From: Topomyia yanbarensis | Taxonomy: Eukaryota > Arthropoda > Insecta > Diptera > Culicidae | Direction: 5' to 3' | NCBI RefSeq assembly: GCF_030247195.1 | Contig: NC_080672.1 | Span: 188,177,201-188,241,200 of the forward strand | DNA length: 64,000 nt | Shown here: in pieces, positions 1 through 64,000 of the stretch | Layout: each line of letters starts with the position of its first letter | Numbering within the stretch: position 1 is the stretch's first letter | Position numbers and translations under genes: made by a program | Notes under the pieces: generated by a model | Database searches by the model: none | Seen by the model: the letters and a program-made list of their open reading frames with translations, nothing else | What the model was told of the DNA's origin: nothing

Positions 1-213
1 TTTTTTTCTGTACTCTTCTCTTTTTTCTTCTGGTAGTTAACTTGAGCAAAAAGAGCAAATATTTTTGCACCGGAGTAACTTCCTTTTACTGGATCAAACC
101 TAATACGCCTCCAATCAAAACCAAACTTACTCGTGAGGAATTGGAACCCATTTCCATTGCAAAGGTTTTTTCAACAGCACTTCGCAGCAAATGAACTGAA
201 AACAAAATACATA
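1..213. other. Left flank of the gypsy insertion, no gene seen
   Basis: A+T-rich sequence with no reading frame or repeat I can name. It abuts the left copy of the ATAAT target-site duplication (214-218) and so represents the pre-insertion host (or older repeat) sequence. It should be contiguous with 52138 onward in a chromosome lacking the retrotransposon. Confidence 0.6.
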
Positions 214-488
214 ATAATTGTCGTGAATTTCCGTTGTACTATCCGAGCTCTCCATCGCGGTTGCTTCTTATCGCGTCAAACGTATTCGAGTTAATGCTAG
301 ACGTCGCTCAAAATTTTTCGCTCGTCTATCTTTGCAACTCATACCTCCATACACGCACACATTCGCACCTCCATCGTTATCGTGCCCGATTCGAAGCTCG
401 GGTGCTTCTAATAATTCTCGCTCGTTGGAAGATTGCTCTTGCTCGCTCTATCACAACTTGTACAGATACGAACCAAGAACAACGCTCC

Positions 489-491
<3 letters not shown>

Positions 492-541
<50 letters not shown>
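492..541. repeat. (CA)n microsatellite in 3' LTR
   Basis: About 25 CA units in the 3' LTR. The same tract in the 5' LTR (51210-51331) has about 61 units, so it has changed length since the two LTRs were synthesised as identical copies. Long Thr-His reading frames across both tracts are artefacts. Confidence 0.95.
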
Positions 542-543
<2 letters not shown>

Positions 544-840
544 TCTCACGAATATCGTTATCCCGATCCGAACTTCGGGTACTTTTAATGATACTCGCTC
601 ATCATCAGAATATCCGCATCAGATCTGCCTCACGCAAACTAATGTATTTCTCATATACCATCCAATGACAAATTCACCCATACACACAATATTTTACCAT
701 GCTTTCCCATAGGCAGTGATGGCATTTCACCTTAGTGATGCACTGGCGCGTAAGTGTGATGCCTACACAGAGGATACAATGATCACACACCACAGAAAAG
801 ACCGATTTCAAGTGTGCGCTGGTGTGGAGGTAGTTGGGTG

Positions 841-1180
841 CGAGATAACCGTGCTCTCTTGCTCTTTAAATTATCTGTGGCGCGCTCAGATAAAGTCACC
901 ACCGCGCGCGCCCCAGTGTCGCTGTGGTGTATTCACTGGCGTGTATTCACTGGCGTGTGATCTTTGGTTTGTTTTCGTCTTACAAGCGGCAGTGCGGGTG
1001 AGTTTGATTTGATTTGCACAGGTTGTTGCGTTGTGTTGTGTGGATGGTGATGGCTTATTTCAAGCTTATATGATTTTCTACTGAAGATTTCATACAAATT
1101 GCTTGGTAAAGCGAACGAGTTTATAAAGTATTGTTACACTACCTGCAAAACTAAAAGTACTCGGTCCTCGGAGCATGTTG
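841..1180 (+). repeat. Left arm of inverted subterminal repeat
   Basis: Pairs with the reverse complement of about 11290-11610, with near-identity across 300 bp. It includes two tandem copies of the motif GTGTATTCACTGGC. These long inverted arms belong to the 714-11802 hAT element. Confidence 0.85.
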
Positions 1181-4100
1181 GGAAACCTTTTTACATATCA
1201 TCGTATAGAGAGTTTTATAATGACCACCTGATATGCAAACTCGTGTTATAAGTATTAATAGTTTTATTATAACTTAATCCTACAAGTTTAAAACGAAATC
1301 TTAGATTTCGTCGACAGGCTTGACATATTCAGTAAAATTAGGTATACGCTTGTGGTGATAATTAATTTACATACAACATCACAATTGAGCGTACACCCGT
1401 TATTCATTTGTTCATTTGTCTATTATTTTGCGTGAAAATCGTTTAAACAGCAGGCGAAAGCGAATGTTTCAAGAGCATGGGAGCTAGGAAGGGGATTCTG
1501 CGCGTCAATGAGCGAAATAAATTGGCTCAGTTTCGGGGTCAAGAAAAAAGGCCACTAGTGTTCACGCTTATTTTAAATGAACAATGAATCTTGTGTTCTT
1601 GTGTTTCAAAAAAGGATGTTAAATGGGTCAGCAGCAACAATGTTTATTGTACGTATTCTAGATTTTTGCGTCAGTTAGTGTTTTAGACCGTCATTATAAT
1701 GCATGGATGCATTGCACGTAATATCAACAGCAAAACAAAGTATTAGTTAGGTAGTATCTGTCGGAATCTCTGTCAATCTTTATGAAATTTTCGTATTTTC
1801 AAGTAACAAGTAAGGTGCTTCCTCAAGTTTAAACAAGCGAATTTTGTGTGATAAATTATTCCTCATTATAAATTTCTTGAATGCAGTGTTTTATCAAAAA
1901 GGTACTAGGAACCAGTGTTATGAAAATATCAAAATATCAATCTTCACAACAGAATCTTTTCATCGCCGATTTTCTAATGAAAAGTTCACTGATATAAAAT
2001 ATCGCTACGGAAAAAATCGTCAGTGAACTTCAAGAGTGCCGATGTTTGGGAACATTATTCGGTTCAAGCAAAAAAAAAATATTGGATTGAAGAAGAAAAG
2101 ATCGCTTGCGAACTTTTATAACAACGAAAATATAGAAAAAAGTTCGCCTTATGAAAACATCTTGCACGATATTCGAACAAGGGATTTCCGAGGGATTTCC
2201 AAAGATTCCAAAAACTTGTAGATTAACATGATATAAAAAACTACGTTCTACAATATTACGGCGATAGCTCAATGGGATAAAGCGTCAGGCTACTTTAGTG
2301 TCAACGAAGCTTTCTTCAGAAGCCATCGTGTGAAAAAAAAACTTTTCATCAATCGACAGAATTAAAATGGGAAAGAATTAAAATGGTGCTTGAATGGTAT
2401 GTTGTCAAAATATACATATGGAAAAAAGCAAATTCTGGTATGGAGGTCGGTTCTTAACAACCCGTTGTTTGTATGACCGAGTATGAAAGTTTCATATACA
2501 ATCATATTTTCAGTGTGATGTGCAAAGCATCACTAAAAGCGTTTTTCGCTTCCGAATGTCTCTTTTTCGATGTTGCTTTGGGCGAACATTCTTTCAAGAG
2601 TTTCACTGAGGCAGAAGTTCGTGTGCGAACTTCGATGCTAAGAATCATTGAATATTTGTCTCGAGAATTATACATTCGGATGCGATGTTTGGTTTCACAG
2701 ATTTTTGTTTGGAAATGTTCTGGGAAAGATTGATTCGCGAATGAACCTGGAATAAACTTTTATTGATAATGATTTTCCCAACACTGCTAGGAACGATGAA
2801 AAGTTCCAATTTCAAGCTTGGAAATTAGCTAAAAAACAGTTGAAAAAAAATTGCGTTGAATTTTGAGCTCCCTTGCACATATAGTTGAGCTAATGTATCT
2901 ATAGTTGCATGTCCCATAGGAACCGTAATTAGCAATGGCTACATTAATGATACATGGTAGTGGTAATGGTACAAGAAGTTTCACATACATAAATTGGTTA
3001 ATAAACAATCTTTACTTTTTTTATCATTTTTGGGATTAAAAGCTTTCGTTTAATATATTGACATCGCCCATAGAACTTTTCATCGATTTTTTAGCAGAAT
3101 TTTCACTCAAATATTCTAGTTCTTTGCACACATACCAAAGATACGTTGAACGATTTCCCATATTTGCAATAAAAATTCAAGGGCAGTTCATAAGCCACGT
3201 AGTAAAACTTTCAACATTCTGCTTTTATTGCACTATATTATTAGTCTAACTAATGCTATCGTTGTAATTCAGTACAAGTGTAGATTTTCAAAAAATTTAT
3301 ATTACAATTAGAACGAAATATTTTTTTTGTATCGCTACGTCGCTAGAGAATAGCCAAAAAAAGCATAAAATATTTGGCTTTTACTGAGCCAAGCATTACT
3401 AAAATGCGACTCACACCTAAAGTGCAGAACTATTAAACTATTACGTACTTACTTTGTTAGCATTACTAGAGCATTCGAAATTAATAAATTTTGAGAAGAA
3501 AATGGAATATGTCGAGGATAATTAGTATTGTCTGATATAACATTACTAAATATCCATAAAAACTTATTTCATCATGAATAAAATCCAATATTTCTGTTTA
3601 TCAGAAAATTTGAATCACCTAATTGGACTAAGAAAAAAAATCACGGAAGTGTACTCGATTTGAAGTGTATACATGAATACATACAGGTGAATTGATTAAT
3701 ATATGTATAGAATACGTTAATTTTTGGGATAAACGTAGAAAGTATTCCTTTTTCGGATCGAAATGAAAACAAAAGCACATCCTCACGTCACGAAATCAAC
3801 TATAGGTTCGAGGTTTACACAAGAAGATTTTTATTCGGTGAGGTCATAAACATCCTGTGATACATAAACTTAATATTATAAGTTTTACAAATTATAAAAT
3901 CACGGTAAACAGATAAACGTTCCTTGGAACAATTTAGTATGTACTGCAAAGACGGTGGATTTGCCATTTTGAACTTCTTTGCTATACGCGGACCCGAACA
4001 TGTTAGGTTTTAATTTTAATTCTCTCTCTTATTATTCCATCGCGTGGAAATTCGAGAGAAAACCAACTAATTTATTTAAATGATGGCACAGAAGAAAAAT

Positions 4101-5172
4101 GCCGTCAAATGATTCCAGAACTAATTATTGAGGGGTTACACCACTATAGAGCACGAAAAATAAGCATATTTCGGGAATTCATCTTGACGCAATAATGAGA
4201 TGAATCGACATCTTGTTTAACTTTCCAGAAGTGCACGCTGCTCTGAAAATCTAACGAAATCGTTTTAAAGCATCAGCGGCTGCTCGTTCAGTGGGCCATA
4301 AGCGCGACTTCCGGAGGGTTAATGAGATATATAACATAAGTAATGAATTGCAAAAAATAAGCACTTTCCCGTCGGGGAGTTTTTTTTGGAAGGGGTCCAC
4401 GGCCGGAACTTTTGATCCAGAGCCAAAAACCAAAGCTTTTTAAACTTCTTAGAACGACAGCAAGCGGCGTACGTAAGATTTTTTCTATGTCTTGAATTTT
4501 CGCGAAATGGCACATTTTTTAGTCTAAAAACGCGAAAAATCGACATAAAATTGCTTATTAAAAATTATGCAATGAAAAAATTAAAACCCACGTACATCGC
4601 TGGAGAAAGTAATCTTGAACATGCTGTAAAAAAATTTAGGCTTATCAAAAATCATTTGTTCGAGTTACATTTCCGGCCAGATCAAAAAAAAAATATTTCG
4701 AGAAAAATACGGTTAACGTTTTCAGTATACTCGGGGTATACATAAGAGGCGCTGTGAAAAATTTGAATATTTATTTATTGTTTTTGCGATTCATTTTTTG
4801 GAATATCAATTTCAGCGTCCTGAAGCACCAGTAAACAAAATTCAACCAATAAATAAAAATTAAATGTCTAGTCTAGTCTAGTCTACACATACACAGCCAA
4901 TACATGTAGGGATCCTGGAAAATTGAAGACGTTCGTCTACAATTTTTCTTGTCAATATTAATGTTTGTGGTACATATGGAATGTGACACAATCATTAAAG
5001 CGGCCAGGCCAACTGTGCAGCGTACAAAATAAAGATGATTCAAAATTATACGGCAATCAAATTATTCATTTAATGAAGAATGCAATCAACGAATCATTTT
5101 GAACCTTAAATAAGGAAGAAACGTGGACAACCGTACACAACCGTTTCAATTTAGTGGGGGTTTGATAAATCG
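1181..5172. other. Interior of the hAT element, no gene recognised
   Basis: A+T-rich, with only short reading frames that lack codon structure or known motifs. A tRNA-like A-box (TAGCTCAATGG) occurs near 2267, but no B-box or cloverleaf follows. A short CTAGT tandem lies near 4866-4884. Confidence 0.5.
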
Positions 5173-5462
5173 TTGGGAGTGACTTTGCTAAGAGGGTTAA
5201 TGTCACTCCTTTGGTTCCTGGGATGGGACAGAGGTATTTAACCCTGCCTTGGCTAGTGAGCCTAGGTTACAACGCCTTTATTCGCTCGGTTTGGGATTCG
5301 AGTCGCCCTAATGTCTACAAAACCTATATGAAATTAATGGTTTCGAGTGAACCTAGAGCGACTCTTATTCAAAAACTTAATCAGCTTCTGCTACTCGCTT
5401 TCATAAAATTTAAAGAAGAAGCCGGCTTTGTCTTTTTTATTATGCTTTGTATATATTTAGTA
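5173..5462 (+). repeat. 290-bp direct repeat, left copy (LINE target duplication)
   Basis: Identical by eye to 6918-7207 over 290 bp, including an 84-codon open stretch that begins at 5211 and 6956. The pair exactly brackets a 5'-truncated LINE, so the simplest reading is an unusually long target-site duplication. Neither copy has TG...CA ends, which argues against LTRs. Confidence 0.85.
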
Positions 5463-6917
5463 TCAGGAATCAGGAATCAGAATATATTGGCTCAAATGGC
5501 ACGTTCCCCGTACATAGTCGGGGATTTGTGCCTTGCCGTGTGTTTTCATCATTTCCTGAGTGGAAGGAAAGGACAAGGAGGAGTGGGGAAGTAGAATTGG
5601 AAGGGTGGGAAAAATAACAGCACAAAACAAAAATAAACAACAGGTAAGTTAAACTCACAAGTAGTTCAACTTGCCTGCGAATAATCCTAAAGCTCTTTAC
5701 CACATTGGATAAGAAACTTTAGTATGTCTCTGAGTTTCAGTCGACCAAACATGGTTTCGTCTATATAAGGACGGCTGAAGACTCGAAATCGCAATTGCGC
5801 TAGCGCTGGACAGTTGCATATCAGATGATATGAGGTTCCGTAGTCGGATTCACAAAGATCACATGAAAAAGACTCAGCGCGCTGAATAGTTGCCATGTGA
5901 TAATTGAGTTTGCAGTGGCCGGTTAAAGCCCTGGTCAGCATGCCGCAGTGGAGCTTCGAAAAATGTAAGAGATTTTTCGAAACCACTGGGCATGGTTGTT
6001 CTAGAAACGCCTTTGTTTGGCGACACGTTTGTAGATTTCTCCAATAATTGCGGTGCTCGGACAAAGCCCAGGACCGTATTTTTTCCCTTATCCAACTTGT
6101 CGAAATTGGCAGGGCGGGCTCAGGACCAACGAAGTCAATCGCTGAACCTGCCCTGGCCAATTCGTCAGCCCATTCATTTCCAGTAATACCGCAATGTCCG
6201 GGCACCCAGACAAGGTAGATAGTGTTGACAATGCTTAGTTCTTCGATTTGGGTTCGGCACGCGATCACTAGCTTGGACCGGGATTTGTCTGAGCTAAGGG
6301 CCTTGATTGCAGCCTGACTATCGGAGCAGAAGTTTATAACTCTGCCGGACAAACTCAGTTGAAGGGCCGATTGCACCCCGCACATAATCGCAAAGATTTC
6401 TGCTTGGAATACAGTACAATATCTACCTAGTGAGTGAGATTGTTCCAATCTCATTTCACGACAGTAGACACCAGCACCAGCACGTCCCTCCATCAGAGAA
6501 CCGTCAGTGTAACAGACTACTTGCGTTTGTTGTTGTCTTTCCATAAAGCCAGACAACCACTCCTCTCGAGAGGGAATCTTCACATGGAATGTCCTGTAAG
6601 GAAAACTACAAGTGAGTGTAATATCGCTGGGAGCAAGAATATCTTCACCCCATGTAACCATTTGTGACCACAATCGTATATGACTGGTAGCAAGATCAAC
6701 ATGATTACTGTTCCAAAGCCCAGTAACCTGCAGTCTGTATGCACATGATAGTGCTTCTTGTTTTAAGTGTATGTGTAATGGTTTGATATTTAGAAGTGCC
6801 TCAAGAGCAGCAGTCGGAGTCGTGGTGAAAGCACCAGTCAACGCCATGAGCGCCATTCTTTGCAGATGGTTTAGCTTTGACTGGACTGTCACCACCTCTC
6901 CCCTCTGCCACCACACT
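5463..6917 (-). mobile_element. 5'-truncated LOA/I-type LINE
   Basis: A minus-strand non-LTR retrotransposon fragment that retains only the end of ORF2 and the 3' UTR. The 3' end carries a predicted hairpin (outer stem GGCAC/GTGCC, inner stem TCCCCG/CGGGGA) and a short tail of TGATTCC-type repeats at about 5463-5480 instead of poly(A). RNase H in ORF2 and a non-A tail fit the LOA, I or R1 groups rather than Jockey or RTE. The bracketing 290-bp repeats mark its insertion. The last 57 bases recur as a micro-copy at 17231-17287. Confidence 0.85.
5687..6916 (-). pseudogene. LINE ORF2 C-terminus: RT tail and RNase H
   Basis: An open frame of 409 codons running to the truncated 5' edge of the element; the first Met is arbitrary. 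The N-terminal 100 residues resemble the post-RT thumb region of LOA/R1/I proteins. RNase H I follows at about residues 130-260: YTDGSL (catalytic Asp), AEIFAI (Glu), CSDSQAA (Asp), and VPGHCGITGNEWAD (His and Asp). After that comes a C-terminal CCHC-like knuckle (CDLC...HLICNC). The full protein would degrade the RNA strand after target-primed reverse transcription. The endonuclease and RT core are missing, so the copy is inactive although this part has no stops. Confidence 0.88.
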
Positions 6918-7207
6918 TTGGGAGTGACTTTGCTAAGAGGGTTAATGTCACTCCTTTGGTTCCTGGGATGGGACAGAGGTATTTAACCCTGCCTTGGCTA
7001 GTGAGCCTAGGTTACAACGCCTTTATTCGCTCGGTTTGGGATTCGAGTCGCCCTAATGTCTACAAAACCTATATGAAATTAATGGTTTCGAGTGAACCTA
7101 GAGCGACTCTTATTCAAAAACTTAATCAGCTTCTGCTACTCGCTTTCATAAAATTTAAAGAAGAAGCCGGCTTTGTCTTTTTTATTATGCTTTGTATATA
7201 TTTAGTA
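6918..7207 (+). repeat. 290-bp direct repeat, right copy (LINE target duplication)
   Basis: Perfect partner of 5173-5462. It joins the 5'-truncated edge of the LINE; on its other side the sequence continues into unrelated DNA (ATGTAGGAGGC...), whereas the left copy ends at the LINE's 3' tail. Confidence 0.85.
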
Positions 7208-7784
7208 ATGTAGGAGGCAGCAAAAAGACGAAGGTGAATCTAGTGGGTTTCATTGTTCACTGAAAGGATATGATAATTTTAGGCCCTGGTGATAATCATG
7301 TAATTTCCTCTTTATGGAAAACATAATTTAACACTCGATAATTTAACTAATTTACGAACTAATGCTCAGATATTAAACCTGGACCAATTTTACTTGCGCT
7401 AGAAATACCGCGTCAGATCAGGTGCTTTAAGAATTTGTGAACTTATCGTAATCGAGCTCTGCTTCTTGGGAGTTGAGTTTCCATCGTGAGTATTACGAGG
7501 CATTCTATTCAGCATCCGGCTTCTACGCTCAAGTCACATACCATATCTCGATTAACATCTCTTTCTTAAATATTTTTGTAATCCAGGGAAAAATGACGGA
7601 ATTTTTTAACTGGACCGCTTTTTAGTTGGACCTCCGCTAGTTGGACCATTGTCCAACTAAAAGGCATCTGAACGTCAAATTTACTTTGCAATCAATCTGA
7701 CAATATTAAAAGATGCGAATAGATACATTTACACTGCCAACATCTCCTTTGGAGAGTTTTTGACGTTTGTCAGTCGGTTCAACC

Positions 7785-8536
7785 CAGCGTTGCCAACATT
7801 TTTTTCAAAAAAACTGGAACCTTTCTTGAAAAAAAACTGGAAAAAAACTGGATACTTGAAAAAAATCTACTTTGCTCTTATATTGTTTAAGTCAACGATG
7901 CAATGAACGTAATTTTAAGTAAACACGTATGCTCCATACCTTTTACTGAAAATTTGAGTCGGTTTTTTGATATTGTTGTCCAAGTTAAAAAAAAATATTA
8001 AAACATTCGAATTTGATTGAAATTGTAATATTTGATCGAATTTTATTGTTTTGAACGTTTCAATCTACACATCCACAAAATTCTGAATTTAAGACCATTT
8101 GTTAAACTCGACGATGCGCTTAAGCCTTTCTGTAGATACCACTATAGCAACTAGCTGAGAATTCAACAAATGTTCATCAAAATATTTGACACAATGTACT
8201 GCCACCTTTATGTTTGAGTAAAATTCATTTGAAATCGAATCAAAATGTACATTCCCGAACCGTTTTACTCACAAGTTGTATAAAAAGAGTTCAGGTTACG
8301 GTGGATTGAAATCTTATTTTGGGGCACTCGGCATTATCCCATGGCTGGCTTGAAAATTCTATGAATCAAGTTACAATTTGTGAGCAAAAAACTTAATAAA
8401 TGAATATTTAAAAAAAACTGGATAAAACTGGCTCCAATTTAAAAAAACTGGAAAAAATTTCCGATTGTCTGTTTGACTGGATGTTGCAAAAAAAAACTGG
8501 AAAAATCCAGTTTAAACTGGAAGGTTGGCATCGCTG
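7785..8536. mobile_element. Small non-autonomous hAT (TSD GTTCAACC)
   Basis: The 752-bp element has termini CAGCGTTGCCAAC and GTTGGCATCGCTG and is flanked by the 8-bp duplication GTTCAACC at 7777-7784 and 8537-8544. Its interior is full of repeated AAAAACTGGA motifs near both ends, probably transposase-binding or recombination-generated repeats. No coding capacity. Confidence 0.88.
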
Positions 8537-8705
8537 GTTCAACCTAGGATAGGATCCGCCAGCTGGCTTCTTCTTATATTTTGCTAATCCCTGCTGAAAA
8601 CGACATACCCCCACTCGACCAATGTTGCCAAAATATTTGTTTTGTTCCTGTCGTGTCCAAAACTTAAATTGTTCTGATTAAAATATTCTATATTATGTAT
8701 CAATT

Positions 8706-8942
8706 TCACGCTCCGGGAAAAATCAATGATTTAGTATTTATATCCGCATTTAAATGATCATTATGGGTCTTCCATCGGAATACAGCAAAGCAAAATAATA
8801 TATATTTGTTGTTGGCCATTACGAAAAATATTTCCATGCTCTTAATTTTTGTAAGTTGCTTTCTGAGTCGAGCAACCTCATTCGCAAGATCAATCTTCTC
8901 TGTTCGCATTTGGTTTAAATATTCTAAAACTACTTTTTGCAA
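8706..8942 (-). other. Short open frame with a heptad-like segment
   Basis: The first 35 codons predict a charged amphipathic helix with leucine, valine and isoleucine spacing like a coiled coil (EYLNQMRTEKIDLANEVARL). After that the frame becomes random-looking. It may be a scrap of a captured exon or chance. No family is recognised. Confidence 0.25.
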
Positions 8943-9155
8943 GGCTTAATTTTTGTTTAGTTTGTATAGGTGTTTAGGTTTGTTCCAGTACTTCATGTGA
9001 TTTTTTCGGAGAAAACAGCAGTAGAAAATAACACGCTCCTATTTCCACCGATGATTGATGCAGTTGAAAACTGTAAAATTCAACTGTATCGATAATACTA
9101 AAAGAAGAACAACAAGCGATTTCCAGGATAACTTTCTCACGATTTGCCCCAAAGT

Positions 9156-9619
9156 ATTGCGAATCTTTTCTTAAATCCACATTGCGACTTTTCAGCCATG
9201 CGCCACAGGGCCGTGCGTTGAATTACGCGCCCATCTAGTTTGCATCAGTGCGAGTGAGAAAACATTTTGACGGTTGTTTTTGTTTCGACCGCACTCGTGT
9301 GTATCCCATATAGTATATTTAAATCCGATTTGAAAAAGTATCACTTCCACCGGTTCCTCTTCGCTATCGTTGAATTAGGAAACGTTTTCGGTGATACTTT
9401 TTAAAACCGTGGATTCCGCTTAATTCCAAACAATGATACTGAAACCCGATAGACAACCCAAGGAATGTAATAGTTGCATCACACCTGACAAAAGCAGAGA
9501 AACCTGGCAGTGCAGGAGGAAAACACATTAACAGGGTCCAAAATAGGTAGGGGTCCAAAATAGGTTCGTTACCCTACAAACAACTCGACGAAATGCTATA
9601 TTATCTCGCGATAGACAAT
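9156..9619. mobile_element. Small TIR element ATTGCGAATC...GATAGACAAT with internal insertion
   Basis: Its two ends match the complete 200-bp copy at 21696-21895. The body here is interrupted by about 265 bp (roughly 9312-9578) not found in the other copy. The shared core includes TTTCAGCCATGCGCCAC and a GTTTGTTTTTGTTTCG segment. Confidence 0.7.
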
Positions 9620-11289
9620 ACTCCCAATTTACTCGGCGCTGGAACAAAGACAATTTTTACATGAAGTTGAAATAATTTTCATACTTAGGCTAAATAGTCA
9701 GTTACTCGGTTAGACTTCGAAAAGAGAGATAATATGTTTGAATTCGTCTGCCAGAAAATGCCTTGCACTTCATAATTACAGACGGACGTTATGGAAAGAA
9801 AGCGGAATCTCAAGAAAACAAAAAAAAACAAAACGGTAAACAAACGTTGTTTTACGTTTTATATCACAATACGACAACACTTCCAAGCAGCCCTTTAGTA
9901 CTTTTAGTTTCCAAGCCGAACGTTTGCCAATGTCACTTTCGTCCAATCACGAGCTGGTTCAGAATTGGTTCAAAAACAGGGGACAGAGCTGGCGGATCCT
10001 ATCCTAGGGTTCAACTAGCGAATCAAATTCGTTAGTTGGACAAGGCTGTGGCCCAACCAGCGAATCACGACTGTATTTCTAACCAATACAACAATAAATT
10101 AGAATAGATTATTGTGTACAATGTCGAGGCATAGTCATCCTCCCCCAAATCACTTTACCCTATTCACACCTCCGCTTTACCACAAGAAACTGTTCAACAA
10201 ACATTGGCATGCATTATGTGAGCCTCGATCTGTTCATGAATATATTTCCGTCTTCGTCCCCGTGAGGCGGTGCGGTGATCGACAACGTGGATTTAGATTA
10301 ACACAAAGTAATCAATGAAGACAGACGAAGGTACATTACATGGAGATATCCAGAACATAACGCACTCTGAGATGGACAAGTCTCTTTCCGCTCTTTCCGG
10401 ATCCAAAACGTTCGCGATTTACGCAGACGATTAATGCAATATAAAGAATAAAAATGTTACGGATACTTAGCAATATTAGTAGTCCATTCCGAGTCGAAAG
10501 CATAGTCAAATCGGCTGCTTCTAGCCGATCCGAAAGGGGGTTGTTTTCCTTCTAGTATTAACAGGACAATCGAATCTCTGCAGCAATTCTACCAGATCTT
10601 TTGAAGTATTTCTTCCAGGCTGTGTGAAATCCATTTCTTCGTCCATAAAGCACGAACAACAAGTAATCTCCATGATGAACTTGAGTACTCAATTTTTCGC
10701 TAAAGATTCAACTTCGGTAAAAAACGAGAATTGTGACAGCAACAAATTTTTCCACGACCGCTTGATGCAAGGCCTACTCATTTTTTCCCAATAAATAAAA
10801 ATTAAATGTTTTAAAAAATCTACAGTGCTGTAACCCCTTGAAAGCACTGTACTGGTCAAATGGAAGCGCTTCTAAATTGGCACGTCATTATTGTTAATAA
10901 CGCGCTACAGAAAAAAAAACAAGTAACAATGTGAATTCTCGTGAAATTTATCTTGTTTTATGTGGACTTTATCTCGGAAAAGTTGGACATCGGATAAGCC
11001 TCTTCTCGCGTGAGTGTGAGAGAATTACAATGCCTGCGTATGATAATAATCGAAAATGTGTGTAATACCAGGACATTACTTGTAATGGATCACTTTACTT
11101 TTTGGCGTCGCCAAATTCGCAATCAAAATAAGTTAAATTACCATTGAGTTATTCAGTCGAACAAAAAATAGGCCGGTCCTAATGTGGATGTACAAATCCC
11201 GTCTTACATCTGTTATACGAGTAATCTGATACTACAGATCATTATAAAACTTTGTTTATACCAGCCGATACATTGATACGTAAAACGTT
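9620..11289. other. Interior of the hAT element, no gene recognised
   Basis: No coding frame. One 21-bp GGATCC-centred segment (AGCTGGCGGATCCTATCCTA near 9977) is the inverted counterpart of sequence just right of the small hAT near 8545-8570. Confidence 0.5.
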
Positions 11290-11610
11290 TTCCTTGTTTG
11301 CCCCTAGGCTCGAATACTTCAGGTTTCCCACGGTAGTGTAACAACACTCTATAAACTCGTAAGCTTTACCAAGCAACTTGTATGAAATCTTCAGTAGAAA
11401 ATCATATAAGCTTGAAATAAGCCACCACCATCCACACAACACAACGCAACAATCTGTGCAAATTAAATCGATCTCACCCGCACTGCCGCTTATAAGACGA
11501 AAACAAACCAAAGATCACACGCCAGTGAATACACGCCAGTGAATACACCACAGCGACCCTGGGGCGCGCGCGGTGGCGAATTTATCTGAGCGCGCCACAG
11601 AGAATTTCAA
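11290..11610 (-). repeat. Right arm of inverted subterminal repeat
   Basis: Reverse-complement partner of 841-1180, differing by scattered substitutions. It ends about 190 bp inside the right terminus of the hAT element, mirroring the left side, where the arm begins about 130 bp inside. Confidence 0.85.
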
Positions 11611-11802
11611 GAGCTCTTCTCCACACTCTAGATCGTTCCAGTGTTGGGTGTATGAAAATTTACCTCTGCCACCAAGATGCGCTTACACATATCAAAAGCG
11701 GTGGTGGATATGAACGAAAGAGAAGCGCTCTCGTTTTGCTTGCCAGAGTGTGGGGAGTAATTTCAATTTCTCTTTACTGCACAGAGGATAGGGACATCAC
11801 TG

Positions 11803-12340
11803 CCCATAGGTACAATTAACATCTATTGAACAAATAGGTTTTCATCACGAAATACCTAACAACTGCTTTTCAGCGTAGAATATTTTATTTTAATCTTGAA
11901 ATAATTCAGCGCCTATTCTTTTTAAAGGGGATAGAAAGGTCAAAAAGATTTCTTACTGCTCATTTACAACTACAGATGCTAAGTCAATCCAAAGGAATTT
12001 GGTTTATTCTCTCACGAAATGCATTAACCTCAACCGGTTATGCCGCGCAAATGTGTTGTCATAGGCGGATTAAGCTACCCGTCTAGCCGCCTTTTCGTTT
12101 ACTGGGAATTTCCTCTCAAATAGTTTGGCACCATATCTTTTTTACCGGGAATCGAAAGGTTTATAGATATCTGACAATATCATCTACAACACAGATGCAA
12201 TATCAAGTCAAAGGGGTTTGGATTGTTTTCAATGCGAAATACCTAACCTCAACCAGTATTGAAGTGTTTGTTTTCATCAATAAATGCTTCAACGCCTTTT
12301 CTTTTTTAAACGGGAAAAGAAATGCTTATTTCAAGCATTT
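11803..12340 (-). repeat. Middle segment of the 3' LTR
   Basis: Collinear with 51503-52036 in the 5' LTR. It starts with the second CCCATAGG and ends with ATTT (12337-12340), the target duplication of the next insertion. Confidence 0.9.
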
Positions 12341-12795
12341 CGATCGTGAACCGACAAATGGGCCTATATAACAAATGTACACAAACGGAGATTTGAGTAA
12401 TATCTTAAAGAGGAGTAAATATACTTCATAATAAATATAAAAACTCATTTATAAATGTTTCACATTTCATGAAAATCAATAAAAAACAAAACGGCGGATC
12501 TGACTTTCAACTGTAAACAAGCCGCCAGGCGGATTACGCCTCTGCATTTCTAAGGTAGTGTGTACGGGCGAAATTGACAGCATCATTACTTACAAAGCCC
12601 GTAAACAGAGTCGCCCTAAACAAAAACCAACTGCTTGATACGCCCGGGGGAATAACAAATTTTCCCCTCCGGCGAGTACGGCGAAACCCACATTTGGTTT
12701 TTGTTTTCTGGCGACACTGCAGGGCGAAATTGTGAGTGGTCAAAATAAGAGGGCGACTCAAAAATGGCCTAATCAACATTTCATAACAACACGGC

Positions 12796-15700
12796 CAGGG
12801 CAGGAAATATTCGAACCGAACCTATGTTCGAATACTTTCAAAGCGCGAAGCTTTGCGTTACTGGTTCGTATTCACAAGCTTCGCATCACAATCGCTTACC
12901 ATCGTAATTGCGGACATTTGGGCGATACTTTTGCATGCTCTTCGGCGAGGACAAATGAAGCTTCTTGTTCATTTCATTGATGTTCGGAAAGATATGTAAA
13001 AGCTTTTGCGTAGTTTTCGACGAACACGAGCTAAGCTCTTGGTTCGTGTGATCGATATTTTTGAAACAGTTACACGGAGCTTCGAAGCGATGTTCGCGAA
13101 TACAGAAAAAAGATTACCTCGAAGTATTTCAGAATCGCGAACACCGAAGGATTTTATCAATTTAGCATCGCGAGGGCCATCGCTAACATGTTCGCCGGAC
13201 GATATTAGTTTTCTTTATTCAAATACCTACCTACTAGTTATGCAAAAAAAAGTATATTCTAGACAGAGGCCTTGTATTAAGGGTGGAATAGGTGAAAAAT
13301 AATTGTGACAATGTGTAGCTTATGGATGCTGGGGTTAACTGAAAAGTGACGTAACAAGTTTATTTAAGATACCCTACTGATATATTACCAGTAGAGATAA
13401 AATCAAGATTTCGTGACAGGGTGGGGATAAATTTTCAAATGAAATAAAATAGGGCTAGAAAATGAAGTTAAACACAATGTACACAACGTATTGAGTGGCT
13501 CGCTTATCTTAGTCATGTTCTATGTCAGTTTCTTGAGGATCCAGTTATGTCAGTTTCTTGAGGATAAAGATATCGATATCCATTCAAAGGAAAAAATCGA
13601 TTATCAGTTAAATAAATAACGTCATGATATGTATGATGAATCCTAGAAATAAATAGGGAATGTCAATAAACTCGACCATTCCCGATTCATATTTGGCAGT
13701 TCTGGTCGTTTTGTAAATCTCGTTTTCGACTAACAGTAAAACCATTTTGATTCAGAAGTATGTTTTAGAAGGGCGCATGTTTTTTCGTGCACTTATTTAA
13801 AAAAACGCTTTGAATCCATCTACCAGTGTGATGAGACATTTTTATAACTGTTTTCGAATATTATATCGGTTGAGAACTTTTAGAAAATGATTTTTCGAGA
13901 AATTTTGAAAGTGAAATTAAATCAGTTGTAATGTTATAGAAAATAGCCTTTTAAAATGAACGGACAATCGAATTATTACTAATACTTTATGAATACATTA
14001 TCTAAGTTCTTCATTCAATGCAATATGTATGCAAAAAGTTAAAAACTGGATTTCCCTTGAGAACTGGGCCAAAAAATCGAAAAAAATGTGTTGGCGATCC
14101 GAGAACTAGAACAGAAATTGTAACTCTTGGACCTCTGAAGTGCATGCGTACAAAATGCTATAGTCTAATGTTTGTTTTCATTCATTTCATTTAATAATTT
14201 TCAGTTGAGCAATTCTGTCGCAAACTGCATTGTGGAGCGAGGGTCATAACTTCCTAAATTTAAGTGTTCCTATTAATTTAGTACACTCTCTTTAACATAA
14301 ACTACTCTCTTTAACATAAACTCTGAACGAATGGGAGTAGGTTCGATAAATTTTGAAAGAAGCCGTTAAATCAACCACTTAAGGGATTACACCACCGCAA
14401 AATTAAAAAAAAAAATCGAAATTGATCTTGATTGATTTTATTATTCCATATCAACCTTTGAATAGGGCTAATAAGATTTGTGAACAAACTTTTGTTTTGC
14501 TGATTTCTCTTAATTTGTTATCATTTCAACACAGAAAACATTTGAAATCGATTCTACCAAGGGCAAAGATGTTGATTCATGTGTATTTTTCATAAAATTC
14601 AACTCTGTAGCGGAAAAATGAGCGAAATAAGTTTGTTTACAAAAGTCTCATTAGCCCTTTTGAAGAATTACTATTGTATTGATCTTAAATATGGGTCTTC
14701 AAAATAATATATCAAAATATGGAATGCGACAAAAAGCGAATAATAATGGAAAGACAGTATTCGAAAAAGTTCGAGTTTAGAACGACTTTCATTCTACTTG
14801 GAGTTATTTATTTCGCTTCTCATTTTCCGAGATTTCCCTTACATAAAGCATTTCGGCTATAACTGATTGAAAAAAAAAATACAGGGGGCCCTAAAGATTT
14901 CTTCCTTTTATTTTTTATTAGTAAAAGTCAAATAAGGGAAGATTACATCATGGAGAAGATAAACCAATTTTTGTCCTTTTCAGAATTGTTTTTGGATTCC
15001 CAACAAAAAAAAATCACTAGAACATTGTTTGTAAGTTCTTTGCGTTTCTCCATCAGTAATTAGTTAACAAATACAATACAAACAAGTTGGAATATCCTTC
15101 TCATTATTTATCACAAAACACATGTACAGGAGTCAGGAAATAAATTTCATAAAAGTGGAAATGTAATAAGTTTGACACTTCATTCATTAAGTGAACAGAT
15201 TCTGTCGAAAATGTTTGAAAATAAATATTTTGTCTCTTGTGATTAGGTAATCAACCAATAAACTTATAAAACAATTTTATAAAAATCATTTGGAAGCTTT
15301 CCTCTTGGTTTGGTACAGATGCCAAGAAATTATAATTCAATTAATGACAATAATAATGGATTCAAGTATGTAGGTATTTGTTAATAAATTCATTTGGTAA
15401 AATTAAAAATAACGTTTAACACACAAATCATCGCATATTATTGAGTGAATATGACTAGCCGATTTAGGAATGTTGCGCAAGAACGTTAGAAACCGCAACA
15501 AGTTGAAAACAAAGGCCAACGGACTACGCCTAACTACCCCTCAGTGGATGCAAATAACTGAAGTTCGCCGTCTAACTGAACTCGGACGTCAGCAGTGAGA
15601 TTCCATCCGAAAATTGTTCTTTTTAGGAAGAATTTGTTTTAGATAGGGAGATTATTAAGAGAGGGGTAATGGTTTTAGCGTTAAAAACACTATTTGCGAT

Positions 15701-16509
15701 TTTTTTAGAAATTTGGGCGAAGCGAATTGATCAAAACTTTTGTACATTATAATGTATCATTTCATCCAAAAGAGTCATTTCACCAAAAAAACATTTTTTC
15801 ACGCTGAAACCCTTACCCCCTTAAACATACTTTATACATCTTCACCTAAACTCCTTGGCAGGGAAAATATACTCCGATTGAAGAAGAAAAGACGAGTTTG
15901 CAATCAAAGTAGCTAGTAAACATAATTGTATTCCGAGAAAAAGAATTTGAATTTCACTACCACTACGCTCATTCAAACTCGTGGCTCATAAATTGGTAAG
16001 GTATGCGACGCACCTAATCCCTAAATCCTAAATTATAATCTTAAAATAATCCATTTTATTTACACTCAAAATAAGATTTACAGTTTATGATTTTAAGACA
16101 GATAGTCACGTAGCGAACATGTTCGCGGTGGCTTCATGATGCTGATGCTTGAAGCGATATAAAACTTCGATGTTCGCGATTCTCAAATAAACGAGGCATT
16201 CGCTTTATATGTGTTCACCGAATATCGCTTCGAAACTCTGTGGAAATGTTCCAAAAACGCAAAAACCACGAGCCAAGAGCTTACCTCGTGTTCGACGATG
16301 TGTGCTTCTAAGGTTAATGTGAACTTTTTCGAACATTGTAAAGAGCGAACTAGATGCGAAGCTCGCTTCGTCCGAGCAGAGATAAGTTTTACCCCTAAAT
16401 GTTCGCAGCGATTGTGTCAAACTCATCGATTGCATGTGGTATGCTTGAGAAGGTGCTTCGTGAAGCTTCGAACAGCAATCAATTCATTTTTCGAAATTTT
16501 CCTGCCCTG
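12796..16509 (+). mobile_element. 3.7-kb non-autonomous hAT, copy 1 (TSD AACACGGC)
   Basis: Ends CAGGGCAGGAAA...TTTCCTGCCCTG, with AACACGGC duplicated on both sides (12788-12795 and 16510-16517). The ends carry many short inverted TTCGAA/GAAGC motifs (about 12810-13200 and 16110-16500), typical of transposase-binding subterminal repeats. The long open frames there are on these motifs and are not genes. A second, rearranged copy lies in gag (41047-43129 plus 44656-45945). No transposase is recognised. Confidence 0.88.
13310..16070. other. Non-coding core of hAT copy 1
   Basis: A+T-rich and without a protein signal. Segment 13310-14195 matches the reverse complement of 41047-42560. Segment 14195-14838 matches the reverse complement of 36226-36600. 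Segment 15260-16070 matches 44656-45510 directly. Near 14195 lies the empty site (CAACTGAAAA on the opposite strand) for the element inserted in copy 2. Confidence 0.75.
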
Positions 16510-16783
16510 AACACGGCGAAATATATTTTTTTCAATTTTATCAACGAAAACGTTATTATATAAAATATTTTAGTAATGCTTCCGAAAACTAGTATTGTTT
16601 TGAAGTGTTTCAATACATTTGAAAGCGCAGTATGCAAACACAGTTAAAATACGATTAAATTTTCTGAAGCGAATTTTCAAAGCTATTTTTCTCGATTCGA
16701 TATCATTGCGTCTTCGACCCTTTGGTCGGTTCATGATCGATTTAGAAAAATAATATTGTTTAACCGGCAATTAATGTTATGGT

Positions 16784-17307
16784 CACGGCTCACAGAAACG
16801 AGGCTTGCTACTCCGCGAATTGGCAGTTGTCGGTGACGTCAGAGAAATCGTTGAGATAAACAAATTGATTTCTCGAATGATGTTAATTGACAATATTTGA
16901 GCTCTTACGGTGAAAAAAAATAATATGCAACGGATTCATGACGTAAATTACGCCATAATTACTCTAGACACAGTTGATAATCACTGCATCTTTGTGATTA
17001 TTAGCGACAATCAGGAATTTGGCTGCATGCCATAGAAAACATATCTCATCGTAATTGCCTGTTACCAGAAAAGGTTTTGGACGTCGGCATAGCTTCCTTG
17101 TGATCCATCAGGTGCCGATCATTCGTTAGCAGCAAACAATAAATGAAAATCATCTAATTGTTTTCACCGACGATTTCTATGACGCGCACTCGTCAAATGT
17201 TTACACTCTAACGAGCTAGCCTAGTATATGGCACAAATCCCCGACTATGTACGGGGAACGTGCCATTTGAGCCAATATATTCTGATTCCTAGTATATGTA
17301 AGCCGTG
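16784..17307. mobile_element. Small TIR element with 9-bp TSD (TGTTATGGT)
   Basis: Termini CACGGCTCACA and TGTAAGCCGTG. TGTTATGGT flanks at 16775-16783 and 17308-17316 and occurs once at the matching site in the 5' LTR near 52068. A 9-bp duplication suggests a Mutator-like family. The interior is non-coding and hosts the micro-LINE at 17231-17287. Confidence 0.75.
17231..17287 (+). mobile_element. 57-bp micro-copy of the LOA/I-type LINE 3' end
   Basis: Identical by eye to the last 57 bases of the LINE at 5463-6917 (reverse complement). It contains the GGCAC...GTGCC / TCCCCG...CGGGGA hairpin and a single TGATTCC tail unit, and nothing more. It is flanked by the duplication CCTAGTATATG at 17220-17230 and 17288-17298. 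This is an extreme 5' truncation that kept only the presumed RT-recognition structure. Confidence 0.88.
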
Positions 17308-17371
17308 TGTTATGGTATCTTTTAAAATAAGATTTATTAATCCTCTTCTCGTTCTAGGTTTATCTACCACA

Positions 17372-17385
17372 TTCTTCTCTTTCTC
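17372..17385 (-). other. Polypurine tract of the gypsy element
   Basis: GAGAAAGAGAAGAA on the minus strand, immediately before the 3' LTR start TGTGGTAG. This is the expected plus-strand DNA primer position. It lies just after the integrase stop. Confidence 0.8.
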
Positions 17386-17390
17386 TATTC

Positions 17391-18706
17391 TTAACGATAC
17401 ACGGTGTAAATGAATTTGTCGTCGAATCTAGTAGGTTTTTTGATGTTGCTACGTTTGCGCAAAACTCTTGCTTCCGAGTTACTTCCGGACACCGGCTCTG
17501 TGACAGAGTTATTTGTATTATCGATGTTCTCCGGTTGACCAGTCGTATTGTTTTCAATTGTAGGATGCAGTTCTTCCATCGAGTTATAAGACCGATCTGT
17601 ATCCGATTCAAAATTGTTAGCGATCAATGGAGCTTTCCTTACATCCTGGACGTTCCGGGAAAACTGGATTCCTCCTCCACTGACTAAAACAACCTTCGCA
17701 CCCTCACGGGCAACGACTGTATAACGTTCAGACGAAAATGATGGATCTAGTTTCGACTTTTTATGCTGAGACATAAGCACGATATCCCCAATACCGAAGT
17801 TTGAATCTTTTGCTCCGCGTACTGAATCTGCGTAGTCCTTGCTCATAAGTTTTGCTTCACCATCGCGTTCTCGTATGTCTATACGATCCAACTCATTGGA
17901 ACCTGAGTCACTCCAAAGACTGGAAAATGTTCCACGGTACTTCCAGCCAACTAACAGTTCGAATGGAGTTACACCTAGACGTGAATGGTAGACTATTGTG
18001 TTATGGTTGTGTACGTATCGTTGAAGGGCTTCTCTCCAGTTTTCGCCTTCAAATTTTGCAGCAGCTACAGCTTTTATTATACCCTGGTTCTGTCTTTCGA
18101 CAGCACCATTGGTTTGTGGGCAAAGCGGGATTGATTTCCGAACTTTGACGCCTTTGCTCTCCCAGAAAGTAACAAACGTTGAGCTTTGGAATGGAGGCCC
18201 GTTGTCACTCTGCATGATAACTGGGCAACCCCACGTCTGGAATACTTGGCATAATGCTTTGTTTGTACTATTAGCATCGGTTTGATTCATTTCCACTAAC
18301 GTCAGGTATCTAGAATATGTGTCCACTACTACTAATAGTGTACCAGCTCCAGTTACAGGGATGGAAAGGAAATCAATCTGTACTATCTCCCAAGGGCCTT
18401 CAGGTAGTACTCTGTTAGATAGGGGAAGAGGTGGGTTTTTGCGGGCTAAAACGGCGCACGTCTTGCAATTCTTGACGAATTGAACTACGTCCGTGGACAT
18501 ATTTGGCCACCAAAAAAACTCGCGCATTATTCGTTTCATCGAAGCCTCTCCAATGTGACCACCGTGAGCGGATGTCATGGCTCTTATTCGAAGTGCTTTT
18601 GGAAGGACCGTTTTGTCACCCTTGAAAACAAGGTGTCCCAACAAGTGAAGATTTGTTTTTTGTGCTTCAAACTTTCGCAGTGAATATGGCCACTGGTTGG
18701 TATCAA
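17391..18706 (-). pseudogene. gypsy integrase
   Basis: An open frame to the junction with the 18707 insertion; the annotated Met at 18644 is internal. An H2C2 zinc domain lies near the N-terminus (HGGHIGE...C-T-C). The DDE core follows: IDFLSIP with the first Asp, QSDNGPPF with the second Asp, then the Glu in TNGAVERQNQ. A chromo-like or basic C-terminus ends at 17391, just before the PPT. It catalyses insertion of retrotransposon cDNA. The coding part is uninterrupted here, but it is severed from the rest of pol by the inserted element at 18707-22620. Precise excision rejoins the frame with the RNase H side (gcaa + ttgatacc). Confidence 0.92.
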
Positions 18707-19329
18707 TAGACCTTTCTCGTCAAAAAATTTTATATGATGGGATGCTTCCTTTTTTACCCCCATTCGTTACTGCCTATTGCCGCGATGATTTGGTACCTCT
18801 AACTATTGAAAAAATCAAAAATAGTGCATGCTGCTCATTTAACCCCATATTCTGAATACCTATCTTGCCTTGTTTCCCCGTATTTTTACACCATTTGGAT
18901 GAATTTCCTGTGAGGAATACTAAAAGGATGCCAGATCTGCATATATATATATTAGTAAATCTGCAGATTTTGCATTTTCACTGCAGATCTTTTGCAGATT
19001 ACAAATATTTAGCAGAAAAAAGCCTATGCCAGCCAATTTATACACAAGCCTTCAACATTTTTGATCATTTAAAATATATACATACTACATTTCTACGTCG
19101 CATTTATTGAAGATTTTTGTAGCAATCTGCAGACTTTTGTATTTTTACTGCAGGCTATTGTTTAAATAGACCTGGCATCACTGATACTGAAATGATTCAT
19201 TCATATACCTGTCAAAAATATAGAGCATTGTATGAAAATGTATAACCTCACTTTTCTGACAGTTTCGGTGTGCTTGTTTACCTAAGGCTCGTTTACACGG
19301 ACTTTTAAAATTTACATTACTTGAATACT

Positions 19330-19908
19330 TTCGATGCTCTTTGAAAAAATATCAACTCAAGAGGGATGAGGATTGGAACAATGGTAACCTGGTTCATACA
19401 TTGACCAATCGGCGCTGGATGTAAAACCCGGTGGCATATGCTGAATCGCAAGATCAAGCATTGGGCTATAAAACGATTGCTTTCTGGATGATGGATCCTT
19501 ATCAAATTTGTACACATTTGTTTGTTTGCTCGTGGGTTAATTCCTAACAAGATGATCCGATTGATTATTCATTTTTAGGTGGTGAAGTTTACCTGAACTT
19601 TATAGGTAACGAATTCGGTCGATGATAAGTTGTTGAAATGATTTTGATCGTTCAATGCCCATATCGAAGAACGTTTCCATTGGTCAGAATGCCTACCAGC
19701 GTATGATAGCTGCAAACATGAGGACAACAAGGTTATCGCTTTCGAATGGAACAATTATTTATTATTCGTGTTCAAGTTCCATTACAGCAAAAGTTTCGTC
19801 GATTATCGCATTGTCGTTGATTTAGCCGGCAAACGCAAAATAGCGCTCGGCACTGACGATAAGGAGTATGAAGGATTTGATTGGAGTGATAATAATGCAG
19901 AGCATTAA
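19330..19908 (+). pseudogene. Captured fragment of glycogen branching enzyme, copy 1
   Basis: Translating with frameshifts gives successive pieces typical of the C-terminal half of 1,4-alpha-glucan branching enzyme: DEDW..GN.VHTLTNRR, VAYAES.DQAL..KTIAFW, KMIRLI followed by GGEVYLNFIGNEFG, and then EERFHW, KHEDNKVIAFE and DYRIVVDLAGK. The order and spacing match the enzyme family. One internal stretch (the NEFGHP...LDD interval) is deleted, there are stops and frameshifts, and the C-terminal beta domain is cut by TAA at 19906. No intron remnant is obvious. It sits inside a Spy-like element, so it was copied or captured rather than being a native gene. Confidence 0.8.
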
Positions 19909-20111
19909 ACATTCTGATAGAATATCAGGGAGGAGAAATTATATGTAAATTTATATTATATCCCGAGTTGCCATCATTTTGGCACCGCAATAAAGCTATC
20001 TGCTGTCTTGTTCAAATTGGCACGAAATAACTAGGCAGCGAACGATAAATTTCATAGTCAATTTATTTACTTTTTCGGAAGGATAAGTAATTAGTATGTT
20101 GTGAATATATG

Positions 20112-20262
20112 TGTCGCCGGTGCCGTGTGTTATGGTGGTACCGGACGGAACCGTTGGTCAGCAGACCGTCCTTGTCGTACTGGTCATAAATACGACGTTT
20201 TTTCTCATCTGATAGCACTTGACATGCTTCGGAGATCTGTCTTAACGCTCTCTACTTAGCGC
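20112..20262 (-). pseudogene. Captured DnaJ (Hsp40) J-domain fragment, copy 1
   Basis: The minus strand reads LRQISEACQVLSDEKK.RIYDQYDKDGL, the helix III-IV end of a J domain as in DNAJB-type co-chaperones. The sequence then becomes unrelated. The HPD loop and helix II are absent, so it cannot stimulate Hsp70. A homologous copy occurs at 39038-39175. Confidence 0.78.
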
Positions 20263-20570
20263 AGGATACGCGAAACCACTGCTAGCTTTCGAAAGAAAAT
20301 TCCTAGCTGCTGCTACCCTATCAGTCTCTCTCTCTCTCGGCTGAGGACTACAATTTCGGTCGATTAAATTATGCTATGAAAATTGTACTTCCTGGAATTT
20401 CATCTAACTAGGTCAATTCATTGTGAGGAATTTCGCTGCGTTCCAATATTGCTTGCCTCTGTAGGTGATGATGTGTGTGGATTCACTTCGGCAGCCAGCT
20501 CTTATGTTTTGGATAATTTTGCTATCTTATTCTGCTGAATAAATCATCTGCCTAAAGCCTCTACGTTATA

Positions 20571-21145
20571 CTACGGTCTCTTTAAAAACGCTCTGCTATT
20601 TAATCTTGTAGCTCTCGGCAAGTCAGTCCTGGCACTCTTCTCGACTATTCCTGGCACTATACCGCTGACGTCGCACTTATGACGGTGATCAAACTTTGCG
20701 AGAGTGGCAGTGGTTTCGGAATTGTTCACTCGACAAGCAGTAAGTGCTCTGCTACTTATGCCTGAGCCCCTCATTGAAACCTTCGTCCTGCCGGAGTGTT
20801 AGCTTCGTCCGATACCGGAGCGTATTGCTGAACCGAAGCAGTCTGCAACTGGCGCAGCTTCCTTCGAATCGGAATCGCTGAATATTCCCGTTAGCCGAAT
20901 GTCCAACGTGGCCGAAGGCAAACCGATTGCAGCAACACCACCAGCCGTAGCTGACCTTTTAGCCTTTAATCCGAGTCCCTGCCATTGGCATAGCGACAGA
21001 CGAGTGCGGCGCAGGCTGGACCATCGGTTGACTCGGTGCCGGACGGGGCGAAACAGCTGCAACAGGAGCGGACCTAGTATGGGGTGTAAAGGTCATCAAT
21101 TGCCATAGATCACCAAAATGCTCTGCGACTAACATTGTGAACAAA
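20571..21145 (-). other. G+C-rich protein-like segment inside the Spy-like element
   Basis: Distinctly richer in G+C than its surroundings and conserved in copy 2 (37886-38460). Short frames on both strands are open across parts of both copies, for example a Pro/Ala-rich one containing PRPAPSQPMVQPAPHSS. It may be a third captured exon. I cannot assign a family, and none of the frames is intact in both copies. Confidence 0.4.
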
Positions 21146-21695
21146 ACAAACCAAATGAAATTGATCGCAACAACGATAAAACAATCTAAATTCTACCCAA
21201 ACATTTGAAACATTTGAAAAGGGTCTAACTGCCGAACGTAAACCTTGAGAAAAAGGCAAAAGAAGTTTTGGTCGAATTCATTATAATTCTATTTAAAAAT
21301 TTAATACTGTTTTATTTAGTTTGATTGCGCATATTGTTTACATCAGACACTCCCCTTAATTCATTGAGTACGTATTTCACTGCCTTTATAATCCTTTTGG
21401 AATCAGTTACAATAATCCTTTATAATCATTTTATAATAAGCGTATTGCTAGTTAGGACTTTTATATCAGCCGGGCCCTTTATAATTTGTATAAAATCATT
21501 AACAAAATTCTTCATAATCCATTGTTGCGTTATGTTTGTGCACATGGCCAGATATAGTTTTTAACTGGGACGTGACGTGTGGATACGAAAAAACCTAATG
21601 TCAATTGCAGCCAGGAGGAGCTGTCAAATGCAGCCAAAGGGAACCGTCAAATGCAGTCAAGGGGAACTGTCAAATGTAGCCAGTCCATTTAAAAT

Positions 21696-21895
21696 ATTGC
21701 GAATCTTTTCTAAAATCCACATCGTGACATTTCAGCCATGCGCCACCCAACCGTGCGCCGAGTTAAGCGCATGTTCACTTCGCATTAGTGCAAGCGAAAA
21801 AACGATTTGACGTTTGTTTTTGTTTCGTTCGTACTCATGTGTGTCACATATAGCAACAAATCGACGAAACGCTAGTTTATCTTGGGATAGACAAT
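21696..21895. mobile_element. 200-bp TIR element with AT duplication
   Basis: Present in copy 1 of the Spy-like element and absent from the matching place in copy 2 (near 37330). Termini ATTGCGAATC and GATAGACAAT, with AT on both sides. A related copy with an insertion is at 9156-9619. Confidence 0.75.
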
Positions 21896-22620
21896 ATGTG
21901 AGGAAGAAAGAGTGGCTATGCAAGACAAGAGATCAAATGAACAGAAAAAAAGAAAACATATCCACAGGTTATGTCCCAGGATTTTAATAGAGAACATGAA
22001 AATTCGATTTGTTTGCATTTGGCAGTGGGCCTTTTTCAAATGTTTGGCTAGAAATTCCTTACTTCTACAATGAATCATGTACAAGAAAAGTAAAAATGTT
22101 AAATTTAACGGAACAATGTATGATGCCGACATCAAATAAAAAATTACAGCTGAGCGACCTTGTTTGGAAAGTGTTAACATTTGGCAGCGAACCAAACCAA
22201 GTTTCTCATACTATGATCGAATCAACAAAAATTCCAAGACCATGTAAACAATCTCTCTGAACTGTCAAAAAAGTGAGGTTAAACATTATCATGCAATGTT
22301 CTCCACCGAGAGGTTCACTTTAATTTGTTTACATAACCAATGAACTTTGTACCGCGACTCACCACTTCATTTGCCGCGTTGCCAGGAACTCAAGCAAAAA
22401 TATTCAAAACAGTGTTGCCCAAACACACATTTTCAGTCCCACCATTCTTGCAAAGGTGAAAAAAATACTCAACATTCTTGCATTTTTCAAATTTAAAAAA
22501 AACATTAAAAAATCACCATAGCTCCAAATAGTCTCATTTCAACGGCAATATGCTTAAAAATGTGTAGTCTTTTGAATAAAAATAAGAAAAAAGGGGGTTA
22601 GGTCGGACGAGAATGGTCTA

Positions 22621-23239
22621 TTGCCTCTTGGACTCCTAGAAGCTCGTCGTCAGTCTCTGAGGCTCTTTCAATTTCTTCCCACGTGATCTCCATATATCCC
22701 GAATCCAATGCATAAAGAAAGTTATTTGAATCCTATTCTTCAAACGGGATTGCGCTTTGAGTTTCGCATACCAGTCGGGACAGTGAATCAGCTACATTTT
22801 GTTCCCCCGGTACTCTCATTACTGTGAACTCGTAGGGCTGCAGCCTTAAGGCCCACGATTCAGCCCGTGTTACGGCTCTTTTGCCAATACGGTGGTTGGT
22901 GCTAAAAATGAATTCATTGGACTCTGAGTCGGTGCGGATCACGAATGAGCGACCTAGAAGGTAATATGAAAAGCGCTCCACCGCCCACACAACTACCAAA
23001 GCTTCTCTCTGAGTTTGTGGGTAACGTTGTTCGGTGACTGTCAATGCCTTAGATGCACAAGCAATTATTCTTGGAACAGCATCTTTATTGTATTGTACCA
23101 CAACAGCACCTAATCCAGTTGGTGATGCATCTACGAATAACTCCACTATCGCTTTTAACGCATCATTTCGCAAGAAGTTAAATTCATTTTCTTCGTGGTT
23201 GGTCCAGTAGAATCGTTCCGAGTTAACCAATGCTCTGAG
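22621..23239 (-). pseudogene. gypsy RNase H
   Basis: This continues pol between the H3-array insertion (right) and the Spy-like element (left). Motifs are LFVDASPTGLGAV (first Asp), TQREALVVVWA (Glu), and IRTDSES (Asp), then the tail motif VADSLSR. After an in-frame TAG at about 22733 the frame goes on in register to the 22620/22621 junction (ERASETDDELLG). RNase H removes genomic RNA during cDNA synthesis. The stop and both insertions inactivate it. Confidence 0.88.
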
Positions 23240-23835
23240 GTTTTAATGTAGAATACATTTAAGCTTTCAATATAGGGGTCCCGTTTCAAAATATCGGCTG
23301 CGGCGCCGCGTCAGATTATGAACGTTAATAACTTTTAACACACTTAACAGAATGATTTGATTTTTAGGCCAATTTGTTGAAAATATGTTCCTCTATGCTG
23401 TATTAAAATTTGAAGTATGTATAACATGCACTAATAACAAAAAATTGTGTTTTGAAAAATCTTTCGAAAAAGACTCGGAAAAGTGAAAATTTTCAGCCCA
23501 TCCCGCACACAGCCGTCACTATAGTGGACCAACCGAACAATAAAATAATGAAAAGTTTATATATAGGTCCACTACATGTTTGTTCCTATGATTATTCGCA
23601 TTGGGTTGCTTGACGAGAGCAGTTGGTGGGGAAAAGACGGCATATTCCTTTGGTTAGGCCTTTAGAAGCCGGACGGAAAGGAAAGGCTCATGCACGGCAC
23701 GAGAACGAGCGAGAAAGCGATAGTAGTGCATATTAGCGCGATTATATAAATATCTGTCGGTCGGTTTTTCTCATCATTCGTATTCGTTCAAGTACTAGCA
23801 AGCAAGTACTAGCGGACTGGCTCCGCCGGAGGAAA

Positions 23836-24070
23836 GCAGTTGGGCAATGACGAAGGCCGAAAAAATGCCTCAGCTACTGGTGACTCATCGGAACTGTCGC
23901 CCTGCAAGAATTTCGCCCCAACTAAAGGGCAACTAATCTGTAGGCTATCGTTCCAGCGTCTGGTTCGTGAGATTGTACAGGACTGCAAAGTCGAGCTACG
24001 CTTACAAAGCTCAGTCGTAATGATGCCCCGAGAAGCCCACGATGCCTACTTGGTCGGTTTGTATTATTAA
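23836..24070 (+). pseudogene. Histone H3 pseudogene, unit 1
   Basis: Starts near H3 residue 18 (KQL) and continues through [22 protein letters not shown] and EA..AYLVGL, matching the H3 histone-fold core with several small deletions in the tail-to-core region. It ends at TAA before the alpha-2 end. Upstream lies a TATATAAATA box at about 23741-23750. The stem-loop is at 24133-24148. Confidence 0.85.
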
Positions 24071-24132
24071 ACTGGCTCACCGTGTCCGTGGGGAGTGCGT
24101 TTGAATTATTCTCCCGCAAAAACCCAAAAAAC

Positions 24133-24148
24133 GGTTCTTTACAGGACC
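24133..24148 (+). terminator. Histone 3' stem-loop (GGTTCT-TTAC-AGGACC)
   Basis: A 6-bp stem with one G-U pair and a 4-base loop, placed about 60 bp after the H3 frame. It matches the replication-dependent histone mRNA 3' end structure. Confidence 0.75.
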
Positions 24149-24921
24149 AATTAATTGTGTTCTAAAAAGAGTTAAACTGAAATTTACATTTTATGGTGTA
24201 TAACAAATAATTTTCAGAAAGCTATATAAGATATACGATGTGTGGAAAGAAAGAAAGAGAATTTAAATTATCCTCTCTCGCTCGTTTTCGTGCACTGCTT
24301 TTCCATTCCTTTCTGTTGCTAATACCATCATAACTAAAACGAATGTGCGTGTTCCCCCACCATCTCATGGCCAGTGTTGCCACAATTGCATGTTGCTATT
24401 ACACTTTGAATTATTTTATCGATCCTCTCTAGTATTGATAAAATATAGAACGTGCAAAGTACACTAGTCGCATGCTTTTATTCGAACTTTTTGGCAGCCT
24501 CCGTTGATTAACTGCATAAATCGATTTGTTTGTGCAGCTCCTTGCCAGTAGCAAACTAAATAGCCTTTATCAGCGCTAACAAATAACACAAAAGAATTTA
24601 AATTTGTGAAAATCTTTTCCTTCCTTCTTTTCAAATCTGCAACATTCTTTGAAAATATTGTTTGAATGTTGTTATTGAAAAACTGAACATGCAAGTTTGC
24701 TAGCACTGGCCACTAGATTGAAGGCGATGGAAAGACAGAATATTCGTTTTGGTTATGCTAGTATTGGTAGCCGAACGGAAAGGAAAGGCGCAGGAATGGC
24801 ACGAAAACGAGCGAGAGAGCGATATTTGTGCTTTCTCGTGTGTTCATATATGAATATTGGTCGGTCGGTTTTTCTCATCATTCGTATTCGTTCAGGCACT
24901 AGCAAGCAGCCAGTCCCCGAA

Positions 24922-25161
24922 GGAAAGCAGTTGGCAATGACGACGGTCGGAAAAAGTGCCCCAGCTACTGGCGACTCATCGGAACTGTCGCCCTGCAAGA
25001 ATTTCGCCCCAACTAAAGGGCAACTAATCTGTAGGCTATCGTTCCAGCGTCTGGTTCATGAGATTGTACAGGACTGCAAAGTCGAGCTACGCTTACAAAG
25101 CTCAGTCGTAATGATGCCCCGAGAAGCCCACGATACCTACTTGGTCGGTTTGTATTATTAA
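24922..25161 (+). pseudogene. Histone H3 pseudogene, unit 2
   Basis: The next tandem unit, almost identical to unit 1. H3 similarity runs KQLA.....[33 protein letters not shown]. It shares the same truncation as unit 1, so the units were duplicated after the gene had already decayed. The stem-loop is at 25224-25239. Confidence 0.85.
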
Positions 25162-25223
25162 ACTGGCTCACCGTGTCCGTGGGGAGTGCGTCTGAATTAT
25201 GCTCCCGCAATAAAACAACAAAC

Positions 25224-25239
25224 GGTTCTTTACAGGACC
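25224..25239 (+). terminator. Histone 3' stem-loop, unit 2
   Basis: The same GGTTCT-TTAC-AGGACC hairpin as in unit 1, at the same spacing. Confidence 0.75.
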
Positions 25240-26013
25240 AATTAATTGTGTTCTAATAAGAGTTAAACTGAAATTTACATTTTATGGTGTATAACAAATA
25301 ATTTTCAGAAAGCTATATAAGATATACGATGTGTGGAAAGAAAGAAAGAGAATTTAAATTATCCTCTCTCGCTCGTTTTCGTGCACTGCTTTTCCATTCC
25401 TTTCTGCTGCTAATACCATCATAACTAAAACGAATGTGCGTGTTCCCCCACCATCTCATGGCCAGTGTTGCTACAATTGCATGTTGCTATTACACTTTGA
25501 ATTATTTTATCGATCCTCTCTAGTATTGATAAAATATAGAACGTGCAAAGTACACTAGTCGCATGCTTTTATTCGAACTTTTTGGCAGCCTCCGTTGATT
25601 AACTGCATAAATCGATTTGTTTGTGCAGCTCCTTGCTAGTAGCAAACTAAATAGCCTTTATCAGCGCTAACCAATAACACAAAAGAATTTAAATTTGTGA
25701 AAATCTTTTCCTTCCTTCTTTTCAAATCTGCAACATTCTTTGAAAATATTGTTGGAATGTTGTTATTGAAAAACTGAACATGCAAGTTTGCTAGCACTGG
25801 CCACTAGAGACTAGATTGAAGGCGATGGAAAGACAGAATATTCGTTTTGGTTATGCTAGTATTGGTAGCCGAACGGAAAGGAAAGGCGCAGGAATGGCAC
25901 GAAAACGAGCGAGAGAGCGATAGTAGTGCTTTCTCGTGTTTTCATATATGAATATTGGTCGGTCGGTTTTTCTCATCATTCGTATTCGTTCAACCACTAG
26001 CAAGCAGCCAGTC

Positions 26014-26296
26014 CACCGGACGAAAGCAGTTGGCAATGATGACGGTCCCAAAAAGTGTCCCAGCTACTGGTGGCCCATCGCAACCAACTACCGATCAGGA
26101 ACTGTCGCCATGCCAGTATTTCGCCCCAACTAAAGAAGAACGGAGCAACTAATCCGCTGGCTAGCATTCCAGCGTCTGGTTCGTAAGGTTGTGTATTACT
26201 TCAAAGTCGAGCTACGCTTACAAAACTAAGCCGTAATGAAGCCAGTGATGCCTACTTGATCGGTTTATTTGAGGATACAAAATAGTGCGCCAAGTA
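26014..26296 (+). pseudogene. Histone H3 pseudogene, unit 3
   Basis: A more divergent unit that keeps extra H3 sequence missing from units 1-2: KSVPATGGP then a YRSGTVA-like part in another frame, FQRLV, YLIGLFEDTK, and an HAKRVT-like trace. It has several frameshifts and stops. It retains ancestral segments, so units 1-2 derive from a deleted sister. Confidence 0.82.
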
Positions 26297-26373
26297 CGTA
26301 ACTTTCTCGCAAAAGAAATCAAACTGGCTCACAGTGTCCGCTGGGAGTGGGCGTAAATTACAATAAAAGCAAC

Positions 26374-26389
26374 GGTTCTTTTCAGGACC
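26374..26389 (+). terminator. Histone 3' stem-loop, unit 3
   Basis: GGTTCT-TTTC-AGGACC, with the canonical UUUC-type loop. Confidence 0.8.
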
Positions 26390-26750
26390 AACCAATTGTG
26401 TTCTAGTGAGAGTTAAACTGAAACTTTTATTTTAAGATGTGTAATTTTCAACAAGCAACATAATACGTTGTGTGGAAAGAAGTAGCTTGCACACGGAACA
26501 AAAATTTAAATTATCCTCTCGCTCGTTTCGTGCACTGCTTTTCCATTCCTTTCTACTGCTATTATCAGTATAACCAAAACGAATGTGCGTGTTCCCTCAC
26601 CATTCTTCTAGTGATCAGTGTTGCTTCAATTGCATGTGTTTAAACGTTGAAGTCGCATGCTTCTATTCGAGCTTTTTGGCAGCCTCCGTGTACTAACTGC
26701 ATTAAATGATTTTTTTGTGCAGCTCCGTGCTAGTAGCAAACAAAATGGCC

Positions 26751-26937
26751 CTACCAGTGTCTGATTCGTGAGATTGTGCAGGATTTCAAAGTCGAGCTAA
26801 AGTTCAGCCGTAATGGTACCCGAAGAAGCCAGTCTTGTCGTTTCGTTCGAGGCTACAAAACAGTTCGCCAGGCACGTAACTATCATGCCAAATATATCCA
26901 ACGATCCAGCGCATCACCATCAACACCAACACCGATA
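26751..26937 (+). pseudogene. Histone H3 pseudogene, unit 4 (C-terminal part)
   Basis: LIREIVQDFKVEL, followed out of frame by remnants of the [21 protein letters not shown] end of H3. The hairpin is at 26943-26958. Confidence 0.75.
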
Positions 26938-26942
26938 CCAAA

Positions 26943-26958
26943 GGTTCTTTTCAGAACC
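26943..26958 (+). terminator. Histone 3' stem-loop, unit 4
   Basis: GGTTCT-TTTC-AGAACC, a perfect 6-bp stem. Confidence 0.82.
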
Positions 26959-27423
26959 ACCATTATTACCATAGAGAATTATTTGAAAATTTCCCATTCA
27001 AACGTGATTCTGTTGAATATTATTAGATTTAAATTAACGTCTCGAATTGAAATCACGACGCTCCGGTTATGTCACAGACATTACCCACCCATCTTTTTTA
27101 TTGTGACCACGACTAACGGTTTAATATAGACACCCCATTTCAATATTTCGGAAGGAACAGAAGGTCGAGTTTGGAAAGTTTGTAACTTTCATTGTACTTA
27201 ACCAAATTACACAATGTTCGCACTAATGATTCAGAAATATGACCAGGAATCTTCTATTAGATTTGAAAATATTTATAATTTACATGAATAAAGAAAAAAT
27301 GATTTTCAGGAATCAATTATTATCTGTTCTGCCATTGGCCTGTACTATGCCACTTCCTCATGCTAACAATTCATTTCATCGTTAGCCATCTCCCTCACCA
27401 AGGCCAACAACGCCAACAAAAAA

Positions 27424-27439
27424 GGTCCTTTTCAGGACC
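27424..27439 (+). terminator. Histone 3' stem-loop, orphan
   Basis: GGTCCT-TTTC-AGGACC, perfect. The preceding 100 bp have lost any recognisable histone frame. The downstream sequence (CTCCGGTTATGTCGCAGAC) repeats that after unit 4 near 27060, so this is a fifth unit reduced to its 3' end. Confidence 0.8.
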
Positions 27440-27599
27440 ACCATCATTTTTGTAAAGAATAATTTGAAATATTCCTCGCCCAAATCACCTTTTGTCCGAA
27501 AATTCCAATGAGTATCAACATATTTGAAGAACGTGTTCCTTATGTATTCTACATCTCTCCGGTTATGTCGCAGACATTACCCACCCATCTTTTGTTTTA

Positions 27600-28440
27600 T
27601 CCGCCCGATTCATTATAAATTTATCGGTAAATGTTACTAGGCCCCAAAAGCTTTTCACCTCCGAGCAGCTGATGGGTCTTCTAAAATTCTTTATCGCGCT
27701 TATCTTGTCTTTTTCCACCATCCAACCGTTCGCCGTTAAAACAAAACCAACGAATTTGACCGATTGACTACCGTAAATGCATTTAGATTCGTTGAGCTTG
27801 ACATTGTGATTACGAAGGCGAGATAATACCACCGCGAGGTTTGCATCGTGTTCTTCTTTTGATTTCCCGTGGACTAAGATGTCGTCCAAATAATTCGACA
27901 CACCTTTGCAACCACCCAGGATGTGCCTTTCCAATGTTTCCTGGAATATATCCGGAGCGTTGCATAATCTAAACGGGATCCTTACGCACCGGAATACACC
28001 AAACTCCGTATAGAAGTTTGTCAAATGTCTCGACCCAATGTCCAGCTCAATGTGATAGAATGCATTGGACAAATCGATTGTCGAAAACCAGCATGCACCG
28101 TCTAGATCTGCAAGGATCTTTTCTAAAATCGGCATTACGAATGGGGTCCTATATATGTACTGGTTTGGTCCTCTCAGATCAATCCAGTCTGAACCAGTCT
28201 GAAATCATCTTTACCCTTTGGAATAACGAGCATCGATGAGCAGAATGAAGTATCCATATTATCGGATACTGGCTCTATAATCTCAGCCGATATCAACTGG
28301 TTGAGACGTTTCTGAACTGAAGGTTTTATGGCAAGTGGTATGTTTGTGAAAATGTTTCTGCCTGGGGCAATATTCTTGTTGTAGCTTATCTTCACCGGGG
28401 GGATATTAAATTTGGGAAAGGGCACATTTTCGATTATAGT
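27600..28440 (-). pseudogene. gypsy reverse transcriptase
   Basis: It begins with the Ty3/gypsy RT entry motif FPKFNIPPV and continues with PKGKDDFRLV, STIDLSNAFYHIELD (catalytic Asp), a degenerate FGLCNAP-type stretch, and SNYLDDILVHG (the YxDD active site). A thumb with FVGFVLT and SCSEVKSFWGLV follows. A short duplication of CCAGTCTGAA near 28180 breaks the frame between the fingers and the palm. It is bounded on the right by the ISL2EU-type insertion at 28441 and on the left by the H3 array. Confidence 0.9.
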
Positions 28441-28442
28441 AT

Positions 28443-28983
28443 ACTATTGTGTAGTTGGGCAATTGCTTTTGACATTAAAAATGTCTTACTCCACTATCTG
28501 GGGCTAGGTGTCATTCTAAAATCTAAACTATCTCCCATGTAACGAAACTATGTAAGGTTTGCACGCTTATAACTCCGATATTACTAGATGGATTTTAATC
28601 ATTCATACACCAACCGATTCAGAAACACCTAACTTAAATATTGGTAATAATTTAATATCTCCCCAATAAAAGTAGACTTTTGGAAATTGGTAAAATTAAA
28701 AAGTTCACGAAAAACGGGAAAATTACCATTCGTGAGGCAGATTTCTCAGACACAGCCGTCAAAAGAGGGCAGCTTAGTGACTCAATGAAAGGCGTAAAGT
28801 CATAAATAGAAGCGACGCATGTCCGTTTAAATTGAAACATTTACACTCAAACGAGATATAGGGGGGGCTGAATGCTTAGAGTGGATGTTTTGCATATGAA
28901 CTGTCAAAAACGGATATAAAATTTTCAAATCGTTTAGAATTTGGCATTTTATCTGTAAATAGAGCGTATATTTATCAAAGGCC
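28443..28983. other. 5' non-coding part of the ISL2EU-type element
   Basis: No gene. It contains a CATAAATAGAAGCGACGC segment (28800) that recurs in direct orientation as TATAAATAGAGGTGACGC near 33838. Confidence 0.55.
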
Positions 28984-28993
28984 TATATAAAAG
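28984..28993 (+). promoter_or_regulatory. TATA box of the THAP transposase gene
   Basis: CTATATAAAA lies about 26-35 bp upstream of the short first exon that ends in ATG (29019-29021). Confidence 0.55.
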
Positions 28994-29018
28994 TGGAATA
29001 AAAGTGATTTTCTGCAAC

Positions 29019-31700
29019 ATGGTAATGAATATTTTATGTATAACTATGTGTAAAATATATTTTTTTTGCGTTTTCAGATTCAGCACCGGTGCATCGTAAC
29101 GAGATGTATGAACGTTGTACCTGGTCCGGTACCGTTTTTCAAATGCCCTGGATACGAGAGTAAAGTGTTTAAAAAATGGACAGTTTTTTTTCATCTTGGC
29201 GGGATGCGAAAGGAAAAAATTTGTAAAAACCACTTCAACGAAAACGATTTTATGAAAAGTAAGTTCTTGGAAAACCTTGTTATTTTTTGAAACTAATTTA
29301 ATTATTTCAGATATTCGCATGAAATTAAAATATCATGCAGTACCAACACAAAACTTGCCAGGTTCTGATCCGTATGTGGACAAAAGTGGAAGAAAATGTT
29401 GTGTTAATGAATGCCGTGCTAGAAAAACAGCCATACTGTTTCAATTTCCGATTGATAAAAATAACTCGATGTTACAAATGTGGAAAAAGTCGCTCCACAT
29501 GAAAGAGCAAGATAGTACTACGTTGCTAAGAATTTGCGAATATCATTTCAAAAGCAGCGACTTTATAACAGGTAACTATCAATCATTGACAATTTATAGG
29601 TATTCTACGTTTACATAAAATGCTCTTCTTTTAATGAATATTGTTTCTTTCTAGTTACTTCGTTTTATCTGAAGCCAAATGCTGTACCGAGAATAAACAT
29701 ACGCAGACAAATTCGTTTTCCTCGACGACGGGTTAAAGACACGACTGAACTTTCATCTACTTTGCGTGATCATAACTACTGCGAACGGTGGTTCCAGTCG
29801 AACGGTAACCGCATGTGTTCTGTCTACGGATGCAATTCACGTGCAGGAAATAATGTCAGTCTTCATAAATTCCCACTGAAAACAGACGAAAGATATTCTA
29901 TCTGGATGCGTAACTTGAAGCATGGAAAAAACCAACAATCTATTCAAAGGTTTGCAGTAAGCATTTTGAGGATGCTGATTTCATGCCAGGTATGTTGTGA
30001 AGCACACAAAAATAGTGTGGACATTTATCCATAAGTTACTTGCAAAGTCTTGAACTTTTCTTTTGAAACTTTTTTTTAATGTCAGCATTATTATTGCTAA
30101 GTCAAAATTTTGCATCTGAAAAACAGCATAGATTTTTTTTAAACCGAGCTTTTGTTTATAATTGCATTTTATGATAGGCGTGTTAGTGACTAACGGTTAA
30201 AATTGGCTTCCTTATAAACGGCTTTTTGAAATATCTAGCCAATTACAACAAGACAATAAATGTTCCAATGTATAATCAATTCTTTCGTACAGTTATTTGA
30301 CTTCCTGCTAGAATAATTTGTGTCGATACTTTGTACTTATAACCCAACATAATTTCTTTAGTGTAAAACCCGCAATAATTTCTTATGTATTCATAACCCG
30401 ATATAATCTCAGGTGGTAAGAGACTCAAGAACACGGCTGTGCCCAAACGAAATTTACCGCGAATTTTAGAGCTACGAAGAGACAACACATATGGTAAACC
30501 TCGCTTCCATGTTCCAAAAAAACAGTTGCCACTTGAGAAACATTCAGCAAGTAACTCGGAAATCGACCCAGATGAAAGTGTAGTCTCAGCCGACTCGAAG
30601 TTAGATGATTTGTCCTGTCTACTTAATAGAACAACGATATCAGAATCATCTGATTATGACCATACGTTAAAGAAGGAACGTGATCCAGTTCAAGAAGAGA
30701 AAAATACGGTTATAGGCTGGTCAGCAGTCCGCCATGAGGACAGTAACTTAGAAAACCAGGAAAAAAACACAATTAAAAATGTGAACGAGATTGGCAAACT
30801 GGAAAAAGGAAGAGTATGGATTTTGTCAGACTTATTGCTTTCAGACTATGATGTCAATACATGGACCGGCATACCAAGTCTTGATATTCTACAGGAGATT
30901 TGCTTAGTAGCGAAGAAACTGATGCTCTGTATGCACAAAAGTATAGTATGCATTGTTCTGATCGTGTCATTTTGGTGATGACGAAGCTCAAGCAAAATTT
31001 ATCCTTCGCTGCGATCGCAACTTTGTTTAGAATTCACCCTGCAACGGTTTCAAAATATTTTGCTTACACTGTACAAATTTTGTCACAAATTTTGTCATCG
31101 TTTGTGTACATGCCCCGGAAAGAAGAAATTTTGCAAAATATCCCACTATGTTTTCGTGACAAGTTCACAAATGTAACAATGGTACTTGACTGCACGGAAG
31201 TATCTTTGGCAACTCCAAAATGTCTTAACTGTCGGATTGCCACATACTCTCAATACAAATCACGAAGAACTGCAAAATTTTTAGTTGGGGTGACTCCTGC
31301 CGGGTTGATATCATATTGTAGTAAAGCTAACTCTGGCAAGGCTTCGGACAAATTTATCTTTAACGATGAACAATTGATTGAAAAGCTATATCCTCACGTC
31401 GATGAAATTATGGCGGACAAAGGATTCACAATAGAATCGGAGCTATCTCAAAAAGGCATAAAGCTACATATCCCACCTTTTATGAGAAGTCATCGACTGA
31501 CAGACGAACAGGCCCGTATAAACGAAGCTATTGCTAAAGCAAGAATTCACGTGGAGCGAATAATGCAACGATTGAAACTGTTTGCAATTCTGCAAGAAAC
31601 GCTTGATGCATCGATTATTGGTCACATTGATGACATAATGACCATCATTTGCGGTATCGTTAATCTGTCTAACCCAATTCTTCGTGATGACAAATTTTAA
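29019..31700 (+). pseudogene. THAP-domain DDE transposase of the ISL2EU-type element
   Basis: Inferred exons: ...29021 (ATG/GTAATG), 29078-29258, 29311-29571, 29655-29989 and 30413-31700, all with GT-AG borders and matching phases except as noted. Three THAP-like C2CH zinc fingers come first (CIVTRC...CKNHF; CCVNEC...CEYHF; CSVYGC...CSKHF), each ending in a DF motif. An acidic linker follows (30440-30880), then a helix-turn-helix (FRIHPATVSKYF). The DDE_4-type core comes last: VLDCTE (Asp), MADKGF (Asp) and HVERIMQR (Glu). Two 1-nt frame breaks, in THAP3 near 29950 and before the core near 30895, make it a likely pseudogene unless they are sequencing errors. The core 30900-31700 is itself open. 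Confidence 0.87.
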
Positions 31701-31854
31701 TTGCCTGAAATAAATTAAAATAATAAAATAAAACAATAATACTCTAACAATAACATCCTTTATTTAGTGCAGGAAGGAATAAGTAACAACCTAGCAATAA
31801 AATAAAAATAGATAAATGAAGAAACATCTTAGTATGTTTAATATTTAGATAAGT

Positions 31855-33539
31855 TTACGTACTACAATCTGGTAAAAGTGTTGCAAGCATGCGAGTGAAG
31901 TATAACCCTTTCAATCCATTAACGATATTCTCGGTGAAAGAACGATCAAAATCCACTTCGATGAGTAAAAAGTCGTCATCCTTTGCAGAATACAGGATAA
32001 AGTCACATTTGTCGCATTGAAGGACCCACATGTTCATTTGAACTTGGCAGTAGTATGCGTGATTTTTGTTCAGTTGCAGCTCACCAGTAACCGGGCACCG
32101 TTTCACATATTTTTTCACCGTCCCACATTGTTCCAATTCCAGAATACTGCCGTTCTCACCTGTCAAGGGGCATTTAATTTCTAAAACGACGTTGTTCAAG
32201 CAATCGACGCCATCTGGAGAGGCACCGAACCAGTTTTCTTCAGGTTTGATAACCAACCCACATTTCATTATCATCGGGTTGCGTTTTTGTTTATAACATT
32301 GGAAAGCAGCAGATTCGGTTTTGCTACCATACTGTATCGCTTTACTCTTCAAGGCTTTAATGCTCCAATATTGGGTTATTTTCTTTTCCCAATTTGGATT
32401 AGCGTTAGTAAGGTAAGTGAATAGTTTGTAACACGAACTAGCGGTGATCCGAATCGACCTTTGAATTTTCCAAAAGTTGGAAGTTTGACTCTGAGTTTCA
32501 ATCGCAATTTCAATAATTCTCGCTAAGTCCACATTTATATGCTCTCTATAAAATTTCTCCTCCTGCACTGTTGCAAATTTGTATTGTGTTGTTAAAACGT
32601 TGGTGCGTGCATACGTCAGCATGCTCTGCAATTCGTTTGATCGACAAAATTCAACATTTACTGTGGACCCCGTACACTGCAGTAATCGATCAGGATACAT
32701 AAGTGGCTCGTTCAACTGTCTCCCGTTTATATGTTTTGCAATGGCAGAATTCTTGGCAACTGAAATTTATATCAAAATGATTTTAAACGTAAAGTAGATC
32801 TAAATTATGCTCTTTGTTTACCATTCAAAATCCTGTTGAACGACTCGGCCAAAATATTGTTTTGCAATTGTATGTCCGGGGGAAGTAGGCGAACATATTG
32901 TTTTATGCAACAGAGTTGATTGATTCGTTTTGCTCCCCACTTGTTGAATTTCTCTTTTTTTGTGATTCCCCATGCTTGGACTGCAGTAGTGCAGGAAAGG
33001 AACTCACAGTTAACAGAACTGAAAAGGAAACTTTATTTTCTAGTTCCATTAAAAATGCCTAAGGGATAGTAGCTTACCGGTTAAGTTCCAACAAGCAAGC
33101 AATAATGTGCTTACAGCGAGCCGTCCCTGCCTTACAAGAACATTTCAACGCCCACCCGGAGACATTGGCAGTGATTTTCAGGTCAATTGTGTGCGGTATA
33201 TGCTGTGGATGAGATGACTGTCTTACAAATCCCGTAATGTAAACACAGTCCGCTGAATTTTCTGTGTAGCCTATAAATATCACATGCTTAGCCTCGAACA
33301 CGGCACAATCCTCGCGAATTGGTCGCACTGAGTCGCCAACATAATCTAATATGTCGATTAGATTAACATTAACCGTAATGTCTTTTCGGTTTCCACCTGA
33401 AATATATGGAGAACTATGAAAACCTAACCTAGATGGTAAGCGAATATATTTTCGAAGATTTCCTACGTTTCATCTTACTAAAACTGTAAATAATCATTTT
33501 ACTAGTTTTCGCATCGAATTTCTTACCTTCCGAGTCCAT
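31855..33539 (-). CDS. YqaJ-type nuclease with SWIM zinc finger, intact four-exon gene
   Basis: Exons on the minus strand: 33527-33539, 33078-33396, 32822-33018 and 31855-32759, all with GT-AG introns and compatible phases. They give one open frame of 477 codons. The N-terminal third has a SWIM finger (CSC...CKH, near 33100). The C-terminal half is a YqaJ/lambda-exonuclease-like PD-(D/E)XK domain: YGSKTE (Glu), FGASPDG (Asp) and VLEIKCP (Glu-x-Lys). In ISL2EU elements this second protein accompanies the transposase; a role in end resection or strand processing is inferred. The gene converges on the transposase gene with about 150 bp between stops. It is the best-preserved gene in the window. 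Confidence 0.9.
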
Positions 33540-34247
33540 TGCTCTAATTATTTTTTGTTTATTTCCAAGGAAAAACAAAATTAAGTAAAGGATAACCTGC
33601 AAAACCTTTGAACACGTATGTGATAAATATATAAACATCCACCTTTTCGTGTTTCTACAAATCATAAGCAGATGTCGCTTTAGGTAATGAAGCTTTGCAG
33701 CAAAACGTCAATAAGTTGTTGCTCTTGTCTCATACGAACAACATCGTCTCCGGGCGATGCAATAAGCGCTATCGATTTTCGGCAACGTTGGCATTTGCAC
33801 ACACTCGCACCTATGTGACTAAACCATATACGGTTAGTTTATAAATAGAGGTGACGCGTACCCGTTTGAATCAGTTTTTGTTCTTATGTCGAACGGGTAA
33901 GATGCATTTTCGGCAGCGGTGGCCGTGTGCGGATTTTTCGGGTACCAGCACGGTGTCACAGAATGATTTGCAAAGTGGGTGGGCGGGGTGGTTTGGATTT
34001 AATTCAATACGGTGTGTGCTGCTTAAGAGTGTTGCGTTTGAAAAAAATATATTTATTTTTATGCATGCGTGTGCGTTGTAACTTGTTAATACATGTTTAC
34101 GGCGCTAAGTAGGTGCGTAGGGTAAAGAGCCTATTGGTTTTCATGTTTCATTTTTCGGTTATATGTTTTTTATCAGTAAGGCATCTGACAATGTGCTTCT
34201 GTAGTTATTGCACTGTTCAGCAGCGTAGTATTTTATATAGGAGGGTA
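33540..34247. other. Right non-coding part of the ISL2EU-type element and unknown sequence
   Basis: No gene. It contains the TATAAATAGAGGTGACGCG segment near 33838. The exact place where the element is broken by the inversion cannot be fixed by eye. Confidence 0.45.
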
Positions 34248-34331
34248 CACTCAGGTTTCTTTACGCGGATTTTGAAATTTACGCGGTTTTCATTTACACG
34301 GCCTGTATCCCCTGCGTGAAAAATCTGAGTG
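34248..34331. mobile_element. 84-bp hairpin MITE with TA duplication
   Basis: CACTCAGGTTTCTTTACGCG pairs with the reverse complement of CGTGAAAAATCTGAGTG. TA is at both edges (34246-34247 and 34332-34333). It resembles a Tc1/mariner-type miniature element. Confidence 0.75.
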
Positions 34332-34589
34332 TAATTGCATCGGAACAATCACATTCCCAGCAGAACTTTTTGTTTTCTAATTTCAAACACTTTTGTTTCG
34401 TACTGCACAAAACGGAAAATTTTAAAACAGAACTTACCGTCCCAGCAGCAGTTGAAGCGGGTGTTCTTTGTCGATTCAAATTCAAGCCATGTCTTAAGCG
34501 TTACTGGACTTAAAATTGTTTTCCCAGTTTATCCAGTCAGAATATCTGTCCTACCCTATGTATTTAAAACACAGTTCTAAATGCGTTTT

Positions 34590-34700
34590 ATACTATGTTC
34601 ACACTACTGAGTTAAACACGTTATAATAATTAGCAACAAGAAATATGTCATCAAGATAGCGTTAAAACACGTTTTAACTCATAGTGTGAACGTAGTATTA
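34590..34700. mobile_element. Palindromic MITE, copy A
   Basis: ACTATGTTCACACTACTGAG ... CTCATAGTGTGAACGTAGTA. The arms are about 30 bp around an AATTAGCAACAAGAAA core. A second copy is at 34863-34972. Confidence 0.72.
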
Positions 34701-34862
34701 AAGTATACAACAAATAGAACGGTTTGGTATACTAATTTAAATTTTAAAATAAATCTGTTTTAAATTATGAAACACCGCTGTACTGAAGATATAATTATGT
34801 CAGTCCTATTACCACATAAAACACCTATATAACATAAAACGCTGCAGAATTGTTTTAATAAT

Positions 34863-34972
34863 ACAATGTTTACACTACAGAGTTATAACACGTTTTAATA
34901 ATTAGCAACAAGAAAAATGTCACCAAGATAGCATAAAAACCCGTTTTGACTGGTAGTGCGAACGTTGCATAA
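34863..34972. mobile_element. Palindromic MITE, copy B
   Basis: The same family as 34590-34700, in the same orientation, with more mismatches between the arms. Confidence 0.7.
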
Positions 34973-36225
34973 CAATGTAATTTATCAAATACTTTCATTT
35001 TTCACCACTAATCGATCAAGAAATACTTAAACTTAAGATTGTTTACTTAAGTTCATTAGTACATTATTGAAAATTTAAATGGAAAATAAAATTTCATATT
35101 TCATGGAGAATCTGTATATTTCCGTTGGCGGGCGTGGGCTTCCTCATCACAGCTCTCAATATGGAACTTTTCTTTTGAATATATTTTCTGGACAGACCAG
35201 CCTATTTTTACTAGATGGATCAGCCAAATAATTCCAATTGCCTAGTGAGATACTTGATTAATTAATAGATTACCGTTAAAAGATCTTCAATAAATTATGT
35301 TTTGATGGGGAGGGTATATAGCAAATTGTAACATATGAAAACAGGCGAGTGAACAAGAACGTGAGTCGATATGTGTGATAGATAAAATTCATGTGCACGC
35401 TCTTGAAAAAAGCTACATTTTTAATGTCACCGTGGTCGTGTCCTGTACACAACCCTTTAATTTTTTTTCCTCCATTCTCAGTGCTGCGGAAAACAGTCTT
35501 TAACTGAAACAGTTATAGCTGAAATGCTTTATGCAAGAGAAGAGCATAGTGTAACAATATTTTTGGTAGCGCATACCCTGGTATTACACGCCCAATATTA
35601 TCACAGGCAGTTGTTGCATTGGCTTCGGTTTTCCCGATTTTGAATTGTGAATTAAGTTTCCGCTATCCTCTTTCGATGAGTTTTTCCAGTTTTAGCAGTG
35701 TCTGATGTTTATCAGAGAAAGTGAAAATGAGCTAACTAGGTTGTAGCATCAGATCATAGTAATCGATTTTCTATCACTGTGTATCTATTAAAAAGATTCA
35801 GTAGGGGTGAAATATTTGTAAAGAGATTCGATTGATTTTTAGTTGAACGATTTTTTGCATCCTTGATTGAGATGATGCTTTCATTGAATTCGTAGCTCTT
35901 ACTTTTGCGAACAAGTTTGCTGAAGACACCAAATATCTATGTTGAATACTTTGAAAGTTGTAGCTTGTTGTTTGTGGATGACCCATCGGCGCTTATTTAT
36001 TGTTCAATATAGTAATGATCCGTTCAAACAAACTAGTCGAAATTCATTTCTATAAAACGGAAAAGGATGAAATCAGAATTTCATTCACTATTACAGCTAG
36101 AAACAACCACCGAACAATTCCAAGTTGTCTGAATGTACCTTGATCACTTATTAGTGCACAACTCTTCATTTACCTTATGACAGCAAATTTTCTAACACAT
36201 AACCATCAAATCGATCTGGAACATA
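34973..36225. other. Unassigned sequence holding the left inversion breakpoint
   Basis: No gene. Near 35512-35540 a short piece (AGCTGAAATGCTTTATG) matches the reverse complement of hAT copy 1 at about 14848-14875. The following 680 bp (35541-36222) are an insertion relative to copy 1. Between this point and the ISL2EU-type element lies one end of the proposed inversion. Confidence 0.5.
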
Positions 36226-36608
36226 TCTCGGAAAATGAGAAGCGAAATAAATAACTCCAAGTAGAATGAAAGTCGTTCTAAACTCGAACTTTTTCGAATA
36301 CTGTCTTTCCATTATTATTCGCTTTTTGTCGCATTCCATATTTTGATATATTATTTTGAAGACCCATATTTTAGATCAATAATAAAATCAATAAAGATCA
36401 ATTTCGATTTTTTTTAAAATTTTACACTGGTGTAACCCCTTAAGTGGTTGATTTAACGGCTTCTTTCAAAATTTATCGAACTTACTCCCATTGGTTCATT
36501 CGTTAGAGTAGTTTATGTTAAAGAGAGTGTACTAAATTAATAGGAACACTTAAATTTAGGAAGTTATGACCCTCGCTCCACAATGCTGTTTGCGACAGAA
36601 TTGCTCAA
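36226..36608 (-). repeat. Interior fragment of hAT copy 2 (inverted)
   Basis: Reverse complement of 14195-14838 in copy 1. It ends at TTGCTCAA, where the Spy-like element copy 2 is inserted. Confidence 0.82.
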
Positions 36609-37885
36609 TAGACCTTTCTCGTCCGACCTAACCCCCTTTTTTCTTATTTTTATTCAAAAGACTACACATTTTTAAGAATATTGCCGTTGAAATGAGACTA
36701 TTTGGAGCTATCGTAATTTTATAATGATTTTTTGAAATTTGAAAAATGCAAGAATGTTGAGTATTTTTTTCACCTTTGCAAGAATGGTGGGACTCAAAAT
36801 GTGTGTTTAGGCAACACTGTTTTGTATATTTTTGCTTGAGTTCTTGGCAACGCGGCAAATGAAGTGGTGAGTCGCGGTACAAAGTTCATTGGTTATGTAA
36901 ACAAACTAAAGTGAACCTCTCGGTGGAGAACATTGCATGATAATGTTTAACCTCACTTGTTTGACAGTTCAGAGAGATTGTTTACATGGTCTTGGAATTT
37001 TTGTTGATTTGATCATAGTATGAGAAACTTGGTTTGGTTCGCTGCCAAATGTTAACACTTTCCAAACAAGGTCGCTCAGCTGTAATTTTTTATTTGATGT
37101 CGGCATCATACATTGTTCCGTTAAATTTAACATTTTTACTTTTCTTGTACATGATTCATTGTAGAAGTAATGAATTTCTAGCCGAACATTTGAAAAAGGC
37201 CCACTGCCAAATGCAAACAAATCGAATTTTCATGTTCTCTATTAAAATCCTGGGACATAACCTGTGGATATGTTTTTTTTCTGATCATTTGATCTCTTGT
37301 CTTGCATAGCCACTCTTTCTTCCTCACACATTTTAAATGGACTGGCTACATTTGACAGTTCCCCCTGACTGCATTTGACGGTTCCCTTTGGCTGCATTTG
37401 ACAGCTCCCCCTGGCTGCAATTGACATTAGGTTTTTTCGTATCCACACGTCACGTCCCAGTTAAAAACTATCTATCTGGCCATGTGCATAAATATAACGT
37501 AACAATGGATTATGAAGAATTTAGATAATGATTTTATAACAAATTATAAAAGGGCCCGGCTGATATAAAAGTCTTAACTAGCAATACGCTTATTATAAAA
37601 TGATTATAAAGGATTATTGTAACTGATTCCAAAAGGATTATAAAGGCAGTGAAATACGTACTCAACGAATTAAGGGGAGTGTCTCATGTAAACAATATGC
37701 ACAATTAAACTAAATAAAACAGTATTAAATTTTTTAAATAGAATTATAATGAATTCGACCCAAACTTATTTTGCCTTTTTCTCAAGGTTTACGTTTGGCA
37801 GTTAGACCCTTTTCAAATGTTTCAAATGTTTGGGTAGAATTTAGATTATTTTATCGTTGTTGCGATCAATTTCATTTGGTTTGTT

Positions 37886-38460
37886 TTGTTCACAATGTTA
37901 GTCGCAGAGCATTTTGGTGATCTATGGCAATTGATGACCTTTACACCCCATACTAGGTCCGCTCCTGTTGCAGCTGTTTCGCCCCGTCCGGCACCGAGTC
38001 AACCGATGGTCCAGCCTGCGCCGCACTCGTCTGTCGCTATGCCAGTGGCAGGGACTTGGATTAAAGGTTAAAAGGTCAGCTACGGCTGGTGGTGTTGCTG
38101 CAATCGGTTTGCCTTCGGCCACGTTGGACATTCGGCTAACGGGAATATTCAGCGTTTCCCATTCGAAGGAAGCAGCGCCAGTAGCAGACTGCTTCGGTTC
38201 AGCAATACGCTCCGGTATTGGACGAAGCAACACTCCGGCAGGACGAAGGTTTCAATGAGGGGCTCAGGCATAAGTAGCAGAGTCCTTGCACTTACTGCTT
38301 GTCGAGTGAATAATTCCGACGAAACCACTGCCACTCTCGCCAAGCTTGATCACCGTCATAAGTGCGACGTCAGCGGTATAATGCCAGGAATAGTCGAGAA
38401 GAGTGTCAGGACTGACTTGCCGAGAGCTACAAGATTAAATAGCAGGGCGTTTTTAAAGTG
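37886..38460 (+). other. G+C-rich protein-like segment, copy 2
   Basis: Counterpart of 20571-21145. A minus-strand frame starting at 38233 stays open for about 100 codons (PIPERIAEPKQSATGAASF...), partly preserved in copy 1. No family recognised. Confidence 0.4.
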
Positions 38461-38750
38461 ACCGTAGTATAACGTAGAGGCTTTAGGCAGATGATTTATT
38501 CAGTAGAATAAGATAGCAAAATTACCCAAAACATAAGAGCTGGCTGTCGAAGTGAATCCACACACATCATCACCTACAGAGGCAACCAATATTGGAACGC
38601 AGCGAAATTCCTTACAATGAATTGATCTCGTTAGATGAAATTCCAGGAAGTACAATTTTCATAGCATAATTTAATCGACGGAAATTGTAGTCCTCAGTCG
38701 AGAGAGAGACTGAGAGTAGCAGCAGCTAGGAATTTTCTTTCGAAAGCTAG

Positions 38751-39008
38751 GGGACCATTCATAAATTACGTAACGCATTTAGGGGGGGAGGGGGTACGAC
38801 AAGTTGTGACAAGTTGTGACATAGGGGGGAGGGGGTGTTAACTAGATCGTTACGTAACATGTTTTCACCAAAGAAAAAAAATTTTTTCTTGGAATTTGTT
38901 ACGTAACAGGGGAGAGGGGGATGGAGAAATTTGTGACAATTTGTTACATAGGGGGAGGGGGAGTCAATTTTGGGCAATTTTTGCGTTACGTAATTTATGA
39001 ATGGTCCC
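38751..39008. mobile_element. 258-bp palindromic MITE with 3-bp TAG duplication
   Basis: The TIR begins GGGACCATTCATAAATTACG and extends to about 26 bp, perfect. TAG lies at 38748-38750 and 39009-39011 and is present once in Spy-like copy 1. Its interior has repeated GGGGGAGGGGG and TTACGTAAC motifs. A 3-bp TSD suggests a PIF/Harbinger-type MITE. Confidence 0.85.
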
Positions 39009-39037
39009 TAGCAGCGGTTGCGCGTATCCTGCGCTAA

Positions 39038-39175
39038 GTAGAGAGCGTTAAGACAGATCTCTGAAGCATGTCAAGTGCTATCAGATGAGAAAAAACCTCG
39101 CATCTATGACCAGTACGACAAGGACGGTCTGCTGACCAACGGTTCCGTCCGGTACCACCATAACACACGGCACCG
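39038..39175 (+). pseudogene. Captured DnaJ J-domain fragment, copy 2
   Basis: LRQISEACQVLSDEKKPRIY and DQYDKDGL, differing from copy 1 by a few residues. Only the C-terminal half of a J domain is present. The 38751 MITE sits just upstream of it. Confidence 0.78.
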
Positions 39176-39185
39176 GCGACACATA

Positions 39186-39669
39186 CACACTAACCCAGCC
39201 CAAACTTGTTCAGTAATTTATTTTGACGACTTGCTTAGTAAAGTGATATTTTTAAGGAGCTGTCAGCAAATTGTTTCAAAATTTGCGGAATAGTTTTCAT
39301 TTTTTAGCGATTTTCAGTAACTTTTTGAATAATTTACTGAAACCCGCAATATTTTTCACTGAATTTATCAGCTCTCCTGTTTTTTTCGGTACATGAACAT
39401 TATCCAGTAAAATACTGACTGGTTGTTCGGCAAAATTGTACCAACGTTACCGAACCCCGTCAAAAATTTACAAAACAGGTACAGCAAATCATCTGTCAAG
39501 TCGATATTTTCAGAGGAAACTGCTGACTGACCAGTGTTTTTTGACGTTTGGATAGAACGGATTGCGGAGAGTTCGGTACCAAATTGTTTTACTGAATTGA
39601 TTACCGAACGGTTTGCTGTTCAAAACCCCAGCAAAATTTTACTGTACCCAGTAATTTAAATTAAGTGTG
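39186..39669. mobile_element. 484-bp element with TA duplication
   Basis: CACACTAACCCAG ... TTAAGTGTG with TA on both sides (39184-39185 and 39670-39671). Spy-like copy 1 has the empty site (CACATATATTC). Repeated CAGTAA and TTTACTG motifs fill the interior. Probably a mariner-type MITE. Confidence 0.75.
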
Positions 39670-39879
39670 TATATTCACAACATACTAATTACTTATCCTT
39701 CCGAAAAAGTAAATAAATTGACTATGAAATTTATCATTCGCTGCCTAGTTATTTCGTGCCAATTTGAACAAGATAGCAGATAGCTTTATTGCGGTGCCAA
39801 AATGATGGCTACTCGGGATATAATATAAATTTACATATAATTTCTCCTCCCTGATATTCTACCAGAATGTACAATGCTC

Positions 39880-40455
39880 TGCATTATTATTATCACTCCA
39901 ATCAAATCCTTCTTACTCCTTATCGTCAGTGCCGAGCGCTATTTTGCATTTGCCGGCCAAATCAACGACAATGCGATAATCGACGAAACTTTTGCTGTAA
40001 TGGAACCTGAACACGAATAATAAATAATTGTTCCATTCGAAAGCGATAACCTTGTTGTCCTCATGTTTGCAGCTATCATACGCTGGTAGGCATTCTGACC
40101 AATGGAAACGCTCTTCGATATGGGCATTGAACGATCAAAATCATTTCAACAACTTATCATCGACCGAAATCGTTACCTATAAAGTTCAGGTAAACTTCAC
40201 CACCTAAAAATGAATAATCAATCGGATCATCTTGTTAGGAATTAACCCACGAGCAAACAAACAAATGTGTACAAATCCTTATCCATCATCCAGAAAGCAA
40301 TCGTTTTATAGCCCAATGCTTGATCTTACGATTCAGAAAATGCCACCGGGTTTTACATCCAGCGCCGATTGGTCAATGTATGAACCAGGTTACCATTTTT
40401 CCAATCCTCATCCCTCTTGAGTTGATATTCTTTCAAAGAGCATCGAAAGTATTCA
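39880..40455 (-). pseudogene. Captured fragment of glycogen branching enzyme, copy 2
   Basis: Reverse-strand equivalent of 19330-19908, with the same order of branching-enzyme motifs and the same internal deletion. It has additional point changes; the terminal TAA of copy 1 is TGT here. The shared deletion shows the damage predates the duplication of the host element. Confidence 0.78.
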
Positions 40456-41046
40456 AGTAATGTAAATTTTAAAAGTCCGTGTAAACAAGTCTTAGGTAAA
40501 CAAGCACACCGAACTGTCAGAAAAGTGCGGTTATACATTTTCATACAATGCTCTATATTATTGACAGGTATATGAATGAATCATTTCAGCATCAGTGATG
40601 CCAGGTCTATTTAAACAATAGCCTACAGTAAAAATATAAAAGTCTGCCGATTGCTACAAAAATCTTCAATAAATGTATATAATTTAAATGATCAAAAATG
40701 TTGAAGGCTGGTGTATAAATTGGCTGGCATAGGCTTTGTTCTGCTAAATATTTGTAATCTGCAAAAGATCTGCAGTGAAAATGCAAAATCTGTAGATTTA
40801 CTAATATATATGCATATCTGGCATCCTTTTAGTATTCCCCACAGGAAATTCATCCAAATGGTGTAAAAATATGGGGAAACAAGGCAAGATAGGTATTCAG
40901 AATATGGGGTTAAATGAGCAGCTTGCACTATTTTTGATTTTTTCAATAGTTAGAGGTACCAAATCATCGGGGCAATAGGCAGTAACGAATTGGGGATAAA
41001 AAAGGAAGCATCCTATCATATAAAATTTTTTGACGAGAAAGGTCTA

Positions 41047-43129
41047 TTGAAAATTATTAAATGAAATGAATGAAAACAAACATTAGACTATAGCATTTTG
41101 TACGCATGCACTTCAGAGGTCCAAGAGTTACAATTTCTGTTCTAGTTCTCGGATCGCCAACACATTTTTTTCGATTTTTTGGCCCAGTTCTCAAGGGAAA
41201 TCCAGTTTTTAACTTTTTGCATACATATTGCATTGAATGAAGAACTTAGATAATGTATTCATAAAGTATTAGTAATAATTCAATTGTCCGTTCATTTTAA
41301 AAGGACATTTTCTATAACTTTACAACTGATTTAATTTCACTTTCACTTCACTGGTCGAGTTTATTGACATTCCCTATTTCTTTCTAGGATTCATCATACA
41401 CATCATGACGTTATTTATTTAACCGATAATCGATTTTTTCCTTTGAATGGATATCGATATCTTTATCCTCAAGAAACTGACATAACTGGTAGGTGACTAT
41501 AGGAACATGACTAAGATAAGCGACCCACTCAATACGTCGTGTACATTGTGTTTAACTTCATTTTCTAGCCCTAGTTTATTTCATTTGAAAATTTATCCCC
41601 GCCCTGTCACGAAATCTTTATTTATCCCTACTGGTAATTAGGGTTGCCACCTCTGGAGAGGCTTTGACCCGGAGATTTTCACTGACCTGGGGGGTGGTGG
41701 TTTTTGAGTGGAACTAGACGGAAATTGGAATCAAAGCGATTGCTCAGCATTTTAGAGCACTTTAATCGCTTTTTATTACTACGTTACAGTAAAGCTGTAA
41801 ATTTTTCACATTTATGAACGATTTTGTTGGTTTAATCTGGTGCAATATTTCACTTCCCCGACTAAGTGCCAAGAATACAAAAGCACCAACTCTCGCTGTG
41901 GAGGATAAGTCGAACGAACATTGCTCTCCTCCATAACTAACACTAAGCACTATGTGGTGTCGGTTATTCATCACCAGAGGTTACAACAAAAGGGCAAAAC
42001 TCGCCTCCCTAGCCAACAGTTAAGGGTTGCTACAGGAGTAGCAGCAACACGAGAAGAACTCGTTTGATGTTGACCTAGTCAGTTGGATAAATCTGCCATA
42101 CCTTGGTGCAGCGGGTGATAAGCACCGCTAACAGTGATGTGATTTGGTAAAATTGCACCAAAATGACTTTTTTACATCATTTTGAGCGACTTAGTAGGAT
42201 GCTAAATTTCAATTGTAGCATATAGCGAAATATTACTTTCCTTAATTTGTAGTAAATTTGATTTGTTTTTCATATTCATTGCTTTGTGAAAGAAATCAGC
42301 AATATTTGGTGAACTCATCTTCGCCACTTTGAAACGAAGGTTAGTCGAAAAAAAACTGAACCAGAGTAATAGTTAACTTAGACTTTTTAAATATTTTGTA
42401 AAGAATCAATTCCAAAAAAATAAAAATATTATTCTTCCCACCAAACCCGGAGAAATTGATGTGAAACCCGGAGTCCCGGAGATCGCACCCGAAAACTGGA
42501 GTCTCCGGGTCAAACCCGGAGGGGTGGCAACCCTACTGGTAATATATCAGTAGGGTATCTTAAATAAACTTGTTACACTGTTCAGTTAACCCCAGCATCC
42601 ATAAGCTACACATTGTCACAACTATTTTTCACCTATTCCACCCTTAATACAAGGCCTCTGTCTAGAATATACTTTTTTGCATAACTATTAGGTAGGTATT
42701 TGAATAAAGAAAACTAATATCGTCCGGCGAGCATGTTAGCGGTGGCCCTCGCGATGCTAAATTGAAATAATCTTTCGGTGTTCGTGATTCTGAAATACTT
42801 CGAGGTAATCTTTTTTTCTGTGTTCGCGAACATCGCTTCGAAGCTTCGTGTAAATGTTTCAAAAACATCGATCACACGAACCAAGAGCTTTGCTCGTTTT
42901 CGTAGAAAACTACGCAAAAGCTTTTACATATCTTTCCCCGAACATCAATGAAATGAACAAGAAGCTTCATTTATCCTCGCCGAACAGCATGCAAAAGTAT
43001 CGCCAAAATGTCCGCAATTATGATGGTAAGCGATTGTGATGCGAATCTTGTGTATACGAACCAGTAACGCAAAGCTTCGTACTTTGAAAGTATTCGAACA
43101 TAGGTTCGGTTCGAATATTTCCTGCCCTG
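41047..43129 (-). mobile_element. hAT copy 2, left half, inverted
   Basis: Reverse complement of 12796-14195, ending TTTCCTGCCCTG at 43129 and followed by ATCAGCAT (43130-43137). The right half is at 44656-45945. A small hAT (41639-42535) is nested within it. Confidence 0.85.
41639..42535. mobile_element. 897-bp non-autonomous hAT (TSD CTGGTAAT)
   Basis: Termini TAGGGTTGCCACC and GGTGGCAACCCTA. CTGGTAAT lies at 41631-41638 and 42536-42543. The empty site is in hAT copy 1 near 13391. Subterminal CCCGGAG/CTCCGGG repeats are clustered at both ends. No coding sequence. Confidence 0.9.
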
Positions 43130-43495
43130 ATCAGCATAGCCAAATCGCCCAACAATCGTCATCTGGACTTCAGTCAACTAAAGGTTCACGGTATACTGAA
43201 TTTTTGGGCTGGCGAAACACTTACCGGGGCGCCACAGGGCGTCGAGTTATGAGTTACAACAGAATGCGTGGAGAGAAATGCTGGAGATGTGGCAACTTTT
43301 ACCATTCTTCTTCGGATTGTCCGGCTATCTAGGCTCTGCAGAAACTGTGGTCAGGTAGGCCATTTTCAACGAGTTTGTCGCTTTGTTCCTCAATCAGCTC
43401 CGGTTGAGGATCGTAAGGCAGATAACCCGGAATTGAAACCCAAAAATATCGCTGCCGTTGAAAAACTGGAAGGGAATCCAAATTCCACTGAGAAT
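43130..43495 (+). pseudogene. gypsy gag, zinc-knuckle exon (inverted segment)
   Basis: The second half of the gag exon split by hAT copy 2. It reads in frame from the single TSD copy (QHSQIAQQ...), with two CCHC knuckles: CWRCGNFYHSSSDC and CRNCGQVGHFQRVC. These bind the RNA genome in the particle. A 1-nt shift lies between the knuckles near 43330. The exon ends at a strong donor (AAT/GTAAGT, 43496). It is on the plus strand although the rest of gypsy is on the minus strand, which marks the inversion. Confidence 0.87.
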
Positions 43496-43813
43496 GTAAG
43501 TGAGCTTACAGAAAATTAATATTTTACCTACTTGATATGTTCCTATGTTTGCTTTGTTAAATGTAAATTGGTTTTGAAATTCAAGATTACTTTGCAAATA
43601 AATTAAATAAATTGAACGGATTGCGAAAATTTACTATATGTGAAAAAGTGCTTACTGGTATCTGCGCGGTGTTCCTAATCAGATTAAAGTTAAAATGTCA
43701 TCATGTTAGTATTTAACAAAAATAAAAAAAGCAAAGCCATGGGATTGTATTCACCAATTGATTTCCTTTATCTGATACAAAAAATATTGAACTGATATTC
43801 CTATTTGTCACAG
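43496..43813 (+). other. Putative gag-pol intron
   Basis: GTAAGT...TTTGTCACAG. Removal joins gag (…TEN) directly to the protease frame (VEINMI). The interior is A+T-rich and non-coding. Inferred from splice signals and frame only. Confidence 0.65.
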
Positions 43814-44425
43814 GTTGAAATCAATATGATACTATCAACGGAGAAATTAAATGATGAAATTATTGTAGCATCTGTCGCTGGACTGTAGTGCGAATTCATG
43901 ATCGACTCGGGTGCTCAGGTCAACACTTTTACCGAAGAGTTATTCCATGTGCTGATGAGTGATTCAAACTATAGTGACTCAATATACTATAGTGACTCAA
44001 TATTGACCAAACAGACAGATCTCTCAAGGCCTATGCGTCGTCCGGGGAAATTCCAGTAGTAGCGACATTTGAAGCTTATCTGTTCATTGCTCTAGATAGA
44101 CCAGTGTTGATGGAAAAATTTTACGTAGTAAACAAGCACCGATCATTGCTAAGCAGACCAACGGCTACAAGATATAGCGTATTTATGCTTGGGTTAAAGG
44201 TACCGGTAACGACTAGATATGACACAGAAGATTCGAGGTTACAAACGGCCGAAATAGCTATGGTGGCGTAAATAATTGATTGCATGTTTTTGGTCTTCTT
44301 TCGAGATATTGTAAAATAATAAAAATCCTTCGTTCATATTAAATGTTAAATATTTTTTTGATAACAGTCCGAATTCAACGAACTATAGTTCACTCGAAAG
44401 ATATTTGTATAAGTTTCCTGGCGAT
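43814..44425 (+). pseudogene. gypsy aspartic protease
   Basis: The frame opens VEINMIL and reaches the protease active site FMIDSGAQVNTF (Asp-Ser-Gly), preceded by an in-frame TAG. A short tandem duplication (TATAGTGACTCAATA near 43971) breaks the frame further on. A second likely intron, 44268-44367 (GTAAAT...GATAACAG), leads to a short exon ending at 44425, where the ISL2EU-type element begins. The protease would mature Gag-Pol; this copy is inactive. Confidence 0.82.
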
Positions 44426-44655
44426 ATATAGACTATTTGTCCACGTTGTGAGTTTTGACAGTTAATCTAAAAAAACTGCAAAAAACCCCTTTTTGCACAT
44501 ACAAATATACATATCATGGATACTAAACATCAGAATCAAAACAAATTATTAACTTTCTATTCGAGTATCAGGCCATTCATTTGAATTTTGTTTATAGGTA
44601 AAATGGGTTCAGCCATTGCGGAGAAACACAAATGAGCATTTGTTACATACATACA
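44426..44655 (-). mobile_element. Distal end of the ISL2EU-type element, displaced by inversion
   Basis: ATAGACTATTTGTCC starts right after gypsy ...GGCGAT. TTTTGACAGTTAA matches the other terminus (TTTTGACATTAA at about 28466). It continues to about 44655, where hAT sequence homologous to 15261 begins. That junction is the right inversion breakpoint. Confidence 0.7.
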
Positions 44656-45945
44656 ACAAATAAACTTATAAAACAATATTTTAAAACTTTATATTTTAAA
44701 TTTAAAAAAAAAATCATTTGGAAGCTTTCCTCTTGGTTTGGTACAGATACCTGGAATGCAACATTATAATTCAATTAATGACAATAATAATGGATTCAAG
44801 TATGTAGGTATTTGTTAATAAATTCATTTGGTAAAATTAAAAATAACGTTTAACACACAAATCATCGCATATTATTGAGTTAATATGACTAGCCGATTTA
44901 GGAATGTTGCGCAAGAACGTTAGAAACCGCAACAAGTTGAAAACAAAGGCCAACGGACTACGCCTAACTACCCCTCAGTGGATGCAAATAACTGAAGTTC
45001 GCCGTCTAACTGAGCTCAGACGTCAGCAGTGAGATTCCATCCGAAAATTGTTCTTTTTAAGAAGAATTTGTTTTAGATAGGTAGATTATTAAGAGAGGGG
45101 GTAATGGTTTTAGCGTGAAAAAACACTATTTGCGATTTTTTTAGAAATTTGAGCGAAGCGAATTGATCAAAACTTTTGTACATTATAATGTATCATTTCA
45201 TCCAAAAAGTCGTATCACCAAAAAAGTTTTTTTTCACGCTGAAACCCTTACCCCCTTAAACATACTTTATACATCTTCACCCTAAACTCCTTGGCAGGGA
45301 AAATATACTCCGATTGAAGAAGAAAAGACGAGTTTGCAATCAAAGTAGCTAGTAAACATAATTGTATTCCGAAAAAAAGAATTTGAATTTCACTATACCA
45401 CTACGCTCATTCAAACTCGTGGCTCATAAATTGGTAAGGTATGCGACGCACCTAATCCCTAAATCCTCAATTATAATCTTAAAATAATCCATTTTATTTA
45501 TACTCAAAATAAGATTTACAGTTTATGATTTTAAGACAGATAGTCACGTAGCGAACATGTTCGCGGTGGCCCCATGATGCTGATGCTTGAAGCGATATAA
45601 AACTTCGATGTTCGCTATTCTCAAATAAACGACGCATTCACTTTATATGTGTTCACCGAATATCGCTTCGAAACTCTGTGCAATGTTCCAAAAATGCAAA
45701 AACCACGAGGCAAGAGCTTACCTCGTGTTCGACGATGTGTGCTTCTAAGGTTAATATGAACTTTTTCGAACATTGTAAAAAGCGAACTAGATGCGAAGCT
45801 CGCTTCGTCCAAGCAGAGATAAGTTTTACCCCTAAATGTTCGCAGCGATTGTGTGAAACTCATCGATTGCACGTGGTATGTCCGAGAGGGTGCTTCGTGA
45901 AGCTTCGAACAGCAATCAATTCATTTTGCGAACTTTTCCTGCCCT
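44656..45945 (+). mobile_element. hAT copy 2, right half
   Basis: Direct copy of 15260-16509 ending TTTTCCTGCCCTG at 45945, followed by ATGCTGAT (45946-45953). That octamer is the reverse complement of the ATCAGCAT next to the other half, as expected if one half plus flank was inverted after insertion. Confidence 0.88.
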
Positions 45946-46901
45946 GATGCTGATATGGGTGTGAACGATGACGAACAGCTTGATTCCTTGGATAATCTGC
46001 TCTCACAGGAGCGATAATAGCCTGCTCTGAGCGCATGTTCTTCTGCTTGTAGTATTTCTCATTGATCTGAATGGTTTCAATTTCGCGAATCTTGTCGACC
46101 AAATCCGTAACTGTTCCGCTTCTATTGAGCATTCTCAGCGCTGTTGTGCGCACTTCTCGATTGCGTGCGTGCCCAGCGATTGTGCCAACGATCTCTTCAA
46201 ACATTTTATCATCACCAAATTCGGACATCCTTGCCGTTGCTGCTACTCTATTGACAAATTGCAAATCAGATTCATCTACCCTCTGTGTCATTAAAGCAAG
46301 TTTTCGTCTCTGCAACATAATGTCGGATCCTGTTCCGAAGTATGATTTCAAGCGGTGTAGCGCGTTGGAAAACGGGCTGATATCTGCGTTAGGTGCTCCT
46401 TCACTGGACCTTGTGTTTTTAAAAATTCCAAGTAAACGGGGCCCAGCTTTGATTTTAAAAAGAATGAACTGCGTGGGCTCGTCCGTAACATCGGCCAACG
46501 CCATCGAATCGACTAGAAGATCCTTCCACATTTCGAAAGAGTGTCGACTTATCTCGTCGTCGTCTGCTAGTGGCAAGCATTCCGGAACATTCAGCGAAGA
46601 CAACGATAGTTGATTCACGGATGACATGAACCGACTTTCTTCAATCTTGCTTGCCGGTTCCATGCGTCGCGTACTGGAAGGAATGGGAGATCCCTCGAAA
46701 TCAACACTGCTATTTATTTCACTAGTGGCACTCAATGCCTCTACATGAGCTTTTAACGCTTCCTTTTCAGAACGTTCCTTTTCCAGCGCCTCCTCCAAGC
46801 TAGCAACACGAGTAACAGCGTCGCGCAGTTCTTTTGTTAAAGACTTTACTGTGGATTTTCGAGCCTTTACCAATTTAATCTTTTTCTTTGGCGATATGTC
46901 C
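45946..46901 (-). pseudogene. gypsy gag, main exon
   Basis: An open frame from a splice acceptor (TTTCACAG/G, 46902) through a basic PKKKIKLVKARK stretch, a coiled coil (about residues 10-50: ELRDAV...EALEKERSEKEALKAHVEAL) and a capsid-like helical domain (MWKDLLVD..., LKSYFGTGSDIMLQRRKLA, GTIAGHARN), to HPYQH at the hAT insertion. A pre-knuckle linker follows on the other fragment. The capsid layout fits Ty3/gypsy Gag. The coding part here has no stop, and the gene is broken only by the hAT insertion and inversion. Confidence 0.88.
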
Positions 46902-47035
46902 CTGTGAAATAGAAATTAAATGTCACCAAGTAGCTCTCAATTAGCAAATAACTAAGCATTAATAAAATGCCTTCCTTCCTTTCTATGAATTTGAATGTAA
47001 GTCGTACTTATGTAGGCTAAACTTTTTTTTTAAGC

Positions 47036-47261
47036 TGAACCGCCCTTCCGTCGGTGAGCGTTTCTTTTGTAAAATAATTCAATACTAAGCCGTCCTTCCG
47101 TCGGCAATCGTTCATTTTTTTATGGCTAAACCGCCCTTCCGTCGGTCAGCTCATTTTTTTTGTTTTAATTGCAAAACTATACCGCCCTTCCGTCGGCAAG
47201 CGCATGGATTTTTTTTTAAAGCTAAGCCGCTCTTCCGTCGGCAAGCTTTCATTTCCTTTTG
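47036..47261. repeat. Degenerate tandem repeat, about 40-50 bp unit, left part
   Basis: Five units centred on CCGCCCTTCCGTCGGCAAGC and spaced 38-52 bp apart by T-rich linkers. The array resumes at 50558 beyond the histone block. Confidence 0.88.
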
Positions 47262-47679
47262 AAGTAGAATACTTCAAACGTTTCAATATGAGGTCCCGTT
47301 TCAAAAATTTCAGTTGAGAAATTTTCCCAAGTTTGAAATGCGAATATCTTCCGTTCTACTGATCGAAATCGCAATATTTTTGCACTATCTGATCGGAAAT
47401 TCGTGCACGTATTTCGTATTAAATTTCTAAATTAGTGCGACTACTATAAATAAACCAAAACAAGGGTTTTTAAGAAACCCTTCGAAAACAGCGATGAAAC
47501 TGCGCAATTTGCAAGCACATCTCACGCAGAGCCGTCAAAAAGGAGCATGTAAGCGTTTCATTACATACGGGAATGTTATATATACATGTCACGCGAGCTT
47601 GTTTTGTATCAGTGGGTGCTCGCTTACTACACGAGTAACATGCTCGTCCGGACGGTACAATGAGCGGTATCATGTTTGC

Positions 47680-47925
47680 GTTCCCTACCAAGCGTCATCG
47701 CAAGGTTCTTCGTGATAAAATCAAAGGAATCACCAAATTCGGCGTCTGGCTCGTCGTGGTGGTGTAAAATGCATTTCCGATTTAATCTACGAATGCTGAT
47801 GGTGTGCAGGAAAATGTCATTCGAGATGCCGTGACCTACACTGAACACGCCAAGCGCAAAACCTCAATGATTGTCGTCTATACTCTGAAGCGGCAGGGAC
47901 GCACTTTGTATGGATTTGGAAGTTG
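47680..47925 (+). pseudogene. Histone H4 pseudogene
   Basis: KRHRKVLRDKIKGITK, then after a damaged middle [34 protein letters not shown] and stop. It covers about residues 16-102 of H4. A stop and frameshifts lie in the segment corresponding to residues 35-60. The 3' hairpin is at 47960-47975. Confidence 0.9.
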
Positions 47926-47959
47926 AAAAGGTAGAACTCACTTGTATCATTATAAAAAA

Positions 47960-47975
47960 GGCCATTTTCAGGGCC
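47960..47975 (+). terminator. Histone 3' stem-loop of the H4 pseudogene
   Basis: GGCCAT-TTTC-AGGGCC, with one mismatch in the stem. Confidence 0.75.
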
Positions 47976-48222
47976 ACCAAAATCATTTCAAAAAATAAGT
48001 TTGCATTTTCTGTTTCATGGACTGTTTCTCCCTGGAGAGCAAGTTGGGTTAAACCGATAAATTATGATTTATTTCAGTACGCAAATTGCAAATATGGTCT
48101 GAAACAAACTGGAGTGAAGTGGAAAACATTTTTACTAGGCGCATTCAAAAAAAGGTTTCAATTCTCAAACATTTTACCAAGGTGCCGTATTACATTACTC
48201 TCTTTACCCTGAGTGTTCGATA

Positions 48223-48453
48223 ATCTCCGTATTGGAAACACAATTTCAATTTTGTTCTTGGGAAGCAGTACGGCTTGGATATTTGGCAACACACCGCCCT
48301 GAGCAATTGTCACTCCGGAGAGCAGTTTGTTTAACTTTTCGTTGTTACGAATCACCAGCTGCTGAAAACGTGGGATAATTCGTCTTTTTGTTGTCACGGG
48401 CAGCATTTCCTTCCAATTTAAACACTTTAGCAGCAAGGTATTCCATTACAGCT
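48223..48453 (-). pseudogene. Histone H2A pseudogene
   Basis: The minus strand reads [20 protein letters not shown], a frame change, then [21 protein letters not shown] and [19 protein letters not shown], i.e. the second half of H2A. The N-terminal half is missing. It diverges from the H2B remnant to its right, as in true H2A-H2B gene pairs. Confidence 0.9.
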
Positions 48454-48585
48454 ACTAAGTAAACGGCACTCCGACGCGTTCAACACAATTTCCTTTTGTA
48501 TCGACCAACGAAAGGGAGGAGCTGCGAAGAATACATATTGAGGACAACACAAAAAAGGACGAGCTTACGTTGTGCTGTGATCAGG

Positions 48586-48593
48586 TATAAAAA
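48586..48593 (+). promoter_or_regulatory. TATA box of the H2B pseudogene
   Basis: TATAAAAA in a 60-bp promoter segment that is repeated nearly identically before the second H2B at 49467. Confidence 0.7.
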
Positions 48594-48665
48594 CTCAGCA
48601 TGCTGTTGCTCACGCTCAGTTCGTTTGCAGCATCAGCATGCAGCAGTTCGTTCGCAGCATCGTAA

Positions 48666-49034
48666 CTGAAACTGTACATCTACATCTACAAGGTGCTGAA
48701 AGAGGTCCATCCAGATACCAGAGTCTCGTCGAGCATCATAAACAGTACTATGCTATATTTCACCCTAAGGAGGAAAATTTGGTAAAAAACCAAAATTTCT
48801 CACTAGGGTAAAATTTGTTGGTAAAAACCAGTCTTTGTACAGGAGGGCACATATATATATATATATATCATAAACAGATTTATTAGACATTTTCGAACGC
48901 ATTGCAAACGAGTTCTCCCGCCCGACTCATTACAATAAGCGCTTAACAATAACTTCCTGCGAAATTCAAGCCGCCGTCCGTTAGCTGCGGTCAGATGGCA
49001 TCAAAGCTGTTACCAAATACACCAGCTCCAAGAA
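48666..49034 (+). pseudogene. Histone H2B pseudogene 1, with insertion
   Basis: YIYIYKVLKEVHPDTRVSS, then a 121-bp insertion, then [26 protein letters not shown] and GIKAVTKYTSSK. Small deletions remove the LLLPGELAKH part. Hairpin at 49060-49075. Confidence 0.88.
48746..48866. mobile_element. 121-bp insertion with 11-bp duplication in H2B
   Basis: ATCATAAACAG is at 48735-48745 and 48867-48877, and H2B reads through if one copy plus the insert is removed. The insert ends in (AT)n and contains the repeated pieces CTAAGGAGGAAAATTTGGTA and ACTAGGGTAAAATTTGTTGG. An 11-bp duplication and a simple tail suggest retroposition of a short SINE-like unit. Confidence 0.72.
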
Positions 49035-49059
49035 AATTCCGAACACTGTTGAAACAAAA

Positions 49060-49075
49060 GGCCCTTTTCAGGGCC
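49060..49075 (+). terminator. Histone 3' stem-loop of H2B 1
   Basis: GGCCCT-TTTC-AGGGCC, a perfect histone hairpin. Confidence 0.88.
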
Positions 49076-49466
49076 ATCAATTTATCGACAAAGAATCGAA
49101 TTGAAATTTTGTTATTACAAGCATCAGAAAGTGGCTTGCCAAGAGCGTTCGATGGCAAGTGAGCTACTTGTCAACAATATCGTCGATTTCACGTAGAATG
49201 ACACAAAATAAGTTATCATTTGTGTGTTTGTTTACAGTTTCGTGTTTACTAGGCGCATTCAAAAAAGATTTCAAATCTCAAACATTTTACCAAGGTGCCG
49301 TATTACATTACTCTTTTTACCCTTAGTGTTTGATAACCTCCGTATTGGAAACACAATTTCAATTTCGTTCAAAAATATGTGGTCGACCAACGAATGGTGG
49401 AGCTACGAAGAACACATATTGAGGACAACACAAAAAAGGACGAGCTTACATTGTGCTGTAGTCAGG

Positions 49467-49474
49467 TATAAAAA
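49467..49474 (+). promoter_or_regulatory. TATA box of H2B pseudogene 2
   Basis: TATAAAAA with the same downstream ACTCAGCATGCTGTTGCTCA as at 48586, from a duplication of the promoter. Confidence 0.7.
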
Positions 49475-49550
49475 CTCAGCATGCTGTTGCTCACGCTCAG
49501 TTCGTTTCCAGCATCGGCATACAGCAGTTCGTTTGCAGCATCTCCCGCAA

Positions 49551-49652
49551 AATTCAAACCGCTGTCCGTTTGTTGCTTTCAGAAGAGTTGGCCAAGCACA
49601 CCGTCTCAGATGGCACCAAAACTGTTACCATATACACCAGCTCCAAGTAAAT
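49551..49652 (+). pseudogene. Histone H2B pseudogene 2 (C-terminus)
   Basis: [19 protein letters not shown] and [16 protein letters not shown] then stop: the last third of H2B, better preserved than copy 1. The preceding 45 bp join the promoter leader directly to the C-terminus, so the middle is deleted. Hairpin at 49675-49690. Confidence 0.9.
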
Positions 49653-49674
49653 TTCGAACACTGCCCAAACAAAC

Positions 49675-49690
49675 GGCCCTTTTCAGGGCC
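49675..49690 (+). terminator. Histone 3' stem-loop of H2B 2
   Basis: GGCCCT-TTTC-AGGGCC, perfect. Confidence 0.88.
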
Positions 49691-50361
49691 ATCAATTTAT
49701 CGACAAAGAATGATATTGAAGTTTTGTTATTACAAGCATCAGAAAGTGGCTTGTCAAGAGCGTTGGATGGTAAGTGAGTCACTTGTGAACAATACCGTCG
49801 CTTTCACGTAGAATGGCACAAAATCAAAAGTTATTTGAGATTTGTAGACAGTTTAGTGTAATGATTCAATTTACAAAAATTACGTTTTCTGACGTTTCGA
49901 TATAGCTGCTTCGTTTCAAAATTTTCGGCCAGAATGTTGCCTGTTTTGTTAAACATGAAAATCTGCTGTTGTACCGAATGAAAACCTTAGATTTTTGCGC
50001 TGATTGGAAATAGTTGTGACTAGTTGTGTAGAATGTAAAAATTACTGAAAATAACAGATTTTGTGAAAGCAGTGGTTGGTCCGTACAATTCGATTCCAAG
50101 CGAGCCAGACTAGTTTTCGTTGGAAGGTCCATCCCTGACAATAGAAATAAACTATTTTATTTTGAATTCACCTACGACTTCCTTGAAAACTGCACAGCTA
50201 AAAAACTTTTGGGAAAAACGCGCGAACCTAAATTTTCCACTATAATAAAAGCTAGTGCCCCCGCCGCACAGCATCATCAAGATTGATAGTATTTCAAGCC
50301 GGGTGGAAAGGGGGAAGGAGGTTGTAAGGCAATGGAAAATTTCATTACTTTATAATTGGCT
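49691..50361. other. Histone intergenic spacer, no gene seen
   Basis: A+T-rich sequence between the H2B 2 and H3 remnants. It has no frame with similarity to histone H1 or any other family I recognise. Confidence 0.5.
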
Positions 50362-50377
50362 GGTCCTGAAAAGAACT
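50362..50377 (-). terminator. Histone 3' stem-loop of the H3 remnant
   Basis: On the minus strand AGTTCT-TTTC-AGGACC, 3' of the H3 fragment. Confidence 0.7.
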
Positions 50378-50399
50378 TGTTGGTTTGTGGTTTATTTTG

Positions 50400-50557
50400 G
50401 GTCACAATTTAGGCCCGCTGGATTGCTGATAGCTGTGAATTTTTCGCAAGGCGACAGTTTCTGTTCGGTAGCGATGAGGCTTCTTAACGCCAACCGTGAC
50501 TGGAGCACTTTTACACGGCCTTCGTTGCCAACTGCTTGTGGGGAGCCTTTCTTCCGG
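50400..50557 (-). pseudogene. Histone H3 pseudogene (N-terminal tail)
   Basis: The minus strand reads RSTG.KAP.KQLATKA, then after a frame change KSAPVTVGVKKPHRYR and TVALRKIHSYQQS: H3 residues about 8-57. The core is deleted, so the tail leads almost directly to the stem-loop. The block edge lies in codon 8, next to the CCGCCCTTCCGTCG repeat. Confidence 0.88.
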
Positions 50558-50860
50558 TGGACCGCCCTTCCGTCGATTAGCTCATTTTTGTTTTAATTGA
50601 AAATTATATCGCTCTTCCGTTGGCAAGTTGGTATACAGGCTTAACCAACTGCTCTTTCGTCGGCAAGCGATCTCTTTTTTTCTGCAATTATAATGTAATA
50701 TTGTCAAACACAAAATGGCCGTCAAAACTAATTCGCACTTTCATCGGTAAGCTTCTCTCGAACTTTTCCTACAATTTCATCACCATTTCGAATGACAAAA
50801 TGGCCGCTAATTATAACTTATCTTGATAATTTTCGGAATAAAACTCGCTCTTCGTCGCAA
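50558..50860. repeat. Degenerate tandem repeat, right part
   Basis: CCGCCCTTCCGTCGATTAGC and four more degraded units. The first is most like the third and fourth units of the left part, including the TTTTGTTTTAATTG linker. Confidence 0.8.
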
Positions 50861-50920
50861 TTTGCAGTTTCATAACTGCAGCATTTTTGTTGATAAAATT
50901 ATTTTCTTACCTCATGGGAG

Positions 50921-50934
50921 CAGTTTCTGCGCCA
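50921..50934 (-). other. Primer-binding site
   Basis: TGGCGCAGAAACTG begins one base after the LTR end. TGGCGC at this place is the usual complement of a tRNA 3' CCA end in gypsy elements. I cannot name the tRNA with certainty (a serine tRNA is possible). Confidence 0.75.
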
Positions 50935-50935
50935 T

Positions 50936-52132
<1,197 letters not shown>

Positions 52133-52278
52133 ATAATTAATAGCAATAATGTTTCCAAAATCAATTTTCCTTACAGTTTCTTTTTACTTCAACTAGAAAG
52201 CTAAAACAGGAGAAAATCGCGCATTTGTTTACATTTTTTTTTAAATGGAGTCTTTTCGCACGACAGTACTGTCTTACC

Positions 52279-52588
52279 CTAGGGGCAGATCACTCTAAGA
52301 ATGTATAACGAATTTGCATCAAATTGAAAAAATGCATTTAATTTCCATTTTTGCATCAGCTTTGCACTGCCTCGCAGAAACGTTTAACAAACGTCCTACA
52401 CTGATCTACTTTGTTCGACGTTTTGTTAAATGTAGGGCTAGTTCTTCTGTAGGGTTTTGACGTCTTACACGCAACGCAAACAACATTGCACGCAACGCAA
52501 AATACATAATGAATTTCTATTTTGATGGAAATAAATGCATTTAATTTCGCTGATTTTTAAAAATGCATCGCGAGTGATCTGCCCCTAG
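52279..52588. mobile_element. 310-bp non-autonomous hAT (TSD GTCTTACC)
   Basis: TIR CTAGGGGCAGATCACTC on both ends; GTCTTACC lies at 52271-52278 and 52589-52596. The interior has repeated AAATGCATTTAATTTC motifs. Confidence 0.9.
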
Positions 52589-52599
52589 GTCTTACCCAT

Positions 52600-53684
52600 T
52601 TTTGGGATAATTTGTGGAATACGGTATACTTAATTTTCGGGTTGCCAGTATCAGATGAATACTACCCATTATCAACACAGAAAAAGTAATGAGATTAATA
52701 CTTAATATTTGAGTAGCAGCCATTTTCGTTTTTCTACCTAATTTTGAGTAGCCGGAACACGAACTTTACAATGAGCATATTTTACCCAAAAAATAGCGAA
52801 GACTACATATTAAGAAGACTGATATCTCTTTACTTCCCCCATACAAACGAGAAGCGACAGAGGTTACAGCGCCTCTATTGGAAGAAGGTAGGAAGCTTAA
52901 TGTAAAAATGTATATGTGTGTGTGCATCACTATGGAAAGTACCACCTTTACCCGCAAGAGGCGTTGCTGTTACTGTCTCCGGATTCTGGACAGAGTTGCC
53001 AGTCTTCTTGATATGCAGTCTTCGAAAATAGGTAACTTTGATTTTCAGTGTGGATTCTGATTAGAATAGGTTGTGTCACTGGAGCCGGAATACTAGCTAG
53101 ATTCTGTCAGCATTCCAACCAATCTTACTGGGCGCAAGGATGAAAAACACCGTCTTTTTGAGAACGGAAACACATTGAAAAATCGATCTATACTGAACAA
53201 CGTTTTAATGTACCAAAACGTTGTAACAGGTAAACTTTGTTGCAATATTGTATTTACACCGGTATCAAACAAAATACGCATGACCTGTGTCACGCCGATA
53301 ACTGGTAATTTTGACGTATAGCAAAAAACTTCTATCCAAACATTTGAAAAAGGCATAACTGTCAAACGTAAATATTGAGAAAATCGCAAAAGAAGTTTTA
53401 GTCCACTTCATTATAATCCTATTTAGAAAATTATTATTTTATTTTGATTGTATGTAAATTATGTAAATTGGACCATTTCCGGAATGTGTTTGACTGGGTA
53501 TCTGTGTCACCAAGAAAGTCTGCATCTAATATTAAGTCTGCAGATTTACAAACTGCTCAACCTAGAACTTACGCATTTATTACTCAAACTCGCAATCAAA
53601 CATCTCCAATCCGATTGGAGATAAACGACTGTGACGTCCATCCAGTATATCAATAGTTATGGGGTTTTCGATTGATTGACACCG
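52600..53684. other. No gene seen; one dispersed repeat fragment
   Basis: 53335-53450 resembles 21195-21320 of the Spy-like element (CATTTGAAAAAGG...AACTG and CATTATAATCCTATTTA), so it is a fragment of a dispersed repeat. Nothing else is recognised. Confidence 0.5.
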
Positions 53685-53804
53685 GTGTAGTGGAGTGCAC
53701 TAAAACTGCACCGTTTTTGCACTTTCTAGCAGAAGTGCAGAAAACTGGGTATGTTCCATTGACACTTCTGCTAGAAAGTGCAAAAGCAGTGCAATCCACT
53801 ACAC
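53685..53804. mobile_element. 120-bp hairpin MITE
   Basis: GTGTAGTGGAGTGCAC pairs with GTGCAATCCACTACAC, and an inner pair GCACTTTCTAGCAGAAGTG / CACTTCTGCTAGAAAGTGC is perfect over 19 bp. Target duplication not clear. Confidence 0.75.
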
Positions 53805-55298
53805 TACATTAGAAACACTCTTAGCAGTCAGTGTTGACAAATCTTGTACACAGTATTCAACATTTTTCGCATTAGGAAACTACAAGTGACACTTCCTTCT
53901 CATTCGGTGCATTTAAGGACATTATACATGCGAGCCACAACATAGCTGCTACGCCGCACACACCCCTCTTCCCTGCCTAACCATGTATCTGACATGAGCA
54001 AATATAAAAATACGTTTTTCAATACACTAACCTTGCTGGTGTGCCACGAAACTGCTACTTAAGGAAGCTAGAACATTTTTCTATGCAATCAATCCGAGTT
54101 TTTGACGGAATGCCATCTGTAGCTCCTATTTTGTGCGAAAATATCACCCCTCTTCACTTGGGGTTTCTTTTCGAAACACTTGTTTTTCTTCTCGTTTTCA
54201 TTGCACTTTTTCAAATGCACTTTATTCACACACCACTGCAAAAACACTCGCGAAACTTTAATCGTTTACTAACAAGACCTCAAATTTTCTACCAATGTGC
54301 AGATGTCCAAAGGAAAATGTTCGGAAACTCTCATTTGTGCGTTTGAATTTTCACTTCAGATTTCAGTTTTTCTCAATGTAAACAAGCGAGTCGGTTCCTA
54401 GCAATGTGGCTTCCACATATCTTCACCTTAAATATTGAAGTTTAGGCTAGATCTTTATTTAATTCGTGGCGTAGCATCTGTGAATTGCAGAGCCAAACAG
54501 TTCTTCTTTTTCAGGTTCTAGTTAATTACGTCCGCTTCATGGACCGGAGACCAACGGCTTTACTTCCGTTCCGAAGGAAGGAGTGACAACAGATTTTTTA
54601 ACCTCACAAAAATCTCATCGACCTAGGCTGGGACTGAACGCAGACCAACTGGGATGAATGGCGGTCAAGCTTACCAAATTCTACTTAACCGCACCCGTGC
54701 CGTCAGCCGAATAAATAAAAACAACTGAAGTTCATCATTACAAAATGATGACAAATATCACATCGGTATGGACGTCTTTGGATAGTGTGGATCTTTCGAC
54801 CAGTAAGTCCCGTCGGAAAATCAGCCAGCCAGAATTTCGGCTGTTTTCCGCTGGACTTATTAGGCGGGTGGTGTCGTTTATGTAAGGGCTGAGTGTATAT
54901 AAGGAGAGTTCCTTACATACACTCTGATGTAGGGTAATGTTTAGAATGCGATGTATGCGCTGTGTTGAAATTGTTTTTGCTTACCTGCGTAAATCTGAAT
55001 TCCAGCCAAATTTATTGTCAATGTCCTGATTTTTGAATATTGGATTCGTTTTATTCGTCCAATTTTCACCACGCTAGTCCGCGGGCATACCATCTAACTG
55101 TCCTGCAAATAGCCTTGCCTCGTTGGAATGCTTAGAAGTTTATACAAGCTAAATTCAAAAGAAATAAGATGGTATTAATTTTTTAATAGGATGACAATGA
55201 ATTTGAAACATCGTTTGCCGTTTTCTTAATGTTTACGTTTGGTAATTGGGCCCTTTAAAGATATTTGAATTTCAACTTATGTGGTTTTCGTTTGAGGC
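53805..55298. other. No gene seen
   Basis: A segment near 54530-54710 (ATGGACCGGAGACCAACGGC ... GATGAATGGCGGTCAAGCTT) reads like a dispersed mosquito repeat with weak tRNA-like character, but no clear boundaries are visible. Confidence 0.35.
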
Positions 55299-55380
55299 GA
55301 AACTGAGTCAGTTCCTAACCCCACCTGCTGTCAAAATGTATGAACTGACAGCGGTTGGGGTTAGAACCTGACTCAGTTTC
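55299..55380. mobile_element. 82-bp fold-back element
   Basis: GAAACTGAGTCAG.TTC.TAACCCCA occurs as an inverted pair around a short core that itself contains CTGTCA...TGACAG. Confidence 0.75.
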
Positions 55381-56277
55381 AGGTTCAAGCGAGATCGCCA
55401 TTAATTAATTCCGATTAATTCGGAATCACTAGAAAAACTGGTTTTTCTAGGAATCACTTACGTCCTATTTCTTCACTTGGATGAAAATCGGTTTCCGTTG
55501 AAAACCAGTTTTCGGCTGATTGGTTACCAGCAACCCGAAAACTGGTTTTCTGCGAAAACCTGTTTTCTTCCGGTGAAGAAATTGGTCGTTACTGCATTTA
55601 AGCTGGATTCCATTCAGAAATTTCATTGCATTTTTTCTTGACTTGCTAGACATGTGGTATCATTTGTAAAGTGAATAACGTTTTAAACGCGTTGGTTGCT
55701 ATTATCTGAAAATTTTTATTTACTCACCTGGATAAATCTTATTCGTAAACGATTTAGCGTTCAACGTTTGAAAGAGCCTTCAAACAACGCGTAAAAAAAT
55801 TCACCCACCACGCGGTTCGCAGTCCAACTTCTTTTCTGCCACTCTGTTTTTTCGTTGGAAGTGTTGGAATGATTTGGAACGGAAGTTCGTACACGCTAAA
55901 ATAAATTCAAACAAATTTGTGGATAATTTTAATAAACATTTTCGCTGGTTGCCAAACTTTGATACCAAAATTAATTCAAACGAAAAACATCTTTGAAATC
56001 AACAACAAAATTTGTTTAATATGAAGGTAAAATAGGGTTTATACACAATGGCGCTCCAAAATTTTATTGAAATCAATTACCAATTCAGGTAATTTCTACA
56101 ACATAATCGGTTTGTGTCAATAAAATTAATGTTTGTTTTGAACATAAATTTTGATTAAAATCCAAATAGAAATATATAACACAGAGAACAGACATCCATG
56201 ATCGAACAAAAATATTTAAAAAACGTGTGTAAACATTTGAATTAATATACGAAAAACACTAGCGCCGCCACACCAAC
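55381..56277. other. No gene seen; inverted AAAACCAGTTTTC motifs
   Basis: Several GAAAACCAGTTTTC-type inverted motifs lie at 55425-55575 and may be another fold-back repeat. The rest is A+T-rich and unassigned. Confidence 0.4.
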
Positions 56278-56447
56278 CTATCCCAACTATCCGTCAAATC
56301 GATTCCGGAACCGGTTCGAAATCCTGGATGGATTCAGCGTGGAATCTAGCTCAAAGAAAACAACCGATTCCGACTCTATCGGTTGACACATTTGAGCTGG
56401 AATTCATGCTGGAAGTCCGAATCGGTTCCGGACTAGTTTGACTGGGT
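56278..56447. mobile_element. Fold-back element with CCGGAACCGG termini
   Basis: CCCAACTATCCGTCAAATCG plus ATTCCGGAACCGGTTCG at the left end, and CGAATCGGTTCCGGAC plus GTTTGACTGGG at the right. The core CGATTCCGACT...ATCGG is also inverted. Related to the insertion at 57571-57731. Confidence 0.7.
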
Positions 56448-57424
56448 AGAGGAATAACCGCTGTCAATTCTGTCGAACTCAGCTACAAAAAAACATGACG
56501 ACAGTAGCGCACCTGGTTTAGATATCCAAACTACCTTCGAAACCGTTAGAGATTTTACACAAGTTGAATGCTGAAGATGGACGTCTGTTCTCTGTGTATA
56601 TAATAACTTCAACAAATTAAATGTTTTCAAGCTATCATATTCTAGTTTGAAACAACCGTTCTTCAGGTTTGAAATTCAACAAAATACTTTTTTGTTTTAA
56701 ACAAGCTTCATTTTTCTGTGTGTTGCAAGTGCATCATGTTGGAAGTAGCGCATCGGTATGCAAATGCCCTCTACTTTCGGTGATGGATTTGCATGAAGAT
56801 ATAACATTTATCGCTAGTTGGTTTTCTGTTTTCAAATGCAACGATAATATTAAACAAACAAGTAAAAAATCGTGATGTTCTTTCGGAACGGAATAGTAAC
56901 ATATGAGCGGCCTTGTATAACGATTTTTGCATAATCTGCATTGAACTTCGTTGATTGAATCGTCGACAATGCGGTACACATGATTGTGTATTTGTAATTT
57001 TTCTGGGCACTAGTAAAAGTATAAAAGAACCCTTGCCTACCTCTATAATCTGGAAAACTTGTCGTCGCTTCTACATCCAGTAGTTTTGAGATGGTTACGC
57101 TCAGTTTTGCTTCACCGCAAAGAAGCGCAAAAATAAACTGCCTATTGTTTGTGGCACTAAAACTGGATTCTAATCGCACTGCGCACTTACTACTCTTCGA
57201 TTTAATTCTTCTCATAGACTGGTTAGTTCGACTGGTCTGTCTATGAAAGTACCATCTCTATCACTTGAAATACATGTGTTTTGACAGCTCGCAGTTTTCA
57301 GTAGCAGTTTGATCACTCGCACTTTGAAAGTGCGGAGTCCAGGTTGGTGGGGAGTGCGCAATACTGTTTTTTTTGTTTGCTGTGTCGTTTGACGTCTAAG
57401 ACTGTTTATATGATCCATCTCGAC
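56448..57424. other. No gene seen
   Basis: Several overlapping minus-strand frames of up to 121 codons exist at 56734-57215, but none shows a domain or consistent codon structure. Confidence 0.4.
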
Positions 57425-57766
57425 GCAATGTACTGGATACTAAGGTGTGGCAATGCTGTATTGCTCTCTCGCTCAATTTCTGTAACTTTATTACGTAATA
57501 GAGTTCAACTCCATATATTTTCCATATATCTGTTGCCCACGTGCTTTACAGAGATCGAGCGAGAGAGCACCCAGTTAAACTCATTCCGGAACCGGTTCGT
57601 ATTTCTAAATGGAGTCATTATGGATTCCAAATCAAATGCAACAACCAATTCCGAATCAGAATCGGTTGTTGCATTTGATTTGGAATCCATAATGACTCCA
57701 TTCAGGATTCCGAATGGTTTGACCGGCCAATAGCTTTGCCACACTTTAGTATCAACCTCATTGATC
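57425..57766. mobile_element. GATACTAAGGTGTGGCAA MITE, copy A, with nested fold-back
   Basis: The inverted termini are GATACTAAGGTGTGGCAA/TTGCCACACTTTAGTATC. It is the same as copy B (57786-57957) except for about 160 bp inserted at GAGCGAGAGAG/AATAGC. Inner inverted segments CTCTCTCGCTC/GAGCGAGAGAG make the whole element one long hairpin. Confidence 0.85.
57571..57731. mobile_element. Nearly perfect palindrome inserted in the MITE
   Basis: The outer end CACCCAGTTAAACTC...GGTTTGACCGGCC is of the same type as 56278-56447. The core arms 57609-57655 and 57658-57704 pair over 47 bp with two mismatches (GGAGTCATTATGGATTCCAA...). Absent from MITE copy B. Confidence 0.82.
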
Positions 57767-57785
57767 TCGACGCAGGTTGTTTTGA

Positions 57786-57957
57786 TTCAATGTACTGGAT
57801 ACTAAGGTGTGGCAATGCTCTCGCTTAATTTCTGTAACTTTATTACGTAATAAAGTTCAACTCCATATATTTTCCATATATCTGCTGCTCACGTGCTTTA
57901 CAGAGATCGAGCGAGAGAGAAATAGCTTTGCCACACCTTAGTATCAACCTCATTGAT
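57786..57957. mobile_element. GATACTAAGGTGTGGCAA MITE, copy B
   Basis: Intact hairpin element of about 172 bp. It is the empty-site reference for copy A. Confidence 0.85.
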
Positions 57958-58048
57958 TTTGATTGATGAAAGTCGGTTCGCGTGCCCACTTTGTGTGCAG
58001 GACGGACTTTACTGTTGTCTGTTTTGGTTTTCAAATTGATCGTTTTGC

Positions 58049-59735
58049 TCAAATTTGTATTTTTGTTTTTCTTACAAAGTTTGTTAATTGTTTTAGTTCT
58101 GTTTCTACGTTTTCTTGTAGGATGTTTTTGAGTGGTTTGAAGTATTCTAGGACGTGAAAATCAACTCTTTGAACGTTGTATTTTGAACATTCGTATAGTA
58201 GGTGCTGCAAATTCTCTTGAACTTCACAGATTTCGCAGAGGTCGTCTATCTCCCAATGCCATCGGTATAACCGTTCCTTGGTGAGCGTATGTACTGAACG
58301 AATCCTATTCAGTATTCTCTTTTCGTCTGTGTTAAGATCAAGTTTGTGACACCAAATCTTTTTTCCACGCTTGTTCATGTATAAGAAGTGAGTTGTGCCT
58401 CTTTCTCCTGAGATGTTTTGGTATTCCGTGGTCCAGGCGCTCCATACTTCTTTTTCCGCTAGTTTTATCGCGTCTCCCAGGGTAAGTGAATTGAACTCGT
58501 TTTGTTCTCCTCTTCCTGCCTTTACTGCTTCCAGATCCGCACGTTCATTTCCTATAATACTGCAATGGCTAGGAATCCACTGGATTTGAATATCTCGCGC
58601 ATCGGCTGCTTTTAACGTTTTCCAGATGGTCCAGGCCAGGTAGTTTTCCTTCAGTAATGCATTGTTGAGTAACGTTTGGCACGCCCCCGCAGAGTCAGTC
58701 GTTGTCACCGCTTTTTCGTACCTTTTTCTCATTATCATTTTTACTGCGTTTAGAATACCAAGTAGTTCCGTGTTAGTGATCGAGAAGTTTTCGTTTATTT
58801 TAAAGCTCTCTACTTCGTGGTCCGTTGCATCGTATGTTGCTGCTGCTGTTCCTTGGACTGACTTCGATATGTCGGTGTAGATGATGCTGTAACCTTCAAA
58901 TTTTTCCTTCTTTATCTCGAGAAACTTTTTTTCCCAGAATTTCCGATCGTAATCTGTTTTAGACTTTTGACCTTCGAAGAGTTTAATATTTATTTTGTTT
59001 TTTAGCTTTGCATTTGCGACGCTGAGTTCTTTTTCCAGCTGGTGATCCTTGGGCTGTAATTGGCAGACATAATTGTGTTTAATAGCCGTTCTGGTCAGAA
59101 ATGAGCCGTTGTCTGTTCCAGCGTTGATCGCTTTCTCGATGAAAGGTTGGAGTTGATTACGATGGAAGCTGGATTTCAGAATTTCCTTGAGCGAGAGTAG
59201 TTTAATCCTGACTTTGAGTGGCAGCTGACCTGTTTCTGCCTGGATAACGTGTATTGGTGTCGTATTCAGGTACCGCATTGCGCATCGGAGGTAGGCGTTG
59301 TGAAGTGTTTGTATCTTCTGTAGGTTGGTTGTAGCTGCAGCCCCGTAGACTTGGGCCCCATATTCGGTTTTACTTCTGATCAGTGCGTTGCCAACTTTTA
59401 CAAGGGTGTCAGGGCTTGCATTGCTGTTTTTTTCTGCAGAGCAGCTTTATGATGTTGATCTTTGTGCTTCCTTTTCTTTTGACCTCCTCAATGTGTTTTC
59501 TGTATGTGAGGGTTCGATCAAGTGTGAAGCCAAGGTACTCATGGGTATTGTTTATCTGCACTTCCTCATGTCCTATTTTGATCTTAAGATGCTCGTACTT
59601 TTTATTGCCAAAGACGACCGCTGCGCATTTGCTGACGTTGAGCTCTAGTTTCAGCCTTTTTAGTGTGAAACTACGGGAATATTTTCCCAACACTTTGCTT
59701 ACCAGAGCGAAGCCGTGGACTTTATATCTCTCCTA
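58049..59735 (-). pseudogene. I-clade LINE ORF2: end of RT, RNase H, zinc knuckle
   Basis: 59409-59735 encodes the RT thumb end (LKLELNVSKCAAVVFG and YLGFTLDRTLTY). After a frameshift near 59410 the frame continues to the stop at 58049. The RNase H domain has YTDISK (first Asp), TELLGIL (Glu), TTDSAGA (Asp) and WIPSHCSIIGNERAD (His, Asp). The C-terminal CEICEVQENLQHLLYEC knuckle follows. The endonuclease and most of the RT are deleted, so it is non-functional. Confidence 0.85.
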
Positions 59736-59737
59736 AT

Positions 59738-60060
59738 GTTCCTTGGGCTGTGGTCCTGCTTCCGTGGTTGGGTTTTCTTTCTTAGAAGAACGTCTGGAGT
59801 TTTCAAACTGAAAACTTGATTTATTCAAAAAATATTTACAAAAGTTATCTTAAAGCTACATGTTGCCCGCGCGATTCATATATCGCTGCGGGAAAATTTG
59901 TCCCTTTTAGTCCTTAAGTTTTTCCCTATCTTCCTGAGATACGGTGTAGATTTCCTATGGCCTTAGAAGGGCGCAATTCCTATTTGTTTACTTACATATT
60001 TGGCCCTGCCTCTTCAAGACTGACGTATTTAACCACAATACGGATTCCTGCTATTCAATC
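59738..60060 (-). other. LTR-like insertion in ORF2
   Basis: About 320 bp separating the ORF2 start from the RT end. On the minus strand it runs TGAATAGCAGG...GGAACA, with an AATAAA in TTGAATAAATCAAG near 59820. TG...CA-type ends and an internal polyadenylation signal suggest a solo LTR, but no target duplication is evident. Confidence 0.35.
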
Positions 60061-60144
60061 CTTGTCCAGTCCCGTAAGGGCTCACAAAATATGTGGACGT
60101 CGTTCTCTCCTAGGAAGTGGTGCAGTTCTTCTCTTGTCTCCATA
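60061..60144 (-). pseudogene. I-clade LINE ORF2 start (endonuclease N-terminus)
   Basis: ATG at 60144 opens METREELHHFLGENDVHIFC, resembling the start of an I-type ORF2 just before the APE endonuclease domain. It is cut after 28 codons by the LTR-like insertion. It begins about 40 bp after the end of ORF1. Confidence 0.6.
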
Positions 60145-60186
60145 GGTCTGATACTCTGTATGTTGTTTTGTAGTACTTTTAGAGTT

Positions 60187-61391
60187 TTACATTTCACTGC
60201 TGCTGTTTCCGGCTGTTCTGATTGGGGACCCTTGATGCCCTGTATTTCTGTTGTTGATCTCCTGAATGTTGTTCGCTATCTCAAGAATGAGCTGATCTCT
60301 TTCTATTTCCGTTTTCGTTTCAGTGACCTTCTCCCCAATTTTTATTTGCAGGAGTTTCAGTGGAAGGATCCAGTTTTGAGTTCTTATTTCGGAGATAAAA
60401 TCTTTGCGCAGCTTGTCGATGAAGCGTTCGAAGTCCGTGTCTCTGCACGGATTGACCGGACATCCACACGTAGGGTTCCCCTGCCCCAATCTATGGTGCA
60501 GTGTCGACTTTTTTAGGTGCGACAAATTTGGGTCTGCTTGTGAGTGGGCTCTATCGTTTCTGAGTCGTGTTCTACCTTTCCTGTTCGTTTCATGCTTTGA
60601 TGCTCCAATCTCTGCGCTTTCAAAATCTGTTGCTTCTTCCAGTCCAGCAAATCGGTTAGACAGCTTCAGGTATCCAGCTTCTGCTACTTTGTACGTCGCC
60701 TGTCGGTTTCTCATCACTTCGAGGATTCGTCGTCTTCTTTCCCTTTCTGGACACTCTGGTGTATTTGCTTGGTGGCTATCTCCACAGTTGGCACATTTGG
60801 TGGCTTCCCCACAATCTGCCTTTTTGTGCCCTCTGCCGCAAATTTTACATCGGTGCCTGCTGGTGCATTTTTTTGCACTGTGGCCATATCGCCAAGAGTT
60901 TTGGCACTGTCTGATGGGAAAGATATACAGCTCGCAACGAAATGGACAGCCATATATTTTGACAGTTCTAGGAATCATCTGTCCTGCCGCGGTAATCCTC
61001 AAATTTTCGGTTGCGATCAGCTCTTTGTCCTTTAGTCTTTTCATTCGTTCGACTGCTAAGATTTCTACTTCCGCAGTTGTGAAGTTTAGGAGTTCTTCGT
61101 CTCCAAAGCCTTCGGGAACCCCCTTGACGAATAAGAACGTTTTTTTGTCTTTGGTAGGAGAGAAGAGCTTGATGTTGTGAACTGTCAAGTCGAGCGTCTT
61201 GAGCTGTTTAGCTGCTTCGGTGTTGAGCGTATTTACTTTAAATCTAAATTTTTCGATCTGCGTTATTTCGCGATAACCTTCAAATTTCCTCGAGACGAGT
61301 ATTTTTCCCAGCGCAAGTGGGTGCTTGGGAGTTTTTTTTCGATGTTGATAGGTTCCAGGTACACCGGTTCCTGTAGTGGTTCAGCTGTATG
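60187..61391 (-). pseudogene. I-clade LINE ORF1 (Gag-like)
   Basis: Open from after an in-frame TAG at 61392 to 60187. The frame also reads on upstream of that TAG to about 61590, so the N-terminus is truncated by a stop. The N-terminal region (FLFVKGVPEGF...) is followed by three CCHC knuckles at about residues 95-150 of the Met-61188 frame: C-x4-YGHSAKKC (first Cys of the pair lost), CKICGRGHKKADC and CANCGDSHQANTPEC. A basic, hydrophilic C-terminus follows. It binds LINE RNA in the RNP. Confidence 0.85.
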
Positions 61392-62650
61392 CTATTCTAT
61401 GGGATCTTGGCTTGCCACTGTCGCGTATGTTGGGGTGGAACACGTTGACCCCTCCGATTGTGTTTCTGCTTGCAACTTCTCGTTAGCGTGTTCTGCTTCG
61501 TTGCCTGACGGCTCTGTACCGAGTTCGATCGGGTTTGGTTTTACTGAAACGCTGGTTATTTTTTTCTTTTTTTCAATCGTGTTTTTGTCTCCTTAACTTT
61601 CACTGTTTGAGATCGTGTTACGGTTTTGCCACTTTTCTGCCCGAATCCGCTCGCGGCTGTAACCTGGCGGGGTCGTTACTCCCAGCACTTATGAGACCCC
61701 CCTCTACACTTCTCAGGGAAGGCTTGCGATCGCGAACTATTGCCAAGAAAACACTTGTTTGACCTTCAAGTAAAAACCCACTATATTTCCGGATATCGAT
61801 GTCACTTTTTTATTCTTCTGTTGGTTGAGCACTTTTCCCACTTTCTTAAACTACTCCTACCTCGGGTGCCGATGGTGGCACTACACCTGCTGTTGTTTCG
61901 GGGCCCCTTCTGCTACTGCTGCGTCGCCGTCGTGCTCAGTGGTGTTCACAGTTTCCGTCGTAGCTCGCAGGGCGGCCACGGAATCTACGTTGGTTGTTAA
62001 CGGCGTCTCGTTGCCTGCAGAAGGACCTTGGTAACCCTACTGTGCTGGCCTGAATGTGTTAACGTATCCAAGCAACTTTTAGGAGGCCGATAGGAATGGC
62101 GTCGGCCTTGACTCCGCGATGGCGGTCGCAACTATATCGCGCTTTTATGTTGGTTGCCGGGTCGGGAAACTCCGGCGGTCTAGCATGCTCTGGAGGTTTC
62201 CTAGGGTAAAACCGAAGGGTCCTGGTTGTCTTCTCCTTATTCGCTTCCTCTTTCGTCACTTAAATGTAATCACTGCTCAAAACTTTATCTTCCACTTCAA
62301 CTTTTCGCACCGCTTTGCTAGGTGGTTACCAGGCTAATGGCGTTTTTTAGTCCTGGTCGTTCACCTCGAACCTCGACCGTTGACCCCTCAGTCGTCCACA
62401 TATTCCGCCCCATTCTGTCCTTATAGTTGTATGGTTATCGCCACCCTCCACGGCCGCCTACTTCCTTCGATATGCGCTACCAGTGGTGGGTGGTGGAAAC
62501 TGCTGGATGTGATGGATGGCTGCGTGCTATGTGGGTGTTGGGTGGGCTGCTTACTGTTAGATCTTACATTTATTTTCTTGACACTCACTATACACAAATA
62601 AACACAAAAATTACGAAACGCGAAAATCTCAACAGTCTTGGACGAAACTA
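61392..62650 (-). other. Upstream part of the I-clade LINE, mostly non-coding
   Basis: 61392-61590 continues the ORF1 frame beyond the TAG. The remainder is G+C-richer and fits a 5' UTR, but I cannot identify the element's true start. Confidence 0.4.
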
Positions 62651-64000
62651 AACCACTTGTTACACGGCGCTCGAATCGACGATTCGAGCATCACCAGAGC
62701 TGCCATTTATACAGATTTATCTGTATTATACAGATTTGTAAGGGCAGAAACAGACTTGATACAGAATACAGATGTTCAATACACAATACAAATTAACACA
62801 GATTTTAGGATTTTCAATTGGCGGACCCTTTCTGAAACCATTTTCATTAACTTTGGCCGTTTCTTCAATAAATAATTGTCAAACGAACCATAACATTTTA
62901 AAAAATTTAAAACTTGAGTTGGGAAATGTACAGATTACTTTAAAGTACACAATTTAAATTCCGGTTTAATGCTTGAATTTATAGTAGACAATACTTGAGG
63001 CCTGGGAGGGAGAAACAGACACTACGCACGAAGTGTAAATAATAGCACTTGTCAAGAAGCAAGAAAACTTTCGACAGCCAAAATCAATCAAGGTGGGCGA
63101 CGCATAAATGAGCAAATTTCTTTTTGCGTGTCATTGATGCAAGCGTGTTACCGGCACATGACTTCAATCGTGTGATGGAAAGGAGCTTGGGACAGTATAA
63201 AATCAGTGAAAGTTTTTTTTTCCGGGTGCTTAACATTGATTTGAAGATAAAGTCAGACGACAGTTTGCTTCCAGTACTTGGGTGAAAAGGGACAAATTTC
63301 GGAACGATGTGTCTAATGTTCTATTTTTGAAATAGGATTTTTGTGCCGTTCTTCTCCTTCATTCTACCACGGTTTCCTAAAAAATTTCTTACACTGATTA
63401 TTAAAAACCCATACAATATTAAATTCAATCTGAAAAATAGAATTTAATTTTATAAAAATTTAACTAACAGAATCCTTGAATAAGAAAACTCGCCGGTAGA
63501 GGCATGTTTATCTGATTTGTGAAATGTTGACCAATGCATAGGTATTTGATAGGTAGATAGGTACGGCTGCAGCCTTGAAACGTAGATATCGACATAATGA
63601 AATAACCGAAAAAACCTTTGATATAACATGTTTTCGTTTTTATATTTGCCCTTTATTTACTACTGAAAAATATTGCCAGCCTAAATAAAGTACAGAAAAC
63701 TGGTTCCACCTTTCTTTTTACATCATCCAACAATTTTAACCGTCGAACTGTCAAATTTAGCCAAGGTTATTTTGCAAATAACTTTCGAAATGTAAGATTT
63801 TAACTAATAGATAGAAATGGATTTTTTTCATGATTCGGATCATCAGATTAAGCTGCATGAGCACCCGAACATTAAAAATATTATGTCGATGTCAAAATTC
63901 ATATCGAAGCAACTTGCCATTTTTTTTCGAAACTTTGTTTATATTTATTAGCATGCATCTAAGCCTACGTTGATGATTTTCATTTTCTCAGTATACTCTC
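62651..64000. other. No gene seen
   Basis: A cluster of ACAGAT/ATCTGT motifs at 62705-62780 may be a short repeat. The rest is A+T-rich with no recognisable frame. Confidence 0.5.

Follow-up and report, generated by a model that had tools for sequence, protein, structure and literature searches.

A non-autonomous cut-and-paste family of Topomyia yanbarensis, bounded by terminal inverted repeats (TIRs), is most probably a gene-capturing (Pack-type) transposon. We put the probability of this reading at about 0.85, with the host pieces presumably captured stepwise during repair and the copies spread in trans. The window (the whole stretch analysed, 64,000 nucleotides of contig NC_080672.1) contains two copies, both located where the first-pass annotation had placed them (18707-22620 and 36609-41046), with the TIRs and the same cargo in the second copy. 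The 15-bp TIR of both copies is TAGACCTTTCTCGTC, with one mismatch at the right end of copy 1 as the sole deviation. The copies diverge by 2.9% (108 of 3673 aligned sites), and neither of them contains an ORF of at least 120 aa. They are composed as follows.

18707..22620, plus strand: Pack element copy 1 (type I), 3914 bp, with TIRs, a second copy and flanks joining in frame
18707..18721, plus strand: left TIR of copy 1, TAGACCTTTCTCGTC
18707..19356, plus strand: left arm, the element's own; the first ~515 bp and the short stretch 19322-19356 are common to type II
19357..20109, plus strand: fragment of glycogen branching enzyme (GBE) spanning residues ~434-684, followed by the stop codon and 3'UTR (~118 bp); ~75 nt are deleted internally
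20110..20525, minus strand: DNAJB6 fragment, 5'UTR exon starting at a splice acceptor boundary and residues ~44-90, a stretch from which one intron has been removed; ~225 nt are deleted internally
20526..20744, minus strand: ~200 bp of no assigned origin between CHCHD2 and DNAJB6, the type I marker, with a 65-codon open reading in copy 2 (38264-38458)
20745..21140, minus strand: CHCHD2 fragment, made up of the final ~65 bp of intron 1 (about 21076-21140) and of exon 2; ~64 nt are deleted internally
21141..22620, plus strand: right arm, the element's own, with 23-bp tandem repeats at 21599-21682
21693..21892, plus strand: 200-bp insertion of copy 1, seen at no other of the 31 type I loci
22606..22620, minus strand: right TIR of copy 1, one mismatch
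36609..41046, minus strand: copy 2 of the type I element, inverted
38751..39011, no strand: MITE-like insertion of 261 bp nested in copy 2, with perfect 27-bp inverted repeats and a CTAG or TA duplication
39186..39671, no strand: second insertion nested in copy 2, of 486 bp, with a TA duplication

The insertion sites are documented by three further features (a slash marks the insertion point here and below).

17391..18644, minus strand: pol ORF (integrase) of an LTR retrotransposon, on one side of copy 1
22733..23230, minus strand: RNase H part of this LTR retrotransposon, on the opposite side of copy 1
14151..14263, minus strand: paralogous empty site of copy 2, TCAA/CTGA where the filled site reads TCAA-element-TTGA

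Like a Pack-type transposon, the element inserts as one TIR-bounded unit. The flanks of copy 1 rejoin in frame at CAATTG within the retrotransposon pol ORF, copy 2 has its empty site, and all 22 two-ended loci show precise TIR ends in flanks unrelated to one another. The target is NAA/TTN. Among 64 distinct ends, located by their AGACC start, the first base of the element is always T, and the flank carries A at position -1 in 63, A at -2 in 60, and at -3 C in 38 and A in just 7. If the ends are TAG...CTA, a flanking duplication is absent at 22/22 two-ended loci, leaving aside the ambiguous AT, since an AT duplication looks nearly identical. A TA duplication of the Tc1/mariner type, for which the copy 2 empty site and the copy 1 join are each two bases too short, was ruled out.

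The first-pass annotation had called the element Spy-like. The apparent lack of a flanking duplication would fit this label, as does the AATT-centred insertion; Spy, which has no target duplication, occurs in insects and tolerates cargo (PMC11304231, PMC4482050). However, Spy prefers AAATTT according to the same passages, and the Topomyia family keeps the AA/TT core but has mostly C and rarely A at -3, so that the strict motif is lacking. The competing assignment is ISL2EU, under which 2 bp, AT, would be genuinely duplicated in A/AT/T and the ends would be AGACC...GGTCT, and we rate it at somewhat less than even odds. The predominant A at -1 and -2 and the constant T...A fit the A/AT/T target described for ISL2EU (PMC4482050), such a duplication is compatible with 63/64 ends, and the window itself contains an ISL2EU-type ORF pair (DDE_Tnp_4 and YqaJ). 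It is contradicted once, at locus L023, where G stands at -1, the element base is still T and the opposite end is AT, so that the dinucleotides would be unequal; this single case favours insertion without a duplication. In addition, ISL2EU TIRs usually begin with GG (PMC4482050), whereas the Topomyia TIR starts with AG under the duplication reading, the Topomyia element has no long ORF, and no family TIR within 2 mismatches lies near the ISL2EU-type ORFs of the window. An inverted-repeat scan around these ORFs gave no convincing ends. Across the window, the search for TIRs with up to 2 mismatches returned only the four element ends and two weak unrelated matches (17978, 46547), and a scan of viral contigs with a 23-base subterminal word gave no match. 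The family thus appears to resemble Spy or ISL2EU, but membership in neither is claimed, because strict AAATTT is not present and no transposase was linked to the TIRs.

The cargo matches identified host genes elsewhere in the genome, and parents were located for all three pieces of the window type. The pieces delimited by the first-pass annotation are real, but their limits had to be corrected to about 19357-20109 for GBE, about 20525-20110 (minus strand) for DNAJB6 and 21140-20745 (minus strand) for CHCHD2. Its count of two identifiable host genes was too low, as the window type carries three and a relative a fourth, SCAP. The similarity to branching enzyme and DnaJ that it had proposed was recovered by tblastn, with E values down to 1e-52 for GBE (parent at C3:140885364-140887225) and of 2e-20 for DNAJB6 (parent at C3:81394262-81396008). 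The third protein-like piece is likewise real and corresponds to CHCHD2 (parent exon at C1:214084942-214085361; tblastn E reaching 1e-16), plus the ~200 bp of no assigned origin. In frameshift alignments of copy 1, CHCHD2 scored 281 compared to 48-99 for 12 base-shuffled versions, and DNAJB6 scored 207 compared to 54-82. These E values and scores exclude chance similarity. Taken alone, the PDB match linking the third piece with CHCHD2 (E 0.34) would be no more than a lead. The stretch beside CHCHD2 was also considered as CHCHD2 3'UTR, which was ruled out; part of it is DNAJB6 5'UTR and ~200 bp have no assigned origin, the sole Pfam row having an E value of 0.2, far below the cut-off.

The proposed check of the cargo for introns proved informative. 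CHCHD2 pieces begin inside intron 1 in copy 1, copy 2, L036 and L038, and in L062 and L063 the CHCHD2 homology extends ~520 bp beyond the stop codon. A 4826-bp element with both TIRs, the one SCAP-carrying element read end to end, contains the SCAP piece with intron-like gaps; in a structure search with this piece the best PDB row was a designed propeller, just above SCAP. CHCHD2 and SCAP thus seem to have been taken in unspliced, although pre-mRNA or an alternative-promoter transcript is also a conceivable source of the CHCHD2 intron piece. For GBE the route is not readable, because the homology is confined to the last exon and 3'UTR of the parent. DNAJB6 is intron-free. At the type II locus L036 it lacks three introns exactly and starts at a fourth splice acceptor, and the piece thus probably derives from spliced mRNA.

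How the mRNA sequence entered the element can be read in two ways. For this step only, LINE-type retroposition of the mRNA into an element that already carried CHCHD2, instead of the element's own repair, is a real possibility to which we give slightly less than an even chance. In L036, the exact loss of introns and the coincidence of the 5' edge with a splice acceptor are in line with it, as is a run of seven A after the truncated DNAJB6 end in L038. However, the copy ends near residue 211, short of the stop codon, so that the A-run does not lie at the mRNA end. Tblastn had suggested that DNAJB6 reaches residue 254 in L037-L039; DNA-level alignment did not uphold this and again placed the end near residue 211. 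Also, no free DNAJB6 retrocopy was present among 12 near-full-length loci extracted from a longer match list, and in 11/11 of the other such loci the alignment to L033 continues past DNAJB6.

Type I is one fixed, already broken package from a single founder, because the GBE/DNAJB6 junction and the deletions are common to the type I loci examined. The junction, scored within 6 edits of 31 bases, is found in 31/31 type I loci examined and in 0/12 type II loci; copy 2, where an insertion interrupts it, is matched at 6 edits. The DNAJB6 deletion and the CHCHD2 deletion, scored in the same way, are also present in 31/31 and in 0/12 type II loci, and the junction between the 200 bp and DNAJB6 is likewise present in 31/31. 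For the GBE deletion only matches with at most 4 edits were counted (29/31), because at 6 edits undeleted GBE matches as well (10/12 loci L043-L054, parent included). The intron 1/exon 2 mark has no match in L014 and L024, the two GBE marks have none in L028 and L029, and the CHCHD2/200-bp mark has none in L010 and L014 and is matched by copies other than copy 1 only at 5-6 edits.

These common marks bear directly on the view that retrocopies and other repeats were inserted independently into one repeat and that the accumulated debris mimics capture. Nesting is indeed real, with two insertions in copy 2 and one in copy 1, and an intron-free DNAJB6 is what a retrocopy would look like. However, both junctions and both deletions recur in 31/31 type I loci, the flanks differ among the two-ended loci, and intron sequence persists in CHCHD2, with intron-like gaps in SCAP, which makes this explanation very improbable. 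Separate insertions, named by the first-pass annotation as the outcome that would speak against capture, are not what the shared GBE/DNAJB6 junction indicates, and its proposal of Pack-type capture is borne out by this junction together with the parents found elsewhere in the genome. As the means of spread, segmental duplication or ectopic recombination instead of transposition can practically be dismissed for the loci examined, given the copy 2 empty site, the in-frame join at copy 1 and the exact TIR ends in unrelated flanks at 22/22 two-ended loci, even though the copies on unplaced contigs C84/C95 and C128/C205 resemble duplicated haplotypes.

Several copies carry the same cargo and no transposase is encoded, again as in Pack-type elements. 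The 65-codon marker of type I occurs at at least 150 places (150/150 scored, the best of 739 candidates), where the marker alone and not the full cargo was counted per place, and right arms occur at least 40 times at 98% or more (40/40 scored, the best of 1644 candidates). Those on C84/C95 and on C128/C205 may be haplotypic duplicates. A tree built from 26 left-arm rows sets types I and II apart with support of 100/99. Relatives with the same TIRs carry either SCAP and CHCHD2 with intron sequence or CHCHD2 and DNAJB6, the latter intron-free. Together with the window type three cargo combinations exist, SCAP+CHCHD2, CHCHD2+DNAJB6 and CHCHD2+DNAJB6+GBE, each in at least one complete two-TIR element. 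Among the 12 type II loci CHCHD2 was not seen in two (L031, L041) and a TIR was not seen in the extracted flank of five. The stretch fetched for L059 shows only the right part of the element, and those for L062 and L064 lack one or both ends.

As a mechanism for the preferred reading, the host pieces would have been acquired successively during repair of double-strand or excision gaps in the element, by template switching onto host sequences. The templates would have been genomic DNA for SCAP and CHCHD2 and a cDNA or processed copy for DNAJB6. The chimaera would then have been spread by the in-trans transposase of a PHIS-type (Spy- or ISL2EU-like) relative inserting at NAA/TTN. The order of capture is deduced from the sets of pieces in the different types, which could in part also result from losses; GBE, for instance, may have been lost from type II. 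Because of its frameshifts and deletions the cargo is most likely passive freight and no working gene. That a single DNA-transposon lineage captured host sequence by two different routes, from genomic DNA without splicing (SCAP, CHCHD2) and from spliced mRNA (DNAJB6), with the chimaera growing stepwise and each stage being amplified, is a more speculative proposal and, on balance, rather unlikely.

Pack-type capture by TIR elements as such is already known from Aedes MULEs and vertebrate Pack-TIRs. The statement of the first-pass annotation that no insect case is known holds for Spy/ISL2EU-type elements only, since the Muta1 derivatives of Aedes aegypti (Pack-MULE-like) are mosquito TIR elements with interiors that align to host genes, in about 20% of the derivative elements (PMC5225508). 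MULEs typically have TIRs of >100 bp and 8-10 bp duplications, in difference to the 15-bp TIRs and the NAA/TTN target without such a duplication in the Topomyia family. The animal Pack-TIRs (Tan et al. 2021, PMC8277862) are also non-autonomous TIR elements enclosing host gene pieces, mostly hAT and Tc/mariner, and in the passages cited the multicopy ones are described as spread by transposition after prior template switching (FoSTeST). None is given there for the surveyed bird and insect reference genomes, with four multicopy cases and Ssk-FB4 in fly populations. Compared to these, the Topomyia family has a PHIS-compatible target, three to four genes and a type I marker at at least 150 places. 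The available parts of PMC11304231 and PMC4482050 contain no mention of host-gene capture by Spy. In the openly licensed PMC literature, where absence is weak evidence, we found no report of ISL2EU with captured gene fragments or of a high-copy, multi-gene capture series in this kind of element.

Gene capture by animal TIR transposons is little understood, and the cases in a broad survey are, in the part cited, few and nearly all single-copy (PMC8277862). As one genome contains the parents together with numerous copies in at least three cargo combinations, the Topomyia family makes the capture order, the template type and the breakpoints directly readable. If the two-route proposal were true, genes could enter a cut-and-paste element through gap repair on an RNA or cDNA template. 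Small RNAs produced by these elements might, hypothetically, also match host genes, and the Topomyia yanbarensis annotation may contain many false GBE, DNAJB6 and CHCHD2 copies.

As the first-pass annotation had proposed, the stretches 18707-22620 (copy 1) and 36609-41046 (copy 2) are two copies of the same element; copy 2 is inverted relative to copy 1. TAGACCTTTCTCGTC and its reverse complement form the terminal inverted repeats (TIRs) of both copies, the right TIR of copy 1 having one mismatch. The copies differ at 108 of 3673 aligned sites (2.9%). The large indels of this alignment are nested insertions, of 261 bp and 486 bp in copy 2 and of 200 bp in copy 1. Nested in copy 2 at 38751-39011 is a MITE-like sequence whose 27-bp inverted repeats, GGGACCATTCATAAATTACGTAACGCA, are perfect. 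The arms, i.e., the element's own DNA outside the cargo, contain subterminal inverted repeats (19222-19281 and 22244-22302, 83% over 60 bp), which lie at unequal distances from the ends and are also present in other copies.

The cargo was identified by protein searches, tblastn and frameshift-tolerant alignment; for CHCHD2 and DNAJB6 this alignment was compared with 12 base-shuffled controls per gene. The pieces in the order of copy 1, and the parent genes in the same genome to which they were aligned at the DNA level, are:

Glycogen branching enzyme (GBE), plus strand: residues ~434-684, stop and 3'UTR
DNAJB6, minus strand: 5'UTR exon and residues ~44-90
20526-20744: a ~200-bp piece that in copy 2 contains an open reading of 65 codons (38264-38458)
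CHCHD2, minus strand: intron 1 sequence, then exon 2
C3:140885364-140887225: parent of GBE
C3:81394262-81396008: parent of DNAJB6
C1:214084942-214085361: parent of CHCHD2

The branching enzyme and DnaJ fragments recognized in the first reading are therefore real, and the third protein-like piece, which it had left unnamed, is CHCHD2. For DNAJB6 the sole relative returned by the protein search was P0123 of Topomyia yanbarensis. A protein function of the cargo is unlikely because of its frameshifts, stops and shared deletions.

Whether parental introns persist in the cargo differs between the genes. In the CHCHD2 parent a GTGAGT donor closes exon 1 and ...TTCTAG precedes exon 2; among six element sequences compared, the alignment begins within intron 1 in four (both window copies, L036 and L038) and later, inside exon 2, in L033, and L031 lacks a CHCHD2 match. 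CHCHD2 homology in L062 and L063 also extends ~520 bp beyond the stop codon, past an AATAAA (parent 1530-1983). DNAJB6 of L036 has lost three introns at the splice sites and its homology begins at an upstream acceptor, TTTCAG|ATAGC; the window copies likewise begin at the acceptor and span the site of one intron that has been removed. The GBE piece is uninformative, since it lies entirely within the parent's last exon (313-684) and 3'UTR. The intron sequence of CHCHD2 and the intron loss of DNAJB6 indicate that the former entered unspliced and the latter spliced, so that gene pieces of both origins are shown.

A genome search with the whole element (best 39 of 4328 candidates) put the window itself on C3 and yielded 30 cut-out loci including copy 1, which with copy 2 form the type I set of 31. 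Junctions were tested with 31-base marks (≤6 edits) in these and in 12 type II loci (L031-L042). The GBE/DNAJB6 junction, the internal deletions of DNAJB6 and CHCHD2 and the junction of the ~200-bp piece with DNAJB6 were found in 31/31 type I loci, and the left-arm/GBE start, the GBE deletion, the CHCHD2/200-bp mark and the intron 1/exon 2 mark in 29/31 each. The nested 200-bp insertion of copy 1 is in none of the other 30. This shows one founder package with many insertions, and the earlier claim of a second copy with the same cargo, instead of separate insertions, holds. In the type II loci the intron 1/exon 2 mark was present in 7/12 and every other type I mark was absent at ≤6 edits.

The other genome counts are, like that of the whole element, lower bounds: the 65-codon reading adjoining CHCHD2 matches at least 150 places at 86-100% (best 150 of 739 candidates, all matched; top row copy 2 itself), and the right arm at least 40 places at ≥98% (best 40 of 1644, all matched). 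Four right-arm places were fetched. Three (L058, L060, L061) have both TIRs and, by tblastn, GBE and CHCHD2 pieces; tblastn also detects DNAJB6 in L058 and L061; in L060 part of DNAJB6 is seen, at the DNA level only. Of the fourth, L059, the fetched stretch shows only the right part of an element.

Type II, complete in L033, carries a near-complete DNAJB6 in most loci, CHCHD2 in 10/12 and GBE by tblastn in 0/12, with a TIR inside the cut flank in 7/12. Its left and right arms in L033 are ~91% identical to copy 1, and in a tree of 26 left arms a branch with 100/99 support separates the six type II rows from the others. L064 holds all three genes at ~72-85% to copy 1 with more DNAJB6 retained, in a fetched stretch without element ends. 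A further cargo is found in:

C1:102151580-102156405 (L065 and L063): complete 4826-bp element, perfect TIRs at both ends

Here (L065 1081-2900, L063 1-3007) a SCAP piece lies beside CHCHD2 genomic DNA. It matches Pfam Beta-prop_SCAP at E 4.9e-13, under the curated cut-off as expected for a fragment, and SCAP in the PDB at E 1.1e-10, with a designed propeller just above (2.5e-11); its reading is interrupted by intron-like stretches with GT...AG ends, read by eye. Thus, elements with these TIRs carry no fewer than four host genes, in three or more combinations. In the simplest order of capture, CHCHD2 would have entered together with SCAP or after it, DNAJB6 next and GBE last, most of DNAJB6 being lost at that stage. 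The minus strand of L062 1-600, near a CHCHD2-carrying element, has a reading that by eye resembles C2H2 zinc fingers and may belong to the cargo or to the flank. Branching-enzyme pseudogenes form a second multicopy set, which covers residues 30-571:

L044, L046-L054: C2:149448758, C3:10431522, C2:247260330, C2:210760857 and others

The short introns of the parent are apparently missing there, and their 1.5-kb flanks contain no TIR of the Pack element within 2 mismatches.

Copy 1 lies inside the pol ORF of an LTR retrotransposon, with RNase H on one side and integrase on the other, and when it is cut out in silico at CAA|TTG the two sides join in an open frame. The host repeat of copy 2 has a second copy without the element at 14151-14263, which reads TCAACTGA versus TCAA-element-TTGA. 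In these two cases the element inserts at NAA|TTN and no host bases are lost. Another repeat of the window, at 23633-26637, is a ~1.9-kb overlapping direct repeat with 86% identity. Of 64 distinct ends, 63 have A at -1, 60 have A at -2 and 38 have C at -3, and the first base of the element is T in all 64. The flanks would look nearly the same if AT were duplicated upon insertion; the only informative end, in L023, has G at -1 and speaks against this. A TA duplication is ruled out, as the copy 1 join and the copy 2 empty site are each two bases too short.

According to PMC4482050 and PMC11304231, Spy inserts in AAATTT without duplication, and ISL2EU duplicates AT within A|AT|T and has TIRs that usually start with GG. 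The Pack element shows neither the strict AAATTT nor the GG start, whereas its core AATT is compatible with both. The initial description called it Spy-like and free of target site duplication: 22/22 loci with both ends show no flanking repeat, a picture that an AT duplication would nearly reproduce, and the resemblance to Spy extends to the AATT core but not to the strict target. We file it as a Pack-type TIR element that is PHIS-like only, without superfamily placement. A candidate relative of the driver is the ISL2EU-type coding region at 29300-32715, near which no TIR of the Pack element was found within 2 mismatches:

30900-31700, plus strand: DDE_Tnp_4 with HTH
31855-32715, minus strand: YqaJ nuclease

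The TIRs would be acted on by a transposase from an unseen relative, gaps at an element could be filled in when repair switches template to host DNA or cDNA, and the new chimaera would then be copied.

Across 100 animals, Tan et al. (PMC8277862) count 370 Pack-TIRs, with four multicopy cases, and they describe Ssk-FB4 from fly populations; reference genomes of birds and insects are given as free of Pack-TIRs. PMC5225508 reports host-gene alignments for ~20% of the Muta1 derivatives of Aedes aegypti; mosquito Pack elements are therefore already on record. Capture is mentioned in general terms by a 2026 survey of arthropod MULEs (PMC13359780). No report of gene capture by Spy or ISL2EU-type elements was found in the partial literature covered. 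Pack-type capture itself is already known, and the Topomyia element adds to it; it is notable for its copy number, for how many genes it carries, for the several cargo stages found within one genome and for the mixed type of template.
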